From Chloroflexota bacterium (lineage in GTDB: Bacteria; Chloroflexota; UBA11872; VXNJ01), in assembly GCA_009840625.1 (NCBI GenBank), contig VXNJ01000002.1, forward strand, positions 1 to 64,000: 64,000 nucleotides of DNA. The letters are read 5' to 3'. This document shows, piece by piece, positions 1-64,000 of the stretch (the first letter of the stretch is position 1; the number at the start of each line of letters is the position of its first letter). The position numbers and the translations under genes were made by a program. Below the pieces are notes generated by a model. That model searched no databases. It saw only the letters and a list, made by a program, of their open reading frames with translations, and had not been told where the DNA came from.

Positions 1-612
1 CCCTTTTCCAGCCTCATCCAAATTGGACTTGACAAACCGTAGAGAGTCCTTCTTGACTACGTCGCCGGCCCGGATCGTCCCCGACCGCACGACGCGGGAG
101 TTGGCGCCCCGGAGCCGCAAGTCCTGGCCGGTTGGGGTGCTGACGAACCTGAGCGCATCATTTCCGAACCGGGCGGCGAACTTGACGCAGCCGGTGTGGG
201 GTTCGGCGGATATTTCCAGCACCGCCGATCCGATTGACAGCCGAGTCCCCGGCGGCATGTTCGCCACGCTCATGTCGATATCGATCACGAGCTGATCGCC
301 GGCAAGCGGCCAGCGCTCTTCGGACCGGGCCATGAGTTGGAGCGCGCGGGAGTTGATGATCGTTATCTGCGCCTCGGGATTCGCGCTTCCGTCCGCGGTG
401 CTTTTGCTCCCGCGGTCCTTCCATGAATCGCCGACCAGGCCGTCTTCGACGTCGAGCCTGCCTTCGGCGACGACATTGCGCCGGTCGACCGCCGGGCGTT
501 GCACGACCTTAAGGAGGGTGCCGGCATCTTCCGGGGACCGGCGGATCGAGTCCAGGCCGGCGTTTAACTGTTCGATGCTCGGGTGGGTCACCGGATCGCT
601 CGAACGGACCAT
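1..612 (-). CDS. MOSC domain-containing protein (3' end outside window)
   Basis: This minus-strand reading frame stays open from an ATG at 610-612 to base 1, so the C-terminus lies outside the window (about 204 codons visible). The translation reads like a stand-alone MOSC protein: a stretch GDSWKDRG near the N-terminus, then PEAQITIINSRAL, then AGDQLVIDIDMS, LSIGSAVLEIS and the family hallmark EPHTGCVKFAARFG, followed by NSRVVRSGTIRAGD. MOSC proteins bind sulfur or molybdenum-cofactor-related ligands; the conserved Cys in HTGCVKF is the residue expected to carry sulfur. The exact substrate is unknown. GAGG sits 8-9 bases before the ATG, and an in-frame stop at 676-678 limits upstream extension. 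The gene is separated from the next one by about 225 bases with no recognisable gene. Confidence 0.82.
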   Translation of the reverse strand, partial: MVRSSDPVTHPSIEQLNAGLDSIRRSPEDAGTLLKVVQRPAVDRRNVVAEGRLDVEDGLVGDSWKDRGSKSTADGSANPEAQITIINSRALQLMARSEERWPLAGDQLVIDIDMSVANMPPGTRLSIGSAVLEISAEPHTGCVKFAARFGNDALRFVSTPTGQDLRLRGANSRVVRSGTIRAGDVVKKDSLRFVKSNLDEAGKG

Positions 613-838
613 CAACCAGCCCTCATCTGATTCCGCGGCAGCTGCCGCTACTCCGCCCGTGGCGGCCCCTCCACTCTATTCGAGATTGGCGCCGCCAGCG
701 TCTCCGCCGACCTCGGACCCGGACGCCGGTGCGACGGCCAATCGGTAGGTCTTTTCGGGCGGCAAAGCCGCGCCATCGCCAGTCCCGGCGTGGCCGAATC
801 CGGTCGTTTTCCGGAATTTTTGCGCGGCCGGCGCCTGT

Positions 839-1282
839 TCACAGACTGGCGGACCAGGGCCCCGGAACCGGGAAGGCCTCGTCGTCGCCCGGCCAGGCGG
901 GGATCGTCGCGATGATGAAGCGGAGCGCTGCGTCACCGGTGTTGCGGAACTGGAAGCGGGCACCCAGGGGGATGGAAACGCTTACGCCGGGGGCCAGTTC
1001 GACGACCGTTTCGCGATCGCCCTGGCGTCGCCACAGCTGGCCGCCGCCCTCCAGGCAGTACCAGAGTTCTTCGACGGTTCGGTGCGCCACCGCGATCGAC
1101 ACCCGACCCGGTGCCAGCGAGCAATGAACCATGCTGGCGCGCGGCGTTTCGGCCAGCAAGCGGATTTCGGACCCGTCCGGGGCCAGCGCGTCGTACGCGT
1201 CCGGCAGTTCAAGGAAGTCGAAACCGGTTTTCAATTGCAGCTCATCCCCGGGCCAATCAACGTCGTCGGAACCGCGGTGCAT
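839..1282 (-). CDS. Cupin domain protein
   Basis: A 147-residue single-domain cupin. The central stretch VAHRTVEELWYCLEGGGQ is cupin motif 1 with the conserved His, Glu and Gly positions, and the later SIPLGARFQFRNTG is motif 2, where the usual His has been replaced (family members with few metal ligands exist). Small cupins of this type are sugar-, metal- or small-molecule-binding proteins or isomerases; no substrate can be assigned. The ATG at 1280-1282 lies only 19 bases after the stop of the upstream sodC-like gene on the same strand, so the two are probably cotranscribed. No signal peptide is visible, so it is likely cytoplasmic, unlike its exported neighbour. Confidence 0.8.
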   Translation of the reverse strand: MHRGSDDVDWPGDELQLKTGFDFLELPDAYDALAPDGSEIRLLAETPRASMVHCSLAPGRVSIAVAHRTVEELWYCLEGGGQLWRRQGDRETVVELAPGVSVSIPLGARFQFRNTGDAALRFIIATIPAWPGDDEAFPVPGPWSASL

Positions 1283-1301
1283 GGGGCGTTTCCCGGCGCG
1301 A

Positions 1302-1847
1302 CTAGTTCCGCGCGACTACTCCGCAGCCGACCCGACCACCGGCTCCCGCGTCGGCGCCGTACGTGTCACCCTTCTCGTGGACGATGATCGCGGAACCGTC
1401 CCCGTCGAAAAGGGAATTGGGCTCGCCGTCGGCAAGGGAAATGGCGCCGCTGAAGAAGTCGGCGCGGGCGATCCCGTCGGCGCCGGCGTAAATGTTGGGA
1501 AGGTCTCCGGCGTGGTGCCCTTCCGGGTTGAAGTAGCCGTGCTCGATGCCGGAGGGAGCGAAATGGTCGCCAGCGGCGGAGAAGTCCGGCGCGCAACTTC
1601 CCGTCTCGTGGATGTGGAATCCGTGGGCACCGGGCGTCAACCCGCTAAGGTCCGCCTGCACCAGCACGCCCCGTTCCGCCTGGGTGAAGGTCACCGTGCC
1701 CAGAGACTCGCCCTCGGGACTCATGACCTGGGCGCTGGCGGTGGTCGCAATCTCCAGCGGACCGGATTCCGCGGGTCCGCAGGCGGCCGCAATCGCCGCC
1801 AGCAGCGAGACCGCAATGGCGCAACACACCTTGGCTCTGGACTTCAT
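1302..1847 (-). CDS. sodC: Cu/Zn superoxide dismutase, lipoprotein
   Basis: A 181-residue exported Cu/Zn superoxide dismutase. It begins with a basic n-region and hydrophobic stretch ending in a lipobox (IAAAC, Cys23), so it is predicted to be lipid-anchored outside the membrane. The copper-site signature GFHIHETGSC, the zinc-loop histidines in HFAPSGIEHGYFNPEGHHAGDLPN, the further copper His in IIVHEKGDTY and the active-site Arg with paired Cys in GGRVGCGVV are all present, so it should be active in dismutating superoxide. Length is normal for bacterial SodC. It is the first gene of a two-gene unit with the cupin downstream. The chromosome window also has a cytoplasmic Fe/Mn enzyme at 16340-16954. 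Confidence 0.93.
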   Translation of the reverse strand: MKSRAKVCCAIAVSLLAAIAAACGPAESGPLEIATTASAQVMSPEGESLGTVTFTQAERGVLVQADLSGLTPGAHGFHIHETGSCAPDFSAAGDHFAPSGIEHGYFNPEGHHAGDLPNIYAGADGIARADFFSGAISLADGEPNSLFDGDGSAIIVHEKGDTYGADAGAGGRVGCGVVARN

Positions 1848-2040
1848 GCCAATCTCTCTCCGCTGCCGGGGCTGAATCAGAAACCCGCTACAAGATTTGA
1901 ATCAGCTGCTTGCGGCCAATTTTCCCGTTTCCGGCCGGCCCCAGGCCGGTCTCTGCCCTCCGGACAACTCCGGTAATACGCGACGGCGCGACGCGCCCGC
2001 CCGGGACAAGCGGAACCCGAAGGGCCAACGCGCCGAACGT

Positions 2041-3183
2041 CTAAGAGACCAGGTGGGCCCGGAGCACGTCCTCGTCGAACTCGACGCCGAGTCCGGGACC
2101 GTCAGGTGGCGTGATGTAGCCGTTCTCCACGACCAGCGGTTCCTTGAAGATCTTGCGGTGCAGCGGCCCCACGTTGGCTTCCTGGATCAGGAAATTTGGT
2201 GAGCAGGTATCGATCTGAATCGCCGCCGCCGCGGCAACTGGCCCGCAGTACATGTGCGGGGCGATCATCGCGTAATGCGCCTCGGCCATGCCCGCGATCT
2301 TCTTGGCTTCGGTTATGCCGCCACACTGGCCGACGTCGAGCTGGATGATCTGGGCCGCCTGCTGCTCCAGCACGCGCGCGAATTCGTACTTGGTGACCAG
2401 GCGTTCGCCGGTCGCGATCGGAATGCTGGTGTGGGCGGCGATGCGGGCCATCTCCTCGACCTTTTCCGGCATCACCGGTTCCTCGAACCAGAACGGGTTG
2501 TAAGGCTCAAGATACTTGGCCACGCGGATCGCGCTGTAGGTCGGCATCTGCCCATGCGTCCCGATGGCGACCTCGAGCCGGTTGCCGACCGCGTTGCGGA
2601 TGCTCTCGAAGATCCTGCCCGCGTGCTCTATCTCTGAAAGCGAGATGTCGCGGATGGGGTGGAGCGGCATGAACGGGTCGATCTTGCAGGCAGTATTGCC
2701 CGCCTCCAGGAGCATTTCCGCGACTTCGCCGGCTTTTTCGGGTCGCTCTCGGATGCCTTCGCTGGGCATGTATGCATAGGCGCGCAGGCGTTCGTGGTAG
2801 CGGCCCCCCAGCAGGTTGTAGATCGGTTGATTGGCGGCCTTGCCGGCGATATCCCAGAGCGCCATGTCGATCGCGCTGATCACCGGCGTCGAATAGAGGC
2901 TGGGATGGCGCAGATCGTGGCGGGTTCCGTACATGCGGTCCCAGATCAGCTCGATGTTCAGAGGGTTCTCGCCGAGCACGAATTGGCCGACGAACTCCTC
3001 GATCAACCTGACCTGCGACTTCAGGTCGTCGGGATGGTTCGAATAGGCGCTGCCGGCGATCCTTTCGCCGATGCCGGAGATTCCCTCGTCGGTCTGTAGC
3101 TCGAGAAAGAGGAAGTACCTGCCGCCGATGTACGGCGGCTCCGCTTCGACGACCATCGTCTTTAGCCCGGTGACCTTCATCAT
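2041..3183 (-). CDS. Enolase-superfamily enzyme (mandelate racemase/muconate lactonizing type)
   Basis: A 380-residue member of the mandelate racemase/galactonate dehydratase branch of the enolase superfamily: an N-terminal capping domain (residues ~1-125) and a TIM barrel. The second-strand acid/base Lys is in ACKIDPF, metal ligands are visible as the Glu of FWFEEP and of TGERL, and the acid/base His lies in IAPHMYCGPV. The position that normally gives the first metal-ligand Asp (DxHG in galactonate dehydratases) reads GTHGQM here, i.e. Thr. From memory, a GTHGQ subgroup of sugar-acid dehydratases/cycloisomerases exists, so this may be subgroup-specific rather than inactivating. Substrate is probably a sugar acid but unproven. 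It starts with two tandem ATG codons 135 bases after the polyketide synthase stop on the same strand. Confidence 0.85.
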   Translation of the reverse strand: MMKVTGLKTMVVEAEPPYIGGRYFLFLELQTDEGISGIGERIAGSAYSNHPDDLKSQVRLIEEFVGQFVLGENPLNIELIWDRMYGTRHDLRHPSLYSTPVISAIDMALWDIAGKAANQPIYNLLGGRYHERLRAYAYMPSEGIRERPEKAGEVAEMLLEAGNTACKIDPFMPLHPIRDISLSEIEHAGRIFESIRNAVGNRLEVAIGTHGQMPTYSAIRVAKYLEPYNPFWFEEPVMPEKVEEMARIAAHTSIPIATGERLVTKYEFARVLEQQAAQIIQLDVGQCGGITEAKKIAGMAEAHYAMIAPHMYCGPVAAAAAIQIDTCSPNFLIQEANVGPLHRKIFKEPLVVENGYITPPDGPGLGVEFDEDVLRAHLVS

Positions 3184-3318
3184 CCCTCATCCCTCTGTCG
3201 GGGACTGCCCTTCAGCGGGCGTTGCGAATCGACTAGATGGTAACTGTGGGCGGAACCCTGGCCTAGCGCGGCCCTTATTGCCGCCGGCTGTCGGGCGCGG
3301 TCAAGCCGCTCGGCGCGT

Positions 3319-6300
3319 TTAGCGGAACGAAACCCAGTGCCGGCGGCGCTGGAACGGGTACCCGGGAACCGAGGTGCGCCGCCTAGTCTCGCCGGCGAAC
3401 AGGCCGCGCAGGTCGAGATCGAAGCCGGCTTCATAGACGCCCGCCACGGCCGCCGCGAACCCGCGGTCGGCGACCGGTTCCCCCAGAGTCGCAATCACCT
3501 TAGGGCCGGCACGCTCGCCCGAGTCCGGCCAGGCCGCCGAAATCCGCTCTGCCAGCCCGGGCCCGGGGCCCAGTCCGATCACCGCATCGATGCCGAGTCC
3601 GGCGAGGGCCGCGGCGCATTCGGCGGCGGCAACCGGCGCCCGCAGCTGGCGGTTCCAGTAATCTGCGTCGAGCAGGGTTTCGGAATCGATTGCCCGGCCG
3701 CTGGCACCGCTGATCAGTGCCAGCGATGGCGGCGCGGATTCGATACCGGCAAGGATCGATTCGAACCCGGTGTCCGGTGCCAACCCGGCACCCGGGAAAA
3801 CCGCCATGAGTTCGCCGCGGGCGGCCGCGATGCGCAGTCCGTCTTCGAGGGTCAGCGCCCCCGCCGCCTGGGCGGCCGCCAGTTCGCCGGGACCCTGCCC
3901 CAGGACCGCGGTCGGCAATACGCCCACCCCGGACCACAGGGCCGTCAGCGCGCACCCAAGCGCATATGTCGCCGGCTGGGCCCAGGCGGGATCGTCGAGG
4001 CTGGCGGCGCCCTGGTCCGGGTCGAACATTGCCTCGAGCAGCGACGCGACGCGTTCGGAGCGAATCAATTCGTCGCAGCGTTCCAGCACCGCGCGGACGG
4101 CCGGCTCGGTCTCGAAAAGTTCCCGTCCCAGGGTTATGGCCTGGCTGCCCAGCGCGGGGTAGACGAAGGCAAACCTGCGCGGCGGATCGGGATCGGGCTC
4201 AACGTCGCCCACGGCGACCGCGCGCAACTGCGACCGCAGGGATTCGGCATCGTCGAACACCAAGCCTGCCCGGTGATCGAAGTGGCTCCGGCCCACCGCG
4301 GCCGTCCAGGCCATGTCAGCGAGCGCTGCGGCGTCCGCAGGGTCGGTTTTCGATCCGTCCTGCAGGTCCAGCCACTCCGCGTAACGTTCGGCCAGCCCGC
4401 GGAGCGCCGCGCCGGATTTCGCCGACAGCGACAGCAGTCGCAAGTTGCGCGGCGCGCACGCGCCGGACGCCGGCGCGCCGGCCCCAGCGGGCGGAACCTG
4501 CACCGCGGCGCCGACCGGCACCCGCACGCCGTCCAATTGGGTCGGCGGGCTCTGCGCCGATTCGTATCCGGTTACGACCACGTTGGCATTGGTGCCCGAC
4601 ATTCCGAACGCGCTCACCGCCGCCACCGGCGCCCGTCCGTTGCCGTCCGGCCAGGGGGTCGGACTCGCCGTCACCCGCACCGGCAAGCGGTTCCAGTCGA
4701 TGTTCTCACTGGGGTTTTCGAAATGAATCTGGCGCGGAATTGAACCCTGGCGCATCGCCAGCACCGTCTTTATCAGGCTGGCGATGCCGGCCGCCCATTC
4801 GAGATGGCCGATGTTGGCTTTCACTGATCCGAGCAGTAGCGGGCGGTCGTCGGGGCGGCCCCGCCCGTAGACGGCGGACGCCGCTTGGATCTCGATCGGA
4901 TCGCCCAGCGCCGATCCGGCCCCGTGCGCTTCCAGGTAGTCCACGTCCGCCGGGGCGAAGCCGGATTGTGCCAGCGCTTCCTCGAGCACCCGTTCCTGGG
5001 CCGGCCCGTTGGGGACCGTGAGGCCGGCGCTGGCCCCGTTCTGGTTGATCGCCGAACCCCGGATCACACCCCAGATCCGGTCGCCGGCGGCCTCGGCGTC
5101 GCTCAACCGCTTCAGCGCGATGATGCCGCACCCGTCGCTGCGCACGAACCCGTCGGCGGCGGAGTCGAACGTCGAGGAACGGCCGCTTTCCGAGATCATT
5201 CCCAGGTCGTCGAGGAACCGCGCCAGGCCCTGCGAGAGGGGAACGTTGACTCCGCCGGCGAGCGCCAGGTCCGCCTCGCCGCGCTGCAGCCCCGCGACCG
5301 CCTGGTGCACCGCCACCAGCGAGGATGCGCAGACCATGTCCAGCCCCATGGCCGGCCCCTCGAGCCCCAGCGCGAAGGCCACCCGGCCGACCGCCATGCT
5401 GCCGGCCGTGCCCACGAAGCTGTCTTCGGCACCGCCGGCGGCGATCACGTCCCGGTATTCGTTGCCGCCGACTCCGATGTAAACGCCGGTGCGGCTGCCC
5501 CGCAAACCCCCGGGGTCGATGCCGGCGTCCTCGAGCGCCAGCCAGGTCGTCTCCAGCAGCAGTCGCTGGCGCGGGTCCATGTGGCGCGCCTCGATCGGCG
5601 AAATCCGGAAGAAGCGCGAGTCGAAGCGGTCGATTCCTTCGATGAAGGCTCCGCGGCGAAAAATGGACTCGGTCGCGTTGGGGTCTCCGTAAAGCCCGTC
5701 CCACGGATAGGGGTCGGTACGTCCCTCGCTGACCAGATCGGCGCCGGCCTCGAGCTGCCGCCAGAAGCCGAGCGGATCCTCGGCGCCGGGAAACCGGCAG
5801 CCAATTCCCACGATCGCGATCCCGTCGCGGTCCGAATCGATCGTCCGCCGGATTTCCGGCTCGGGTTCGGGGGCGGGCTCGCCTTCGCCGTCTTGACCGC
5901 CGAGTTCTTCGGCCAGATGGCCGGCCAGGGCGGTGATGTCGGGGTAGTCGAACACCAGCGTGTTCGACGCGGTGTACTGGCCGGCGAAAGCCCGGTTCAG
6001 GCGGTTGCGCAGCTCCACCGCCATCAGCGAGTCCATTCCCAGATCGAAGAACCCCACGTCCGGCGCCGGCGGTGAAGCGAGGCGCAGCACCGCCTGGACC
6101 TCCTGCTGCAGGAATGTGGCCAGGATCGCATCGTTGCCGACCACCGGCGCGCCACGGAGCTGGGCGAGCAGGTCGGTCGGGGCCATCCCGGCTTCGCCCT
6201 CGGGCGCCTCGGCCTCGGCCAGGAGCTCCTCCAGAAACGCCGGACGGTCCTCGATTGCATCCTCGAACACCGCCCAGTCCATCGCCATTACCACTGAATT

Positions 6301-9300
6301 GGTCGCGTCCTCGCGCACCAGCCGCTCCAGCGCCCGAATCCCCTGCTGCGGCGTAAACCAACGGCCGCCAAGTGCCGCCCGGCGACGTTCGATCCGATCT
6401 TTCTGTTCGGCGGCTTCGCCGATTTCCGACCAGGCGCCCCAGGCGATTGACTGACCCGGGAGCCCCAGCGCGCGCCGGTGGCCGGCCAGCTGATCCAGGA
6501 AAGCGTTGGCGGCGGCGTGATTGCCCTGGCCCGGATTGCCCATCACCCCGACCCGGCTGGAGAACAGGACGAACAGGTCCAGGTCGAGGTGCTGGGTCGC
6601 CCGATGGAGGTGCCAGGCACCCGCGATCTTGGGGCGCAGAACCCGGTCGAAACTCTCCCAGGTCTGGTTGCCGATTGCCGCGTCGGACAGCACGCCGACA
6701 CTGTGGATCACGCCGCCGAGCGGCGGGTGATCCCGCTCGATGCGGGCCAGCATCGAATCGATTGCCGCCGGATCGGTCACGTCGGCCAGCTCGACGCCAA
6801 TGTCGATTCCCTTCGCCCGCAGTCCGTCGATGACCGTCTTGACTTGGGGATCCGGGTCGCGGCGCCCGTTGAGCACAATGGCCCCGGCGCCGCGGTCGGC
6901 GAGCCACTCGGCCACCGCGCAGCCGATCCCGCCCAGCCCGCCGGTGACCAGGTAGGTGCGGTCGGCTCGCAGCTGGCCGCGCGCCAGCGGCGGCAGGGTC
7001 AGGACGATTTTTCCGAGATGTCGGGCAGCCCGCATGAACCCCAACGCGGCGCCGGCCTCGGCCAGCGGCCAGCGGCTATGGATGATGGTCTCCAGTTCGC
7101 CGTTGGCGAACCGGCCCATGATCTGGGTTAGCACCTCGCCGACCCAGGCTGGATCGGTCTTTTTCAACACGTCGAGTTCCAGGATCGAGTAACCGACGTC
7201 GGGGCGAACCGCGGCCATTTCCGCCTCGCTGAGGATGTCGCGCCGCGCCAGCTCGACGAATCGGCCGCCTTCCATCAGGCAGCTGAGGCTGGCGTCGATG
7301 AACCCTTCGCTGGTCAGGCTGTTTAGCACCACGTGGACGCCGTGTCCGTCGGTGGCCTCGAGGATCTGCTCGCCGAAATCGGTCGTGCGGCTGTCGAATA
7401 CGTGCCGGACCCCGATCGACCGCAGGTAGCCCTGCTTGGGCGCGCTGGCGGTGGCGAACACTTCCGCTCCCGCCGCCCGGGCGAGGCTTATCGCGGCCAG
7501 GCCCACGCCGCCCGCACCGGCGTGGATCAGGACCCGCTCGCCCTCGGCGAGCCCCCCGGCCAGCTGATAGGAGAGTTCGGCCGAGACGTACGCGCTGGGA
7601 ATGGTGGCCAGCGCCGAACTGGAAGCCTCCGGCGGCGCCGCGGCGACCAGCAGTTCGTGCGTGTCCATTTCCGGACCGAACGCGCCGAACCCCAGTCCGA
7701 CCACCCGGTCGCCGACTTCGACCGCGGTCACCTCGGATCCGACCGCGATGACGTTGCCGCACATCTCCCGGCCCAGGTTGCCCTCTTCGATAAAGCCCAG
7801 CGAGCGGAAAACGTCCCAGAAGTTGATCCCGGCGGCGTCCACCGCAACCCGAACCTCGCGCGGTTCGAGGCCGCGCGTCGGGAGGGACATTACCTCGGGC
7901 CGGTCGAAGACCCCCGCCCGGTCCGGTGTCAGCACCCAGGACGAATCCTCGGGCAGCGCCAGCCGGCCGCCGCCGTCGCCGGAACGGACAAGTCGGGCCG
8001 CCAGGCGGCGGCCGGAACGGTGAACGATGTGGTTCTCGGTGTCGGGGTACAGGAATTCGTCGGCCAGGCCGGACTCGGCGTCGGCCACCGCCGGATCCAG
8101 GTCGAGCATGCGCGGCTGCAGATGGCCGGTTTCCAGGGCCAGAGCTTTGCCCAGACCCCAGAGCGTCGCGCCGGCGAGTTCGCCGCCGCGCTCGCGTTCG
8201 GTCACCTGTCCCCCGCGGGTGATGAACCAGAGCCCCTTCTGCGGCATCGCGTCGGAATCGGCCAGACCCTGGACCAGCGCCAGCGCAACCGCCACCGACC
8301 CCGAAACGTCGTCGAACATCTCGGCCGCCGAGGCCCCGGCGCCGTGTCCGTTAAGGGCGTGCAGGTGGATTACGCCGCTGAACGGGACGTTTTCGGGGAG
8401 CTGTGCAAACAACGTTCGCCAGGATTCCCGGTCGGTCCGGTCCACGGCGGCGCCGAAAACTCCCGCCGAGTCGCCGTTCGGCAGGGCTCCGGCGGTCGTG
8501 CCTTCATCGGCCACCAGAACCGTCTGGTTGCGTTCGGCTAGCTGCGACGCCAGCCCGGCGTGGTGGCCGGCGCCGGTCAGGACCCACAACCCGCGGGGTT
8601 CGCTGACCCGGGCCGGTCCCTGGGCGACTATCACCCCTTTGTCGAGCGGTTTGGTCTTGTCGGACTCGTCGACCCCGAGGACTTCGACGGCGGCAAATCC
8701 GGCGTCGCCGAGCGCGCGCCGCCATACCGGCGGTCCGGCCAGCGCGTGGTGCGGACGGTAGTCGTCGGCGAACCGCCACCATCCGTCCAGCTGGCCAAAC
8801 GTCAGGTCCATCCACCCCAGGCCGCGCAGGTTCTCGAGCGCGATCAACTGTCCCGACGGGGCCAGAAGCGCGGCGCAGTGCCCCAGGGTTTCGGTCAGGT
8901 AGCGCGTCGCGTGCAGAACGTTGGAGGCAATGATCAGGTCGTAGCCGTGCTGGTCAAATCCCTGCTCGATCGGATCCTTCTCGATATCGAGCGGGCGGTA
9001 CTGGATGGCGCCGCCGCCGTCGCCGAAGCGCGCTTCGGCCTCGGCGAAGAATCCGGCCGAGATATCGGTGTAGGTGTAGTCGTAACGTCCATCCGGCAGT
9101 TCGGGCAGGACCGACGCCGTGGCGGACCCGGTCCCGGCCCCGACCTCGATGACTCGCAGGCGACGGCGGTCCGGGAGCCTGTCCACCAGGGCGCGCACGG
9201 CCTCGGACAGCATCCGGTTGGCCGCCCGTGCGACCGGGGCCTTCAGATAGAGATCGGCGGCGGTCGGTTCGCCGCTGCTAAACAGCAGCGTGAGCGGGTC

Positions 9301-12300
9301 GGCGTCCCCACGCAGCACTTCGCCCAGCGCGGCGCCGGACCGCCGGAACAGTCCGACTTCGATCTGGCCGTGTTCATAGCGTTGCGCCATCGTGTCGGCG
9401 AACCCCGCCGGATCCCGGGGCAGTTCCTCGGGCAGCTGGTCGTCGGTCCCAATCCGGACGAGGAATCCGCCGTCTTTTTCCGTCAGGACGCCGGCCTGGG
9501 CGAGCATTTCGAACATCCTGCGGAACAGACGCTTGTGTTCCGGGGCGACATTGAGTTCGCGGCGCAGTTCCTCGACATCGACGGCCGTCCCCCGACTGCG
9601 CCGCCAGCCGAGTTTTTCCAGCGTCGCCAGCGCGTAGGAGCGCGACCACTGCTCGAGGTCCTCGAGCAAGTCGTCCCGATTGCCGGGGTCGACCCCGGCG
9701 TCCGTCAAGTAGTCGGCGAACAGCTCCGACCCGGCCGCGACCGCGGACGGTACGGGAAAGAAATCGGCGGGTATCAGGCCCGATGCGAGCGGACGCTCGC
9801 GCCAGGCGACCTCGTAGAGCAGGTCGCTCGCCCCTTCCACGGCCGAAAGCAGGGCCGCCCGGGTGGCGCGTTTGACCGCGTAACCGCTGAAACCGCCGAT
9901 CAGATCGCCGGCGTCGTCGAGGATCCGCAGCTCCCCGCTGAGCACCTCGGGTTGCCCATCGGCATTGGGTTCGCCCGCGCCCGGGGCCTCGTTCATGCGC
10001 ACGTGGCAGTAAATGCGGTCCGGCAGGGGCCCGTTTAACCAGAACCGTTCCCAGCCGAAGGGCAGGTAGGTCGGCTCATCGGGGCCGCCGTCCATGTTGC
10101 GGGCCAGGCCCACGACCTGAAAGCAGCCGTCGAGCATTAGCGGGTGGGCATCCAGTCCGCCGCGGCTGACGAATTCCGGCAGTTCGATCTGGGCCAGCGC
10201 CTCGCCCGGACCGGTCCAGATCTGGGTCAGGGTGCGGAACGAGGGACCAAGGTCAATCCCGGTGGCCGATTTGGCGCGGTAGTAGTCGGCTATGCCCGCC
10301 GGCGACATCCTGGATCTGAGGCCCGCAAAGTCCGCGGGACCGCCGTCTTCGGGGAGCGACCCGCCATGCAGGACGCGCCCTTCCACGTGCAACGTCCAGT
10401 CACCTTCGGGACCCTTGCTGAAGATCTGCAGCGACTTGGCCGGCGACTGCTCGGCGTCATCAAGCAGAAGCTGGATCCGGCGCCCTTCGGGGTCTGCGCC
10501 CGATTCGGCGGCCCGGGTCGGGAACACCAGCGCGTTGTGCAGCTGCACCTCTTCCAAAAAGACCTGATCGCCGCCCTCGGCCCGGGCCGCCGCGCAGGCC
10601 ATCGCGCAGTAGAGCGCGCCGGGTGCGATCACCCGGCCGAAGACCAGGTGGTCGGCCAGCCAGGCCGGTTCCGATTCGAATATCTCGGCCTCGAAGGAGA
10701 CGCCGCCGCGGGCCGATTCATGGCGATCCCCGAGCAGCGGGAGGCCCGCCGCGCCGCGCCGACGCCCGGCCTGCGGGATCCAGTGCCGCGAACGCTGGAA
10801 CGGATATCCGGGCAGCGAGATCCGCCGCGGCGCCTCTCCTTCGAAAAGGCCGGCGAACGAGATTTCAAGGCCCAGTTCGTAGGACCGCGCCACCGCATCG
10901 ACGAAGCCGCTCGCGGGTCCGGAATCGGATCCCCGGCGGCGCGGACGGCGCATGCTGGCCAGAACGGCCGGGGCCGGCGGCCCGTGTCCATCGGGCTCGG
11001 ACTCCGGCCAGGCGAGAGTCGTCATCGGGCCCAGCAGGGCGTGCGGCCCGATTTCGATCACCAGATCGACTCCGAGCTCGGCCATGGTTCTTACCCCGCC
11101 GGCGAACGCGACCGCCTGCCGCGCGTGTTCGCGCCAGTAGGCCCCGTCCAGGGATAGGTCGGGCCCGACCGCTTGTCCGGTCAGATTGCTTACGAAGGTG
11201 AGATCGGGGGGCCGGATCGCGACTTTGGCGAGCGAGGCTTCGAGCGCGTCCAGGGCGGGTTCGACCAGGGCGCTGTGGAATGCCCGGGTCGTGTTCAGCC
11301 GGGAAACTCTAATGCCCCGGGCACCGAACCGCGCAAGGATCGCGTCGATGTCTGCGGCGCGGCCGCTTACGACCTGATGGGCGCCGTTGTCGGCCGAAAC
11401 GTCCAGCACCGCGCCGGGCTCCACCGCCTTGTAGGCGCTTACTTCCGCGGCCACTTCCGGCGGCGGGGCAAAGACCGCGGCCATGTTCCCCGGGTCGGTT
11501 TCCGAGAGCAGCGTTCCGCGGGCGGCCGCGAAGCGCATGCCGTCCTCGAGGCTGAAAACGCCGGCCGCCCAGGCGGCCGCGATTTCGCCGACGCTGTGGC
11601 CCATCACGACGCCGGGCCGCACCCCCACGCTGTCCCAGAGAGCGGTCAGCGCGCATTCCAGGGCGTACAACGCCGGCTGCTCCCAGGCCGTGTCCCCGAG
11701 GTCGCCGGTCGATCCGTTGCGACCGAACATCACATCCAGCAGCGATTCCCCGCGGGCTTCCCGGAAGGCCTCTTCGCATCTGTCCAAGACCGCCCTGGCG
11801 ACTGGTTCGTGATCGTAGAGATCGCGGCCCATTCCGAGCCATTGGCTGCCCTGGCCGGTGAATGCGAAAGCGATTTTGGCGGGGACTCCGGCTGCCCTGC
11901 CCGCGCCCTCGATGACGTCCCGGAGGCCCGCGCGCAGAGATTCGGCGTCGCCGAATGTCACGCCCGCGCGGTGATCGAAATGTTGGCGTCCGGCACCCGC
12001 CGTCCACGCCATGTCGGTGAGCGCCTGTGCGGCGAGCCGATCGTCGGACCAGTCATCCGACTGCCCGGCGAGCCAGGTCAGGTAGCTGCCCGCCAGGTCC
12101 TTTAAAGCGCCCTCGGATTTGCCGGAAATGGGCAGGAAACGGCTCTGCCGGCGCGCGGTCGGTTCGTTTGCCGGGCCCGGGACGCCGTCCGGACCGCGGT
12201 ACTCCTCCACCAGCATGTGGGCGTTGGTGCCGGATATTCCGAAGGAGTTGACGGCGGCGAGGCGCGGCCGGCCGTCGCGTTGCGGCCAATCGATCATCGA

Positions 12301-13527
12301 ATCGGTGATCTGCAGCGGCACCCGGTCCCACTCGATGGCTGGATTGGGGTTCTCAAAGTGCAGGTGCCTGGGAATGATTCCCCGATTGACCGTGAGGACC
12401 GCCTTGATCAGACCGGCGACCCCGGCCGCCGACTCCAGGTGGCCGATGTTGGTCTTGACCGAACCAACCAGCAGCGGCCGGTCGCCGTCGCGCTCGCGGC
12501 AGTAGGCATTGGCGACGGCTTCGATTTCGATCGGGTCACCCACCGCCGTACCGGTGCCGTGGGCTTCAAGGTAGTCAACGTCGTTGGCCCCGGCACCGGC
12601 GTGCGAGAGTGCGGCCTCGATCACCTGCTCGAGCGCCGGAACGTGCGGGACCGTCAGGCCGGAACTGGCCCCGCCGTGATTGACGGCCGACCCGCGAATG
12701 ACCGCCCAGATCCGGTCGCCGTCGCGTACGGCTTCGCTCAACCGCTTCAGGACCACGACACCGCAGCCCTCGCCGCGCACGTAACCGTTGGCCGAGGCGT
12801 CGAACGCCTTGCACTGACCGTCCGGTGACAGCATCATCGAATCTGCCCGCAGTTCGTAAATGCGGCCGTTCAGGATTGCCTGGACTCCCCCGGCGATGGC
12901 CAGGTCAGCTTTGCTCTGCTGGAGGTCGGCTACCGCGTCGTGGACTGAGACCAGCGACGATGCGCAGGCCGCGTCGACCGCTTTTGCCGGCCCCATAAGG
13001 CCGAGCACGAAGGAGACCCGTCCGCTGGCGCCGTTGAGGTTGGTTCCGCTGAGGGCGTAAAGGCACCCCGCCGCTTCGGTCGGGCGAGACGAGTCGACGA
13101 CCAGCATGCGGTATTCGTCGTTGCTGATCCCGGCGTAGACGCCGGTGCGGCTCCCGCGCAGAGTTGCGGCGTCGATTCCGGCGTCTTCGAGAGCCAGCCA
13201 GCTCATTTCCAGCATCATGCGTTGCTGGGGATCGAGCAGTTCGGCTTCTACCGGGGAGATGCGGAAGAACTCCGCATCGAATTGATCTATGTCGTCTACG
13301 AACGCCCCGAAGCGACAGGCTTGGGCCCGCTCCGCGGTGTCTGGAAACAGCTCCGCCATGCGACCGCTGCCGGAGTTGGGGTCACCTTCCCGTACCGAGT
13401 TCTGACCGGATTCCAGCAGGTCCCAGAATGCCGGGATGTCTGGTGCACCCGGAAACCGGCAGGCCATCCCGATCACGGCGATGGGCTCACCGTGCTGCGC
13501 GGACTGGCTCTTGCGGGACACGTTCAA
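3319..13527 (-). CDS. Type I polyketide synthase KS-AT-DH-MT-ER-KR-ACP-KS-AT(degenerate)
   Basis: A 3402-residue multidomain synthase. KS1 (~14-445) has Cys188 in the DAACASS motif and the two His of EAHGTGT and NIGHLES. AT1 (~560-860) has Ser645 in GHSVGE and His751 in RAFHS, which predicts malonyl-CoA. DH (~925-1200) has His960 in HLVFGRVIAP and Asp1133 in LDGCFQ. The C-methyltransferase (~1295-1640) has the SAM motif EVGAGTGS near 1462. A structural KR-like segment precedes ER (~1865-2180, HAGAGGVG). KR (~2180-2370) has TGGLGGIG, but His2337 stands where the catalytic Tyr is expected. ACP (~2465-2540) carries Ser2500 in LGMDSL. KS2 (~2565-2990) keeps Cys2733 and both His. The terminal AT (~3120-3370) reads GQGPGE, so Gly3212 replaces the nucleophile, and it lacks about 70 residues including the AFHS region. 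The protein ends just after the post-AT linker; there is no second ACP, thioesterase or reductase. Start ATG directly precedes KS1. Confidence 0.95.
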   Translation of the reverse strand: MNVSRKSQSAQHGEPIAVIGMACRFPGAPDIPAFWDLLESGQNSVREGDPNSGSGRMAELFPDTAERAQACRFGAFVDDIDQFDAEFFRISPVEAELLDPQQRMMLEMSWLALEDAGIDAATLRGSRTGVYAGISNDEYRMLVVDSSRPTEAAGCLYALSGTNLNGASGRVSFVLGLMGPAKAVDAACASSLVSVHDAVADLQQSKADLAIAGGVQAILNGRIYELRADSMMLSPDGQCKAFDASANGYVRGEGCGVVVLKRLSEAVRDGDRIWAVIRGSAVNHGGASSGLTVPHVPALEQVIEAALSHAGAGANDVDYLEAHGTGTAVGDPIEIEAVANAYCRERDGDRPLLVGSVKTNIGHLESAAGVAGLIKAVLTVNRGIIPRHLHFENPNPAIEWDRVPLQITDSMIDWPQRDGRPRLAAVNSFGISGTNAHMLVEEYRGPDGVPGPANEPTARRQSRFLPISGKSEGALKDLAGSYLTWLAGQSDDWSDDRLAAQALTDMAWTAGAGRQHFDHRAGVTFGDAESLRAGLRDVIEGAGRAAGVPAKIAFAFTGQGSQWLGMGRDLYDHEPVARAVLDRCEEAFREARGESLLDVMFGRNGSTGDLGDTAWEQPALYALECALTALWDSVGVRPGVVMGHSVGEIAAAWAAGVFSLEDGMRFAAARGTLLSETDPGNMAAVFAPPPEVAAEVSAYKAVEPGAVLDVSADNGAHQVVSGRAADIDAILARFGARGIRVSRLNTTRAFHSALVEPALDALEASLAKVAIRPPDLTFVSNLTGQAVGPDLSLDGAYWREHARQAVAFAGGVRTMAELGVDLVIEIGPHALLGPMTTLAWPESEPDGHGPPAPAVLASMRRPRRRGSDSGPASGFVDAVARSYELGLEISFAGLFEGEAPRRISLPGYPFQRSRHWIPQAGRRRGAAGLPLLGDRHESARGGVSFEAEIFESEPAWLADHLVFGRVIAPGALYCAMACAAARAEGGDQVFLEEVQLHNALVFPTRAAESGADPEGRRIQLLLDDAEQSPAKSLQIFSKGPEGDWTLHVEGRVLHGGSLPEDGGPADFAGLRSRMSPAGIADYYRAKSATGIDLGPSFRTLTQIWTGPGEALAQIELPEFVSRGGLDAHPLMLDGCFQVVGLARNMDGGPDEPTYLPFGWERFWLNGPLPDRIYCHVRMNEAPGAGEPNADGQPEVLSGELRILDDAGDLIGGFSGYAVKRATRAALLSAVEGASDLLYEVAWRERPLASGLIPADFFPVPSAVAAGSELFADYLTDAGVDPGNRDDLLEDLEQWSRSYALATLEKLGWRRSRGTAVDVEELRRELNVAPEHKRLFRRMFEMLAQAGVLTEKDGGFLVRIGTDDQLPEELPRDPAGFADTMAQRYEHGQIEVGLFRRSGAALGEVLRGDADPLTLLFSSGEPTAADLYLKAPVARAANRMLSEAVRALVDRLPDRRRLRVIEVGAGTGSATASVLPELPDGRYDYTYTDISAGFFAEAEARFGDGGGAIQYRPLDIEKDPIEQGFDQHGYDLIIASNVLHATRYLTETLGHCAALLAPSGQLIALENLRGLGWMDLTFGQLDGWWRFADDYRPHHALAGPPVWRRALGDAGFAAVEVLGVDESDKTKPLDKGVIVAQGPARVSEPRGLWVLTGAGHHAGLASQLAERNQTVLVADEGTTAGALPNGDSAGVFGAAVDRTDRESWRTLFAQLPENVPFSGVIHLHALNGHGAGASAAEMFDDVSGSVAVALALVQGLADSDAMPQKGLWFITRGGQVTERERGGELAGATLWGLGKALALETGHLQPRMLDLDPAVADAESGLADEFLYPDTENHIVHRSGRRLAARLVRSGDGGGRLALPEDSSWVLTPDRAGVFDRPEVMSLPTRGLEPREVRVAVDAAGINFWDVFRSLGFIEEGNLGREMCGNVIAVGSEVTAVEVGDRVVGLGFGAFGPEMDTHELLVAAAPPEASSSALATIPSAYVSAELSYQLAGGLAEGERVLIHAGAGGVGLAAISLARAAGAEVFATASAPKQGYLRSIGVRHVFDSRTTDFGEQILEATDGHGVHVVLNSLTSEGFIDASLSCLMEGGRFVELARRDILSEAEMAAVRPDVGYSILELDVLKKTDPAWVGEVLTQIMGRFANGELETIIHSRWPLAEAGAALGFMRAARHLGKIVLTLPPLARGQLRADRTYLVTGGLGGIGCAVAEWLADRGAGAIVLNGRRDPDPQVKTVIDGLRAKGIDIGVELADVTDPAAIDSMLARIERDHPPLGGVIHSVGVLSDAAIGNQTWESFDRVLRPKIAGAWHLHRATQHLDLDLFVLFSSRVGVMGNPGQGNHAAANAFLDQLAGHRRALGLPGQSIAWGAWSEIGEAAEQKDRIERRRAALGGRWFTPQQGIRALERLVREDATNSVVMAMDWAVFEDAIEDRPAFLEELLAEAEAPEGEAGMAPTDLLAQLRGAPVVGNDAILATFLQQEVQAVLRLASPPAPDVGFFDLGMDSLMAVELRNRLNRAFAGQYTASNTLVFDYPDITALAGHLAEELGGQDGEGEPAPEPEPEIRRTIDSDRDGIAIVGIGCRFPGAEDPLGFWRQLEAGADLVSEGRTDPYPWDGLYGDPNATESIFRRGAFIEGIDRFDSRFFRISPIEARHMDPRQRLLLETTWLALEDAGIDPGGLRGSRTGVYIGVGGNEYRDVIAAGGAEDSFVGTAGSMAVGRVAFALGLEGPAMGLDMVCASSLVAVHQAVAGLQRGEADLALAGGVNVPLSQGLARFLDDLGMISESGRSSTFDSAADGFVRSDGCGIIALKRLSDAEAAGDRIWGVIRGSAINQNGASAGLTVPNGPAQERVLEEALAQSGFAPADVDYLEAHGAGSALGDPIEIQAASAVYGRGRPDDRPLLLGSVKANIGHLEWAAGIASLIKTVLAMRQGSIPRQIHFENPSENIDWNRLPVRVTASPTPWPDGNGRAPVAAVSAFGMSGTNANVVVTGYESAQSPPTQLDGVRVPVGAAVQVPPAGAGAPASGACAPRNLRLLSLSAKSGAALRGLAERYAEWLDLQDGSKTDPADAAALADMAWTAAVGRSHFDHRAGLVFDDAESLRSQLRAVAVGDVEPDPDPPRRFAFVYPALGSQAITLGRELFETEPAVRAVLERCDELIRSERVASLLEAMFDPDQGAASLDDPAWAQPATYALGCALTALWSGVGVLPTAVLGQGPGELAAAQAAGALTLEDGLRIAAARGELMAVFPGAGLAPDTGFESILAGIESAPPSLALISGASGRAIDSETLLDADYWNRQLRAPVAAAECAAALAGLGIDAVIGLGPGPGLAERISAAWPDSGERAGPKVIATLGEPVADRGFAAAVAGVYEAGFDLDLRGLFAGETRRRTSVPGYPFQRRRHWVSFR

Positions 13528-13935
13528 TGTCTCAATTTCGAAGGCCGACAGAAACGAGGGCCGTTCTCGGGCCGCGCAACCGGACTAATCCCGTCTCGTG
13601 CGGTCCGCTGGGCTTACGGTCCGATACAGCCGCATGCGAGAACCCATCCAATGTCAATCGACACCATTCAAGTTCGTCGATTCTCCCACCCGGACCCGAC
13701 CTGGACAGTGGCAGATTGCTCGTCACGAGGCGTAGCTGCGGCCGGATTTGCCCCCGCGATACCAGGCCGCCGTTCCACACCGGGCGCGCTTGGCCCGCCG
13801 CTTGGACTCGGCTGGGTCCAATTCGGCGGCCGGCATCTCCGACCGGCGATGCGGGAAGAGGCTAGTATCGATTCGGGACGTGGCCGAGATGTGATTTGCT
13901 GCGTACCGAGGGCCAACCACCAAAGGAATCAGCCA
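13528..13935. promoter_or_regulatory. 408-base divergent intergenic region between polyketide synthase and ACP genes
   Basis: This is the only gap longer than 300 bases without a gene. It separates the minus-strand synthase start from the plus-strand carrier-protein start, so it must hold both promoters if each gene has its own. A TAGTAT hexamer at 13863-13868 is a possible -10 element for the carrier gene, without a convincing -35. Short open frames in the region lack ribosome sites and resemble chance frames in GC-rich DNA. I see no clear operator palindrome or terminator. Confidence 0.45.
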
Positions 13936-14181
13936 ATGCCATCGACCGCAGACCGTCTCCGGGAATTGATCAGCGAAAACATCGAAGTTGACGGCAAGCC
14001 GGTGGATGTGCCGGACGACATGAGTTTCTCTCTCACCGCCGCCGGGGTTTCCTCGCTCGACCTGGTCGCGTTCGGAAAACTGGTCAGTCAGGAATTCGGC
14101 GTTGCTTTCGAACTCAAGGACTGCACCGAGATCGACAGCCTCGGAAAACTCGTCGCGTTCATCGAAGACAAGGCCGCGTAG
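13936..14181 (+). CDS. Free-standing acyl carrier protein
   Basis: An 81-residue carrier-protein-like polypeptide, divergent from the polyketide synthase. The fold is suggested by an N-terminal helix (TADRLRELISENI), the loop DDMSFSLTAAG, the helix-II start VSSLDLVAFGKLV and the terminal DSLGKLVAFIED. In the phosphopantetheine site the usual Asp-Ser-Leu reads Ser-Ser-Leu: the modifiable Ser remains but the preceding Asp is replaced, which might alter recognition by phosphopantetheinyl transferases or partner enzymes. The ATG at 13936 is chosen because AAAGGA lies 8 bases upstream and the carrier homology begins immediately; a longer in-frame extension upstream has no such support. Its position suggests it supplies the carrier missing after the synthase's second KS, which is inference. 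Confidence 0.8.
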   Translation: MPSTADRLRELISENIEVDGKPVDVPDDMSFSLTAAGVSSLDLVAFGKLVSQEFGVAFELKDCTEIDSLGKLVAFIEDKAA

Positions 14182-14448
14182 GGCGCAGATTTCGCTCGAT
14201 TCGCGGTTGCAGCCGGGTTTGTAGTCCAGACCACTTAGCTGCACCGGCGGTCCTGGCTGCCGAAAACCCACCGTCGATTGCCACGCGGGCATCCCTGCGT
14301 GACAGCCTCTGCGGACGCCTTCCGAAGTGCCGGCTCACTGGTGGAGCCAATCGTCAAGGGATAACAGGCCCGACCAAGCTGGCGGCGCACGCTTAGCCCA
14401 CGAAGCGGCTAACCGTTGTAACGAATCGCTGCCGACTTGGTCTGCGGT

Positions 14449-14835
14449 TCAGCGTTGGGTTGCTTTCCTGCGCTCTAGTGCGCCCTGGATTAAGCCTCGA
14501 ACTGCCGGCCGGCCGGCATCATCTAGCGAGCGAATCTTCACATGGCGCATTTTGGCGCCGGTTCCCTCAAGCAACCCCTCCGGGTCCGCCAGTTCGACTG
14601 CCTGGTAGAAACCGAGGTTTATCCACCTTTTGGCGGGTTGAATGTAGGCGTAGCCGTCGATCATCTTCCTTGGGCCAATTCCATAGGTTGCGGCCCGGTC
14701 GCCGAGACGGACCACCTCGTTGGCGTTTGGATCGACCTCGAACACCGTCTCCCTTACAGCCCTGGCAATTGGATGCAGAGGTTCTTCCGTGATCGCTAGC
14801 AATTCGTCGAATGTTCCATATCTGGTTTTGGGCAT
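14449..14835 (-). CDS. DUF1801 domain-containing protein
   Basis: A 128-residue DUF1801 family protein. The diagnostic block is in the centre: YIQPAKRWINLGFYQ, then LADPEGLLEGTG and the Lys/Arg-rich MRHVKIRS. The family has a YdhG-like fold; some members are predicted to bind small ligands or metals, but no biochemical role is established. Length is typical. The ATG at 14833-14835 precedes a normal N-terminus (MPKTRYGTFDELL). The gene stands alone: about 200 bases separate it from the SDR upstream on the same strand and 267 from the carrier-protein gene, which converges on it. The flanking gaps contain nothing I recognise. Confidence 0.8.
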   Translation of the reverse strand: MPKTRYGTFDELLAITEEPLHPIARAVRETVFEVDPNANEVVRLGDRAATYGIGPRKMIDGYAYIQPAKRWINLGFYQAVELADPEGLLEGTGAKMRHVKIRSLDDAGRPAVRGLIQGALERRKATQR

Positions 14836-15034
14836 GGTCCTGCTGCCTTTCTTTGCGGTTTCAGCTGAGCAATCTTGAGGGCGTAAGCACGGCGCTGGGA
14901 GGAGATTGCCGACCCTAACGAGTCTTCATCGGGAAGTGGGCCGCGCCGGCCCAATCACCGCAATCGCAACGAAGGCGACGACCCACTATGGGAACCTACT
15001 TCCCCATTCATGCTCCCGCCGCCGATGCTGGCGA

Positions 15035-16009
15035 CTACGCCGGCTCAGGCCTGCTCAACCCGACCACGTCATAGCTCATTTCGACCAGCCTCCTGGCGGA
15101 CTCCATGTTCCTGGCGTTCGGGTTCGGGGTCTGCATCGGCCAGCCGCCCCGGCGGCACTGCTTGTCCCGGTAGAGCACACTGCTCTGGCTGAAGTAGGCG
15201 CCCGAGTGGTTCGTTGCGGAGTCGGAAAGCAGGCAGTGCAGTGTGGTCTGGGCCGATTGCTCGTTGCTGTCGGAGACTAGTCGGCTGAGGGGCCGCATGA
15301 CGGCCATTGCGGCCCGTATTGGCAGGCTGCCACCGGACCCGAAGTTCGACCTAGCCCACCCGGGGTGTAGCGAGAAGACGGTCACCCCCGTGCCGGCAAG
15401 TCGTTCGGCGAGTTCCTTTGCATAGAGGACGGTCGCCACTTTCGCTTCGGCGTAGGCGGCGAAGTTGCGGAATTCCCGGCGCTGGTAGTTGAGATCGTCG
15501 AGGTTTACGTTCGGCCGGTTCTTGTCGCTGCCGGCGTGCACCACCGATGAGACGATCGCCATGCGTGAGGGTGCACTCGCTCGCAAGGTGTCCAGTAACA
15601 ACTCTGTAAGCAGGAAGTGACCGAAGTAGCTCACGCCGATGGTCAATTCGATTCCGTCCTTCGTGTACTGGGGCCCCTGGCCCATCGAGACGAGTCCGGC
15701 ATTGCACGCCAAGCCGTCCAAGCGGTCGTGATTTGCATTGAATTCGGCGACGAAATCTCGGACTGACTGAAGGTCGGCCAAGTCCAGGCGCATGACCTCG
15801 TGGCTGCCATTGAGTCCGCTGAAGCTCCGCGCCGCCTCTCTGCCTGCATCGGTTCTGCGGCAGGCCAGTACGACGTGCCCGCCCTGCCTGACCAACTGGC
15901 GAGTGGTTTCGAGGCCGACGCCAGAGTTGGCGCCGGTCACGATGAAGGTCTTTCCGCTCAGGTCCTTCGACCGGGTCGCTGCGTCAAGCGACAGTCTCTT
16001 GCGAAACAT
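15035..16009 (-). CDS. Short-chain dehydrogenase/reductase, retinol dehydrogenase-like
   Basis: A 324-residue short-chain dehydrogenase of the long retinol dehydrogenase/WW-oxidoreductase type. The cofactor motif TGANSGVG is at residues ~25-32, the Arg of LACRRTDAG favours NADP(H), CNAG gives the structural Asn motif, and the catalytic Ser and Tyr-x-x-x-Lys are present as IVSSVVHAG and YAEAK. The C-terminal part is longer than in classical SDRs, as expected for this group. Such enzymes reduce or oxidise hydrophobic aldehydes, ketones or alcohols; the substrate cannot be predicted. It starts at ATG 16007-16009, and 191 bases separate it from the tRNA gene upstream. Confidence 0.88.
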   Translation of the reverse strand: MFRKRLSLDAATRSKDLSGKTFIVTGANSGVGLETTRQLVRQGGHVVLACRRTDAGREAARSFSGLNGSHEVMRLDLADLQSVRDFVAEFNANHDRLDGLACNAGLVSMGQGPQYTKDGIELTIGVSYFGHFLLTELLLDTLRASAPSRMAIVSSVVHAGSDKNRPNVNLDDLNYQRREFRNFAAYAEAKVATVLYAKELAERLAGTGVTVFSLHPGWARSNFGSGGSLPIRAAMAVMRPLSRLVSDSNEQSAQTTLHCLLSDSATNHSGAYFSQSSVLYRDKQCRRGGWPMQTPNPNARNMESARRLVEMSYDVVGLSRPEPA

Positions 16010-16200
16010 GGCTCCCTTTTGGTTGGGTTCTTGCCACCGCGCGCCGGGTGGCGTCAGCTAAATGGACTACCTGAAGATGTCACCCAGCCCAGCCCAGTGG
16101 ACGGTGGGAGAAGCTGACGGCCCAGCGCGCCGCGGCCCAAAGGAACGCCTATAAACCCAGCCGGAAACTCAGCGCGAAGGTTCTTGATTTAGTTCAAGTC

Positions 16201-16287
16201 TGGTGGGGAAGGAGGGACTCGAACCCTCACGGGTTTGAACCCACGTGATCCTAAATCACGCTCGTCTGCCAATTCCGACACTTCCCC
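16201..16287 (-). tRNA. tRNA-Leu (anticodon UAG)
   Basis: Read on the minus strand, this 87-base gene has an acceptor stem GGGGAAG pairing with CTTCCCC, a D-arm beginning TTGGCAGACG, an anticodon stem CGTGA/TCACG with loop TTTAGGA giving anticodon TAG, a long variable arm typical of class II tRNAs, and a T-arm containing GGTTCGAGTCC. The 3' CCA is encoded in the DNA (16201-16203). The anticodon and long variable arm identify leucine, reading CUA and probably other CUN codons. The 5' end is 52 bases downstream of the sodA-like stop codon on the same strand, so readthrough from that gene could contribute to expression. Confidence 0.97.
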
Positions 16288-16339
16288 GCCGGGGCGCTGC
16301 GGCCTGGCCGCGGTCGGACCGCCCGATTCTCCGCGAACT

Positions 16340-16954
16340 TTACCCGTTGAATCGAGCGGAGACTTCAGCCCAGTTGATCACGTTGTTGAAAGCCGCAATG
16401 TAGGCCGGCCGAAGGTTCTGGTACTTGAGGTAGTAGGCGTGTTCCCACACATCGATGCCCAGAAGCGGCGTTCCGGAACCGTCCATTAGCGGATTGTCCT
16501 GGTTCGCCGTATCGGTCACGGCCACGCCGCCGCCAGTTTTGACCAGCCAGGCCCAACCGGAACCGAACCGCCCCGCCGCGGCAGCGGCGAGTGCCGATTC
16601 GAACCCGTCCAAGCCGCCGAACGCGGCATCGATCGCGGACTTTAGCTCGGCCGAAGCGTTGGCGTCGTAACCGGAGCCACCGGGGGCGATGACCTGCCAG
16701 AAAAGGCTGTGGTTGTAGTGGCCGCCGCCGTTGTTGCGTACCGCGGTCTGTATTCCGGCGGGCAGGCCGCCCAGATCGCTGACCAGGTCTTCCACGCTCC
16801 GGCCGGCCAGGTCGTCGTGCCCTTCGAGCGCGGCGTTCAGGTTGGCCACGTAGGTGGCGTGGTGACGGTCGTGGTGGATTTCCATGGTGCGCGCGTCGAT
16901 GTGCGGCTCGAGCGCGTCGAAGGCGTATCCGAGGTCGGGAAGTTCGTGGGCCAT
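16340..16954 (-). CDS. sodA: Superoxide dismutase, Fe/Mn family
   Basis: A 204-residue cytoplasmic Fe/Mn superoxide dismutase. The metal ligands are visible as the first His of [11 protein letters not shown], the His of [10 protein letters not shown], and the Asp and His of DVWEHAYY. Second-shell features ([13 protein letters not shown], a Gln in TANQDNPL) resemble manganese enzymes, so Mn or cambialistic use is likely. The start at 16952-16954 is chosen because AGGAG stands just upstream and the protein then begins at the usual [12 protein letters not shown]; the longer open frame to 17152 adds about 66 residues with no homology. It is flanked by a divergent cupin gene and by tRNA-Leu downstream. 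Confidence 0.95.
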
Positions 16955-17118
16955 AAACTCCTGCTTTCGTTGGGGCGTCTGGCTCGCGGTCCGGGGTCTT
17001 TGAATCGGCGACCCTGCGGGACCGAGCAATCTGCGGCGAAATGGGCCGCGTGCCGAGCCAAAGCGGTGGTACAGGCAAATAATAGGTTGGGCACGGGCGG
17101 CCGATCCTCGCCCCCAAG

Positions 17119-17619
17119 GTGGCGCCGAGGCTGTCCCGATATCCAGCATCACCGCGAAAGGCCGTCGAATTGTCCCGATTCGGAGACTGCATCTCCCACA
17201 TTGACGAAATACCGCCGTTCGAGTACGAGCAGCCGACCGAATTCGGCGGGCGCGGAACGCGCATCGGCATATCGCGGGCGACCGGCGGGGCCCGCTTGGA
17301 ACTCGACATCACGATCGTGGCGCCGGGCGACCGGTTGAGCTTCGCGCACTGGCATTCGGCGTCGGAGGAAGTGTTCTACGTGATGAAGGGGACGCCCACG
17401 GTCGTAATCGACGGCGAGGAGCACCAATTGCGAGCCGGGTCAGTGCTGACCCGCCCGGCCGGGTCGGGGATCCCGCACCACTTTGAAAACAACGGCAGCG
17501 AAGATGCCTGGATCATGGGCGCCAACAACGTCCCCGAGTCCGACGAGGTCGACGAGGTATTCAGGCCCGAGATCGGCCTGGCCTACAACACGCGCACCGG
17601 CCAAGAGCGCGCCATGTGA
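17119..17619 (+). CDS. Cupin domain protein
   Basis: A roughly 150-residue single cupin. Motif 1 is intact ([15 protein letters not shown], with two His and Glu as metal ligands) and motif 2 contains the fourth ligand region [10 protein letters not shown], so unlike the cupin at 839-1282 it should bind a metal. The barrel is bounded by [10 protein letters not shown] and [13 protein letters not shown]. Function is undefined; the family includes dioxygenases, isomerases and binding proteins. The start is uncertain: the listed GTG gives 166 residues, but a TTG at 17170 with AAAGG nine bases upstream would remove 17 poorly conserved residues. It is divergent from sodA with 164 bases between them. 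Confidence 0.75.
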
Positions 17620-17744
17620 ACGCCGCCGGCGACTTTGATGCAAAATTCGCCGGGACCGGGCGAACGCCCGCCGGAGCCGGGAGGCTGCGGATGACCCGGA
17701 TCGATCCGACCGGCCCCGGTTTCGCCAGCACCTAAGGTTGGGAA

Positions 17745-18539
17745 ATGGGGAATTTGAACGTACCGGCACTGATGCGGGTCGCAATCGCGCTGGTCGCGAT
17801 CCTGGTCGTGGCGGTGCTGATTTTTGTTTTCGTCCAGCAGCAGACCGCCGACGAAGGTCCGGCTCCGGTCGAAATCGGGGCCACGCCCACCGAATTGGCC
17901 CAGCTCAACCGGCTCGGGATTTCGGTCCAGGGGCAAGCGATGCGCTCGGTCGAACCCGATCACGCGATAGTGAGCCTGGGAATCGAGGCGGTCGGACCCA
18001 CTTCGGCCGAGGCCACCGCCGAACTCTCGGGCAAGTCCAACCAGATTGTTCAGGCGGCCGCCGACGCCGGCGTTGCCGAAGCCGATATCCAGACCAGCGG
18101 GCTGTCGTTGTTCCCGGTATACGGGGACATCGACGAACTCCAGCAGCCGACGATCCTGGGCTACCGGGCCAGTGCCAACTACACCATTACCGTCCGCGCC
18201 ATCGATGACGTTGCCACGGTCCTGGACGCGGCCCTGGAAGCCGGCGCCAATTCGATCGACGGGGTCGAATTTGCTTCAAACCAGATCGCGGCCACCCGCG
18301 AAGAGCTTTTGGCCGAGGCCACCCATGAAGCCGCCCGCAAGGCCGAAGCCATCGCGGCGGCGTTGAACGGCAAGCTGGGCGGCCTGATCTGGCTCGACGA
18401 AGAGTACTTTTCCACCGACCCGTTCCCGTCCCGTGCGTTCGCCGCCGAGGCTTCGTTTGCCGGAGGACCGGCGGTATCGGCCGGTTCGCTTACGGTAACT
18501 GTCCAAGTGCGCGCCAATTTCGGCTTCGAGCGCGAATGA
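17745..18539 (+). CDS. SIMPL (DUF541) domain protein, membrane-anchored
   Basis: A 264-residue protein with one N-terminal transmembrane helix (residues ~9-30) and an extracytoplasmic SIMPL/DUF541 domain. Family features include LGISVQGQAMRSVEPDHAIVSLGIEA at the start of the domain, the NQIVQAAADAGVAEADIQTSGLSL segment, YRASANYTITVRAIDD, and the helix with EELLAEATHEAARKAEAIA. SIMPL proteins form periplasmic or cell-surface oligomers; some have been linked to oxidative stress or outer-surface functions, but the biochemical role is unclear. The ATG has AAGG seven bases upstream. It is followed after 25 bases by a Trk-type potassium regulator, suggesting cotranscription. A second SIMPL protein is encoded at 50107-50967. 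Confidence 0.87.
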   Translation: MGNLNVPALMRVAIALVAILVVAVLIFVFVQQQTADEGPAPVEIGATPTELAQLNRLGISVQGQAMRSVEPDHAIVSLGIEAVGPTSAEATAELSGKSNQIVQAAADAGVAEADIQTSGLSLFPVYGDIDELQQPTILGYRASANYTITVRAIDDVATVLDAALEAGANSIDGVEFASNQIAATREELLAEATHEAARKAEAIAAALNGKLGGLIWLDEEYFSTDPFPSRAFAAEASFAGGPAVSAGSLTVTVQVRANFGFERE

Positions 18540-18564
18540 ACCGCCTGCCCGGGGTGTCTGCCCG

Positions 18565-19224
18565 GTGATCGACGATAAAGCCAACTTCGCGGTCCTCGGC
18601 CTGGGCCGGTTCGGCAGCAACCTGGCGCTGGACCTGGCCCGGATGGGGCACGAGGTCCTCGCGGTCGACAACGATGAGGCCAAACTTCATCCGGTGGTGG
18701 ACGTAGTCGACCACGCCGCCCAGGCCGACATCACCGACGAAGGTGCCCTGCGCGAACTGGGCGTGGCCGACTACTCGTGCGCCTGCATCGCTGTCACCGA
18801 CCTGCAAACTTCGATCCTGTGCGTGATGCACCTCAAGCGCCTGGGGATCGGGCGGATCCACTGCAAGGTGCGCCACGACCTGCACCGCGAGATCCTCGAG
18901 CACCTGGGCGCCGATCAGGTCGTTTTCCCCGAGCAGCAGATGGCCGCCCAGGTGGCGCGCGACCTGGGAACCCCGAACATCTCGGAATATCTCGAGGTGA
19001 TCGGCCCGTTCGGGATAGGCCAGATCGAAGCCCCGTCGCGCTTCATCGGGCGCAGCCTGGCCGATTTGGACCTGCGCGCCAACTTCGACGTGGTACCGGT
19101 GCTGATCCGCCGCGGATCGCGGGTGATCATGCAACCCGAACTCAATGAAATCGTGCGCCGCGACGATGTCCTCGTCCTGGCCGGCCGCCAGGAGCAGCTC
19201 GGCAAGCTGACCGCTTCCGCCTAA
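18565..19224 (+). CDS. Trk/Ktr-type potassium uptake regulatory subunit
   Basis: A 219-residue RCK protein. Residues ~8-130 form the TrkA-N Rossmann domain with nucleotide-binding motif VLGLGRFGSNLA and an acidic residue at the end of strand two (VDNDEAK). Residues ~135-219 form the TrkA-C domain (LEVIGPFGIGQIEAP...DDVLVLAGRQEQL). Single RCK copies of this length are the cytoplasmic gating rings of KtrAB-type potassium transporters, which open or close in response to ATP/ADP or NAD(H). The membrane subunit is not adjacent and is not in the window. It starts with GTG 25 bases after the SIMPL gene. Confidence 0.9.
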   Translation: MIDDKANFAVLGLGRFGSNLALDLARMGHEVLAVDNDEAKLHPVVDVVDHAAQADITDEGALRELGVADYSCACIAVTDLQTSILCVMHLKRLGIGRIHCKVRHDLHREILEHLGADQVVFPEQQMAAQVARDLGTPNISEYLEVIGPFGIGQIEAPSRFIGRSLADLDLRANFDVVPVLIRRGSRVIMQPELNEIVRRDDVLVLAGRQEQLGKLTASA

Positions 19225-19336
19225 AACGCGGGTTCGGCGCCGCCGACCGGCGCGCCAAGAGCGCAAACTGACAGGTGCCAAACAAAAGTTGGCGGCGCGG
19301 ATTTTTGCTCCCGCGCGGCCGGAAAGGCTGAAGCGA

Positions 19337-20221
19337 ATGCGGGTTGGATTTGTGGGGCTGGGCCTGATGGGGCTGGCCATGGCCCGGAACGTGATCAAGG
19401 GCGGGCACTCCGTGTCCGGCTACGATCTGCAGGGGCCGGCCCTGGAGGCTTTGGCCGAGGCCGGGGGCAGCGCCGCGCCCACGCCGGCGGCGGTCGGCGA
19501 ACGTTCGCAGATCGTGGTCGTAATGGTGCCCAATGACGCCGACGTGCGTGAAGCGGTGCTGGGCGAGCATGGCATCAGCGCCGGACTCGCTGCCGGGGAC
19601 ATGGTCCTGGTGATGAGCACAATCTCGCCGGGCTGCACCATCGAGGTCGGCGCGCGGGTCCAGGGCCGCGGGCAACGCTACCTGGAAGCCCCGGTCACGC
19701 GCTCCACGCAGCACGCCGTGGACGGCGAACTGGGGATCCTGGCCGGCGGGTCGGCCGAGGACCTTGGCACCGCGCGCGAGGTCCTGGAGCTGATGGGCAG
19801 CGACATCACCCACTGCGGGCCGGTTGGCACCGGTGCGGCGATGAAGCTGGTCAACAACATGTTGGCCGGATCGATTTCGGCCTGCGTGCAGGAGGCAATG
19901 GTTCTGGGCGCCAAGGCCGGGCTGACGCAGGAGACCATGCAGGGAGTGCTGCGCGGCACGGCCGCGGACTGCGCGGGCCTGCGAACCATCGAGCGCAACG
20001 TGGCCGCCGGCCGAGTGTTCAGACCGGGGTTCAAGGTCGCCCTGCAGCACAAGGACATGCGCCTGGCCACGACCTGGGCTTCCGAGATCGGCGCGATCAC
20101 GCCGATGGGCTCGACCACCCACCAGCTGCTGGGGCTGGCGATGGCGGCGGGCTACGCCGACCTGGACTCCGGCGCAAGTCTGCGGGTTTTTGAGCAGGCG
20201 GCGGGCACGCAATTGTCCTGA
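19337..20221 (+). CDS. NAD(P)-dependent beta-hydroxyacid dehydrogenase (3-hydroxyisobutyrate dehydrogenase family)
   Basis: A 294-residue member of the 3-hydroxyisobutyrate/tartronate semialdehyde reductase family. It begins with the dinucleotide motif GFVGLGLMGLAMARN, has the substrate-binding strand EAPVTRST (the common VSGG is replaced by VTRS), and the catalytic Lys in GAAMKLVNNM. The all-alpha second domain follows (residues ~165-290). The substrate is a beta-hydroxyacid, not specified by sequence. The ATG at 19337 is preferred over the upstream GTG/ATG frame because the dinucleotide motif normally begins three residues after the start and AAAGG lies just upstream. Confidence 0.9.
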   Translation: MRVGFVGLGLMGLAMARNVIKGGHSVSGYDLQGPALEALAEAGGSAAPTPAAVGERSQIVVVMVPNDADVREAVLGEHGISAGLAAGDMVLVMSTISPGCTIEVGARVQGRGQRYLEAPVTRSTQHAVDGELGILAGGSAEDLGTAREVLELMGSDITHCGPVGTGAAMKLVNNMLAGSISACVQEAMVLGAKAGLTQETMQGVLRGTAADCAGLRTIERNVAAGRVFRPGFKVALQHKDMRLATTWASEIGAITPMGSTTHQLLGLAMAAGYADLDSGASLRVFEQAAGTQLS

Positions 20222-20269
20222 GCCGCATGTCCGACCCAACAAGATGTGGCGGCTGCTCATTAGAATGAG

Positions 20270-20680
20270 GTGCTAGCACTACATATTGGGGGTCGTGGTG
20301 GCGCGTTGGCCATCCGCCCCTGCCACTCGGACGGGCCCGTGATCGGCGGAACGGTTCGGCTGCTGGGTATTACCCACCAGACCCTGGACCATCGGGAATT
20401 TGAGATCGAGGCGTGCGCGATGCACGACTCGGGCGGCAACTACGACCTGATGGTCTTCGACATTTGCCGCGTCCTGCCCTCGCAGCGCCGCCACTTCTCG
20501 CTCGGGGTCGGTTTTCCCAAGACCTTCCTGCCGCCCAGCGAAGAGCTGCTGGACATCCTGATGCAGTCGGCGTTGTTGCAGGTGAGACGGCAACTGGACC
20601 GGGGCTGCGAGGAAGAGGACCGCGTGTTCGAACCGTTCAATTACGGCCTGGCGCCCAAGCCGGCGCCCTGGGGCTCCTAG
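20270..20680 (+). CDS. Unrecognised protein
   Basis: I do not recognise this gene. The frame encodes up to 136 residues, the likely conserved part running from IGGTVRLLGITHQTLDHREFEI to FNYGLAPKPAPWG. It is mixed alpha/beta by eye, has two Cys and several His (CAMHDSGG, DICRVLPS), no signal peptide and no membrane segment. The C-terminal half (PPSEELLDILMQSALLQVRRQLD) looks helical. The start is uncertain: GTG at 20270, TTG at 20306 or GTG near 20339. A TAGAAT hexamer at 20261-20266, which recurs before other genes here, may be a -10 element; if so, one of the later starts is correct. It lies between a dehydrogenase and a coiled-coil gene, all on the plus strand. Confidence 0.5.
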   Translation: MLALHIGGRGGALAIRPCHSDGPVIGGTVRLLGITHQTLDHREFEIEACAMHDSGGNYDLMVFDICRVLPSQRRHFSLGVGFPKTFLPPSEELLDILMQSALLQVRRQLDRGCEEEDRVFEPFNYGLAPKPAPWGS

Positions 20681-20786
20681 ACCGGCCCGAATCCCCGGGC
20701 CCGGCTCCCGGCCAGCGCCTCGAAGTGCTTATGGTTGGGTAGTTCGTTCAAGCAACTGGCAACGACCCACGGAGAGGCGGCCGGCG

Positions 20787-21074
20787 ATGGTTACTGATCA
20801 GTTCGAATTCTTCTTTGACGTGGTGGAGCAGAAGCGCGCCGGCGTGGCGTCGCGCCGAGAAACCGAACGCGAACGCGAGCGCGAACAGCTGGCAGCCTGG
20901 TTCGAATTCATGGCCATGGGTCATCCCGAGGCCACCGAGGAAGACCGCCAGGCGGCTCGCGATCGCCTGCAGGCGGCCGAGGAAAGTCTGATTCAGGCGC
21001 GCGCCGATGTAGCCGAAGCCGGGCGGCGGCTGGTGATTTTTGAAGATTATTTGCGGCAATGTTCGCCCGCCTGA
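20787..21074 (+). CDS. Small charged helical protein, probably coiled coil
   Basis: A 95-residue protein of unknown function. It has an aromatic N-terminus (DQFEFFFDVVEQKR), an Arg/Glu-rich repeat (SRRETERERERE), and a long heptad-like helix AARDRLQAAEESLIQARADVAEAGRR predicted to form a coiled coil. It has no Cys ligand sets, signal peptide or membrane segment. A good ribosome site (GGAGAGG) stands about nine bases before the ATG, which is the best argument that it is real. The long minus-strand open frame over the same bases is a weaker candidate because its composition looks like an antisense shadow. It precedes the iron transporter operon by 127 bases but may not belong to it. Confidence 0.6.
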   Translation: MVTDQFEFFFDVVEQKRAGVASRRETEREREREQLAAWFEFMAMGHPEATEEDRQAARDRLQAAEESLIQARADVAEAGRRLVIFEDYLRQCSPA

Positions 21075-21201
21075 GCGAATAAAAAGAAAAAATAGGTTCC
21101 AACCTGTTAAATTAACTGCGTGCCCTGACGAGGACCGGGTCTGATCCGGCCAAAAGCCTCTGGGCCACCTAAGGCAGTCGAGCAGGATCAAAGGAATCTC
21201 G

Positions 21202-22341
21202 ATGCGACTAGTGAACCGCCGCCGCATTTTGGCGGCCGCGCTCGGCGGAGGCTCGGCGGCGCTGTTCTGGGCCTGCGGCGAGGAGGCGGTCGCCCCCGCG
21301 CCGGCACCCACTCCTCCGCCGGCTTCCACCTCGGTTCCGGACGTCGCGCCGGCGTCGAATCCGGAGCCGGCGGTAGCCGAAGCCCCCGGCCCGGCGCCCG
21401 AGCCGGCCCCGGTGCAACAGTCGCTGCTGCTTTATTCGGGTCGGAATGAAGACCTGGTCGCTCCGCTGATCGAACAGGCGCAGGCCGAACTGGGCTTGGA
21501 AATCGGCGTCCGCTACGGGTCTTCGGCCGGTCAGGCGGCGGCAATCCTGGAGGAGGGCGATTCCAGCCCCGCCGACCTTTTCTACTCCCAGGATGCCGGT
21601 TCGATCGGGGCCCTGCAGAAAGCCGGCCGCCTTTCGGATCTGCCGCAAACGGTGCTGGACCTTGTCGACCCGCGGTTTCGTTCCCGGGATGGTCAGTGGG
21701 TCGGGATATCGGGTCGTGCGCGCGTTTTCGTTTACAACACCGAACTGATCGCGGCCGACGAATTGCCCCAATCGGTAACCGAGTTGACCGAATCCTCCTG
21801 GGAGGGTCGGACCGGTTGGGCTCCCGGCAACGGATCGTTTCAGGCGTTTGTTTCGGCGATGCGCGAACTGCACGGCGACGATGCCACTATCGAGTGGCTC
21901 AGGGGAATGGATGCCAACGATACCCGCGTGTATCCGAAGAACACGCCGATAGTGGAAGCCACCTGCCTGGGAGAAATCGACGGTGGTCTGGTCAACCACT
22001 ACTACCTGCTGCGACGACTGGCCCAGGAACCCGATCTGCCGTGCGCAAATCATTTCTTTGCCGACGGTGACGTCGGTAACCTGATAAACGTGTCCAGCGC
22101 CGGCATCGTCAAATCGTCGCAATCGCCGGGTGCTGCCGCAGCTCTTATCGGCTTCCTACTCTCGGCTCCGGCGCAATCGTATTTCCGTGACAAGACGTTT
22201 GAATACCCGCTCGCGGCCGGGATTGAACCGGATGCGGCGCTGCCGCCGTTGGAAACGGTGCAGGGACCCGATTTCGATCTCGGCGACATGGACGACCTCG
22301 ACGGCACCCTGGCCCTGCTCGAATCGGCGGGCCTGTTCTGA
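21202..22341 (+). CDS. fbpA: Iron(III) ABC transporter substrate-binding lipoprotein
   Basis: A 379-residue ferric-iron-binding lipoprotein of the FbpA/FutA type. The signal peptide ends in a lipobox at Cys25 (LFWAC), followed by an unusually long Pro/Ala/Glu linker (residues ~30-70) that would hold the domain away from the membrane. The binding domain starts at LLLYSGRNEDL, a strand typical of the family, and contains GSSAGQAAAIL, the metal-binding Tyr pair in NHYYLL and the C-terminal SSAGIVKSSQSPGAA segment. It delivers ferric iron to the downstream permease and ATPase. ATG has AAAGGAA upstream. It is first of a three-gene operon with a 28-base gap to the permease. Confidence 0.92.
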   Translation: MRLVNRRRILAAALGGGSAALFWACGEEAVAPAPAPTPPPASTSVPDVAPASNPEPAVAEAPGPAPEPAPVQQSLLLYSGRNEDLVAPLIEQAQAELGLEIGVRYGSSAGQAAAILEEGDSSPADLFYSQDAGSIGALQKAGRLSDLPQTVLDLVDPRFRSRDGQWVGISGRARVFVYNTELIAADELPQSVTELTESSWEGRTGWAPGNGSFQAFVSAMRELHGDDATIEWLRGMDANDTRVYPKNTPIVEATCLGEIDGGLVNHYYLLRRLAQEPDLPCANHFFADGDVGNLINVSSAGIVKSSQSPGAAAALIGFLLSAPAQSYFRDKTFEYPLAAGIEPDAALPPLETVQGPDFDLGDMDDLDGTLALLESAGLF

Positions 22342-22369
22342 ACGCCTGAACGCGGGCAGGCAATAGAGT

Positions 22370-23935
22370 TTGCTGGCCCGCGGTCTGAACCTGGCCGGCC
22401 GTCTGCCGCTACTGCTGTTGACGGCATTGTTCGCCATCCCGCTGGGATACCTATTGCTGCGGGCTTTGGGCGGATTCGAAGCCGGCCGGGCGTTGTTGCG
22501 GCTGCGAACTCTGGAATTGATCGCCGACACCGCTCTGCTGGCGGTGTTGGTAACGGTCCTGTCGGGAGTCATCGGTATCGCACTGGCCTGGCTGGTCGCG
22601 CGGGCAGACGTCCGGTATGCGCGGATTTGGCTGTTGGTGCTGGCGACCCCGATCGTCATTCCCAGCTACGTGAGCGCGTTTGCCCTGATTGCGTTGTTTT
22701 CACCGCGCGGCCTGATCGCCGACCCGCTGACCGTGCTCCTGGGCCTGGAGCGCCTGCCCCCGGTGGCCGGCCTGCCGGCGACGGTATTTGCGATGACGAC
22801 GATCTGTTACCCGTACGTGCTGCTGCCGACGGTGGCGGCCCTGCACCGCACCAATTTCCAGCTCGAGGAAGCCGCCCGCGTGCTCGGCAAGGGTCGGACG
22901 GAGACGCTGCGGCGAATCCTGTTTCCACTGGTGGCCCCCAGCGCGGCCGCCGGGGCTCTGATCGTGTCCCTCTACTCGATCAGTGATTTCGGCGCCGTTT
23001 CGCTGCTCGATTACGATGCCATCAGCAGCGCAATCTACGCCCGCTATGAGTACTCGCTGGATCGCTCGGCCGCGGCCTGGTTCTCGCTGCTGCTGGCCGC
23101 CGGCGCGCTCGGGTTGGTGCTGCTTGAGCTCTGGGTTCGGAACCGACGGCCGGTCGGGTGGGACGCTGCCGCGACTCTGCGGCGCCCGGCCCCGGTGCCG
23201 CTGGGCGCATGGACGCTGCCGGCCTACGTTTTCATGTCGCTGATCGTGCTCTCGTCACTGGTCTTGCCCTTGAGCATGCTCGGCTACTGGACGGTCCAGG
23301 GATTCCGCGACGGGTTGGATGCCGCCGAACTGGGCCGGCAGGCCGGCGGCACCATCGCCGTGGCGCTGGCGGCCGGCGGCATCTGTGCCCTGCTGGCGGC
23401 GCCGATGTCCTGGCTGCGGTTGCGCCGCCCCGGGTTCCTGATTCGGGTCGTTGGATCCCTCGCGGCGGTAAATTACGCCATTCCGGGAATCGCGCTAGGC
23501 CTGTCACTAGTGCTCCTGGCCAGCCGCTGGACGCCATGGATCTATCAGTCGCTCGTGCTGCTGGTTTTCGCATACTGCCTGTACAGCCTGCCGCTCGCGC
23601 TGGGCGCGGTCCGATCCAGTCTGGCCCAGGTCGGCGGACAGCTCGAGGAAGCGGCCCGGGTCCTGGGTAAGTCCCTGCCGATCGCGCTTTGGAGGGTCAC
23701 CCTGCCGCTGGTCAGGCCCGGCCTGTTGGCCGGTGCCGGCCTGGTGTTTCTGACCACTGCCAAGGAGTTGCCGATCACGTTGCTCCTGCGCCCGACCGGA
23801 TTCGATACGCTGGCGATCGAGGTCTGGACGTCGGTGGAATCCGGCTACCTTGGCGCGGCGGGGCAGGCCGGACTTCTGTTGGTGATCCTGGCTCTGCCGC
23901 AAATCGGGCTGGTGCTGGCCGGGGTTCGCAGATGA
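22370..23935 (+). CDS. fbpB: Iron(III) ABC transporter permease, fused two-domain
   Basis: A 521-residue permease with about twelve transmembrane helices made of two homologous halves. Each half carries the EAA coupling loop: EEAARVLGKGRTETLRR at ~165-182 and EEAARVLGKSLPIALWR at ~425-441, so the single polypeptide forms the whole membrane channel, as in FbpB/SfuB-type ferric-iron importers. The start is TTG at 22370, preceded by GCAGG; no ATG is suitably placed before the first helix. The stop overlaps the ATPase start by the ATGA arrangement, indicating translational coupling. Confidence 0.93.
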   Translation: MLARGLNLAGRLPLLLLTALFAIPLGYLLLRALGGFEAGRALLRLRTLELIADTALLAVLVTVLSGVIGIALAWLVARADVRYARIWLLVLATPIVIPSYVSAFALIALFSPRGLIADPLTVLLGLERLPPVAGLPATVFAMTTICYPYVLLPTVAALHRTNFQLEEAARVLGKGRTETLRRILFPLVAPSAAAGALIVSLYSISDFGAVSLLDYDAISSAIYARYEYSLDRSAAAWFSLLLAAGALGLVLLELWVRNRRPVGWDAAATLRRPAPVPLGAWTLPAYVFMSLIVLSSLVLPLSMLGYWTVQGFRDGLDAAELGRQAGGTIAVALAAGGICALLAAPMSWLRLRRPGFLIRVVGSLAAVNYAIPGIALGLSLVLLASRWTPWIYQSLVLLVFAYCLYSLPLALGAVRSSLAQVGGQLEEAARVLGKSLPIALWRVTLPLVRPGLLAGAGLVFLTTAKELPITLLLRPTGFDTLAIEVWTSVESGYLGAAGQAGLLLVILALPQIGLVLAGVRR

Positions 23936-24951
23936 ATAACGCCAGCGTTGTGGCCCGCGGCCTGCGCAAGGCCTTTGGCGACGTAAAGGTAATCCAGGGC
24001 GTAGACCTGACCCTGGCGCCCGGCGATACGCTTTCGATCATGGGGCCGTCCGGGTGCGGAAAGACGACCCTGCTGCGCCTGCTGGCGGGCCTTGAGCGCC
24101 CCGATCAAGGAACGATCGAGGTGTCCGGCCGGCCGGTCGCCGGGCCCGGTCTCAACGTTGCCCCGGAACGGCGGCGGGTGGTCCTGGTTTTCCAGGATCT
24201 AGCGCTGTTCCCGCACATGACCGTCGCCCAGAACATCGCCTTCGGCCTGCGCCGGGGCACAACGCTCAACGTCGACGAATTGACTGAGCGGGTCTTCCTC
24301 ACGGGGCTGGGCCACAGGTTCCCGCATGAACTCTCCGGCGGCCAGCGCCAACGGGCCGCCATAGCGCGGGCCCTGGCGTGCGAGCCCGAGCTGGTCCTTT
24401 TGGACGAGCCTTTCGCAAACCTCGACGTGTTCCTGCGCTCGCGGATTCGCGGGCAGGTGCGCGACATACTGGCCGACGCCGGCGTTGCCAGCCTTTTGAT
24501 GACCCACGATCTCGGCGACGCGCTCGGATTTTCCGGCAAGCTGGGCGTGATGATCCGCGGCCGGCTGGTCCAATCCGGCTCGCCCAGCCACCTCTACCAG
24601 AATCCGCTGACCCCGGAGGTAGCCGGCCTGCTGGGAAGCATCAACCTGGTTCCGGCGACCGCCCACGGGCGTCTGGCCGAGTGCGAGATTGGCCAGATAG
24701 AGCTCGGTACGGAATGCCACGGAAGAGTGCTGCTGGCGTTGCGGCCAGAGTCATTGGTAGCCGGTGCCGAACCGCTGGGGCCGGCCCGGGTCGTGGAGAC
24801 CGAGTTTGGTGGCGACCATACGCTGGTGCGGGTGCAACTGCGCTCGGGCAGAACGCTCTCCGTCTGGGCGCAACCCGGATCCCGGCTGGAGCCCGGATCA
24901 AGCGTGGCCCTTTCGGTACGGGGAACGGCGACGGCCTTCCCGCTGGTCTAA
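23932..24951 (+). CDS. fbpC: Iron(III) ABC transporter ATP-binding protein
   Basis: A 339-residue ABC ATPase. Walker A is GPSGCGKTT, the signature is LSGGQRQRAAIA, Walker B is LVLLDEPFANLD and the switch His follows in LMTHDLGDAL. The C-terminal ~100 residues form a TOBE-type regulatory domain (LALRPESL, then VVETEFGGDHTLVRV), as in FbpC/PotA relatives. It energises ferric iron uptake with the two upstream genes. The ATG at 23932 overlaps the permease stop. The gene ends 18 bases from the convergent phosphohexomutase gene, so any terminator must lie within or just beyond the coding ends. Confidence 0.93.
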   Translation: MNNASVVARGLRKAFGDVKVIQGVDLTLAPGDTLSIMGPSGCGKTTLLRLLAGLERPDQGTIEVSGRPVAGPGLNVAPERRRVVLVFQDLALFPHMTVAQNIAFGLRRGTTLNVDELTERVFLTGLGHRFPHELSGGQRQRAAIARALACEPELVLLDEPFANLDVFLRSRIRGQVRDILADAGVASLLMTHDLGDALGFSGKLGVMIRGRLVQSGSPSHLYQNPLTPEVAGLLGSINLVPATAHGRLAECEIGQIELGTECHGRVLLALRPESLVAGAEPLGPARVVETEFGGDHTLVRVQLRSGRTLSVWAQPGSRLEPGSSVALSVRGTATAFPLV

Positions 24952-24969
24952 GCCCCCGGCCGGACTTAC

Positions 24970-26409
24970 CTAAACCCCGGCCGCCTGGCGACCCTGGGCC
25001 AGCAGCGCCGCAAGGTCATCCTGCGAAGGCGCCTCGCCATAAACGCGCAATAGAGGCTCGGTACCGGAGAAGCGGATCAAGACCCAGGAGCCGTCCGCGA
25101 GAACGTGCTTGTATCCGTCTTCGGAAAGCCTTGCTACGACCTGCTGCCCGATCAGGTGTCCGGGCTGCCAGTTTTGGACGCGGTCCAGGATCCGGGACCG
25201 CGCGGAGGCGTCGAACTGCAAATCGTTGCGGGCGTAGTGGTAGCGTCGTCCGAGCTCTTCGAATAGCTGTTCGACCAGCTCGCTCGGCCGGGCCGAGCGG
25301 CGGCGCATGAGCTGTAGAAAGGCCAGTCCCGAGAACATGCCGTCGCGTTCGGGCATGTGCCGCGCGAAAACGTATCCGCCGCTCTCTTCCCCGCCCAGGG
25401 CGGCGCCAACCTCCAGCATCTTGGGTGCGACGAACTTCATCCCCACGCCGGTCTCGTACACCGGCTGGCGGTACCTGTTGCCCAGGGCGTCGAGCATCGC
25501 CGATGTGGTCAGCGTACGCACCACCGGGCCGGCGGTCAGCGGATCGGTGAGAACTCCCCAGGCCAGCAGCGACATGACCCGCAGTTGATCTACGAATGCG
25601 CCGTTTTCGTCGACGATCCCGAGGCGGTCGCCGTCACCGTCGTTGAGAATCCCGACCGCGGCCGAATTGCCATTGACCGCGTCCTGGCCGACCCGACAGT
25701 GGGGCGGAATCGGCTCCGGTCGGGACAACCCCGGGAAACGCGGATTGCGTTCACCGCGCACCTCTATCAGTCGGGGATCGACGCCGGCGCGGGCAAATGC
25801 GCGCTCCAGGTAGCCGGCACCCGACCCAAACATTGAATCGACCACGAACGGGCCTACCTGGGCCAGATCGGCAAGGTCGAAGGCGCTCGCCAGCGATTCG
25901 AGGTACTCCGGGGCGGGATCGAACATTTCGATCCGGGGATCCCGTCCGGCATCCAATTCGGAGACTGCCGAATACTCTCCGGCGCGTTCGGCGATGGCTG
26001 TTTCGACCAGCTGCAGCTGCGAAGGTGGCAACGCCGCGCCGGTCGGATCGCGCAACTTGATTCCGTTGTCGGCGGGCGGGTTGTGCGAAGCGGTCACGAT
26101 AACCGCCCCGGCCGCCGGCATGATTCCGGCGGCATAGGCGATCGCCGGCGTGGGCGCGGGGTCGGCGGTCAACCTGCACGAGATCCCGTTTCCGGCCAGG
26201 ACGCGGGCCACGCATAGCGCGAAGTCATCCGATCCAAACCGGTGATCGTAGCCGATAACAACCGGCCGGCGAAGGTCCCAGCGTTCGGCGGCGTAGTCGG
26301 CGACCCCCTGGGCCACGCGGGCGACGTTGTGGAACGTGAACTCGGCGGCAATCCGGGCGCGCCAGCCGTCGGTTCCGAATTTGATCTGGTCTAAGGCGGG
26401 GGCGCTCAC
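24970..26409 (-). CDS. Phosphoglucomutase/phosphomannomutase family protein
   Basis: A 479-residue alpha-D-phosphohexomutase with all four active-site loops: the phosphoserine loop VTASHNPPADNGIK, the metal loop NDGDGDRLG, the sugar-binding loop GGEESGG and the phosphate-binding loop RFSGTEPLLRVY. It interconverts hexose 1- and 6-phosphates, feeding nucleotide sugar synthesis; glucose versus mannose preference is not clear. Start is GTG at 26407-26409 with GAGGAAAGG seven bases upstream. It is the last gene of a minus-strand operon after a sugar-nucleotide reductase (40-base gap), which fits a role in surface polysaccharide precursor supply. Confidence 0.92.
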   Translation of the reverse strand: MSAPALDQIKFGTDGWRARIAAEFTFHNVARVAQGVADYAAERWDLRRPVVIGYDHRFGSDDFALCVARVLAGNGISCRLTADPAPTPAIAYAAGIMPAAGAVIVTASHNPPADNGIKLRDPTGAALPPSQLQLVETAIAERAGEYSAVSELDAGRDPRIEMFDPAPEYLESLASAFDLADLAQVGPFVVDSMFGSGAGYLERAFARAGVDPRLIEVRGERNPRFPGLSRPEPIPPHCRVGQDAVNGNSAAVGILNDGDGDRLGIVDENGAFVDQLRVMSLLAWGVLTDPLTAGPVVRTLTTSAMLDALGNRYRQPVYETGVGMKFVAPKMLEVGAALGGEESGGYVFARHMPERDGMFSGLAFLQLMRRRSARPSELVEQLFEELGRRYHYARNDLQFDASARSRILDRVQNWQPGHLIGQQVVARLSEDGYKHVLADGSWVLIRFSGTEPLLRVYGEAPSQDDLAALLAQGRQAAGV

Positions 26410-26449
26410 GGGCGACCTTTCCTCGGGGCTGGATTGAAGGGTTGGGAAC

Positions 26450-27376
26450 TTAGTTCAGGGATCGGTCTGAGCTCGACTGCCCAAGGGCGTCGATCACGCT
26501 CCGGCGCAGGTCGATCTTGGGCTGCCAGCCGCACTCGCGGCGGATGCGCGAATAGTCGCCTTCCAGAAACGGGAGCGCCGACGCGGGATGCGCGGCGCCG
26601 GAGTCGACTTCGATCGGTATGCCGGCCTGGTCGCAGAAGCAAGTTACCAGTTCGGCCATCGGAACCGCATTCCCCGAGCACACGTTGTAGATGCGGCCGG
26701 GTCTCCCGCGTTCCACGATCGCGCGGTAGGCGCGGACGACGTCGCGCACGTCGGTGAGATCGCGCCAGTCGCCCAACGAACCCAGGGCCAGTCGGGGCGG
26801 CGCCCGCCCGGTGCTGATAGCAGCGACCGCGCGCGCCAGCTTTCCGGGCAGGAATTCAGCGCTCTGGCCCGGTCCGAGGTGATTGAAAGCGCGCGCGACG
26901 TGGACCTGCAGATCCGCGCCCGGGCCCCCCAGGACGGCTAGTTCGGCGGCCCGCTTGGTGGCCCCGTAGCAGTCGGCTGGTGCGGCCGGATGACTCTCGG
27001 GCAGGGGGCAGTCCGATCGTTCGACCGCGCCGTAGACCGCCGCCGAGGAGACGAGCAGCAGGCGCGAACCGGGGCTGTGCCGGGCCAGCGAGGCAAGTAC
27101 GTTCAGTGTCCCCAGCAGGTTGACCGTCCAGGCCCGGCGCTGATCGGAATTGGCTTGCGCGGGAGCGGCGATCGCCGCCAGGTGGTAGGTAATCCGGGGC
27201 CGCACCTGTTCGACCGCGGCGTCGAGGGCGTCGGCGTCGGTGATGTCGCAGCTGATCCACCGGTCGGGGCTGTCCGGCTCGGTCCCTAGCCCCAGGCCAA
27301 CGACGTCATCGCCCTCCCGGCGGCAGGCCGCGCTGAGCCAGCGCCCGGCGAATCCGGCCGCGCCGGTGATCAGCAC
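26450..27376 (-). CDS. NAD-dependent epimerase/reductase, GDP-4-keto-6-deoxymannose reductase-like
   Basis: A 308-residue extended SDR. The N-terminal motif ITGAAGFAGRWL binds NAD(P), the catalytic Ser lies in LLLVSSAAVYG, and the Tyr-x-x-x-Lys motif is YGATK. The stretch ARAFNHLGPGQ is characteristic of GDP-4-dehydro-6-deoxy-D-mannose reductases (Rmd), so conversion of a 4-keto sugar nucleotide to a deoxysugar such as rhamnose or a relative is the best guess. The start is GTG at 27374-27376, two residues before the dinucleotide motif. It lies between an SH3 lipoprotein gene and a phosphohexomutase gene, all one strand with gaps of 29 and 40 bases. Confidence 0.85.
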   Translation of the reverse strand: MLITGAAGFAGRWLSAACRREGDDVVGLGLGTEPDSPDRWISCDITDADALDAAVEQVRPRITYHLAAIAAPAQANSDQRRAWTVNLLGTLNVLASLARHSPGSRLLLVSSAAVYGAVERSDCPLPESHPAAPADCYGATKRAAELAVLGGPGADLQVHVARAFNHLGPGQSAEFLPGKLARAVAAISTGRAPPRLALGSLGDWRDLTDVRDVVRAYRAIVERGRPGRIYNVCSGNAVPMAELVTCFCDQAGIPIEVDSGAAHPASALPFLEGDYSRIRRECGWQPKIDLRRSVIDALGQSSSDRSLN

Positions 27377-27405
27377 CGGCGCCGTATTCGGAGTGGTGCT
27401 GCGGT

Positions 27406-27906
27406 TTATTCGTCCAGGACGACGAACTCTGCGGCCACCCAGCCACCGTTGGTCAATTCCAACCAGTTGTAGGTGGTTCCCGACTCCTCATTGCCGGTCA
27501 GGGAGATGACCGATCCGTCGGAAAGGGTTTCCAGGATCTCGTCGCTGAGCGAGGGTCCGGCGCGGACGTTCAGGACCCCGCCGCCGGTCGATATGGTGCC
27601 GGTCTGGAGCGGTTCCGGGACTCCCTCGGTCGGGGTTACCCGCGGCGTCGGCGTCGGGATCACGATCGGCGTCGGCGTCGGCGAGGGCGTGACCGTCACG
27701 ATTGTGGGCGGCGCCGGCGTGGGAAGGTTGTCGATCTGGGACTGCAGGTCGCGGACGGTGGCTTCCAGGGCGGCCACGCGGTCCTCGACCAGAACGTCAT
27801 TGGTTTCGGGCTCGGCCTGGGTCTCGCAGGCAGACAGCAGGACCGCCGCCATCGCTATGCCCAGCACGACTCCCAGGAGCCGACCGCGCAGTGCAGATTT
27901 GAGCAT
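27406..27906 (-). CDS. Lipoprotein with SH3b domain
   Basis: A 166-residue exported lipoprotein (lipobox LLSAC, Cys27). After the anchor comes a short coiled-coil segment (EDRVAALEATVRDLQSQIDN), a Pro/Thr-rich wall-spanning linker (~70-95) and a C-terminal bacterial SH3 domain (~105-166) with the signature VLNVRAGPSLSDEILETL and YNWLELTNGGWVA. Bacterial SH3 domains generally bind cell wall or proteins. Its ATG shares one base with the stop codon of the upstream racemase-like gene, so translation is coupled. Its association with sugar-nucleotide genes suggests a cell-envelope role, but nothing more can be said. Confidence 0.88.
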   Translation of the reverse strand: MLKSALRGRLLGVVLGIAMAAVLLSACETQAEPETNDVLVEDRVAALEATVRDLQSQIDNLPTPAPPTIVTVTPSPTPTPIVIPTPTPRVTPTEGVPEPLQTGTISTGGGVLNVRAGPSLSDEILETLSDGSVISLTGNEESGTTYNWLELTNGGWVAAEFVVLDE

Positions 27907-28613
27907 CAGTTAGCTCCTTCAAATAACGATTTGAGGCGAATAACGCCCTGGTGAGGACTGGAAAGGACCCGCTCGGAAAGGGCGGGCGGCAGTTTGGCGA
28001 TGGCGCCGGTCATCGAATACTGGGCCAGGATCACGACGTCGCAATCTCTCGCCAGGGCCGCGGCGGCTTCGGCCACCAGCCGGTCGGCCCGGTCTTGGTC
28101 GCCGGCTTTTAAGGCCGCAAACGAATCGGCGCAGAGTACCGACGAAATCTCGACCCGCAGTCCGGCCTCCGCCGCCGCCGATTCCAGCGCCTGTTCGGCG
28201 GTCGCCACCGCCGAGGGCACCGTGGCCACGACGCCGACCCGGGTGCCACGCTGCAGGGCCGCATCGATGAGGGCGTCGTCGGCGCGGAAGAAGGGAACGT
28301 CGACGAGTTCCCCGAACTCGGCTGCCGCCGGACCGAAGCTCGAGCAAGTAAGCAGCACCGCGTCGGCCCCGGCCGTTTCGCCGTAGCGGACCAAGCTGGC
28401 CAGCCGGTCGAGCAGTTCGGGAGCCACCTCGCCGCCATTGGCGCCGAGGTCGGACAGCAACGAGTCATCCAAAATGTTGGACAGTTGGGCTTCCGGGTAT
28501 AGCTCGGCGAACGCCTGGTTGATGGGCTCGACCGCCAGTTCGGTGGCGTGTACGAGCGCAATTCGGGCTGGCAATTCGGTACCGGCTAGGTGCGTTGAGG
28601 CGAAAGACAACAT
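27906..28613 (-). CDS. Aspartate/glutamate racemase superfamily protein
   Basis: About 235 residues of the aspartate/glutamate/hydantoin racemase superfamily. Recognisable blocks are RIALVHATELAVEPINQAF at the N-terminus, ADAVLLTCSSFGPAA with one catalytic-position Cys, and VVILAQYSMTGAI, where the second Cys of true cofactor-independent racemases appears to be Gln. A one-Cys enzyme of this fold resembles arylmalonate decarboxylase or maleate isomerase relatives more than a two-base racemase, so racemization should not be assumed. The start at 28611-28613 is provisional; GGGAGG lies 20 bases upstream, rather far, and a TTG just before the first block is an alternative. The longer open frame to 28802 is not supported. 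Confidence 0.78.
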   Translation of the reverse strand: MLSFASTHLAGTELPARIALVHATELAVEPINQAFAELYPEAQLSNILDDSLLSDLGANGGEVAPELLDRLASLVRYGETAGADAVLLTCSSFGPAAAEFGELVDVPFFRADDALIDAALQRGTRVGVVATVPSAVATAEQALESAAAEAGLRVEISSVLCADSFAALKAGDQDRADRLVAEAAAALARDCDVVILAQYSMTGAIAKLPPALSERVLSSPHQGVIRLKSLFEGAN

Positions 28614-28665
28614 GTCATTTGAAATTTTATTGGCCCTCCCAATAGCGCGCCCGCGCGGGCATTGA

Positions 28666-29610
28666 ATGGCGACCGCCCGCCCGCTGGGAGCGCACGTCTC
28701 GGCGACCGCCGCCAACAACTTCGGCCTGGACCGCATGGCCGAGCTGGGAATCGGGTGCGCGCAGGTGTTCGGCACCAACAAGATGCAGTGGAAGGCCCGC
28801 ACCTACCGCCCGGAGCAAATCGCCCGGTTCCGGCGTACCGCCGTCGACGCCGGAGTCGGACCGATTTTTTCGCACGGTATTTACCTGGCGAACTTTGGTT
28901 CGCGCGAAGCCAACCCGCCGGTCTGGGAAAAATCGATCGCCGCCACGATCGCGGGACTTTCTATCTGTGAGACGCTCGGCCACGAAGGCCTCATAGTCCA
29001 CCTGGGAAGCAACTACGGGTTGGGATTCGACGGCGTCCTGGACTCCGTCGTGGACGCGTTAGGCCGGGTACTGGCCGAACACGCCGGATCGGCCCGGCTG
29101 ATCCTGGAAAACGCCGCCGGCAGCGCCCGCATCATCGGCGGACGGGTGTCGGAACTCGGGCTGGTGATCGACGGGCTGGGTGGGGACCCCCGTTTGGGAG
29201 TCTGCATCGATACCGCGCACGCGTTTGCATTCGGCTACGATCTGCGCCAGAGTTCCGGGATCGGCGGGCTCGCCGACGACATTGACCGTTCCGGGATCGG
29301 CGACCGCCTGCAGGTTATGCACGTTAATGATTCGAAGGTCGATTGCGGTCAGCTGCGCGACCGCCACGCGAACCTGGGCGAGGGTTTTATCGGAATCGAC
29401 GGCATAGCCCAGACCGTGCGCCACCCGCTGTTCGCCGGGCTCCCGCTGGTACTCGAAACGCCGGGGTTTTCGGGCGGCGGCCCGGACGCGGCCAATGTGG
29501 CCTTGCTGGAGATTGCGGCGGGACGCCGCCAGGGTAACCCGGATGAGATCGTGGAATTGGCCCGACAGGGCGAATTTGCGGTCCCGGACGAGGTTTCGCC
29601 GGACCAATAG
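28666..29610 (+). CDS. nfo: Endonuclease IV (AP endonuclease), TIM-barrel
   Basis: A 314-residue endonuclease IV. The three-zinc site is visible through FSHGIYLAN, IVHLGSN, LILENAAG, CIDTAHAFAFGYD, VMHVNDSK, DRHANLGEG and VLETPG, which together supply the expected His, Asp and Glu ligands. It cleaves at abasic sites and removes 3' blocking groups in base excision repair. Length is slightly above the usual 280-290 because of a C-terminal tail. ATG at 28666 is 52 bases from the divergent racemase-like gene, so the two promoters lie in that short, locally AT-rich gap. The ribosomal protein genes follow after 116 bases. Confidence 0.93.
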   Translation: MATARPLGAHVSATAANNFGLDRMAELGIGCAQVFGTNKMQWKARTYRPEQIARFRRTAVDAGVGPIFSHGIYLANFGSREANPPVWEKSIAATIAGLSICETLGHEGLIVHLGSNYGLGFDGVLDSVVDALGRVLAEHAGSARLILENAAGSARIIGGRVSELGLVIDGLGGDPRLGVCIDTAHAFAFGYDLRQSSGIGGLADDIDRSGIGDRLQVMHVNDSKVDCGQLRDRHANLGEGFIGIDGIAQTVRHPLFAGLPLVLETPGFSGGGPDAANVALLEIAAGRRQGNPDEIVELARQGEFAVPDEVSPDQ

Positions 29611-29672
29611 GGGCCGCCTTCAAACAGGCCGTCGGCGACCCTCTCCCAAGAAGGGAACCGCGCCAACCGTGC

Positions 29673-29678
29673 TAGAAT
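29673..29678 (+). promoter_or_regulatory. Possible -10 element upstream of rpmI
   Basis: The hexamer TAGAAT lies 49 bases before the rpmI start in the gap after nfo. The same hexamer occurs before the TPP riboswitch (53101) and before the unrecognised gene at 20270. No clear -35 is seen, so this is only a candidate promoter element. Confidence 0.35.
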
Positions 29679-29726
29679 CGCCCCTGTTTTGCCCGCCCCG
29701 GTTTAGCCGCACACCCAGGTATTACT

Positions 29727-29930
29727 GTGCCGAAAATAAAAACCCGCAAAGCGGCGGCCAAGCGCATCCGCGTGACCCGCAATGGCAAGATGCTGCACGC
29801 CAAAGGCACCGCCGGCCACCTGCGCGGCAAGAAAAGCTACCGCGCGCGCAAGGCAAAGCACGTCCCGCGCAAGCTCTCGCCCGCGTTCGCCAAGCGCGTC
29901 CGGGCGATGCTGAACCCCAAATCGCTTTAA
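29727..29930 (+). CDS. rpmI: 50S ribosomal protein L35
   Basis: A 67-residue L35: very basic, with the family pattern KIKTRKAAAKRIRVTRNGK, then AGHLRGKKS, RKLSPAFAKRVRAML. It binds 23S rRNA in the large subunit. The start is GTG at 29727 since the protein begins with the usual PKIKT. It is followed after 22 bases by rplT. The usual upstream partner infC is absent here; the gene before it is nfo. A possible -10 sequence lies 49 bases upstream, suggesting the ribosomal genes have their own promoter. Confidence 0.96.
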   Translation: MPKIKTRKAAAKRIRVTRNGKMLHAKGTAGHLRGKKSYRARKAKHVPRKLSPAFAKRVRAMLNPKSL

Positions 29931-29952
29931 CCGCTAAAACAAGCAAGCACTA

Positions 29953-30312
29953 ATGGCCCGAGCAACCAATGCCGTCGCCCGGCATCGCCGACACCGCCGC
30001 CTGATAAAGCTGGGCAAGGGGCGCTACGGTACCCGCCACCGCCTTTTCCGGGTGGCCAAGGAAGCCGAGCGGCACGCCCAGGACTACGCCTACATCGGGC
30101 GCCGGTTGCGCAAGCGCGACCTGCGCCGGCTGTGGATCATGCGGATCAATGCCGCCGCCCGGGCCAATGGCCTTCCCTACGGTCGCTTCATCGCCGGACT
30201 GCGCAAGGCCGAAATCGCGGTGGACCGCAAGATGCTGGCCGAGCTGGCGGTCAAGCACCCGCGCGTGTTCGCCGTCCTCTGCGCCTCGGCCGCCAAGGCC
30301 CTGGCCGCCTAA
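29953..30312 (+). CDS. rplT: 50S ribosomal protein L20
   Basis: A 119-residue L20, normal length. It shows the basic N-terminal extension ([17 protein letters not shown]), the central [26 protein letters not shown] block and [15 protein letters not shown]. It nucleates large-subunit assembly on 23S rRNA and in many bacteria autoregulates this operon through the mRNA. I see no convincing L20-binding leader in the 116 bases before rpmI. It is 22 bases after rpmI and 48 before pheS. Confidence 0.97.
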
Positions 30313-30360
30313 CCGCACGTACGGGCGAATCGGGCAACCTCCCCGATACAGCAGATTCCC

Positions 30361-31383
30361 ATGCAAGACCGCCTGGCGGAACTGACCGCCCGCGCCGCCG
30401 CCGAGCTGGCGACGACCGAGCGGGCCGGCCTGGAAGATTGGCGGTTGGCCTACCTGGGCCGTTCCGGCGAACTCACTGCGCTGCTGCGCCAGATCGGCAA
30501 ACTGCCGGCCTCAGAGCGCCCTGAAGCCGGCCGCGCCGCCAATGCAGTGCGCGACGAATTGACCCAGGCCCTGGAGGAACGACGCCGCCAGCTGGCGCGA
30601 TCGGGCCTAGAGCCGCTGGACGTGACCATGCCCGGGTTTGCCGCCCGCACCGGCGGTCTGCACCCGATCACGGCCACCATCAACGAGATTCGCCAGGTGC
30701 TGGCGCGGATCGGCTTTCGCAGCGTGGCCAGTACGGAAGTCGAATCCGACGACTACAACTTCTCAAAGCTCAACATTCCCGAGGGCCATCCGGCCCGCGC
30801 GATGTGGGACACGTTTTTCATCGATGCGCCCGGTTATCCCGGCCAGATGCTGCTGCGCACCCACACCTCACCGGCCCAGGCGCGGGTCATGGAGCAGATT
30901 CCGCCTCCGGTGCGGATCATCGTTCCGGGCAAGGTCTTCCGTTATGAGGACGTCGACGCTTCGCACGAGGCGATGTTCCATCAGGTCGAGGGACTGGCCA
31001 TCGATACCGGCATTACCATGGCCGATCTGCGCGGCACGCTCGAATTCTGCGTGCGTGCGATGTTCGGACACGATCGCAAGGTCCGGATCCGCGGTAGCTA
31101 TTTCCCCTTCACCGAACCCTCATGCGAAGCCGACATGTCCTGCCCGTTCTGTCGGCAACGCGGTTGCCGGGTGTGCGGGAACTCGGGCTGGGTGGAACTT
31201 TTGGGCGCCGGCATGGTCCATCCGAACGTGCTTGCCAAGGTTGGCTACGACCCGGATCGTTACTGCGGATTTGCATTCGGTATGGGCGTTGAACGGATAG
31301 CTATGATCCGGCACGGGATCGACGACATCCGGCACTTCTATCGCAACGACCTGCGCTTCCTGCGCCAGTTCGCAACCATCTGA
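30361..31383 (+). CDS. pheS: Phenylalanyl-tRNA synthetase alpha subunit
   Basis: A 340-residue class II synthetase subunit that activates phenylalanine and charges tRNA-Phe as an alpha2-beta2 enzyme. The N-terminal ~90 residues are the tRNA-contacting coiled coil. Class II motif 2 appears as GKVFRYEDVDASHEAMFHQVEG, motif 3 as FAFGMGVERIAMI, and the substrate region as GSYFPFTEPSCEADMSC. A Cys-rich insert (CPFCRQRGCRVCG) could bind zinc; such inserts are seen in some bacterial PheS. It is followed by pheT after 12 bases. Confidence 0.97.
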   Translation: MQDRLAELTARAAAELATTERAGLEDWRLAYLGRSGELTALLRQIGKLPASERPEAGRAANAVRDELTQALEERRRQLARSGLEPLDVTMPGFAARTGGLHPITATINEIRQVLARIGFRSVASTEVESDDYNFSKLNIPEGHPARAMWDTFFIDAPGYPGQMLLRTHTSPAQARVMEQIPPPVRIIVPGKVFRYEDVDASHEAMFHQVEGLAIDTGITMADLRGTLEFCVRAMFGHDRKVRIRGSYFPFTEPSCEADMSCPFCRQRGCRVCGNSGWVELLGAGMVHPNVLAKVGYDPDRYCGFAFGMGVERIAMIRHGIDDIRHFYRNDLRFLRQFATI

Positions 31384-31395
31384 AGGCCGTACGGG

Positions 31396-33849
31396 ATGCG
31401 CGTACCACTGCTCTGGCTGGCCGATTACGTCGACCTCGAAGTCGGCGCGGAGGCGGTTGCCGAGCGGCTCACGATGGCGGGCATCGAAGTCGGGCGCGTC
31501 GAATCGGTCGGCGCGCATTGGGGTGCGGCCGTGCGGGTTGGCGAGGTGCTTTCGATCGACCCTCATCCCAACGCCGACCGGCTGCTGTTGGTGACCGTTG
31601 ATTTCCGCGACGGGCAGATTCAGGTCGTAACCGGCGCAGCCAATTTCTCGGTCGGCGACCGGGTACCGCTGGCCCAGGTCGGGGCGATGCTCTACAACGC
31701 CTACAAAGAGGATCGACCGCTTGAGGAGCTCCGGCCGGCCAAGCTGCGCGGCGTGGAGAGCCGCGGGATGATCTGCTCCGGCGCAGAACTGGGAATTTCG
31801 GACGATCACTCTGGGATCCTGGTGCTCCCCCCGGATGCGCCGGTCGGTGCGGAACTGGGTACCTACCTGGGCGGAGAGGCAATCGAGCTGGACCTCAAGC
31901 CCGACCGCGCCGACTGCCTTTCCATGCTTGGCGTGGCCCGCTACGTGGCCGGCCTGTTCGAGCGCCCGTTCAAGAGTCCGCAGCTTGGCGATCACCGAAT
32001 GCCGGAGCCACCCCCAGCGCTAGAGGTGTCGATCGAGGATTCCACCGACTGCCCGCGCTACTCGGTCGCCTATCTGACCGACATTCAGATCGGGCCGTCG
32101 CCGGATTGGCTGGCCAGACGCCTGGAGGCGGCCGGACAGCGTCCGATCAACAACATCGTCGACATCACCAACTTCGTCATGCTCGAGTACGGTCAGCCGC
32201 TGCACGCGTTCGACCGGGACAAACTCGCCGGCGAATTTATCGGCGTGCGGCGCGCCCGCTCCGGCGAGGAGCTCCTGACGCTGGACCAGAATCTGCGCCA
32301 GCTCTCCGAGGAAGACCTGGTGATCGTCGATGCCGACGGGCCGGTCGGCCTCGCCGGGGTCATGGGCGGCATCTCCTCCGAGGTCACCGCAGAGACCCGG
32401 ACCATCCTGCTGGAATCGGCCAACTTCTCGTCGCGCCGGATCCGCAACACCGCGCGCCGCCTGGGCCTGCCCAGCGAGGCGGCGCGACGCTTTGAGCAGC
32501 GGCTCTCGCCGGAAACGACCGTCCCGGCCCTGCGCCGGGCGATCGGCTTGGCCGAGGAAATGGGCGCCGGTCGCGGACAGGACGTCTGGGCCGATGCGTA
32601 CCCAGACCCGGAACCTGAGCGGAAGATTAGGTTCGATCCGGGCCAGATAAAGCGCCTATTGGGCGTGGACTATCCGCGAGACGTCGTAGTCGGCGCGCTG
32701 CGGCGGGCCGGATTCGATGTTGCCGAAATGGAAGCGGAGCTCGCCGTTGCGGTGCCCCACTACCGGGGCGATGTCTCCGGATCCGCGGACCTGGTGGAGG
32801 AAGTGGCGGCCATGATCGGGTTCGATTCGATACCGGCCAGCCTGCCCAGCGGCGGGCTGCCCGACACGATCCCGCAGGAGTACGACGACCGAATCGAGCT
32901 CGCCCGCATCGCGATGGTCGCGGCCGGGTACCAGGAGGCAATCACCTACACCTTGACCAGCCCGGAGCGCCTCGCGGCCATCTACTGCGACCAGGACGCC
33001 GAAACCGACGACCTAGGCGCCCGGTTGGACGATCTGCTCATGCCCCGCGACGCGGTTCCCCTGGCGGTGCACAACCCGCTGCGGTCCGAGGAGAGCGTGC
33101 TCAAGACCTCCGCCCTGCCGCACCTGCTGGAGGCGCTGTCGTCCAACGCCCGCTATTTCGATGCCGACGTCGCCCTCTTTGAGATCGGCAAGATCTACAT
33201 CCCGCGAAACGGGGAACTTCCCGATGAACGCACCGTCCTAACCGCGCTCCTGGGACCGCAGTTGAGCCTGCCGGCGCGGCAGGGGCAGCGGGCGTCAACT
33301 TTCTTCGATGCGCGCGGGGCAGCGGAGCAGGTTCTGCGCAGGTTCAACCTGGTTGCGGGTTTTGCCCCCTGCGCGCATCCGGTTTTCTCGCCCGGACGGG
33401 CGGCCGCGATCAGCATTGGCGAGACACTCATCGGCGCGGTCGGGCAGCTGAATCCAGCGGTGCTGGAACGCTTTTCGGTGGACGGTGCCGCCCACGCGGT
33501 GCTGCTGAGCCTGGACCGGCTGCTGGGCTCATTCCCGGGACCGGCCCAGTTCGCCAACCTCCCGCGCTATCCGGCGGTCCTGCGCGATCTCTCGATCGTG
33601 ATCGATCCCGCCCACCCTTCGTCCGCGGTCGAAGACTTGATCCGCAGTTCCGGCCGACCGCTGATCGAATCGGCGCGGTTGGTGGACGAATACCGCGGCG
33701 ACCAGGTTCCGCAGGGCATGCGCGGACTCACCTACGCCATCACCTACCGCGATGCGGGCAAGACTCTGACCGAGAAAGCGGTCGATCGCCGCCACCGCGG
33801 AGTGGTGAAGGCCCTGGGAGCAAAGTTCGGCGCCAAGCTGCGCGCCTAA
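31396..33849 (+). CDS. pheT: Phenylalanyl-tRNA synthetase beta subunit
   Basis: An 817-residue subunit with the usual order: N-terminal domain, tRNA-binding OB fold (~40-150, VRVGEVLSIDPHPNADRL), B3/B4 editing domain (~205-390, with NNIVDITNFVMLEYGQPLHAFD), B5 domain (~405-475), the catalytic-like core (~480-690) and the C-terminal ferredoxin-fold anticodon-binding domain (~720-817, ending YRDAGKTLTEKAVDRRH). Length matches the family. It completes the heterotetramer encoded with pheS directly upstream. Confidence 0.97.
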   Translation: MRVPLLWLADYVDLEVGAEAVAERLTMAGIEVGRVESVGAHWGAAVRVGEVLSIDPHPNADRLLLVTVDFRDGQIQVVTGAANFSVGDRVPLAQVGAMLYNAYKEDRPLEELRPAKLRGVESRGMICSGAELGISDDHSGILVLPPDAPVGAELGTYLGGEAIELDLKPDRADCLSMLGVARYVAGLFERPFKSPQLGDHRMPEPPPALEVSIEDSTDCPRYSVAYLTDIQIGPSPDWLARRLEAAGQRPINNIVDITNFVMLEYGQPLHAFDRDKLAGEFIGVRRARSGEELLTLDQNLRQLSEEDLVIVDADGPVGLAGVMGGISSEVTAETRTILLESANFSSRRIRNTARRLGLPSEAARRFEQRLSPETTVPALRRAIGLAEEMGAGRGQDVWADAYPDPEPERKIRFDPGQIKRLLGVDYPRDVVVGALRRAGFDVAEMEAELAVAVPHYRGDVSGSADLVEEVAAMIGFDSIPASLPSGGLPDTIPQEYDDRIELARIAMVAAGYQEAITYTLTSPERLAAIYCDQDAETDDLGARLDDLLMPRDAVPLAVHNPLRSEESVLKTSALPHLLEALSSNARYFDADVALFEIGKIYIPRNGELPDERTVLTALLGPQLSLPARQGQRASTFFDARGAAEQVLRRFNLVAGFAPCAHPVFSPGRAAAISIGETLIGAVGQLNPAVLERFSVDGAAHAVLLSLDRLLGSFPGPAQFANLPRYPAVLRDLSIVIDPAHPSSAVEDLIRSSGRPLIESARLVDEYRGDQVPQGMRGLTYAITYRDAGKTLTEKAVDRRHRGVVKALGAKFGAKLRA

Positions 33850-33867
33850 AGCGCGACAGCCTGAACG

Positions 33868-34179
33868 ATGGAAGTCGTGTTCTTCCTGCTGCTGGCCGGC
33901 GCGGCGGCGGCGTTCAGCTGGGGTCTCATCAAGCGCGAATGGGGTTGGTTCCTGCTGGCCGGGTTCCTGGCGGTGTCCTTCGCGATGCTTCTGCCGGTCA
34001 GCAGTCCGACCGCCCTGGTGGCCCTGCTGGGCCTATTTAGCTGGACCGGAGGGATCCTGATGCGCTACCGGCGCGGCCGCGGGCAGCTTTTTGATTCGAT
34101 GCTGCTGGCAATGCCGGCCCTGCTGGCCTACTTCCGCTTCGTCGACGTCTACGGCGGCTGGATCAGAGGGCATTTCTAG
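33868..34179 (+). CDS. Small membrane protein of unknown function
   Basis: A 103-residue protein with three or four hydrophobic segments (roughly residues 3-20, 24-44, 46-66 and 76-95) and a basic loop YRRGRGQ. I recognise no family. The ATG follows the pheT stop by 18 bases and the stop is one base before the thioesterase start, so it sits in a tight gene string and is probably translated. Possible role in the envelope; no function can be inferred. Confidence 0.7.
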   Translation: MEVVFFLLLAGAAAAFSWGLIKREWGWFLLAGFLAVSFAMLLPVSSPTALVALLGLFSWTGGILMRYRRGRGQLFDSMLLAMPALLAYFRFVDVYGGWIRGHF

Positions 34180-34180
34180 A

Positions 34181-34609
34181 GTGCCGAATGCTTGCGACGG
34201 AGAGTCTTCGCCGATTGTCCACCGCGAGCTGATCAGGGCGCGGTTCACCGATGCCGACGCCCAGGGCGCCGTTCACCATTCGACCTACGTGAAGTGGCTC
34301 GAGGAAGCCAGGCTGGGCTGGTTGCGCAGCTGCGGCATCCCCTACCGCCAGACGTTCGCGGGGCGCGGCTTGGCGATCGTGGTCGCCGAGCTCTCCCTCA
34401 AATTCGTGAACCTGACTACTTTCGAGGATCAGATTCTGGTCTCGATTCGATTAGCCAAGGGCAACCGCGCGCGGCTCGACCTCGAATACGAACTGCACCG
34501 CGCCGGTGGCGAGCTGGTGGCCACCGCCCGGACCAGGCTCGCATTCGTCGACGCCAACGGCCGCCCGATCCGCTTGCCGCGCGGACACCCGCTGCTGGAA
34601 ATCCTCTGA
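34181..34609 (+). CDS. Acyl-CoA thioesterase, 4-hydroxybenzoyl-CoA thioesterase/YbgC family
   Basis: A 142-residue hotdog-fold protein. The family motif is visible as FTDADAQGAVHHSTYVKWLEEARLGWL: the catalytic Asp and the following HHSxY...EEAR helix. The remaining strands (AIVVAELSLKFVNLTTFEDQI, LVATARTRLAFVDANGRP) match the 4HBT domain. It should hydrolyse an acyl-CoA or acyl-ACP thioester; the substrate is unknown. Start is GTG at 34181, one base after the preceding stop, with AGAGGG about eleven bases upstream. The neighbouring aromatic-degradation genes might use it, but this is weak. Confidence 0.86.
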   Translation: MPNACDGESSPIVHRELIRARFTDADAQGAVHHSTYVKWLEEARLGWLRSCGIPYRQTFAGRGLAIVVAELSLKFVNLTTFEDQILVSIRLAKGNRARLDLEYELHRAGGELVATARTRLAFVDANGRPIRLPRGHPLLEIL

Positions 34610-34695
34610 CCGGGACCGCCACCCGTCGCCACCTATTGAATAATTCTGCGGATATGCCCGCGGGTTGGTCGGGACAAAGGGCGGGGAATTCCTAG

Positions 34696-35430
34696 ATGAC
34701 GGAAAAGAAGTCCGCACTGGTCATCAGCGCCCATGCGGCTGATTTTGTGTGGCGCTGCGGCGGAGCGATCGCCCTGCACCGGACGCTGGGCTATGAGCTG
34801 ACCGTCGTTTGTCTGAGCTTCGGCGAGCGTGGCGAAAGCGCCAGTCTGTGGAAAAGCGGATCGCTGACCCTGGATCAGATCAAGGCCGAGCGCCGCGGCG
34901 AGGCCGAAAACGCAGCCGCCGAACTCGGCGTACACGAACTGGAGTTTCTCGATCTCGGCGACTACCCGCTGGTCATCGACCGCAGCGCAATGGACCGTCT
35001 GGTCGATATCGTCAGGTCGGTACAACCCCGGTTCATGCTCTCGCATTCGCGTTACGACCCATACAACACCGATCACATGCACGCCACCAAGGCCGCCATC
35101 GAGGCCCGCATGATCGCCCAGGCTTGGGGGCACAATCCCGGTCAGAAGGTGCTCGGCGCACCGCAGCTCTACCTGTTCGAGCCCCACCAGACCGAACAAA
35201 TGGGCTGGGTTCCTAACGTGTTCCTGGACGTAACGTCGGTCTGGGACCGGAAGCGCGCCGCAATCGAATGCATGAAGGGGCAGCAACATCTCTGGGACTA
35301 CTACCAGAATGTTGCCGAAAACCGCGCCAATCACTTTCGGCGCAACTCCGGTGGCCAGGCCGGCGGGCGCCGGGCCCGCTACGCCGAGGGCTTCGAAGCC
35401 GTCTTTCCGCGATGCGTGGACGAACTGTGA
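34696..35430 (+). CDS. galB: PIG-L family hydrolase, probable 4-oxalomesaconate hydratase
   Basis: A 244-residue PIG-L/LmbE-fold metalloenzyme closest by sequence memory to GalB, the 4-oxalomesaconate hydratase of gallate degradation. Diagnostic blocks are VISAHAADFVWRCGGAIALH, VVCLSFGERGES, FLDLGDYPL, SHSRYDPYNTDH and LFEPHQTEQMGW. In deacetylases of the fold the first block is AHPDD; here it is AHAAD, which loses the deacetylase general-base Asp while retaining a metal-ligand pair, as expected for hydratases of this branch. The next gene encodes the pathway's preceding step, 4-oxalomesaconate tautomerase, supporting the assignment. Confidence 0.85.
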   Translation: MTEKKSALVISAHAADFVWRCGGAIALHRTLGYELTVVCLSFGERGESASLWKSGSLTLDQIKAERRGEAENAAAELGVHELEFLDLGDYPLVIDRSAMDRLVDIVRSVQPRFMLSHSRYDPYNTDHMHATKAAIEARMIAQAWGHNPGQKVLGAPQLYLFEPHQTEQMGWVPNVFLDVTSVWDRKRAAIECMKGQQHLWDYYQNVAENRANHFRRNSGGQAGGRRARYAEGFEAVFPRCVDEL

Positions 35431-35502
35431 TTGGGGCGGCGGCCGGCATCGGGCGCGTCGCGCACCGCCCGCGCCCCGGGCACTTCCGGCGGGGGCCCAG
35501 CG

Positions 35503-36561
35503 GTGGCTGACTCCGCCCGCTGCATGTGGATGCGCGGGGGGACCTCGAAAGGCGCATTCTTCCTGGCCGAGGACCTGCCGGCGGAGCCGGCCGAGCGGAG
35601 CGGCTTTCTCCTTTCGATCATGGGCTCGCCGGACGTGCGCCAGATCGACGGTATGGGCGGCGCCGATCCGCTTACGTCGAAGGTGGCGGTGGTGCGGACG
35701 TCCGATCGCCCGGGGATCGACGTCGACTACCTGTTCCTGCAGGTCGGGGTCGATACGCCGCTGGTCTCGGACTCACAGAACTGCGGGAACATGCTGGCCG
35801 GAGTCGGCCCGTTCGCAATCGAGCGGCGGCTGGTGGAGCCCGACGCCGACGTGACCCGGGTTTCAATTCACATGCAAAACACCGGGCAGGTGGCGGTGGC
35901 CACGGTGGAAACCCCCGCCGGCCGGGTCAATTACTACGGCGCTGCCACCCTGGACGGAGTGCCCGGCGGGGCGGCACCGGTGCCGCTGGAATTCAGGGAC
36001 ACTGCCGGTTCCACGTGCGGCAGCCTCCTGCCAACCGGGAACGTGATCGATGACGTCGCGGGACTTGCCGTGACCATGATCGACAACGGGATGCCCTGCG
36101 TGATCCTGGCCGCCGCCGACCTGGGCCTTAGCGGTCGCGAGACGCGCACCGAGCTGGAAGCCGACACCGAGCTCAAAAAGCGTCTGGAAGATATCCGGCT
36201 ACGGTGTGGGCCGCTGATGAACCTGGGCCGCGTGGAGTCGAAAACGGTTCCGAAGATGACTCTGGTGAGTCCGGCGCGCGCCGGCGGGGCGATTTCGACG
36301 CGGACGTTCATCCCGCACCGCTGCCACGCCAGCATCGGCGTATTCGGTGCGGTCAGCGTCGCCACCGCGTGCCTGCTCGAAGGCTCGGTTGCCGCCGCCA
36401 GCGCGGACCTTCCGGCCGGATCGGCCAAGGAGCTGGACATCGAGCACCCCAGCGGGCGCGCCACGGTCCGGTTGATCCTAGACGCCGGCGGAGTGGTGGA
36501 AAGTGCCGCGATCCTGCGGACGGCGCGCAAGCTTTTTGACGGTACAGTCTTTGCCCGTTAG
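35503..36561 (+). CDS. galD: PrpF family isomerase, probable 4-oxalomesaconate tautomerase
   Basis: A 352-residue PrpF-fold protein (diaminopimelate epimerase-like). Characteristic segments are CMWMRGGTSKGAFF at the N-terminus, GSPDVRQIDGMGGADPLTSKVAVV, the active-site Cys in SDSQNCGNML, and IPHRCHASIGVFGAVSVATAC in the second half. Next to a GalB-like gene, the best reading is GalD, which converts the keto form of 4-oxalomesaconate to the enol form; other PrpF isomerases act on methylaconitate. GTG at 35503 is preferred to the longer frame from 35431 because the added residues are compositionally random and homologues begin just before the RGGTSKG motif. Confidence 0.87.
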   Translation: MADSARCMWMRGGTSKGAFFLAEDLPAEPAERSGFLLSIMGSPDVRQIDGMGGADPLTSKVAVVRTSDRPGIDVDYLFLQVGVDTPLVSDSQNCGNMLAGVGPFAIERRLVEPDADVTRVSIHMQNTGQVAVATVETPAGRVNYYGAATLDGVPGGAAPVPLEFRDTAGSTCGSLLPTGNVIDDVAGLAVTMIDNGMPCVILAAADLGLSGRETRTELEADTELKKRLEDIRLRCGPLMNLGRVESKTVPKMTLVSPARAGGAISTRTFIPHRCHASIGVFGAVSVATACLLEGSVAAASADLPAGSAKELDIEHPSGRATVRLILDAGGVVESAAILRTARKLFDGTVFAR

Positions 36562-36603
36562 GCATTTGGCGATGAATCTAACCCGGAATTGCAGGTCGGC
36601 ACG

Positions 36604-37563
36604 ATGACCGAACCCTGCTTTGACGTCGCCCATCTGGGCCATGTTGAGCTTTACAGCGACAAGTTCGAGGAAAGCCTCGACTTCTTCACCCGCGTATACG
36701 GCTTGACCGAGACCGCCCGCGAAGGCGATAGCTCCTACCTGCGCGCGTTCGACGACTACGAGCACCACACTCTCAAGCTGACCCGGTACGAGCGCACCGG
36801 CGTGGGCCACATCGCCTACCGCTGCACCTCGGCGCCGGCGCTGCAGCGCCGGGTGGCGGCGATTGAGGCCGCCGGTTACGGCGGACACTGGATCGACGGG
36901 GACCTGGGCCACGGCCCGGCCTATCGATTCCAGGACCCGTTCGGGCACGCGTTCGAGCTCTACTGGGAGACCGACGGCTACGAGCCGCCCGCGGAACAGC
37001 GGCCGGCGTTAAAGAACCTGGCCCAGCGCTATCACGGTCAGGGCTGCTGCCCGCGAAGGCTGGACCATGTAAATCTGCTGGCCGACGACGTGACGGCATT
37101 CCGGGATTTCATGGTTTCCTGTTTGGGCTCGAGGGTTACCGAACAAATCCTGCTCGACAACGGCCGCCTGGCCGGCTGCTGGTTCACGGTCAACAACAAG
37201 ACCTACGATCTGGCCTGCACCGAAGAACACGGCGGCGGCAGCGGAAGATTCCACCATCTCACGTATGCAATCGACCAGCGCGAGGACGTTCTGCGGGCGG
37301 CGGACATCTTCCTCGAAAACGGCGTCCACATCGAAACCGGCCCGCACAAACACGCCATCCAGGGGACGTTTTTCCTCTACGTGTGGGAACCGGCCGGCAA
37401 CCGGGTGGAACTGGCGAATTCGGGCGCGCGCCTGATCCTGCGGCCGGACTGGGAGACCGTTACCTGGACCGAGGCCGAACGCAAGAAGGGCCAAGCCTGG
37501 GGACTAAAGACCATAGAGACCTTCCACACCCACGGGACACCCCCAACAGAACACTCCCGCTAG
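36604..37563 (+). CDS. Type I extradiol (catechol 2,3-) dioxygenase
   Basis: A 319-residue vicinal-oxygen-chelate protein with two repeated domains, like XylE/BphC-type ring-cleaving dioxygenases. The catalytic second domain holds the iron ligands: His in RLDHVNLL, His in RFHHLTYA and Glu in NRVELAN. It should cleave a catechol adjacent to the hydroxyls using ferrous iron and oxygen; ring substituents are unknown. ATG at 36604 is chosen over an upstream TTG because AGG precedes it at suitable distance. Following galB and galD, it could provide their substrate if it acts on a gallate- or protocatechuate-like ring, though those are usually cleaved by the unrelated LigAB type. Confidence 0.9.
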   Translation: MTEPCFDVAHLGHVELYSDKFEESLDFFTRVYGLTETAREGDSSYLRAFDDYEHHTLKLTRYERTGVGHIAYRCTSAPALQRRVAAIEAAGYGGHWIDGDLGHGPAYRFQDPFGHAFELYWETDGYEPPAEQRPALKNLAQRYHGQGCCPRRLDHVNLLADDVTAFRDFMVSCLGSRVTEQILLDNGRLAGCWFTVNNKTYDLACTEEHGGGSGRFHHLTYAIDQREDVLRAADIFLENGVHIETGPHKHAIQGTFFLYVWEPAGNRVELANSGARLILRPDWETVTWTEAERKKGQAWGLKTIETFHTHGTPPTEHSR

Positions 37564-37661
37564 CAGCCAAAGGCCCTTCCGGCAGCCTCAGGGTCGACCG
37601 TTAGACGTTGGCCGCGTCCAACTTTTTGGGGCAGCCCGCGAGATTGCTCCCGCCCTTTGCT

Positions 37662-38732
37662 TTACTCCCCGGCGGTTGGGAGTTCGCCGGCGATATGCAC
37701 CGCCCGGGTCGGGAAAGCGAACTCGATTCCCGCCGCCCGGAACCGGTCAAGCAGTTCAAGGTTGATCGCCTGCTGGGTGTCCATGAAGACGGCGAAATTG
37801 GTAGTCGCCATGTAGTAAACGGCTTCGATTTGCAGTGCCGACTCGCCGAACCCTTTGAAGTGGGCCCGATCGAACCTGGCCTCGGGATGTCGCTCGACCG
37901 CTTCCTTGATCATTCCCGGGATGGCCTCGATCTGCTCCGCAGCAGTGTCGAAGGTGATGTTTAGCGAAAGGACGGCCCGGCGCCGGTTCATCCTGCCGAA
38001 GTTGCGCAACGGCGATCCGAGCATGTCGCTGTTGCTATAGACGAGCTGCTCTCCGGTGGGGCTGCGCAGGTGCGTGGTCTTGATGCCGATCCGCTCAACG
38101 CTGCCGGCCGCACCCTTCACTGAAACGAAATCGCCGACCGCAAAAGGGCGGTCCAAGAGGATTGCCAGCGAGGCAAAGAGATCGCTGAGGATGCTCCGTG
38201 CCGCCAAGCCGATCGCGATGCCGCCGACGCCGAGTCCGGCCACCAGGGTCGTGATCTCGACCCCGATGTTGTCCAGAAACAGCACCGCCAGGATCGACCA
38301 GAGGAGCAGGGTGACCAGGTAGCGGGCAGCCGCGATCGCGCCGGGGCTGGCAAAGTCCGGGTCGCTTTCGAGGCGGCGGCGCACCAGAAACGTCAACGCG
38401 GCCCTGCCCCACAATCCGATTTGAATGAACACCACCGCGACGATGGCGACGTTGAGTCCCCGCTCCAAGAAGCCCGGCAGCTCCAAATTCAAGAGACCGG
38501 CGAACAGGGCGACCAAGAAGATCACCGGGACGCTTGACTGTCGCTGGATGGAGGCCGCGAAGCTGCGCAGCGGAGTCGCCGCCCCCTGTTGCGGGCCGCG
38601 TTCGGTAAAGCGGACCATGCCCCAGCGCAATATCAGCAGGACGATAAGCACGACCACGAAGGTCGACCCCGCCAAGATCCAATCGCCGGCGGTGTTGTCG
38701 GCCAGCGCCTGTACGTCCCAATCGATGTTCAT
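37662..38732 (-). CDS. MscS family mechanosensitive channel
   Basis: A 356-residue small-conductance mechanosensitive channel. Hydrophobic segments lie at about 18-38, 68-85, 90-110 and 135-155, and the pore-lining helix is the Gly/Ala-rich TTLVAGLGVGGIAIGLAARSILSD (about 162-185). It is followed by the beta domain DRPFAVGDFVSVKG, then VERIGIKTTHLRSPTGEQLVYSN and the C-terminal IEFAFPTR, all typical of MscS. It releases solutes during hypo-osmotic shock. It stands alone on the minus strand, with 148 bases upstream to the HAD gene; the plus-strand dioxygenase converges from the left. Confidence 0.93.
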   Translation of the reverse strand: MNIDWDVQALADNTAGDWILAGSTFVVVLIVLLILRWGMVRFTERGPQQGAATPLRSFAASIQRQSSVPVIFLVALFAGLLNLELPGFLERGLNVAIVAVVFIQIGLWGRAALTFLVRRRLESDPDFASPGAIAAARYLVTLLLWSILAVLFLDNIGVEITTLVAGLGVGGIAIGLAARSILSDLFASLAILLDRPFAVGDFVSVKGAAGSVERIGIKTTHLRSPTGEQLVYSNSDMLGSPLRNFGRMNRRRAVLSLNITFDTAAEQIEAIPGMIKEAVERHPEARFDRAHFKGFGESALQIEAVYYMATTNFAVFMDTQQAINLELLDRFRAAGIEFAFPTRAVHIAGELPTAGE

Positions 38733-38880
38733 TTGCCAGTCCTTTGCGAAGTCGCGCGCCGGGGATTTGCGCTTGCGGTCAATTCACGCGTTGTCTGTTG
38801 ATTCTTGCCGGGTCGGGTCGATTTGATTTCGGTAGCGGCGGGATCGACCCGAAGGCCGCACCCCGATCCTGCCGGGCCGG

Positions 38881-39660
38881 CTATTGTGCGGTGCCCCCAA
38901 AAGCGGCCTGTCCGGGGTTCCGAACCGGGACCCGGCGATGCTCAAGCAGCGCTTCGAGCAACTCCGCGGCCTCTTTGATGCCGCCGACCTCCCAGGTCGG
39001 CTCGGGTCCATCATCCGGGAGGGTGATGCCGCCGTGATTTATCCAGAGCGATTGCATCCCGCTGGCGTTGGCGCCGGCGACGTCGGTGTAGGGGTTGTCG
39101 CCGATCATCAGGGTCTCGGCGGGGGAAGACCCGGTAACCGCCAGGGCCAGCTCGAATATGCGCGGGTCCGGCTTCCAGATGCCGTGCTCGTGGCTGACGA
39201 ATATCCCGTTGAACCGGCCGTCGTCCAATCCCAGCTGGGACAGTTTGGGACGCTGGATGCGCGCGTAGCCGTTGGTGATGATGCAGCGTGGCATCCCGTC
39301 GGTGGCTTCAAGCATGCGCGGGGCGTCAGGATGAAGCCGGTTGGCCGTATCAAAGTGAGCGTCGATATCGTCGCAGAGCGCGGCGACCAGCGCCCCGTCC
39401 ACTATTCCCAGGTCGGCCAGTGGCTTGATGAACCAGTCAGCCTGCTCGGCTTCCTCCCAGGCGTGGCGGGCCATCAGGTCCCTTATAAAGGCGATCGTTC
39501 CGTCGGCGGCGCGGCGGCGCAGGCCATCGGGCAAACCGCGGGCCGCTCTCTCATATGCGCCGCGCATCCGGGTGCGCATGCGGTAGTCGTAGTCGAGCAA
39601 TACGTCGTCGAGATCGAATACCACCGCCCGGATTCTCGGTAGCGGTCGGCTATCGCTCAA
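38881..39660 (-). CDS. HAD family hydrolase
   Basis: A 259-residue haloacid dehalogenase-like phosphatase. Motif I is FDLDDVLLD with the nucleophile and acid Asp, motif II is IITNG, motif III Lys is in IWKPDPRIF, and motif IV is MIGDNPYTDVAGA. The helical cap between motifs I and II (residues ~30-115) marks it as a C1-capped phosphatase of the pyrimidine 5'-nucleotidase/phosphoglycolate phosphatase kind; the substrate is unknown. Start is TTG at 39658-39660, overlapping the sufU stop as TTGA, so it is probably the last, translationally coupled gene of the suf operon. Confidence 0.88.
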   Translation of the reverse strand: MSDSRPLPRIRAVVFDLDDVLLDYDYRMRTRMRGAYERAARGLPDGLRRRAADGTIAFIRDLMARHAWEEAEQADWFIKPLADLGIVDGALVAALCDDIDAHFDTANRLHPDAPRMLEATDGMPRCIITNGYARIQRPKLSQLGLDDGRFNGIFVSHEHGIWKPDPRIFELALAVTGSSPAETLMIGDNPYTDVAGANASGMQSLWINHGGITLPDDGPEPTWEVGGIKEAAELLEALLEHRRVPVRNPGQAAFGGTAQ

Positions 39661-40121
39661 GATTGGATCTCGTCCGAGTAGACGCTTTCGGTGTCTTCAC
39701 CGTCCCTGCTCTCGGCGCCGACCTGCAACGCGTTCCAGGCCAGGGTCGCACACTTAATCCGCACCGGATAGCGGTTTACTCCCTGCAGCGCTTCAAGATC
39801 GCCGAGCGATTCGAGATCTAATTCGGCTTCGCCGGTGAACATCGCCCGGACGCTGGCGGCCAACTCCAGGGCTTCCGTCAGCGGCTTGCCCATTACCGCC
39901 TCGGTGAGCATCGATGCCGAGGCCTGCGAGATCGAGCAGCCATGGCCGTCGAAGGCGACCGCGTCGATTCGGCCGCCGTTTAGGCGGACCGTTATCTCGA
40001 TGTCGTCGCCGCAAAGCGGGTTGTAGCCGCGCGCGGTTATGTCGGGATCCTCGACATGCCCCTTGTGCCGCGGACTGCGGTAGTGGTCGAGGATGATCTC
40101 GCGGTAAAGGTCGTCGAGCAC
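39657..40121 (-). CDS. sufU: Iron-sulfur cluster assembly protein SufU
   Basis: A 154-residue SufU of the Gram-positive/Actinobacteria type. The three Cys positions are present: NPLCGDDI, GHGCSISQASASML and RIKCATLAWNAL, along with the Asp of the first block that completes the zinc site. SufU accepts persulfide sulfur from SufS and passes it to the SufBCD scaffold. Its GTG start follows the sufS stop with no intervening base, and it overlaps the HAD gene by four bases, which fits tight coupling with its cysteine desulfurase partner. Confidence 0.95.
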   Translation of the reverse strand: MLDDLYREIILDHYRSPRHKGHVEDPDITARGYNPLCGDDIEITVRLNGGRIDAVAFDGHGCSISQASASMLTEAVMGKPLTEALELAASVRAMFTGEAELDLESLGDLEALQGVNRYPVRIKCATLAWNALQVGAESRDGEDTESVYSDEIQS

Positions 40122-41378
40122 CTAGCCGAAGAACTCCCGGGCTTTGCCGATCCCGGCAATAAGGGCATCGATCTCGTTTTCGGTGTTGTAAAGGTAGAAA
40201 CTGGCGCGGGCGGTCGAGCCGACTCCCAGCGCCCCCATCAATGGTTGGGCGCAGTGGTGTCCGGCGCGGACCGCGATGCCCTCGCTGTCCAGGACTTGGC
40301 CCAAGTCGTGCGGGTGCAGGCCCTCGAGGTTGAAGGAGATTACCCCGCCGCGGAATCTGGGATCGGGCGGACCGTAGATCTGCAGGTCGGGGATCTCGGC
40401 CAGCCTCGGCAGCGCGTATTCGGTCAGGCGCTGCTCGTGTTCCCAGATTTCCTGCAGGCCGATGGCGGCCAGATAGTCGGCGGCCACCCCCAGCCCGATA
40501 GCGCCGGCGATGTCCGGCGTACCGGCTTCGAATTTGTATGGCAGCCGGTTCCAGGTCGATCCCTCCATCGCAACCGTGGCGATCATGTCGCCGCCGCCCT
40601 GGTAGGGTTCGGCTTCCTCGAGCAGCTCGCGCTTGCCGTAGAGTCCGCCGATTCCGGTTGGGCCGAGCATCTTGTGGCCCGAAAAGGCCAGGAAGTCGAC
40701 GTCCTGGGCAACAACGTCGATGGGTTGGTTGGGGACCGACTGGGCGCCGTCGACGACCAGCACGGCGCCGACCGCGTGGGCCAGGGAAGCGAGCTCGGCA
40801 ACGTCCAGGGTCACGCCCAGAACGTTGGACATAGCGGTCAGCGCCACTACCTTGGTCCGCTCCGAGATCAGGGCCGCGAATTCGGCGGGCTCCGGTCGCC
40901 GCCGGTGATCTTGCAGCGAATACCAGCGCAGTTTCGCGCCGGTCTGATCGCACACCAGTTGCCAGGGAACGATATTGGAGTGGTGCTCGATGTTGGTGAC
41001 CAGGACCTCGTCGCCGGGTCCCAGTCGCGGCCGCGCCCAGGCCTGGGCGACCAGGTTGAGCCCCTCGGTCGCTCCCCGGACCCAGACCAGTTCGGCCGGG
41101 TCGGCGGCTCCGATCAGATTTGCCACCTTGACCCTGGCCTGTTCATAGGCATCGGTCGCCAGCTGGCTCAGGTGGTGGATCCCGCGGTGTACGTTGGAAT
41201 GCGTGTTTTCGTAGTAATCGTCCAGCGCGGCGATGACCGGGGCGGGCTTTTGCGAGGAGGCGGCGTTGTCGAGGTATACGAGTTTCTTGCCGGCGATCCG
41301 TCGGCCCAGGATCGGGAAATCGGCCCGCAGGGCCTGCGGGTCCAGTCCCGGGGAGCTCGGATGGACCAGCTTTTGCAT
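40122..41378 (-). CDS. sufS: Cysteine desulfurase SufS
   Basis: A 418-residue PLP-dependent group II cysteine desulfurase. The PLP Lys lies in FLAFSGHKMLGPTGIGGL, the active-site Cys in RAGHHCAQPLM, and the N-terminal KLVYLDNAASSQKP and STARASFYLYNTENEID blocks are typical SufS. It removes sulfur from cysteine and hands it to SufU encoded immediately downstream. Two bases separate its start from the stop of the Rieske ferredoxin gene. Confidence 0.96.
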   Translation of the reverse strand: MQKLVHPSSPGLDPQALRADFPILGRRIAGKKLVYLDNAASSQKPAPVIAALDDYYENTHSNVHRGIHHLSQLATDAYEQARVKVANLIGAADPAELVWVRGATEGLNLVAQAWARPRLGPGDEVLVTNIEHHSNIVPWQLVCDQTGAKLRWYSLQDHRRRPEPAEFAALISERTKVVALTAMSNVLGVTLDVAELASLAHAVGAVLVVDGAQSVPNQPIDVVAQDVDFLAFSGHKMLGPTGIGGLYGKRELLEEAEPYQGGGDMIATVAMEGSTWNRLPYKFEAGTPDIAGAIGLGVAADYLAAIGLQEIWEHEQRLTEYALPRLAEIPDLQIYGPPDPRFRGGVISFNLEGLHPHDLGQVLDSEGIAVRAGHHCAQPLMGALGVGSTARASFYLYNTENEIDALIAGIGKAREFFG

Positions 41379-41380
41379 CG

Positions 41381-41704
41381 TCAGATGATCGTTACCACGA
41401 TCTGGTCGTCCTCGACCTCGCTCTCGAACCGCTCAACCGGGGTGGTGGCTGGAGCCGTCAGCGGCTCTCCGGTATCCAGGTCGAATATGGACCCGTGCAG
41501 GGGACAGATGACGGTGCAGTATTCGGTGCTGACCTCTCCCTCGGACAGCGAGGCCTGGCCGTGCGAGCATGTGTCCTCGATCACTTTGATTTCGCCGCGG
41601 ACCTTGAACACCGCCAGCGGAATGCCGCCGGCCCGCACCCTGAACGCCTCGCCTTCGGCAAGTTCCGAATAGGCGCCTACCGCGAAGCGCCCGGTCCGGA
41701 TCAT
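41381..41704 (-). CDS. Rieske-type [2Fe-2S] ferredoxin
   Basis: A 107-residue small Rieske ferredoxin with both cluster motifs: CSHGQASL and CPLHGSIFDL (Cys-x-His and Cys-x-x-His ligands). It resembles the ferredoxin components of ring-hydroxylating dioxygenases and the small Rieske proteins found within suf operons of Actinobacteria and Chloroflexota. Likely an electron carrier, perhaps supplying reducing power for cluster assembly. Its ATG directly follows the sufD stop (TAGATG) and sufS begins two bases after its stop, so it is an integral part of the operon. Confidence 0.92.
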   Translation of the reverse strand: MIRTGRFAVGAYSELAEGEAFRVRAGGIPLAVFKVRGEIKVIEDTCSHGQASLSEGEVSTEYCTVICPLHGSIFDLDTGEPLTAPATTPVERFESEVEDDQIVVTII

Positions 41705-43024
41705 CTAGCGTCCGCGCACGCCGGCGCGAAAGAGCACTTCCTGCTCGAGTCGGTCGCGGCAGCGTTCGTCGGATACCTGCGCCAGCACCGGTTCGACGTA
41801 GCCGCGAATCGCCAGCCCTTCGGCCACCGGTCGCGTAAAGCCCCGACTCATCAGGTAGAAGAGCTCTTCCTCCTCGATGCGCCCGATCGTGGCGCCGTGG
41901 GTGCAGCGTACGTCGTAGGTGCGGATCTCCATTCCCGGGATCGAGTCGGCGCGGGCCTGCTTGGAAAGCAGCAGGTTGTCGTTCTGCTGGTAGGTGTTCG
42001 ACTGGCCGGCGGTGTCGGAGATCTCGATCGTTCCGTAGAAGACCGAGCGCGAGCGCTCCCGCAGCACGCCCTTGTAGAAGAGGTTCGAGTAGGTGTGGTC
42101 GCCGTGGTGGATCTGGCGGGTCTCGTGGTCGATGTGCCGGCGTCCGTCGAGCAGGGTCAACCCCCAGACCTGGCCCTCCGAGCCCGGCTGCGGAAACGAG
42201 ACCTCGGTGTATGACTTGGCCAGGGCCGCCCCGAGCGAGAACTGGCAGAGGTTCACGCGCGCGTTGCGCCCCGCCAGCGTCCGCGTCTGGGCGAACGCGG
42301 CCGTGTGCAGGCCCCAGTTCTGGACGTGCTCGTAATTGAGGGTGGCGCGATCGCCGACATAGGCGTAGGTGAGCGGGCAGGCCAGGGTCTCGTCGTCGAG
42401 GGTCTCCGAGCAGTGCTCTTCGACCAGTTCAAGACTGGCGCCGTCGTCCACCCAGATCAGCAGGCGCGGAAACACCGCGATCCGGCTGCGGGTAGTCGCG
42501 ATCATGCTGTACAGCGGCGCCGCAACGCTCAGGCCCGGCGGCACGTAGATGAACAGGCCGCCGTTCCAGAAAGCGCCGTTGAGGGTGGTGAATTTCTGCA
42601 GCGAACTGGGCGATTGCTCGGCCAGGCCCGGAAACCGCTCCAGCAGGCCGGGATGGTCGCGGGCCGCCCGGGCCAGCGAACAGAAGATAAGTCCGGAATC
42701 GGCCAGGCCGGAATCGAGCTCGATTTCGGGGTCGTGCCAGTCGACCTGGATGCTGCGGCCGGCAAACCAATCTTTTTCGAATAATCCGGCCGGCGCCGCG
42801 GCCGGCGGGCGCTCGCCCCAGGGCGCGAAATCATCGGGGGAGATTCCGCGCAGATCGGTGCGGCGCCAGGTCTCGTCGGTGATCTTGGGCAGCGGCGTGT
42901 CGCAGTAGGTTTGCCAGCTGGCCAGGCGCTGGGCTACCAGCCAGTCGGGTTCGCGGCCCTGGCGGGCATGGGCCTTAACGAGCTCGGCGCTGGGGCGAGC
43001 TTCTAGGGTCGGTGAAAGCGCCAT
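41705..43024 (-). CDS. sufD: Fe-S cluster assembly protein SufD
   Basis: A 439-residue SufD: a right-handed beta-helix scaffold partner of SufB. Recognisable blocks are GLFIYVPPGLSVAAPLYSM, the QNWGLHTAAFAQTRT segment, HIDHETRQIHHGDHTYSNLFYKGVL and the C-terminal CTHGATIGRIEEEELFYLMSRG. With SufB and SufC it forms the SufBC2D complex that builds clusters. Seventy-seven bases separate it from sufB, the only sizeable gap within the operon. Confidence 0.95.
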   Translation of the reverse strand: MALSPTLEARPSAELVKAHARQGREPDWLVAQRLASWQTYCDTPLPKITDETWRRTDLRGISPDDFAPWGERPPAAAPAGLFEKDWFAGRSIQVDWHDPEIELDSGLADSGLIFCSLARAARDHPGLLERFPGLAEQSPSSLQKFTTLNGAFWNGGLFIYVPPGLSVAAPLYSMIATTRSRIAVFPRLLIWVDDGASLELVEEHCSETLDDETLACPLTYAYVGDRATLNYEHVQNWGLHTAAFAQTRTLAGRNARVNLCQFSLGAALAKSYTEVSFPQPGSEGQVWGLTLLDGRRHIDHETRQIHHGDHTYSNLFYKGVLRERSRSVFYGTIEISDTAGQSNTYQQNDNLLLSKQARADSIPGMEIRTYDVRCTHGATIGRIEEEELFYLMSRGFTRPVAEGLAIRGYVEPVLAQVSDERCRDRLEQEVLFRAGVRGR

Positions 43025-43101
43025 TGGCGGTTGAATCGGTCCTGGGCGGTTGGTGGAAACGGGCTGGCTTGTGGCGAGATTGCCTTGGTTCGGACTGGCG
43101 G

Positions 43102-44523
43102 TCAGCCGACCGATCCCTCCATCTCGAGCTCGATGAGTCGGTTCATCTCTACCGCGTATTCCATCGGCAGCTCCTTGATGAACTCTTCGAAGAACCCGGT
43201 GACGATTACCGAGGTGGCCTTCTCCTCGGAGAGGCCGCGGCTCATCAGGTAGAAGATCTCCTCGTCGCCGATCTTGGAGACGGTCGCCTCATGACCGATC
43301 TGGGAGTCTTCCTCGGAAATTTCGATGTAGGGGTAGGTGTCGGTCTTGGAATCGGGCGTAAGCAGCATCGCGTCGCAGCGCACGAACGATTTCGAGCCGA
43401 CCGCGTCGGGTTCGACCTTGAGCAGGCCGCGGTAGGTGGCCCTTCCGGTCCCGTTGGAGATCGACTTGGACGTGATCGTGGACGAGGTGTTGGGGGCGGC
43501 GTGGACGATCTTGGCGCCGGCGTCCTGATGCTGGTTCGTATTGGCGTAGGCGACCGAGAGGACCTCGCCGCGGGCGCGTTCGCCGAGCAGATGGATGGCC
43601 GGGTATTTCATGGTCACTTTGGAGCCGATGTTGCCGTCGATCCATTCGACGGCCGCCCCGGCCGCGGCGGTGGCGCGCTTGGTGACCAGGTTGTACACGT
43701 TGTTGGACCAGTTCTGGATCGTCGTGTACCGTACGTGCGCGTCCTCTAGGGCGATGATCTCGACCACCGCCGAGTGCAGCGAATCGCGCGCGTAAACCGG
43801 CGCGGTGCAGCCTTCGATGTAGTGCACCGAGCCGCCGGGCTCGCAGATGATCAGGGTCCGTTCGAACTGGCCGGCCGATTCGGCGTTTATCCGGAAATAG
43901 GCCTGCAGCGGCAGTTCGACATGCACCCCGGCGGGGACGTAGACGAAGCTCCCGCCGCTCCAGACGGCGGTGTTTAGGGCGGCGAACTTGTTGTCGTTGT
44001 AGGGGATGACGCTACTGAAATACTGCTCGACCAGTTCGGGGTACTCGCGCAGCCCGCCGTCCATGTCGAGGAAGACAACGCCCTGCGAGGCGAGCTGGTC
44101 CTGCAGGTTGTGGTACACGACTTCGGAGTCGTACTGGGCCCCGACCCCGGCCAGGAATTTCTTCTCGGCCTCCGGGATGCCCAGGCGGTCGAAGGTGTTC
44201 TTGATGTAGTCGGGAACGTCGTCCCAGTTGTCCTCGGACCCGCGGTCGGTGGCGCGCACGTAGTAGTGAATCTTGTCGAAATCGATCTCCGAGAGGTCGG
44301 CGCCCCAGGTCGGCATCGGACGTCCGGCGAATTCGGCAAACGCCTTGAGGCGCAATTCGAGCATCCAGGCGGGCTCGTTCTTTAGTGCCGAGATCTGGCG
44401 GATCACGTCTTCATTCAGGCCCGGCTCGGTGATGAAATCGGCTTTTACGTCGTCGTGAAATCCGTACTTGTAGTCGAACTCGATTTCGGCGTCGGGCGGC
44501 TTGATCACGTTTTCGGTGGCCAT
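43102..44523 (-). CDS. sufB: Fe-S cluster assembly protein SufB
   Basis: A 473-residue SufB, normal length. Conserved blocks include [65 protein letters not shown] and [26 protein letters not shown]. The Cys of EGCTAP and related residues take part in cluster building. It is encoded three bases after sufC. Confidence 0.97.
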
Positions 44524-44526
44524 CTT

Positions 44527-45285
44527 TTAAACCGTTTCCGGTGCGAATTGCTTGTATCCGTCGCGCTCCAGCGCCTCGGCCAGCTCGGGCCCGCCGTCGG
44601 CGACGATGTCGCCGTCGATCAGCACGTGCACGAAATCGGGCTGGATGTAGCGCAGGATTCTCTGGTAGTGGGTGATCAGGAGGACTCCGATATCGGTGGT
44701 CCGGAGCGAATTCACTCCCTCGGCAACGATACGCAGGGCGTCGATGTCCAGACCCGAATCGGTCTCGTCGAGGATGCCCAGCGCCGGCTCCAGCATCGCC
44801 ATCTGCAGGATTTCGCAGCGCTTCTTCTCACCGCCTGAGAACCCGTCGTTGAGGTACCGCGAGGCAAAACTCGAGTCGACGCTGAGCAGGTCCATCTTCT
44901 CCAGCATGCGCAGGCGGAACTCGCGCACCCCGATCGGACCCTCGTCGCCGCGGACGGCGTTGATCGCCTCGCGCAGGAACGTGACCAGCGGCACCCCGGG
45001 AATCTCGACCGGGTACTGGAAGGCCAGGAAGATTCCGGCGCGGGCCCGCTCGTCGACTTCCCATTCGGAGATGTCCTCGCCCCGGAACAGGATCCGCCCG
45101 GCGGTAATCTCGCAGCTGGGATTGCCCATCAGGGTGTTGGCCAGAGTGCTTTTGCCGGAGCCGTTGGGGCCCATCACGGCATGAACCTGGCCCTCGTCGA
45201 CCGTCAGGTTCAGCCCGTGCAGGATTTCTTTATCGTCGCGCTGGACGTGCAAATCTTCGATTTGCAGCAGCGGATTTGGCGTCAT
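44527..45285 (-). CDS. sufC: Fe-S cluster assembly ATPase SufC
   Basis: A 252-residue ABC-type ATPase of the SufC family. Walker A is GPNGSGKST, the signature FSGGEKKRCEILQM has the SufC-specific Lys-Lys-Arg, and Walker B is LGILDETDSGLD. It powers conformational change in the SufBCD scaffold. It is the first gene of the operon, reading sufC-sufB-sufD-Rieske-sufS-sufU-HAD. A short inverted repeat lies about 50 bases upstream of its start. Confidence 0.97.
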   Translation of the reverse strand: MTPNPLLQIEDLHVQRDDKEILHGLNLTVDEGQVHAVMGPNGSGKSTLANTLMGNPSCEITAGRILFRGEDISEWEVDERARAGIFLAFQYPVEIPGVPLVTFLREAINAVRGDEGPIGVREFRLRMLEKMDLLSVDSSFASRYLNDGFSGGEKKRCEILQMAMLEPALGILDETDSGLDIDALRIVAEGVNSLRTTDIGVLLITHYQRILRYIQPDFVHVLIDGDIVADGGPELAEALERDGYKQFAPETV

Positions 45286-45334
45286 CTTGGCCCGTAAATC
45301 AATTGCAGGTGGTCGCGATTCAGGCCCGCATAGT

Positions 45335-45348
45335 CGCCCTTTTGGGCG
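45335..45348. promoter_or_regulatory. Inverted repeat upstream of the suf operon
   Basis: A perfect five-base inverted repeat, CGCCC-TTTT-GGGCG, lies 50 bases before the sufC start in a locally AT-rich 121-base gap. It could be an operator for an iron-sulfur-responsive regulator or part of the 5' leader. It does not match the SufR or IscR consensus that I know. Confidence 0.35.
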
Positions 45349-45406
45349 TATTTTGCAGGCTCAAACCTAGTTTATTTCGGCCCGGTCGGCGATCTCTTAA
45401 CAGGGG

Positions 45407-46288
45407 CTAATTGTGCCCGCCGGCCGGCGGGCGCCATGACCAGTCCGGTTCCGGATCCGGCGCGGCGGCGATCTCGCTCAATTGGCGCGCGTCGGCCGCG
45501 CACACCGACGGGTCGGTGCGCAGGATCACGTCTAGGTGGTCGACCTCCTCGCCGAGCGGCTTCAGTGCCGCCCAGATTTCCTCGACCTGCTCCCGGCCGT
45601 ATTGGTGCCGCGCGCGAGCCAGCGGATCCTCGGCCTGATGGGCAAAGTCCCCCGCGCCGCGCCCGTGCAGGCGCCCCACCGCCACATCGCCGCGGGTGGC
45701 CGCGCAGGTAAGCGGCGGGGCATCGGCCGCGGATTCAAAGTCGGTCGCCACCAGCGCGATTTCATGATCGATGAGTATTTCCTGGGTCCGTTCCAGGCGT
45801 TCGTTGCCGGTCAGCCAGGATGGGTCGCGGAACTCGACCGCCAGCGGCAGCCCGGGCAGGTTGGCGCGGCACTCTGCCAGGTAATCCTCGGATTCGGCGC
45901 TGGCCCCGAAATAGGCCGGAAACTGCATGGTTACCGCCCCCAGCCTGGCCCCCAGCGGTTCGAGCGCGGCGGCGAATTCGCCGAACAGGAAGTCCGGCGC
46001 CGGCACCGCGTAGTCGCGCCAGCTCACTCCCGGCTGGGGCTTGGCGCCGGGACGGAGTTGGTGCAGGCAGAGCCCGCCGAACGCCAGCACGTGAAAACGG
46101 AAATCTTCGCCCACGGACTCGGCCCAGCCGGCGATGCGCTCGATCCCCGGAACACCCTGAAAGGTGGAGTCGATTTCGACCAGCGAGAACTCATCGGCGT
46201 AAACCGCCAGCATGTCGACCTCGCGCGTCCGCGGCGGGTAGAAATCGGCCAGGTGCCGCCAGCCCGACGTCCCGACATTTAGTGCCAT
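45407..46288 (-). CDS. DUF72 family protein (YecE-like TIM barrel)
   Basis: A 293-residue DUF72 protein. Diagnostic segments are VGTSGWRHLADFYP at the N-terminus, FSLVEIDSTFQGVPG, FRFHVLAFGGLCLHQLRP, AVEFRDPSWLTG and the C-terminal region rich in Glu/Asp. The family has a TIM-barrel fold related to endonuclease IV/xylose isomerase; no enzymatic activity has been firmly established. The ATG at 46286-46288 is 121 bases upstream of sufC's region on the same strand but with its own gap, so cotranscription is uncertain. Confidence 0.9.
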   Translation of the reverse strand: MALNVGTSGWRHLADFYPPRTREVDMLAVYADEFSLVEIDSTFQGVPGIERIAGWAESVGEDFRFHVLAFGGLCLHQLRPGAKPQPGVSWRDYAVPAPDFLFGEFAAALEPLGARLGAVTMQFPAYFGASAESEDYLAECRANLPGLPLAVEFRDPSWLTGNERLERTQEILIDHEIALVATDFESAADAPPLTCAATRGDVAVGRLHGRGAGDFAHQAEDPLARARHQYGREQVEEIWAALKPLGEEVDHLDVILRTDPSVCAADARQLSEIAAAPDPEPDWSWRPPAGGHN

Positions 46289-46396
46289 TGCGGGTAATTA
46301 ATGGTCAATGGCTCTTAGATTGAATCGAGAATCGGTGCTCGGGATTCACTGCCGCTGCTGGCCACCGCGCACGGTCGGCCGCGCCGCATATACGAT

Positions 46397-46416
46397 ATGA
46401 CCGCGATTCCGGTCAT
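46397..46416 (-). terminator. Hairpin at the end of the DUF262 gene
   Basis: ATGACCG and CGGTCAT form a perfect seven-base stem with a six-base loop, overlapping the stop codon of the DUF262/DUF1524 gene. It lacks a following T-run on the minus strand, so it may be a weak terminator or simply an mRNA-stabilising hairpin. Confidence 0.3.
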
Positions 46417-48503
46417 TCTGCATCGGCCAGATTTAGCGCCTGTCTCACCAACCCGATCGCGGGGGCGATCCTTTCCTCGCGATCTAAGTCAAAAAGCACA
46501 CCACCCTCGTTTTGGCAATTGACGAGGAACTTGTATGTGTTCTTAGTCGCAAGGCCGGAGGGATCGTCGATTTCGTGGAATTCGGGCGCGAGAAGCAGCA
46601 GCAACCGCGTTTTGCGCGGGAGCACTTCGAACGCAAACGCAGGCCCGAAATAAGAGACTGATTTGCGCGCGGCCAATTCGATGATTTCGCGGTCGATTTC
46701 CTGCAATCGTTCCCTAAACCTCTGGAACAAATTGCGAACTAAGTCGGTCATTTCAACGCTGTCGGGATCGCTCGCCTTGGCCTTATTTCGTAACTCTTCA
46801 AATTCGATACGAGCAATCTGGTCTTCAGCAATTCCGTGATGGCACCAAATGCCCAGCGCCCTTGCGGCAAGCATTTTTCCGCGATTGCTCATTTGCTGCG
46901 CTGTCCATTTGTCCTGCTTACTAATGAATTTGTTCAATCGGACCGCGCTGTCTTCGAACCCGCCCGGAATCACCTTCTTTTCCTGGAATCCGCGATTCGA
47001 GTAGAGAGGGTTGTAAGCGGTGAGCGTCAAATTCCCTAGTCGGTGAAGCCAAGTTTGGTGAATTTCCTCCCATCTCTCGCCGAGCATCTGTTTCCAAGGC
47101 TCGGAAAGCACCTGGGGCATCACGTGCTCAATTTGAAAGCGGTCCGTGTCGACGCGTTCGAGATGGCCTGCGTTTTCGAGGCCTTCTAACAGGGGCCGAC
47201 AGACACGCGCGCCGTAAAGGTTGTCTTCAAAAAGTGCGCGTTCAAACTCCTCGTCACTCGGGAAGCGGTAACTTGCCTGACGGCGGGCCAAAAGCATCTC
47301 CAACGATTTCGAGGGGCAATCTTCGTCAAGGCCGTAAGCAATGTTGGCGAACACCGACCAGTAGCCACGCGTTTGAAGTCCGCATACTTGCCGTCGAACG
47401 ATGTAACTCTCAATTAAGCGAATCGACTCGGCGAATTCGGACTCGTTCAGTGTGCGGAGGTCGTGGTAACAGCGAAACAGCCTTGCAACAAGCATGGCGG
47501 GGACGTCTACGTGTCGCCGCAGTTCCCCGAGCGCCGCTCCGAGGTCTTTTCCGGGCCCACGCCGTAATACAAACGCCGCATAACCTTTGCTGAATTGCAA
47601 GAGATCGGCGAGAACCGCGTCCACGCTTTCGCCACCGGCCGTCAATCGCCTGTACTCTTCGCGGAACTCGACATAGATTCGGTCGGTCCGGATCTGCCTA
47701 GTCGCCTTTCGGCGCAATGCCACCCAATCGCGAGCGCAATTGTCGATTGCCCAATGCGAACCCTCGAACTCCGATTCGATCAGCCGCCAATACGAGCAAT
47801 AAATGCGGTTCTGCTCCTCTTCCGGCAATCCCATGAGGATGAAATTGCGAATAAGGTCAGCCTGACTCAAATCAACCCCAGTGGAGTTCAGGCTTTCGAA
47901 AACTAGCTGCGGGTTGTCGAGCGGTGGTTCGAGCATGACGTCGACAATCTTCAAATTGCCCAACCCCTTGTAGATTTCGGCGGGGTCGCTGCTAGCAATA
48001 ACTCCGCGGAATAGCTGGTAGGCGTCGTCGACCTCTGACGCGGGATCGTCAATAGATTCCTGGGATCCCTCGACGATCTTTCTTAGCGTCCGGTCGTCGT
48101 TTCTGCGTAGAACCAATCTGGGCTTTTGATCTCCAGTCTTGAACGCGTTCTGCAGAAACCGGCTGTCGATTTCTGCAGAAGTTGGGCCGCCCTCGCCAGC
48201 CCATCCTGAATCTTGGATGTGGTCCCGCAACGCTGCGAGCAACAGCGAAAGTGTGGTCAGTCTCTGCTGTCCATCAATTACCAACCAGCGCGAAAACGTT
48301 GCTTCTTGCGGGCCGGCGGCGGTATAGACGATCGATCCAAGAAAGTGGCCGCCATTAGCCGGCGCATCTGCGGCTTGCAACACGTCATTCCAAAGCTGCA
48401 CGCACTGCTCTTCGGTCCAGTTGTAGTTGCGCTGAAAAATGGGAACCACGAATTGCTTGCTTCCCTCAAGCAACTTCCAAAGGTCTTGGTGACTGGCCCT
48501 CAA
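46413..48503 (-). CDS. DUF262/DUF1524 protein, GmrSD-like type IV restriction nuclease
   Basis: A 696-residue protein combining an N-terminal DUF262 ParB-like NTPase domain (about 5-250, with PIFQRNYNWTEEQ and WLVIDGQQRLTTLSL), a DUF1524 HNH-type nuclease domain (about 440-560, with FQIEHVMPQVLSEPW and WLHRLGNLTLTAYN) and a C-terminal region resembling DUF5655 (EIDDPSGLA). This is the single-chain GmrSD/SspE-type layout, in which the NTPase controls a nuclease that cuts modified or otherwise marked phage DNA. Catalytic His and Asn positions look intact, so it is probably active. Base composition is visibly AT-richer than in all neighbours, suggesting recent acquisition. No partner methylase, phosphorothioation or other defence genes are adjacent. 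Confidence 0.9.
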   Translation of the reverse strand: MRASHQDLWKLLEGSKQFVVPIFQRNYNWTEEQCVQLWNDVLQAADAPANGGHFLGSIVYTAAGPQEATFSRWLVIDGQQRLTTLSLLLAALRDHIQDSGWAGEGGPTSAEIDSRFLQNAFKTGDQKPRLVLRRNDDRTLRKIVEGSQESIDDPASEVDDAYQLFRGVIASSDPAEIYKGLGNLKIVDVMLEPPLDNPQLVFESLNSTGVDLSQADLIRNFILMGLPEEEQNRIYCSYWRLIESEFEGSHWAIDNCARDWVALRRKATRQIRTDRIYVEFREEYRRLTAGGESVDAVLADLLQFSKGYAAFVLRRGPGKDLGAALGELRRHVDVPAMLVARLFRCYHDLRTLNESEFAESIRLIESYIVRRQVCGLQTRGYWSVFANIAYGLDEDCPSKSLEMLLARRQASYRFPSDEEFERALFEDNLYGARVCRPLLEGLENAGHLERVDTDRFQIEHVMPQVLSEPWKQMLGERWEEIHQTWLHRLGNLTLTAYNPLYSNRGFQEKKVIPGGFEDSAVRLNKFISKQDKWTAQQMSNRGKMLAARALGIWCHHGIAEDQIARIEFEELRNKAKASDPDSVEMTDLVRNLFQRFRERLQEIDREIIELAARKSVSYFGPAFAFEVLPRKTRLLLLLAPEFHEIDDPSGLATKNTYKFLVNCQNEGGVLFDLDREERIAPAIGLVRQALNLADAE

Positions 48504-48699
48504 TTGGCTACTTCTCCGTGATCGAAAAGGTGTTTTTGGTCGTCCAATTCGGCGATCCGGCCTTTGGTCCGCGCGACGTTTTGGATGCAGTTGCGCTTGC
48601 GACCGGCGCAGTGAGCCCGGATTCGGAATTGTGGGTCAACGCGGTGCCGAGGCGCGGCGCATTTTCAATTGCCGCTACCAATGAGATTCACTTGGGCTT

Positions 48700-49902
48700 T
48701 CACGCCCCGAACTTGACCAGCCGGCCGGCGGTGGCCAGCAACGTGGGCAATACCGCCCGCGCCGGCAATTGGCCCAGTCCTCCTCCGCCGCAGGCGCGCT
48801 CGCCGAAGCTCTCCACCAGGTCCGGCAGGGCCTGCCGGCCGGCGATCAGCAACGGTACCGGATGCCAGGAGTGCTGACGCAGCGCGGCCGGGGTCGAGTG
48901 GTCGCCGGTCACGGCGATCGCGGCCGGTCCCAGATCCAGCAACCGCGGGAGGGCTGCGTCGACTTCTTCGATTGCCCGGGACTTGCCCTCCCAGTCGCCG
49001 TCCTCGCCGGCGGCATCGGTGGGCTTGAAATGGACGAAGAAAAAGTCGTAATCGGGCCAGGCGTCGGACACCGCCTGGAGCTGTCCGGGGAAGGTGTCGC
49101 CGGTATCCAGGACGTCCATTCCGGTGATTGCGGCCAAACCTTTGTACATCGGGTAGGAGGCCGAGCAGGCCCCGCGAATGCTCCAGGTCCGCTGCATGGG
49201 GACAAGCTCCGGCCGGGTCGCATAGCCGCGCATCAGCACGAAATTGGCCGGTGCGCGGCTACCGATTCGCTCGGTTACGACCTCCAGGAACCGGGACAGG
49301 ACCGCCGCTGTCTCGGCCGCGTCCCCGTCCAGCGGTTCCGGGTCGGCGGGCGGGATGCCGACCGCCTGGGGGTCCGTTTCACGGACGCGCTCGGAGAATC
49401 GCGCCCCGCGCAGCACCAGCACCGCGCGGTGGGCGCTTTCGGTGGCCAGTTCATAGGGGCACCCGATATCGTGGCCGGAAAGCTCGGCCACCAACTCGCG
49501 GTTCAGCCGGCTGGGGATCCGTCCGGCGCGCCGGTCGGCCACGTTGCCGTCGGCGTCCAGGGTGCAGAAGTTGAGGCGCACCCCGAGATCGCCCGGCCCC
49601 AGGTCCAGACCGATGCCGATCGCCGAGAGGGCGCCGCGCCCGATGTTGCTGGCGACCGGGTCGTAACCGAACAAGGCCAGGTGGCCGGGGCCCGAGCCTG
49701 GGGTAATGCCGGGACCGATCGGGACCGAAAGGCCGGTGGCGGCTTTTGCGGCCAGGGCATCCAGATTGGGCGTGCTGGCGGCCTCGAGTTCGGTCAGGCC
49801 GGTCTGCGGGTGGGCCAGCCCGCCCAGTCCGTCGATGACCAAGAGGACTAGCTTGCTGGCGCCCGGCCGGGCCAATTGCTGGTAGGTGTCGGCGGAAATC
49901 AT
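48700..49902 (-). CDS. apgM: 2,3-bisphosphoglycerate-independent phosphoglycerate mutase, archaeal type
   Basis: A 400-residue archaeal-type iPGM of the alkaline phosphatase superfamily. The metal-binding blocks are LLVIDGLGG with the first Asp, the phosphate-loop GSGPGHLALFGYDP, IGRGALSAIG, FFVHFKPTDAAGEDGD and AVTGDHSTP, HSWHPVPLL. It interconverts 2- and 3-phosphoglycerate. The start at 49900-49902 is chosen because homologues begin just before LVLLVIDGLGG; the longer frame to 50064 runs through a structured leader and has no homology. It is divergent from the SIMPL gene. Confidence 0.9.
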   Translation of the reverse strand: MISADTYQQLARPGASKLVLLVIDGLGGLAHPQTGLTELEAASTPNLDALAAKAATGLSVPIGPGITPGSGPGHLALFGYDPVASNIGRGALSAIGIGLDLGPGDLGVRLNFCTLDADGNVADRRAGRIPSRLNRELVAELSGHDIGCPYELATESAHRAVLVLRGARFSERVRETDPQAVGIPPADPEPLDGDAAETAAVLSRFLEVVTERIGSRAPANFVLMRGYATRPELVPMQRTWSIRGACSASYPMYKGLAAITGMDVLDTGDTFPGQLQAVSDAWPDYDFFFVHFKPTDAAGEDGDWEGKSRAIEEVDAALPRLLDLGPAAIAVTGDHSTPAALRQHSWHPVPLLIAGRQALPDLVESFGERACGGGGLGQLPARAVLPTLLATAGRLVKFGA

Positions 49903-49923
49903 CTGGAACGCGGGTTCGAACTG

Positions 49924-49968
49924 GGCGACGGGGCAAAAAATGTTAAGCCGTCCGGCTTTCCCGTCGCC
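49924..49968. promoter_or_regulatory. Two-tier inverted repeat in the apgM leader
   Basis: GGCGACGGG (49924-49932) and CCCGTCGCC (49960-49968) pair perfectly over nine bases. Inside lies a second hairpin, AAGCC-GGAC-GGCTT when read on the minus strand, followed by a run of six T. Read toward apgM, this resembles an attenuator with an internal terminator-like hairpin, 22 bases before the start codon; function is unproven. Confidence 0.35.
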
Positions 49969-50106
49969 GGCGCTGGGCGCATGGACAGGGCAAGTTTCTT
50001 GGCCGCAACCAGGTCGCGGCTCTGCTAGAAAGTTAGCCGGCGGGCGTTTGGCAGCTCGCGCCAACCGGCGACCGGCGACAGCGCCGGCAATGCGGGAGGA
50101 ACGCCG

Positions 50107-50967
50107 ATGCGATTCGTGGTCCGAAGTTCGGCCAATTCGGGGATCAGCGGAACGGTCCTGGCCGCCGTCCTGGCCGCGTTCGGCGCGCTTCTGCTGCTGG
50201 CCCCGACCAGTTCCGCCGGGGGCGGCGGACCCTCCGCCGATTCGCTGCAGCTGGCAACCGGCGGTCCGGCGCCGGGGAATGCGGCGACGATCCTCACCGT
50301 CCAGGGCACCGCTTCAAGAAGCGCCAGCTACGATGGCGCGGTGGCGCGTTTTTCGGTTCGGGTGCTGCGCGATTCGATCCTCGCCGCGGTTTCCGACGGC
50401 AATTCCGCTGTCGCCAGCATCGCGGCGGCGGTGGATGCGCGGTGCACCGCCGCCGCGATGTCGGACGCCGACGGCTCCACCACGGATGCGTGCGTTTCTC
50501 CACGGGGCCTGCAGACCCTCGGCATCCGGATCGAAGAGGAGTTCGACTACACCGACCAGGGCCGGATTTCGGAAGGGTTCCTATACGAAAACCGGCTCAG
50601 CATCGCCATCGAGGGCACCGAATTCGCGGGCGGTCTGGTCGATCTGGTGATCCGCGCGGGCGGCGACTCGGTCCGCTTCGAGGGCCTTGGATTCACCACC
50701 TCGCAGCGCGCCGAAATCGAACGGCTGGCGTTGCTTGACGCGATCGACAGCGCCCGGCTGACGGCCCGGACGATCGCCGACCACATGGGTTATCAGATCG
50801 TCCGCATCGTCGAGGTGAATCCGCGGGAGTCGTACCAGGTCGAACTCGATTCCGGACGTGGAGAAGCTATACCGGCGGCGGCGGCGCCCGCGCCGACCAG
50901 AGTGTTCGCCGGCCAGGCCGTGATCACCTCGCGGGTTTCGCTGACGTTCGAGCTTCGACCCCGGTAG
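50107..50967 (+). CDS. SIMPL (DUF541) domain protein, exported
   Basis: A 286-residue secreted or membrane-anchored SIMPL protein. The N-terminus has a hydrophobic signal segment (residues ~17-35) ending near PTSSAGG, then the SIMPL domain beginning ILTVQGTASRSASYDGAVARFSV, with GIRIEEEFDYTDQGR, FLYENRLSIAIEGTE, and ERLALLDAIDSARLTARTIADHMG, and a final strand VSLTFELRP. One pair of Cys (CTAAAM..., ACVSP) could form a disulphide. GGGAGGAA lies seven bases before the ATG. It is a distant paralogue of the gene at 17745-18539 but sits beside apgM and a MATE-like transporter rather than a potassium regulator. Confidence 0.83.
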   Translation: MRFVVRSSANSGISGTVLAAVLAAFGALLLLAPTSSAGGGGPSADSLQLATGGPAPGNAATILTVQGTASRSASYDGAVARFSVRVLRDSILAAVSDGNSAVASIAAAVDARCTAAAMSDADGSTTDACVSPRGLQTLGIRIEEEFDYTDQGRISEGFLYENRLSIAIEGTEFAGGLVDLVIRAGGDSVRFEGLGFTTSQRAEIERLALLDAIDSARLTARTIADHMGYQIVRIVEVNPRESYQVELDSGRGEAIPAAAAPAPTRVFAGQAVITSRVSLTFELRPR

Positions 50968-51104
50968 GGGTCCTGGCCGGCCCGGACGGCAAAACGGCAA
51001 AATGGGTCGGCACCGCCAATCAAGAAGGCCGCAGTATCCGCACCGCCTCCGCACCCGCTTCCTCGCCGGTCCGGGTAGAGCGGCGCGCCTACAGCAAAGG
51101 GGCG

Positions 51105-52403
51105 ATGCTGGCCTTTTTTGTTCCGGTGGCGCTCTCGTCGCTGGTCGCCGGACTGCGCAACCCGGTGCTCGATGCCGGACTGGCGCGCACGTCCGAGCCC
51201 GTCCTGGCGCTGGCCGGGTTCGCGGCCGTCTCGTCGCTGATATTCATCCTGCACACCTCCAGCCAGGTCCAGCAGAGCGTGTTCCTGGTTTACGCCAACG
51301 GCCGCGAGTCATTCCGGAGGGTCACCTGGTTCAGCGTCTACGGCGGCCTGGCCGCCTGCGCGGTGGCGGTGCTGGCCACGCTGCCGCTGATCTCGGACCT
51401 GCTCCTGGAAGGGGCGATGGGGGCCACCCCGGAGGTGGCCGAGTACTCGCAGCCATCCCTGCTGGTGCTGATGATCCTGGTCCCGCCGCTGATGATCGCC
51501 CGCGGATTCTTCCAGAGCCTGTTGCTGCAGCGGCGCCAGGCGCGCCGCATCACCTTTTCCACGATCGGCGGGTTACTGGTGCTGGTCCCGGCCGGGCTCC
51601 TGTTCGTCCCCCTGGCCCCGATAAACGGCGCCTTGGCGGCCGCGATCGCGCTGGTGGTGGTAACCGTGGCCGAGGGGGCCGTTTTGGCCTATTTCGCGAT
51701 GTCCGAACTGCGCGCCAACCCCTATCCGGTCGAAGAGAGCGCCCCGCTGCCGTCGATGGGCGATCTGGTCCGGTTCGGCTGGCCGCTTCTTTTGTCGATG
51801 CTGGCCATGTCGGGTTCGGCGCCGCTGGTGACCGCCGGGATTTTCCGGCTCGATGACGGCGTGACTGCGGTCGCCGGTTTCAGGGTCGCCTGGAGCATCG
51901 CGGTGCTCGGTCTCAGCCTGACCCTGGCGGTCCGCCAGACCGCGCTGGTAATGTCCAAATACCCGGAAAGTCACCGCCAGGGCCGCATGTTCTCGGCGAT
52001 GGTCGGCGTGGCGGTGGGAGCCGGTACGCTCTTGATGACCACCGGCCCGATTGGAGATTTCGTGCTGCTTACGGTTATCGGAATATCCCCTGAGATTGCC
52101 GACCAGGCGCGGCCGGCGGCCTGGGTCCTGGCGACGGTGCCGTTGCTGATGGGTTTTCGCCAGTTCTACATTTCACTGCTCATGCACCAGGGCCTGTCCA
52201 AGCGGGTCGGCGTGGGATCCGTCTCGCGGGTAATCGTGATGATGGTCGTGATATTTGCGATCGCACCCTTCGCACCGATTGCCGGAGCGGTCATGGGGGC
52301 GCTGGCGCGCCTGGGCGGTCAGTTGACCGAGACGCTGATTTCCTGGCATCTTGGCCGCGCCTGGTTCGGCCAGGACCCGCTTTCGGCCGCCCGCAAGGAT
52401 TAA
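51105..52403 (+). CDS. MATE-like/oligosaccharide-flippase family multidrug or lipid transporter
   Basis: A 432-residue integral membrane protein with about twelve hydrophobic helices, of the MATE/MOP flippase superfamily. The first helix region FFVPVALSSLVAGLRNPVLDAGLAR resembles bacterial MATE proteins annotated as Na+- or H+-coupled exporters; helices continue evenly to ISWHLGRAW at the end. Substrate could be drugs, lipids or polysaccharide precursors. ATG at 51105 has AAAGGGG just upstream; the reading frame extends 45 codons upstream without a standard start. Six bases after its stop the thiamine pyrophosphokinase gene begins. Confidence 0.82.
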   Translation: MLAFFVPVALSSLVAGLRNPVLDAGLARTSEPVLALAGFAAVSSLIFILHTSSQVQQSVFLVYANGRESFRRVTWFSVYGGLAACAVAVLATLPLISDLLLEGAMGATPEVAEYSQPSLLVLMILVPPLMIARGFFQSLLLQRRQARRITFSTIGGLLVLVPAGLLFVPLAPINGALAAAIALVVVTVAEGAVLAYFAMSELRANPYPVEESAPLPSMGDLVRFGWPLLLSMLAMSGSAPLVTAGIFRLDDGVTAVAGFRVAWSIAVLGLSLTLAVRQTALVMSKYPESHRQGRMFSAMVGVAVGAGTLLMTTGPIGDFVLLTVIGISPEIADQARPAAWVLATVPLLMGFRQFYISLLMHQGLSKRVGVGSVSRVIVMMVVIFAIAPFAPIAGAVMGALARLGGQLTETLISWHLGRAWFGQDPLSAARKD

Positions 52404-52408
52404 GCAGG

Positions 52409-53077
52409 GTGGCGGACAGAAACCCCCCGGCTTCCCCACACCTGGCGGTAGTAGTCCTCGACGGACCGCTGGGCAAAGACCCGGCAATCGCCGACCTTCT
52501 GGCTGGCGCCGATCTGGTCGTGGCCGCCGACGGCGGCGCGGACCGGCTCGGCGATACGGGCCAGGTCCCGGACCTGGTGGTGGGCGATCTCGACTCGCTG
52601 GATCCTGCCCGCGTCGAAGAGCTGGCCGCCGCCGGGATTCCCATCCAACGCCATCCCCGGGACAAGGATTTGATCGACGGTGAGCTTGCCCTGCAGGCGG
52701 CATTGCGGTGCCATCCGGACCGGATCGTCCTGCTGGGGCTGTTGGGCGGAGCGCGCCCCGACATGGTGTTGGCCAATCAGATGCTGCTGTTTCACCCCGG
52801 ACTCGCCCCCGGGTCGGCGACCGCGATGGTGCCCGGCTGGACCATCTTCCCGGTCGGGAATGACCTCCTCGAGCTGGCGGCCGCGCCCGGTAAGATCATG
52901 TCGCTGGTCCCGATCGATGCCGTCGCCGAGGGGGTGGATATTCACGGGGCCAGATGGCCGCTTTCGGGAGCGGCGCTGCAGCGCGGTCAGGGCCGGACCC
53001 TTTCCAATCGGGTCGCCGAAGACAAGATTCGGGTGCGTTGTCGAACCGGCCGGGCGCTGCTCTACCTGGAACGCTAG
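52409..53077 (+). CDS. thiN: Thiamine pyrophosphokinase
   Basis: A 222-residue thiamine diphosphokinase. The core motifs are VVAADGGADRL, DLVVGDLDSLDP and HPRDKDLIDGELAL, which form the ATP and thiamine site of the N-terminal domain (to ~140), followed by the C-terminal beta domain (IPVGNDLLELAA region to YLER). It makes the active cofactor from thiamine and ATP. GTG start 5 bases after the transporter stop suggests cotranscription with that gene. The TPP riboswitch lies downstream of it, so this gene itself is not controlled by that element. Confidence 0.9.
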   Translation: MADRNPPASPHLAVVVLDGPLGKDPAIADLLAGADLVVAADGGADRLGDTGQVPDLVVGDLDSLDPARVEELAAAGIPIQRHPRDKDLIDGELALQAALRCHPDRIVLLGLLGGARPDMVLANQMLLFHPGLAPGSATAMVPGWTIFPVGNDLLELAAAPGKIMSLVPIDAVAEGVDIHGARWPLSGAALQRGQGRTLSNRVAEDKIRVRCRTGRALLYLER

Positions 53078-53100
53078 CCGGCCGGGCCGGCGCCTGGCCA

Positions 53101-53106
53101 TAGAAT
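53101..53106 (+). promoter_or_regulatory. Possible -10 element for the thiamin transport operon
   Basis: TAGAAT lies 25 bases upstream of the first riboswitch stem, the distance expected if transcription begins around 53113. No clear -35 is present. The same hexamer precedes rpmI and the gene at 20270. Confidence 0.4.
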
Positions 53107-53130
53107 GACTCCACAGTTACAAGTAAATAT

Positions 53131-53228
53131 CCGCAGGGGTGCTGGAAGCATCGGCTGAGAAGGCAGGCGCGATTCGAGCCTGCCTCCCCTAATGACCTGA
53201 TCCGGGTAATACCGGCGTAGGCAGACGG
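53131..53228 (+). ncRNA. TPP riboswitch (THI element)
   Basis: The conserved THI-box sequences are present: GGGGTGC, GGCTGAGA, then the variable P3 arm formed by AGGCAGGC and GCCTGCCT, ACCTGATC, CGGGTAATACCGGCGTAGG, and the closing P1 pair CCG/CGG. This RNA binds thiamin pyrophosphate and shuts off the downstream genes when the cofactor is plentiful. It precedes a thiamine-binding protein and an ABC transporter, so it represses uptake. A strong hairpin 16 bases downstream is the probable expression platform. Confidence 0.95.
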
Positions 53229-53244
53229 AACCGACCGAACTTTC

Positions 53245-53273
53245 ACACCGCATTGGCCTTGCCGATGCGGTGT
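53245..53273 (+). terminator. Riboswitch-linked intrinsic terminator hairpin
   Basis: ACACCGCAT (53245-53253) pairs with ATGCGGTGT (53265-53273), and the intervening bases T-GGC-CTT-GCC-G extend it to a 13-pair stem with one G-T pair and a CTT loop. The stem is followed by TTGCCTT. It lies just after the TPP aptamer and 73 bases before the first gene start, as a transcription terminator controlled by the riboswitch would. The T-run is short, so strength is uncertain. Confidence 0.6.
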
Positions 53274-53345
53274 TTGCCTTCCAAGGGCGGCGGCCTCCCC
53301 GGATTTGCGGCGAGCGGCGCCCGCCGGAAGGAAGGTCTTTGGCAA

Positions 53346-53633
53346 ATGGCAGCGATCATCGCGGCGTTCCAGGTACTCCCCAGCGGGGTCGAAGACGGTT
53401 ACGGATGCGTGGAAGCCGCAATCGCGGTCGTGCAGCAGTCCGGCCTGCCCTATGACGTCTCGTCATTCGAGACCACGGTCGAGGGTGAATACGACGAATT
53501 GATGGACCTGATCAAGCGCGCCCAGCAGGCCTGCTTCGACTTTGGTGCCAGTTCGGTGCTCTGCAACATAAAGGTGGCCAACACCCCCGCCGGCACCACC
53601 ATCGCCGATCACATCGGCAAGTTCCGCGATTGA
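53346..53633 (+). CDS. Thiamine-binding protein, MTH1187/YkoF family
   Basis: A 95-residue MTH1187/YkoF-like protein. The family pattern is clear: IIAAFQVLPSGVEDGYGCVEAAIAVV, then the YDVSSFETTVEGEYDELMDLIKRAQ stretch with the Glu that contacts the ligand in YkoF-type proteins, and CNIKVANTPAGTTIADHIGKF. Such proteins bind thiamine or its pyrimidine precursors, here as the first gene under the TPP riboswitch. ATG at 53346 is chosen rather than the upstream GTG frame because homologues start at this point and AAGG lies upstream. Its stop overlaps the permease start as TTGA. Confidence 0.9.
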   Translation: MAAIIAAFQVLPSGVEDGYGCVEAAIAVVQQSGLPYDVSSFETTVEGEYDELMDLIKRAQQACFDFGASSVLCNIKVANTPAGTTIADHIGKFRD

Positions 53634-54400
53634 CCGCCGCGGCGATCAAGTCCCGGATCCGGGCGGCCGCGCCGGCGGCCGGCCTGGTGGTTTTCATATT
53701 GGCCTTCTGGCAGTTTTTCGTGACCTGGCGCGAGGTGCCGCGCTGGCTGCTGCCCTCGCCGCTGGACATCGCCGCCGCGTTCGTCGACTCGGCCGATCTG
53801 ATGGGCTACCACATCCCGGTGACGCTGCTAGTCATGGCGGCCGGGTTTACGATCTCTCTCCTGCTGGGGACGACGGTGGCCACGGTCTGCCACCTGTTCG
53901 GGCCGGTGCGCAGGGCGGTCTATCCGCTGCTGGTTACGTCCCAGTCGGTTCCGTTCATCATCATCGCTCCGCTGCTGGTGATCTGGTTCGGCTTCGGCCT
54001 GGCTCCGAAACTGGTCCTGGTCACCCTGGTATGCGCCTTCCCGATCACGGTCACTTTCCTGGAAGGTCTGCGCTCGGCCGACCACGAGGCCCTCGACCTG
54101 CTGCGTTCGATGGGGGCGAGCCGGTGGGACCAGTTCCGCCTCGTCCAGCTCCCGCCCGCCCTGGCGGCGCTGGCCGCCGGCGCCAAGATCGCGGCCACCT
54201 ACGCGGTTATCGGGGCCCTGATCGCCGAATGGCTGGGCGCCAGCCGCGGACTGGGCGTTTTCCTGATCCGCTCGATGAATTCCTTCCGCGCCGACCGGGC
54301 CCTGGCCGCGATCGTGATCGTGATCTTGATCGCCCTCACCGCCTGGGCGACGATCGAACTTCTGACCCGCTGGGCGATGCCCTGGCGGGCCCACCTCTAA
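53630..54400 (+). CDS. thiX: ABC transporter permease for thiamin pyrimidine precursor (ThiX-like)
   Basis: A 256-residue permease with about six membrane helices and the EAA coupling loop HEALDLLRSMGASRWDQFRLVQLPPAL. It belongs to the SsuC/TauC/ThiX group. The TPP riboswitch, adjoining thiamine-binding protein and the downstream NMT1/THI5-like receptor identify it as the membrane part of a thiamin precursor (hydroxymethyl- or aminomethyl-pyrimidine) importer. The TTG start overlaps the preceding stop. The EAA loop is typical in length and composition, so it should couple normally to the ATPase encoded downstream. Confidence 0.87.
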   Translation: MTAAAIKSRIRAAAPAAGLVVFILAFWQFFVTWREVPRWLLPSPLDIAAAFVDSADLMGYHIPVTLLVMAAGFTISLLLGTTVATVCHLFGPVRRAVYPLLVTSQSVPFIIIAPLLVIWFGFGLAPKLVLVTLVCAFPITVTFLEGLRSADHEALDLLRSMGASRWDQFRLVQLPPALAALAAGAKIAATYAVIGALIAEWLGASRGLGVFLIRSMNSFRADRALAAIVIVILIALTAWATIELLTRWAMPWRAHL

Positions 54401-54463
54401 GCCGCAACCGTCCGGAGCCCTCCGGCAACACCCCCTGACTCCAACCCGAAGAGGAACCACACC

Positions 54464-55510
54464 ATGAACCGTCGCAATTTCCTGCGTCTGGCCCTGGCCG
54501 GCGGTGCCAGCCTGGTCCTGGCCGCGTGCGATATGAGCGGCCAGGAAACGGCCGTCTCGGAAGACATCGCCAATATCGCGGTCACCGCGCCCGAGGCCGC
54601 TCCGCGGCGCGCCGATCGCGCCGAGGCGACCCTGGTGCTGGACTGGGTGCCCAACACCAACCACACCGGCCTTTACGCCGCCCGCGCGCTGGGCTATTTC
54701 GAAGAGGAGAACCTCGATTTCAAGATCGAGGAGCCGGTCGAAGTCGACGCGACGTCGGTGGTGGCGGCCGGAAATGCCGAGTTCGGGATCGGGTTTCAGG
54801 AGTTCCTGACCCCGGCCCTGGTCCAGGGCGCCCCGGTCGTTTCGGTGGCGGCCATCATCCAGGAGAACACCTCCGGCTTCGCATCGCTCAAGAGCCGCGG
54901 GATTTCGCGTCCGCGCGACTTCGAGGGTGCCGTCTACGGCGGGTTCGGCTCCCCGCTTGAACTGGCGATCCTGCAGGTGATGATGGAGCAGGACGGCGGC
55001 GATTTCTCCAAACTCGAGTCGGTTGGCGCCGGCGCGGCCGATTTCCTGACCATCATCCAGCGCGACGTGGACCTTTACTGGATCTTCTACGCCTGGCAGG
55101 GGGTGAAGGCCGACCTGGAGGGGATCGAACTGGACGTGGCTTTCCTCTCCGATTGGGGTGTTCCCAACTACTACACCCCGCTGATCATGGCCAACTCCGG
55201 CATGCTCGGACGACGCCGCGAAATCGGCGAGCGGGCGATGGCGGCCATATCGCGGGGATACGATTTCGCCATCGCCAACCCGGCCGAAGCGGCCGAAATG
55301 CTGATCCAGGCCTCACCCGAGATCGACGTGCCGCTGGCGCACGCTTCGCAGCTCTGGCTCTCCCCGCGTTACCAGGGCGACGCCGACCGCTGGGGCCGCC
55401 AGCAGGGGTCGGTCTGGGGCGGCATGACGCAATGGATGCTGGACCGCGAATTGATCGAGGAGATGTTCGAGTGGGAGAACGCTTTCTCCAATGAGCTCCT
55501 GCCTGAATAA
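54464..55510 (+). CDS. thiY: Thiamin pyrimidine precursor-binding lipoprotein, NMT1/THI5-like (ThiY)
   Basis: A 348-residue lipoprotein. The signal peptide has twin Arg near the N-terminus (RRNFL) and a lipobox LVLAAC (Cys22), so export may be by Sec or Tat. The binding domain starts with VLDWVPNTNHTGLYAARALGYF, the NMT1/THI5 signature for ThiY proteins that bind N-formyl-aminomethylpyrimidine, and contains GNAEFGIGFQEFL and YWIFYAWQGVKAD. It delivers the precursor to the ThiX permease. Its start has AGAGGAA upstream. Sixty-three bases separate it from thiX. Confidence 0.9.
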   Translation: MNRRNFLRLALAGGASLVLAACDMSGQETAVSEDIANIAVTAPEAAPRRADRAEATLVLDWVPNTNHTGLYAARALGYFEEENLDFKIEEPVEVDATSVVAAGNAEFGIGFQEFLTPALVQGAPVVSVAAIIQENTSGFASLKSRGISRPRDFEGAVYGGFGSPLELAILQVMMEQDGGDFSKLESVGAGAADFLTIIQRDVDLYWIFYAWQGVKADLEGIELDVAFLSDWGVPNYYTPLIMANSGMLGRRREIGERAMAAISRGYDFAIANPAEAAEMLIQASPEIDVPLAHASQLWLSPRYQGDADRWGRQQGSVWGGMTQWMLDRELIEEMFEWENAFSNELLPE

Positions 55511-55523
55511 GCGCGTCTAGGCC

Positions 55524-56297
55524 GTGGCCGGCCGGCTGGTCCTGGAAGGGATCGAGAAGAGTTTCGGCAGCGGTGCCGAACGGCTGCGGGTGCTGGACCG
55601 GACCAGCCTGGTGGTCGAGCAGAGCCAATTCCTTTGCTTGGTCGGCCCCAGCGGCTGCGGCAAGAGCACCCTCTTTAACGTGGCGGTGGGTCTGACCGCG
55701 CCCGACTCCGGCCGGATACTGCTCGACGGCTCGGACATAACCGGCCGCCGCGGCCTGCTCGGTTACATGCCGCAACGCGACCTGCTGCTTCCGTGGCGGC
55801 GCGTCATGGAGAACATCGTCATCGGCGTGCAGGTGCGGCGCGGTGACCTGGCGGCGGCCCGCCGGCGCGCCCGCGACCTGGCCCCGCTGTTCGGATTGGA
55901 GGGGTTTCTCAATCACCACCCCCACCAGCTCTCCGGCGGGATGCGCCAGCGGGCGGCGCTGCTGCGCACCATCGTGAGCGGAAACCAGGTCCTGCTGCTC
56001 GACGAGCCCTTCGGGGCCCTCGACGCCCTTACCCGGTTGGACATGCACCGCTTCCTGCTCGGCGTGCGGGCCGAGCTGGACCTGACCGTGCTTTTCGTCA
56101 CCCATGATCCGGACGAGGCGGTTGCCCTGGCCGACAAGGTCGCGGTCATGTCGGCCCGGCCCGGCCGGATCGTCGACCAGTTCGCGGTCGAACTGGCGTT
56201 CCCGCGCCGGGGCGATCGAGCCGCCGCCGCGCTGGCCGGCTACCGCGCCCGCCTGCTGGCGGCGCTGGGATCGGGCCTGTCGTCCGAGAGCAATTGA
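55524..56297 (+). CDS. thiZ: ABC transporter ATP-binding protein for thiamin precursor (ThiZ-like)
   Basis: A 257-residue ABC ATPase of the nitrate/sulfonate/ThiZ group. Walker A GPSGCGKST, Q-loop GYMPQRDLLLPW, signature LSGGMRQRAAL and Walker B VLLLDEPFGALDA are intact, with switch His in FVTHDPDEAV. Start is GTG at 55524, thirteen bases after thiY. It supplies energy for pyrimidine precursor import and completes the ThiXYZ set. Confidence 0.9.
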   Translation: MAGRLVLEGIEKSFGSGAERLRVLDRTSLVVEQSQFLCLVGPSGCGKSTLFNVAVGLTAPDSGRILLDGSDITGRRGLLGYMPQRDLLLPWRRVMENIVIGVQVRRGDLAAARRRARDLAPLFGLEGFLNHHPHQLSGGMRQRAALLRTIVSGNQVLLLDEPFGALDALTRLDMHRFLLGVRAELDLTVLFVTHDPDEAVALADKVAVMSARPGRIVDQFAVELAFPRRGDRAAAALAGYRARLLAALGSGLSSESN

Positions 56298-56462
56298 GCC
56301 GGCCGCACCGCCGTCCAGCCCTAGGCTTAGATTGGACACCAGACTGCGCCACGTAGCCGGATCCCGCATCTGAAGCAAAGCCCGACGCGGCCCGCGAGCG
56401 CCCCCGGACCAGCGGCGCCGGCCTACCGCATTCCCTGGACGATCGTTATCGCCGGGGCGGCG

Positions 56463-57620
56463 ATGGCGTTCATCTTCACCGGTTCCACCCAGTCCTTCGG
56501 GGTTTTCCTCAAGGCCGTGACCGAGGACCTGGGTGTCGGGCGCGAGACATTTGCGCTGGCGATCGCGGTGCTGCAGCTGGCAACCGGCGTACCGGTCGCC
56601 GCCTACCTGGCCGACCGCTACGGCCATTGGAAGGTGATCGTGCCGGCCAGCGTGGTCTTCGCGGCGGCGATGCTGCTCACCGCGCAGGCCCAGACCGGTC
56701 TCCAATTCCTCGCCTACCTCGGATTCCTGGGTGGCATCGCCATCAGCGGGGCTTCGATGACGGTGGTCGTCGGCGCGGTCGGGCAGATGGTGCCGGTGCG
56801 GCGCCGCAGCTTCGCCCTGGGCCTCGTCACCGCCGGTTCCTCGGCCGGCATGTTCGTGCTGGTGCCGGCCTGGCAGCAGATCCTGAACCTGGTCGGCTGG
56901 CGGACGAACTTCGCCCTTTTCGCGCTGGTTCCGCTGGCCATCGGATTGATGGCCTTCATCTTCCTGCGCGATACCGACAAGATGCCCAAGAGCGCGGACG
57001 TTATCGACGAACCGTTCGTGGAGATGCTCAAGCGGGCCCGCAAGAACCGCGACTACCTGTTGCTGACCGCCGGATTCTTCGTCTGCGGATTCCACGTCAG
57101 CTTCATCGCCGCCCACCTCCCCGCGTACCTGTCCGACGAGGGGGTTTCGGCCACCGCCGCCGCCCTTGCGCTGGCAATGATCGGGCTATTCAATATCTTC
57201 GGATCGGCAATCTCCGGGCGCCTCGGCGACCGCTACCGGCGCAGCCGCCTGCTGGCCATCATTTACTCCCTGCGCGGCGTGGTGATCTTCGGGTTGCTGG
57301 TGCTGCCGCTGACTGAATTCACCGCGATCGCGTTCGGGGCCCTGATGGGACTTCTGTGGCTGGCCACGGTTCCACTTACTTCCTCGACCGTCGCCCACCT
57401 GCTGGGCGCGCGCTACCTGGCGGTTATGTTCGGGACCACGTTTTTCTCCCACCAGATCGGATCGTTCCTGGGAGTCTGGCTCGGTGGACGCGTGTACGAT
57501 GCCATCGGCACGTACGACCCGATTTGGATCGCCGGGATCGCATTGGGATTCGCCTCCGCGCTCATTCACCTGCCGATCGGCGACCGCCGTGGCGTGATGG
57601 CCGCCGCCGCGGCCTATTGA
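56463..57620 (+). CDS. Major facilitator superfamily transporter
   Basis: A 385-residue or longer MFS transporter with about twelve helices and the loop-2/3 signature GVPVAAYLADRYGHWKV after helix 2. It is closest to the monocarboxylate/oxalate-formate antiporter-like MFS group by appearance (QSFGVFLKAVTEDLG, then GASMTVVVGAVGQMV). The listed ATG lies inside the first predicted helix; the frame is open upstream (TIVIAGAAM) and the true start is likely a non-ATG codon such as CTG near 56370. Substrate unknown; whether it shares the thiamin operon is uncertain because 165 bases separate it from thiZ. Confidence 0.78.
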   Translation: MAFIFTGSTQSFGVFLKAVTEDLGVGRETFALAIAVLQLATGVPVAAYLADRYGHWKVIVPASVVFAAAMLLTAQAQTGLQFLAYLGFLGGIAISGASMTVVVGAVGQMVPVRRRSFALGLVTAGSSAGMFVLVPAWQQILNLVGWRTNFALFALVPLAIGLMAFIFLRDTDKMPKSADVIDEPFVEMLKRARKNRDYLLLTAGFFVCGFHVSFIAAHLPAYLSDEGVSATAAALALAMIGLFNIFGSAISGRLGDRYRRSRLLAIIYSLRGVVIFGLLVLPLTEFTAIAFGALMGLLWLATVPLTSSTVAHLLGARYLAVMFGTTFFSHQIGSFLGVWLGGRVYDAIGTYDPIWIAGIALGFASALIHLPIGDRRGVMAAAAAY

Positions 57621-57723
57621 ACGTCCCCGTTCGGATGGGCAATCACCGGATGCCGCTGCACGGGAAAATCCGGCCCTGCTGAGCCCCGGTTGGCGGCTGG
57701 GCCTGGCCCTTTGGGCGGCCGGA

Positions 57724-58428
57724 ATGGTAGGCGTTGTCGCCATCTCGTTCACAGTCCTGCCCGCGCTGCTGGAGACCACCGGGCCGCCTGCGCCGCTGTG
57801 GTTGATCAGCACGGTCAGCACCGCTCAGACCGGAGCGTACCTCGGGCTGGCCGTCTGGGCGGGAGTCAGGCTGTCGCCGCGAATCGGATTCGGGGCGCCG
57901 GCATTTTCGGCGGCGGCCGCCGGACGGCGGTTCGGGCCGTCGCTGCGGCGGCAAATCGCCCCGGGCCTTGTGGGCGGGGTGATCGGCGGGCTGCTGTTGC
58001 AGATCGCCTGGCTGTTGGAGCCGGCCGAGCTGTCAGGGGCCGCCGGCAATGCGACCGTGCCGCCGCTGGTGCGAATCCTCTACGGCGGGATTACCGAGGA
58101 AATATTGACCCGCTGGGGCCTGATGACGGTCCTGGTGTGGGTCTTGTGGGTGGTCGTTCAGCGGCGGCAAGGGCGCCCCGGGGTCGGAGTCGTCTGGGCC
58201 GGCATCGTGCTGAGCGCGATCCCCTTCGGGGCCGGACACCTGCCCCTGGTCGCGTCGACCGTGGATGGATTGACCGCCGGCATCGTGGTCTGGGTAGTTG
58301 GCGCGAACGCACTGTTCGGATTGCTGGCCGGGTTTCTGTATTGGCGCTTTGGCCTGGAATCGGCCGTGATCGCCCATTCCCTCGCGCACGTATTCGACTA
58401 CTTGGCAGGTCTCGCGTTTCCGATCTGA
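57724..58428 (+). CDS. CPBP family intramembrane metalloprotease-like protein
   Basis: A 234-residue membrane protein of the CPBP (Abi/CAAX protease and bacteriocin-processing) family. The catalytic-type motifs are present: EEILTR in GGITEEILTRWGLM (EExxxR), the later FGAGHL (FxxxH-like) and the C-terminal IAHSLAHVFDYL. About six helices surround them. Bacterial members process peptides or act in immunity to bacteriocins; the target is unknown. Start is uncertain: ATG at 57724 with several upstream codons in an open frame. It lies 103 bases after the MFS gene. Confidence 0.8.
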   Translation: MVGVVAISFTVLPALLETTGPPAPLWLISTVSTAQTGAYLGLAVWAGVRLSPRIGFGAPAFSAAAAGRRFGPSLRRQIAPGLVGGVIGGLLLQIAWLLEPAELSGAAGNATVPPLVRILYGGITEEILTRWGLMTVLVWVLWVVVQRRQGRPGVGVVWAGIVLSAIPFGAGHLPLVASTVDGLTAGIVVWVVGANALFGLLAGFLYWRFGLESAVIAHSLAHVFDYLAGLAFPI

Positions 58429-58480
58429 AACATCCTCCCGCCCGCAGCGTCGGTGAATCGCACGAAGCGGTCCGCTCGGA

Positions 58481-59221
58481 CTACTCTGCGAGCGCGCCCC
58501 CGTCGACCACCAGCTCGCTGCCGGTCACGAACGAGGATTCGTCGCAGGCCAGATAAAGTGCCGCGAAGGCGATGTCCTCGGGCGTGCCAAGGCGTCCGAG
58601 CGGCGTGTAGGCGTTGATTTCGCGGCCTCCGAATACCTGTCGCAAAAGATCGGTTTCAACCGGTCCCGGGTGGAGGGAATTGGCCCGGATCCCATCGCCC
58701 GCGTACTGGATCGCGGTGAGCTTTGTGAATGTCCGCACCGCCCCTTTGGCGGCCGGGTAGGCGGTTGCCCGGTCGACCCCCACCATTGCGACGATCGACG
58801 AGACGTTCACGATCGAGCCTCCGCCGGCGCGTCGCATTGCCGGGACGGCGGCTCTGGTGCCCAGGAAAACGCCCTTTGCGTTCACGTCGAACATGAAATC
58901 CCAGTCGTCCTCGGTGGTTTCTTCCACGCGGCCGCCGCGCCAGGCCCCGGCGTTGTTGACCAGGACGTCCAACCTGCCGTAGCCATCTTCTGCGGCCTCG
59001 ACCGCGGCTTGCCAGTCGGCCGCCGACGTCACGTCCAGACGAATGAAAACCGCGGCGCCTCCGCCCCGGTTGATCTCGGCCGCCAGCTCCATGCCGACCT
59101 CCTCGAGGACGTCGCCGACTACAACCCTGGCGCCCTCCTTGGCAAACAGCCGTGCCTCGGCCGCGCCTTGCCCCCTGGCGCCGCCGCTGATCAGGGCTAC
59201 TTTCCCTGCCAATCGCCCCAT
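58481..59221 (-). CDS. Short-chain dehydrogenase/reductase
   Basis: A 246-residue classical SDR. It starts MGRLAGKVALISGGARGQG with the cofactor-binding Gly motif, VVGDVLEE (NAD preference), the LVNNAG motif, catalytic Ser in IVNVSSIVAM, and Tyr-x-x-x-Lys as YPAAK, ending in the family tail GSELVVDGGALAE. It is an oxidoreductase of the 3-oxoacyl/hydroxysteroid dehydrogenase type; substrate unknown. The ATG at 59219-59221 has AGGAGG eight bases upstream. It is a tandem paralogue of the next gene, with which it shares most residues. Confidence 0.92.
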   Translation of the reverse strand: MGRLAGKVALISGGARGQGAAEARLFAKEGARVVVGDVLEEVGMELAAEINRGGGAAVFIRLDVTSAADWQAAVEAAEDGYGRLDVLVNNAGAWRGGRVEETTEDDWDFMFDVNAKGVFLGTRAAVPAMRRAGGGSIVNVSSIVAMVGVDRATAYPAAKGAVRTFTKLTAIQYAGDGIRANSLHPGPVETDLLRQVFGGREINAYTPLGRLGTPEDIAFAALYLACDESSFVTGSELVVDGGALAE

Positions 59222-59398
59222 TTGGGCAACCTCCTGCTTGATGCGGTCAGTCGGCCCCCGCCCGGCCCCGCCGCGCCTGGACGGACGCGGCCGGAAATGC
59301 GGGATCAAGAATCCCGGCCGTTGGCCAAGAATCAGCAATCCGCCTGCCCACTCGCACCCTGCGTGAACCTTGCTTTCGCGCCGCCGCGTTGATCAGGA

Positions 59399-60145
59399 TC
59401 ATTCGGCGGTTGCGCCGCCGTCGATGACCAATTCGCTGCCGGTGACGAACGAAGATTCGTCGCAGGCCAGATAGAGCGCGCCGTAGGCGACATCCTCCGC
59501 CTTGCCCACTCGACCGAGCGGGGCGGGAGCGAACTTTTCGATCTCGAGCGACTCCACCACCTGCGCCAGCAAGTCCGTGTCAATCGGTCCCGGGTGGATC
59601 GAATTGGCGCGAATGCCGTCGGGCGCGTACTGGATCGCGGTGGCCTTGGTGAATACGCGTATGGCCCCCTTGGATGCGGCGTAGGCCGAGGTCCGCGGGT
59701 TCCCGACTATTCCCGATATCGAAGATACGTTTACGATCGACCCTCCGCCTCCGGCCCGCATTGCCGGAATGGCGGCCCTGGTGCCGAGAAACACCCCCTT
59801 GGAGTTGACGTCGTTGACGGCGTCCCAGTGCTCCACGCTGGTTTCTTCAACCCGTCCGCCACGCCAGATGCCGGCGTTGTTTACCAGCACGTCCAGCCGG
59901 CCGTGGCCGGAAACGGCGGCGGCCACGGCGTCACGCCAGTCCCGCTCGCTGGTAACGTCCAGATGCACGAATCGGGCATGGCCGCCCGAGGCGCCGATTG
60001 CGGAAGCGACTTGCGCGCCGGCGGCATCGCGCACGTCGCCGACGACCACCCTGGCGCCCTCGGCGGCAAACAGCCGGGAGATCGCCGCGCCCAGGCCGCC
60101 TCCGCCTCCGCTGACCAGGGCGACTTTGCCGTCCAGGCGGCCCAT
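59399..60145 (-). CDS. Short-chain dehydrogenase/reductase, tandem paralogue
   Basis: A 248-residue classical SDR nearly collinear with its neighbour: MGRLDGKVALVSGGGGGLG, VVGDVRDAAG, VLVNNAGIWRGGRVEE, IVNVSSISGIVG and YAASK, then GSELVIDGGATAE. The shared GAWRGGRVEE/GIWRGGRVEE and CDESSFVTGSEL blocks show recent duplication. Substrate unknown; the different loop between the catalytic Tyr and the end (LAQVVESLEIEKFAP against LRQVFGGREINAYTP) suggests different substrates. ATG at 60143-60145 matches the paralogue's start; a TTG five codons upstream is an alternative. Confidence 0.92.
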   Translation of the reverse strand: MGRLDGKVALVSGGGGGLGAAISRLFAAEGARVVVGDVRDAAGAQVASAIGASGGHARFVHLDVTSERDWRDAVAAAVSGHGRLDVLVNNAGIWRGGRVEETSVEHWDAVNDVNSKGVFLGTRAAIPAMRAGGGGSIVNVSSISGIVGNPRTSAYAASKGAIRVFTKATAIQYAPDGIRANSIHPGPIDTDLLAQVVESLEIEKFAPAPLGRVGKAEDVAYGALYLACDESSFVTGSELVIDGGATAE

Positions 60146-60310
60146 TCGATCGCTGCTCAAGGTCCGGCGAGCGTGGGCGCCGGCCCGGTACTGACCTGAA
60201 TCATGTCACCGGCAGCGGGGGCTTGAGATTCTCCGGACGGCCCGCGGGCAGGGTTGCGCGTCTACAACGCCGCGTGATCACTGGCCCGTCCCGCTGGGCT
60301 TCCCGCGCCT

Positions 60311-60973
60311 TCAGCGCTTTATTTCAATCGAACCGAAAAGGGCGCTGCCGGTCACCTGGACCTGGTGTTCTGGGGCACCGGGCGGGTCCTTCTCCAGCAC
60401 CGAACCGAACGTTGCGGTAACCCCGGAAGTGTCGAGACTCCAGTTCTGCGGCACCCGCAGCTCGATGCTGCCGAAAATCGCCGCAGCTTCGATGCGCGCC
60501 GGCTTCGCCTTTAGTTCGGCCTCGCGCAGATCGAATTCGCAACTGCCGAACGTGGCGTTTATCTGCAGCGGATCGGGCAACGGCCCGGCGACCCGGCGCT
60601 GGACCTGGCCGAAGATCGCCAGTGCATCTTCGCTGTCCCGGGTGCGACGCTGGAGCCCCTGAACCAGCACCGCGATGCCAATGGCAATGATCAACAGCGG
60701 CCAGATCAGGCTGCCGTCGAGGGCCAGATCGGCCACGATCGCGACCTGCAGCAGGACGAGCACCGCGATTGCCAGCAGCAACCACGGGCGCGAACCAGCG
60801 CTTGAGCCGGCGACCATTCGCACTGCCAGGTAGACGGCGGCAATCGCCGGGATCATTTCCCAGACAACCGGGAAGCCGTCGATCGACCCTTCCAGCAGGG
60901 CCACCACTCCGAGGGTGATGAGCGCGGCGCCGAATGCCAGTCCGTCGACCCTTTTTTCCATGGCCCGCCCCAT
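60311..60973 (-). CDS. LiaF-like/DUF5668 membrane protein
   Basis: A 220-residue protein with four hydrophobic segments (about residues 12-30, 35-52, 62-80 and 85-103) and a C-terminal beta-rich domain (about 125-220). The C-terminal repeats INATFGSCEFDLREAEL, EAAAIFGSIELRVPQNW and TGSALFGSIEIKR are the pattern of LiaF-type cell-wall-stress proteins. LiaF inhibits a two-component system in Firmicutes, but the relatives elsewhere have unknown function and no histidine kinase is adjacent. The start may be MGRAMEKRV or the internal Met. It is encoded immediately after the OB-fold lipoprotein. Confidence 0.85.
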   Translation of the reverse strand: MGRAMEKRVDGLAFGAALITLGVVALLEGSIDGFPVVWEMIPAIAAVYLAVRMVAGSSAGSRPWLLLAIAVLVLLQVAIVADLALDGSLIWPLLIIAIGIAVLVQGLQRRTRDSEDALAIFGQVQRRVAGPLPDPLQINATFGSCEFDLREAELKAKPARIEAAAIFGSIELRVPQNWSLDTSGVTATFGSVLEKDPPGAPEHQVQVTGSALFGSIEIKR

Positions 60974-60979
60974 CAGCGC

Positions 60980-61564
60980 TCAGGCTGCGACCTGGCAGTT
61001 CTCGATTGAGACGTCGTAGACGTAATCGATGATCGTGCCGGTTATCGTGATCGGTTCACCAGGCTGGCGGCCCTTCTGCGATTCGTAGTCTTCCGCGCCG
61101 AGGTTGCAAATTACGCCGTTGACGTAGTCTCCGCCGACCACCATGATGAATCCGCCGCGTCCGGCGGAGAAGTTCTCGCGGATCATCCCGCTGATGCGGG
61201 CGGTTTGGCCCGTGTACTCGGCCAGGGCGGCGTCCTTGTCGGCAATGAAAGCGGCAAAGAGTTCGTCGGCGCCGATCTCGATGTCGATCTCCGGCGGGGC
61301 CGCTTCCTCGACCGGCGCGGGTTCGGGATCCGGCGCGGGTTCGGGTTCGGGCGCCGGAGTCGGCTCGGGCGAGGGTGTCGGCTCGGGTGCCGGTTCCGGA
61401 GTCGGCTCGGGCGCTGGTTCGGGGGCCGCCGTGGGAGCCGGAGGGGCCGCCGCCGGTGCGGTCGCGGTCTCCTCCTCGCCGCAGGCTGCGGTCAGCAGCG
61501 CCAGGGCGATCGCACTCGAGAGAAGGATGACCGTCAACTTGTTTGGATTGGCGCTCGGGTGCAC
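60980..61564 (-). CDS. Lipoprotein with tRNA_anti-like (OB-fold) domain
   Basis: A 194-residue lipoprotein (lipobox TAAC, Cys28). Residues ~35-90 are a Pro/Glu/Ala-rich repeat linker, and the C-terminal ~100 residues resemble the tRNA_anti-like OB fold, with DELFAAFIADKDAALAEYTGQTARISGMI and ITGTIIDYVYDVSIENC. In other bacteria such domains are found in exported lipoproteins of unknown function. It starts at ATG 61562-61564 and stops six bases before the LiaF-like gene, so the two are probably cotranscribed; the prenyl synthase lies 14 bases upstream on the same strand, and may share the unit. Confidence 0.85.
   Translation of the reverse strand: MHPSANPNKLTVILLSSAIALALLTAACGEEETATAPAAAPPAPTAAPEPAPEPTPEPAPEPTPSPEPTPAPEPEPAPDPEPAPVEEAAPPEIDIEIGADELFAAFIADKDAALAEYTGQTARISGMIRENFSAGRGGFIMVVGGDYVNGVICNLGAEDYESQKGRQPGEPITITGTIIDYVYDVSIENCQVAA
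61311..61460 (-). repeat. Pro/Glu-rich tandem codon repeat in lipoprotein linker
   Basis: Within the lipoprotein at 60980-61564, a stretch of short imperfect tandem units encodes Pro-Glu-Pro-Ala/Thr repeats. It is the clearest simple-sequence tract in the window and a likely site of length variation. Confidence 0.7.
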
Positions 61565-61578
61565 GTGCTATCTCCCGT

Positions 61579-62550
61579 TCAGTAATCGCGATCGGCCACA
61601 AGATCGACCATCTCGTCCAGCATTTGCGCGTAGTTCTTTTTTACAGCCAGCCCGCCTACCAGATCGCGGCAATGCGCCTGGATTCCGGTCAGGCGTTCGC
61701 GCATCTGGGACGCCACCCCGGCTTCGTCGAACCGATCCAGCAGCGTTCGGACGTCCTCATCGGTCGCCACAGTTGCAGGGATCTGGCCGCCCGCCTGCAC
61801 GTAAAGCACCACCGGCAGCGATTTTTTGCCGCGCCGCAGGTCCCCGCCCGCCGGTTTGCCGGTCACCTGCGGGTCTCCCCAGATGCCGAGCGCGTCGTCG
61901 CGCATCTGGAAGGCCAGGCCCAGTTGATGGCCGAGGCGCCGCCAGGGATCGGAATCGCACCCGGCCGCCACCGCGCCCATTTCCAGGGCGAGGCCGAAAA
62001 GGGTCGCCGTCTTCAGGGCGATCATCTGTTCGTACTCGCTCGCGCTTACCGCGCTGCGGGTTTCGAACTGCAGGTCGAGCTGCTGGCCGCGGATGACCGC
62101 CCCGCAGGCGTCGGCCATGCGCCGGATCGAAGCCGTCGGGTCGGCGCCGAATTCGGCGAGAGCGGCAAATGCCCGCGTGAGCAGCAGATCGCCGGCGTTG
62201 ATCGCCGTGGCTTCGCCCCAGATGGTCCAGGCGGCCGGGCGTCCGCGGCGCTGGCGGTCGCGGTCCATGATGTCGTCGTGGAGCAGGGTCATGGCGTGGA
62301 ACAACTCGATCGCGGCCGCCGCCGGCAGGCCCGCCCGCCCGCCGCCGAGCGCCTCGCAGGCAAGCAGCAGCAGACCGGCGCGGAGCTGCTTGCCGCCGCT
62401 GGAGCCGGTGATCGGCGTCCCGTTGGCCTCGGTCCAGCCCAGGTGGTAGCGGGCGACTCGCGTGACCGGATTCTGGTCCTCCCCCACCACCCGGCGCATC
62501 TCTTCGTCGGTGAGCGGTCGGCAGTCCGCCAGGTATTCCAAAAATCGCAC
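61579..62550 (-). CDS. Polyprenyl (geranylgeranyl-type) diphosphate synthase
   Basis: A 323-residue all-alpha isoprenyl diphosphate synthase. The first Asp-rich motif is LLHDDIMDRD and the second is FQMRDDALGIWGD, followed by TGKPAGGDLRRGKKSLPVV, typical of short/medium-chain bacterial synthases making C15-C25 products from IPP. It supplies precursors for quinone tails, carotenoids or lipid carriers. The GTG at 62548-62550 is preferred, since family proteins begin about here and GAGAG lies upstream; a GTG at 62557 is also possible. The extra N-terminus to 62748 is not homologous. It is divergent from the MFS gene and sits close to the lipoprotein on the same strand. Confidence 0.92.
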   Translation of the reverse strand: MRFLEYLADCRPLTDEEMRRVVGEDQNPVTRVARYHLGWTEANGTPITGSSGGKQLRAGLLLLACEALGGGRAGLPAAAAIELFHAMTLLHDDIMDRDRQRRGRPAAWTIWGEATAINAGDLLLTRAFAALAEFGADPTASIRRMADACGAVIRGQQLDLQFETRSAVSASEYEQMIALKTATLFGLALEMGAVAAGCDSDPWRRLGHQLGLAFQMRDDALGIWGDPQVTGKPAGGDLRRGKKSLPVVLYVQAGGQIPATVATDEDVRTLLDRFDEAGVASQMRERLTGIQAHCRDLVGGLAVKKNYAQMLDEMVDLVADRDY

Positions 62551-62662
62551 CCTAGGCACTCTCTCCCCGGCCCGCAACCGGTCTGCCCGGAAAATGTAGG
62601 GGTCTGGCCCGCACCGGCCCAGGCTGCCCCGCAACCGCCGCCATTTTCGGATAACCCTCCCC

Positions 62663-64000
62663 GTGCAGGCCCAACCCTTGCGAACCCTTAGCCTGCGAAC
62701 CTCGTTCGCACCGCTCCTGGCCGGGTTCATCTGCGTGTTCCTCGGCACCTACGACAACACCGCGCTGGCGGTGGTGTTGCCGACCATTGCCGACGATCTG
62801 GGACTTGACCTGCAGATCGCACAATGGACCAACCTGGCGCCAATGATCATGTCGGCGGCGCTGCTACTGGTCATGGGCAACCTGGCGGACCGCATCGGAC
62901 ACCGGCGAGTCCTCTACGCCGGCCTGGCCACATATTTCGTGTCGGCGTTGCTGGCGGCGTTGTCGAACGGGTTCGCGATGCTGCTCCTCGCACGATTCCT
63001 GACCGGAATCGCCCTTGCTTCCTGCTACACCGTCGGGCCGGCTTTCACGATTCGCTCGTTTGTTCCCGGCCGCCGCGCCCGCGCCCTCTCGGTGGTCGGG
63101 ATCACCACCTCGATCGGACTGGTTTCGGGTCCGGTGCTCGGCGGCTATCTGGGTGAGACGTTTGGTTGGCGGACGCTGTTCTGGGCTCCCCTGGCGATCT
63201 TGGTCCTGGTGATGGCGGTCATCTGGTTGGGGCCCCGGCTGCGATTGTTCGAACGCCTCTGGGAGACCCCGCAGCGGCTGGAGCGCAAGTTCGACTACCG
63301 CGGAGCGTCGCTGATGCTCTTCTGGCAGGGCCCGCTGCTGCTGGCCATTACCCTGGGCAACGACCGCGGCTGGCTCAGTCCGGAGATTCTGGCGGCGGCC
63401 GCATTGGGCGCGGTGGTCTTGTATTTCTTCGTGCGGGTCCAGCTCAACGCCGCTCACCCGACCCTTGATTTCCGGTTGTTCAAGTTGCGCGATTTCCGCC
63501 TGCCGGTGTTGGCCGCGGCGCTCGGGTTCACGGTGGTGATCATCAACTTCCTTTTGCTCCCGTTCTATATGTCGCTGGTGCTGGGGATGTCCGCCTTCGC
63601 AATCGGAATCGTGGCCGCCATCTCGCCGGCGATGATGTCGTTCATGGCCCCGCTGGGAGCCCTCTGGGCCGAACGCGCTTCCCCGCGGCACCCGGCTTCC
63701 GCCGGCCTGGCGCTGCTGGTTGTCGGAACCGTGCTTATGCTGCTGCTGCTGCACACCGATTCGTCGGTCTGGCTGCTGGTCGGTTTGCTGGCCCTGACCG
63801 GCATCGGCCTGGGCACATTCGAATGGACCATAAACAGCTCGATCGTTGGATCCCTGCCCCGTTCGATGCTGGGCACGTCGGCCGGAATCCTGGCCACCGC
63901 GCGGACTTTCGGGTTCTCCCTGGGCCAGTCGGTCTGGGGTCTGGTATTCACGCTGGCGGTGACCAGTCGGTCGGGGGGAACGGTGGCCCTGGAAGCCCCG
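62663..64000 (+). CDS. MFS transporter, DHA2-like (3' end outside window)
   Basis: A plus-strand frame open from a GTG at 62663 to the last base gives 446 codons of a drug:H+ antiporter-2-like transporter; the C-terminus is outside. The first helices contain LGTYDNTALAVVLPTIADDLG, the EmrB/QacA hallmark in helix 1, WTNLAPMIMSAALLL and LADRIGHRRVLYAG (loop 2-3), and VGITTSIGLVSGPVLGGYLGETFGW (antiporter motif C). Hydrophobic helices continue to the edge, as expected for a 14-helix protein. It probably exports drugs or lipophilic compounds. Start is uncertain; TTG at 62678 is the alternative. Confidence 0.9.
   Translation, partial: MQAQPLRTLSLRTSFAPLLAGFICVFLGTYDNTALAVVLPTIADDLGLDLQIAQWTNLAPMIMSAALLLVMGNLADRIGHRRVLYAGLATYFVSALLAALSNGFAMLLLARFLTGIALASCYTVGPAFTIRSFVPGRRARALSVVGITTSIGLVSGPVLGGYLGETFGWRTLFWAPLAILVLVMAVIWLGPRLRLFERLWETPQRLERKFDYRGASLMLFWQGPLLLAITLGNDRGWLSPEILAAAALGAVVLYFFVRVQLNAAHPTLDFRLFKLRDFRLPVLAAALGFTVVIINFLLLPFYMSLVLGMSAFAIGIVAAISPAMMSFMAPLGALWAERASPRHPASAGLALLVVGTVLMLLLLHTDSSVWLLVGLLALTGIGLGTFEWTINSSIVGSLPRSMLGTSAGILATARTFGFSLGQSVWGLVFTLAVTSRSGGTVALEAP

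Follow-up and report, generated by a model that had tools for sequence, protein, structure and literature searches.

The 64,000-nucleotide stretch of Chloroflexota DNA analyzed here (the window) encodes a type I polyketide synthase (PKS) that ends in an apparently intact second ketosynthase (KS2) and a dead acyltransferase (psiAT). Our results indicate that KS2-psiAT probably works with a separately encoded acyl carrier protein (ACP) as a split terminal station, which would be charged in trans and from which an alpha/beta hydrolase would release the chain.

The PKS gene and its terminal domains

The PKS is encoded by a minus-strand open reading frame at 3319..13527 (3402 residues, TTG start), which is a real gene. 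Pfam returned the domain order KS-AT-DH-MT-ER-KR-ACP-KS-AT, the same as that proposed in an earlier note made from the letters alone, and, as that note had also claimed, detected no ACP, thioesterase, reductase or condensation domain past KS2, residues 2990-3402 being free of ACP and thioesterase. NCBIfam assigned the general type I PKS model and nothing more specific. The first KS (KS1, 12223..13488, by Pfam and motifs) has intact DAACASS, HGTGT and NIGHLE motifs, and the adjoining AT1 (11032..11868) has intact GHSVGE and RAFHS motifs, which by the established motif rule are of the malonyl type. The DH domain (9850..10740) keeps its catalytic His and Asp motifs, the C-methyltransferase (MT, 8668..9660) carries the SAM motif VIEVGAGTGS, the enoylreductase (6988..7950) carries HAGAGGVG, the ketoreductase (KR, 6424..6957) has His at the catalytic Tyr position, and the in cis carrier ACP1 (5914..6111) carries GMDSL; a DPQQR motif is also present in the protein. 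Because the AT1 motifs are of the malonyl type, any branching of the chain would come from the MT domain. Beyond ACP1 lie KS2 (4573..5862), the pseudo-AT (3538..4176) and a conserved post-AT linker (3322..3405) that ends in YPFQRRRHW, after which the C terminus is reached; like the domains before them, all three are on the minus strand.

A separate observation concerns the KR domain, in which the catalytic Tyr position is occupied by His (GQGNHAAAN) in 101/101 KR domains of the PKS family. Despite this substitution, KR is the most constrained domain of the PKS (median dN/dS 0.088). Tyr is found at this position in mycocerosic acid synthase (MAS), in AmphB and in two plasmid-borne PKSs with a readable motif.

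The description of KS2 in the earlier note as intact was borne out by alignment, with Cys2733 (5329-5331), His2868 (4924-4926) and His2908 (4804-4806) all present. Across the family, the catalytic residues are retained in 118/118 (Cys), 115/117 (first His), 116/116 (second His) and 116/116 (Lys) sequences, counts that come from about 115 aligned rows, roughly a dozen of them KS1 fragments. The HGTGT motif of KS2 is relaxed to HGAGS, HGGAS or HGPGT. KS2 is under purifying selection: its median dN/dS is 0.13, compared with 0.10 for KS1, 0.16 for AT1 and 0.26 for psiAT, the last being the weakest constraint on any domain of the PKS.

The same note had described a KS-AT end, and both domains are indeed there, but the second AT, judged from its alignment with AT1, is a pseudo-AT that cannot function as an acyltransferase. 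GQGPGE stands in place of GHSVGE, so that the nucleophilic Ser is replaced by Gly3212 (3892-3894), and ∼60 residues including the catalytic His of the AFHS motif are gone, with the same gap seen against CurL. The nucleophile is missing in all aligned loci except one (L080), and the His segment is missing in all of them, L080 included. In another locus (L123, 9848-19414), psiAT has been lost altogether, whereas KS2, the post-AT linker and a final YPFQRRRFW are kept and an ACP gene lies 75 nt downstream of the PKS; AT activity at this position is therefore dispensable. An AF2 model of KS2-psiAT built from 49 relatives (pLDDT 78, pTM 0.82; an initial model from 18 sequences was poor, with pLDDT 50, and was set aside) resembles KS-AT didomains, CurL (4mz0) being the best structural match and CalA3 (7wvz, 8i4y) also among the matches.

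The PKS was found in 79 named loci from ten phyla in one scan of species genomes, and the C-terminal architecture is common to all of them where the contig allows, although in some family members the coding sequence is divided between two frames. The KS2 sequences fall into a single clade (SH-aLRT 100, quick method), and thus a single origin of the two-KS design is probable. On the KS2 tree, the phyla are interspersed (22 changes, with 9 as the minimum), a pattern consistent with exchange between symbionts, although part of it could stem from binning error. Among Chloroflexota loci, comparison of L031-L036 with L022-L030 revealed two types of KS1-AT1 motifs, DTACSSS/GHSLGE and DAACASS/GHSVGE, while KS2 stays related; this pattern suggests that the front cassette KS1-AT1 may have been swapped by recombination.

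We also considered whether the PKS is a fragment of a longer assembly line, one of the findings that the earlier note had named as fatal to its reading. This was excluded because KS1 and KS2 are the only type I KS domains in the genome (2.27 Mb, 96.6% complete), the other matches being a FabF-like enzyme and a single partial, weak one, and because in about 80 relatives the architecture stops at the same point. The ATs of this genome are AT1, FabD and the pseudo-AT.

The discrete ACP and other partner genes

A gene for a discrete ACP of 81 residues, with a GVSSLD phosphopantetheine site and an AGGA ribosome-binding site, lies on the plus strand at 13936-14181, 408 nt upstream of the PKS gene and in divergent orientation to it; its product is the likely partner of KS2 in trans. 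The phosphopantetheine Ser is invariant in this ACP family (94/94). An ACP homologue stands beside the PKS in 68/79 named loci, usually within a few hundred bases downstream of the KS2-psiAT end and on the same strand, and eight of nine loci checked that have no ACP nearby have one elsewhere in the genome. Further, the PKS is carried by 26 of 61 related Chloroflexota genomes, and both the discrete ACP and the alpha/beta hydrolase are found in those same 26 and in 0/35 of the others; for sets of this size a match by chance has a probability of ∼1e-17, a figure that overstates the significance because related genomes, and with them these co-occurrence counts, are not phylogenetically independent. 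The partnership between the PKS and the discrete ACP is well supported. Of the two fates envisaged for KS2 in the earlier note, handover of the chain to a separately encoded carrier is thus the better supported, given a dedicated ACP next to the PKS and co-occurrence without exception in 61 genomes.

Next we compared the divergence of the discrete ACP with that of its putative partners. ACP distances follow those of the hydrolase most closely (r 0.66), then those of DH, MT and KR (0.54-0.59), KS2 (0.46) and KS1 (0.35), and in this mirror-tree test the correlation with KS2 exceeded that with KS1 in 99.6% of subsamples. At the level of sequence divergence, the result lends mild support to a pairing of KS2 with the discrete ACP, and the overall pattern fits a route in which the chain would travel from ACP1 to KS2, on to the discrete ACP and then to the hydrolase.

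In many loci, the cluster consists of the PKS, the ACP, an Sfp-type phosphopantetheinyl transferase (PPTase) and the alpha/beta hydrolase, followed by a convergent xanthine/uracil-type permease, an order common to several phyla; in many loci a Xan_ur permease adjoins the PKS. In the genome from which the window derives, all five partners are present but scattered over three sites. There, a second ACP copy (62% identical) and the hydrolase (59% identical to a family member) lie together on contig C10, and the Xan_ur permease (C1:225836-227626), which has 62% identity to a family member, adjoins the PPTase. In the hydrolase, Ser117, Asp250 and His279 are invariant (63 sequences), and its solved relatives are distant ones only, such as monoglyceride lipase. 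The same small genome also holds an additional hydrolase paralogue that is more distant (42%), at C1:42305-43195, and six genes of the permease family, with matches on contigs C10, C1, C11, C6 and C2.

A putative split terminal station and competing explanations

We propose that the module KS1-AT1-DH-MT-ER-KR-ACP1 would act iteratively to give a saturated, methyl-branched chain, which, when finished, would pass from ACP1 to KS2 working with the discrete ACP. Because psiAT is dead, the discrete ACP would have to be charged in trans, either by AT1 or by FabD, and psiAT would serve as a scaffold at most. KS2 may then extend the chain by a final unit, yielding a beta-keto acyl-ACP, or may simply pass the chain across; the alpha/beta hydrolase would cleave the product off the discrete ACP, and the carriers would be activated by the Sfp-type PPTase. 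We infer in this scheme direct contact between KS2 and the ACP, loading in trans, condensation rather than transfer, the hydrolase as the release enzyme, and the nature of the product. More tentatively, and with some doubt, we suggest that a cis-AT lineage of iterative lipid synthases could have evolved once a terminal trans-acting station (an intact KS2, a dead or lost AT, a dedicated ACP and a hydrolase for release), in convergence with the AT-less modules of trans-AT systems, and that this station could have been exchanged between sponge symbionts of about ten phyla; the product would then be a methyl-branched beta-keto acid, a ketone or a transferred acyl lipid, and not a plain fatty acid.

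Several observations speak against the split station. The HGTGT motif of KS2 is relaxed, and in the genome studied here the ACP and hydrolase genes lie outside the PKS operon and there are two ACP copies. Moreover, since the divergence of the ACP is closer to that of DH, MT and KR than to that of KS2, the discrete ACP could prime KS1 or serve the hydrolase only. In the corresponding rival explanation, the discrete ACP brings a starter to KS1, or supports the hydrolase and PPTase during a distinct acyl transfer, and KS2-psiAT is left with a gatekeeping, editing or similar function. The ACP distances, which follow the hydrolase, DH, MT and KR at least as well as KS2, and the ACP copy that adjoins the hydrolase away from the PKS are consistent with this, yet we regard it as improbable: the ACP gene is found mostly close to the end of KS2-psiAT and on its strand, the ACP is tracked better by KS2 than by KS1, and delivery of a starter would leave KS2 without any carrier.

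The main competitor, a serious though still unlikely one, is provided by CalA3 of calcimycin biosynthesis, a chain-release PKS module without an ACP in which the Cys-His-His triad of the KS is intact and the AT Ser is Gly (PMC10006239). By analogy, KS2 would take the chain off ACP1 and hand it straight to water or a small nucleophile, which would give an acid, ester or amide; psiAT would form a structural lid, and the discrete ACP would be reserved for another step. The recovery of CalA3 structures as matches of the KS2-psiAT model and the absence of a cis carrier after KS2 are in keeping with such a role, and the other option of the earlier note, a KS for release or ester formation, thereby gains a real precedent with the same Ser-to-Gly dead AT, although the carrier option is better supported. 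However, a self-sufficient releasing KS would need neither an ACP nor a hydrolase, both of which accompany the PKS without exception in the 61 genomes, and psiAT is absent from L123, whereas the accessory domains of CalA3 are reported to be most likely required for function. Very improbable, finally, is that KS2-psiAT is a relic, now decaying, of a second module that has been lost. The second AT is truncated and under weaker constraint than any other domain, as such a relic might be, but the catalytic residues of KS2 are kept, KS2 is constrained across ten phyla, and the PKS frame has the same end in about 80 loci; a decayed tail was excluded on the same conservation of KS2.

The conserved set of PKS, discrete ACP, PPTase and hydrolase is the minimum for coexpression, and a PKS gene expressed alone would miss the ACP and hydrolase that are its constant companions in the genomes tested. 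A station with a dead AT and a trans ACP separates condensation, transfer and CalA3-like release as directly testable options.

Relation to known synthases

The earlier note had named the Sup and Swf synthases of sponge symbionts; likeness to Sup is supported indirectly, whereas Swf is excluded. The Sup PKSs, proposed makers of branched fatty acids, dominate KS surveys of sponges, and as late as 2014 the organisms that carry them were described as unresolved (PMC4245539); they are abundant in sponge-type symbionts, with SUP clusters in Chloroflexota, Proteobacteria and Acidobacteriota (PMC9426513), and the cluster of the sup clone pAPKS18 includes the permease SupE (PMC3908369). The window PKS has one complete reducing type I module. 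Its family, like Sup, is spread over several phyla (here ten, including Chloroflexota), in agreement with PMC9426513, and it has a permease partner like SupE, matched by gene type and not by sequence. In contrast, its own-genome partner genes are scattered. Most likely, the PKS family is the sponge Sup PKS, a likening made by the SupE-type permease and the taxa and not by the SupA sequence. The metagenome-assembled genomes of its relatives are presumably of sponge origin, judging from bin names and from background on demosponge symbiont genomes (PMC8163846); the window itself is assigned to Chloroflexota through its relatives at the order level. Our literature search found no reported product of a Sup-type PKS.

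SwfA, a synthase of sponge symbionts, shares with the window PKS a single reducing module. However, its order is KS-AT-DH-ER-KR-ACP, without MT or a second KS, DPQQ is absent, it has HATGT, and swfA is followed by genes for a reductase-sulphotransferase and a radical SAM protein (PMC3908369). Membership in Swf was therefore excluded, as the window PKS has MT, a second KS, HGTGT and DPQQR.

MAS, the best solved-structure relative of the window KR, is likewise an iterative, fully reducing module that leads to methyl-branched lipids, but MAS is not known to carry an MT domain or a terminal KS, and its branching comes from methylmalonyl. With CalA3, which releases its chain as an amide or acid without an ACP (PMC10006239), the window PKS shares a terminal Cys-His-His KS, an AT dead by Ser-to-Gly replacement and the lack of a cis ACP. 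It differs in the deletion of the catalytic-His segment and in the co-occurring discrete ACP and hydrolase, whereas in CalA3 the ferredoxin-like subdomain, DH and psiKR are retained and a C-N bond is formed. Split and AT-less modules of trans-AT systems resemble the window PKS in having a KS apart from its carrier, loading in trans, as proposed here, and only remnant linkers, and a stand-alone carrier gene linked to the KS, which marks split modules, is present here too. Unlike them, the window lineage is cis-AT, with intact KS1-AT1 motifs, and the best matches of KS2-psiAT are cis-AT KS-AT didomains.

Other genes of the window were noted in passing. A mandelate racemase/enolase-superfamily gene (2041-3183, minus strand) lies directly downstream of the PKS and outside the conserved cluster, and a GmrSD-type (type IV) restriction endonuclease is encoded at 46413-48503 on the minus strand. 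At 53125-57620, a TPP riboswitch is followed by genes for a thiamine-binding-type protein, an ABC permease, an NMT1/THI5-like protein, an ABC ATPase and an MFS protein, which together form a probable operon for uptake of a thiamine precursor.
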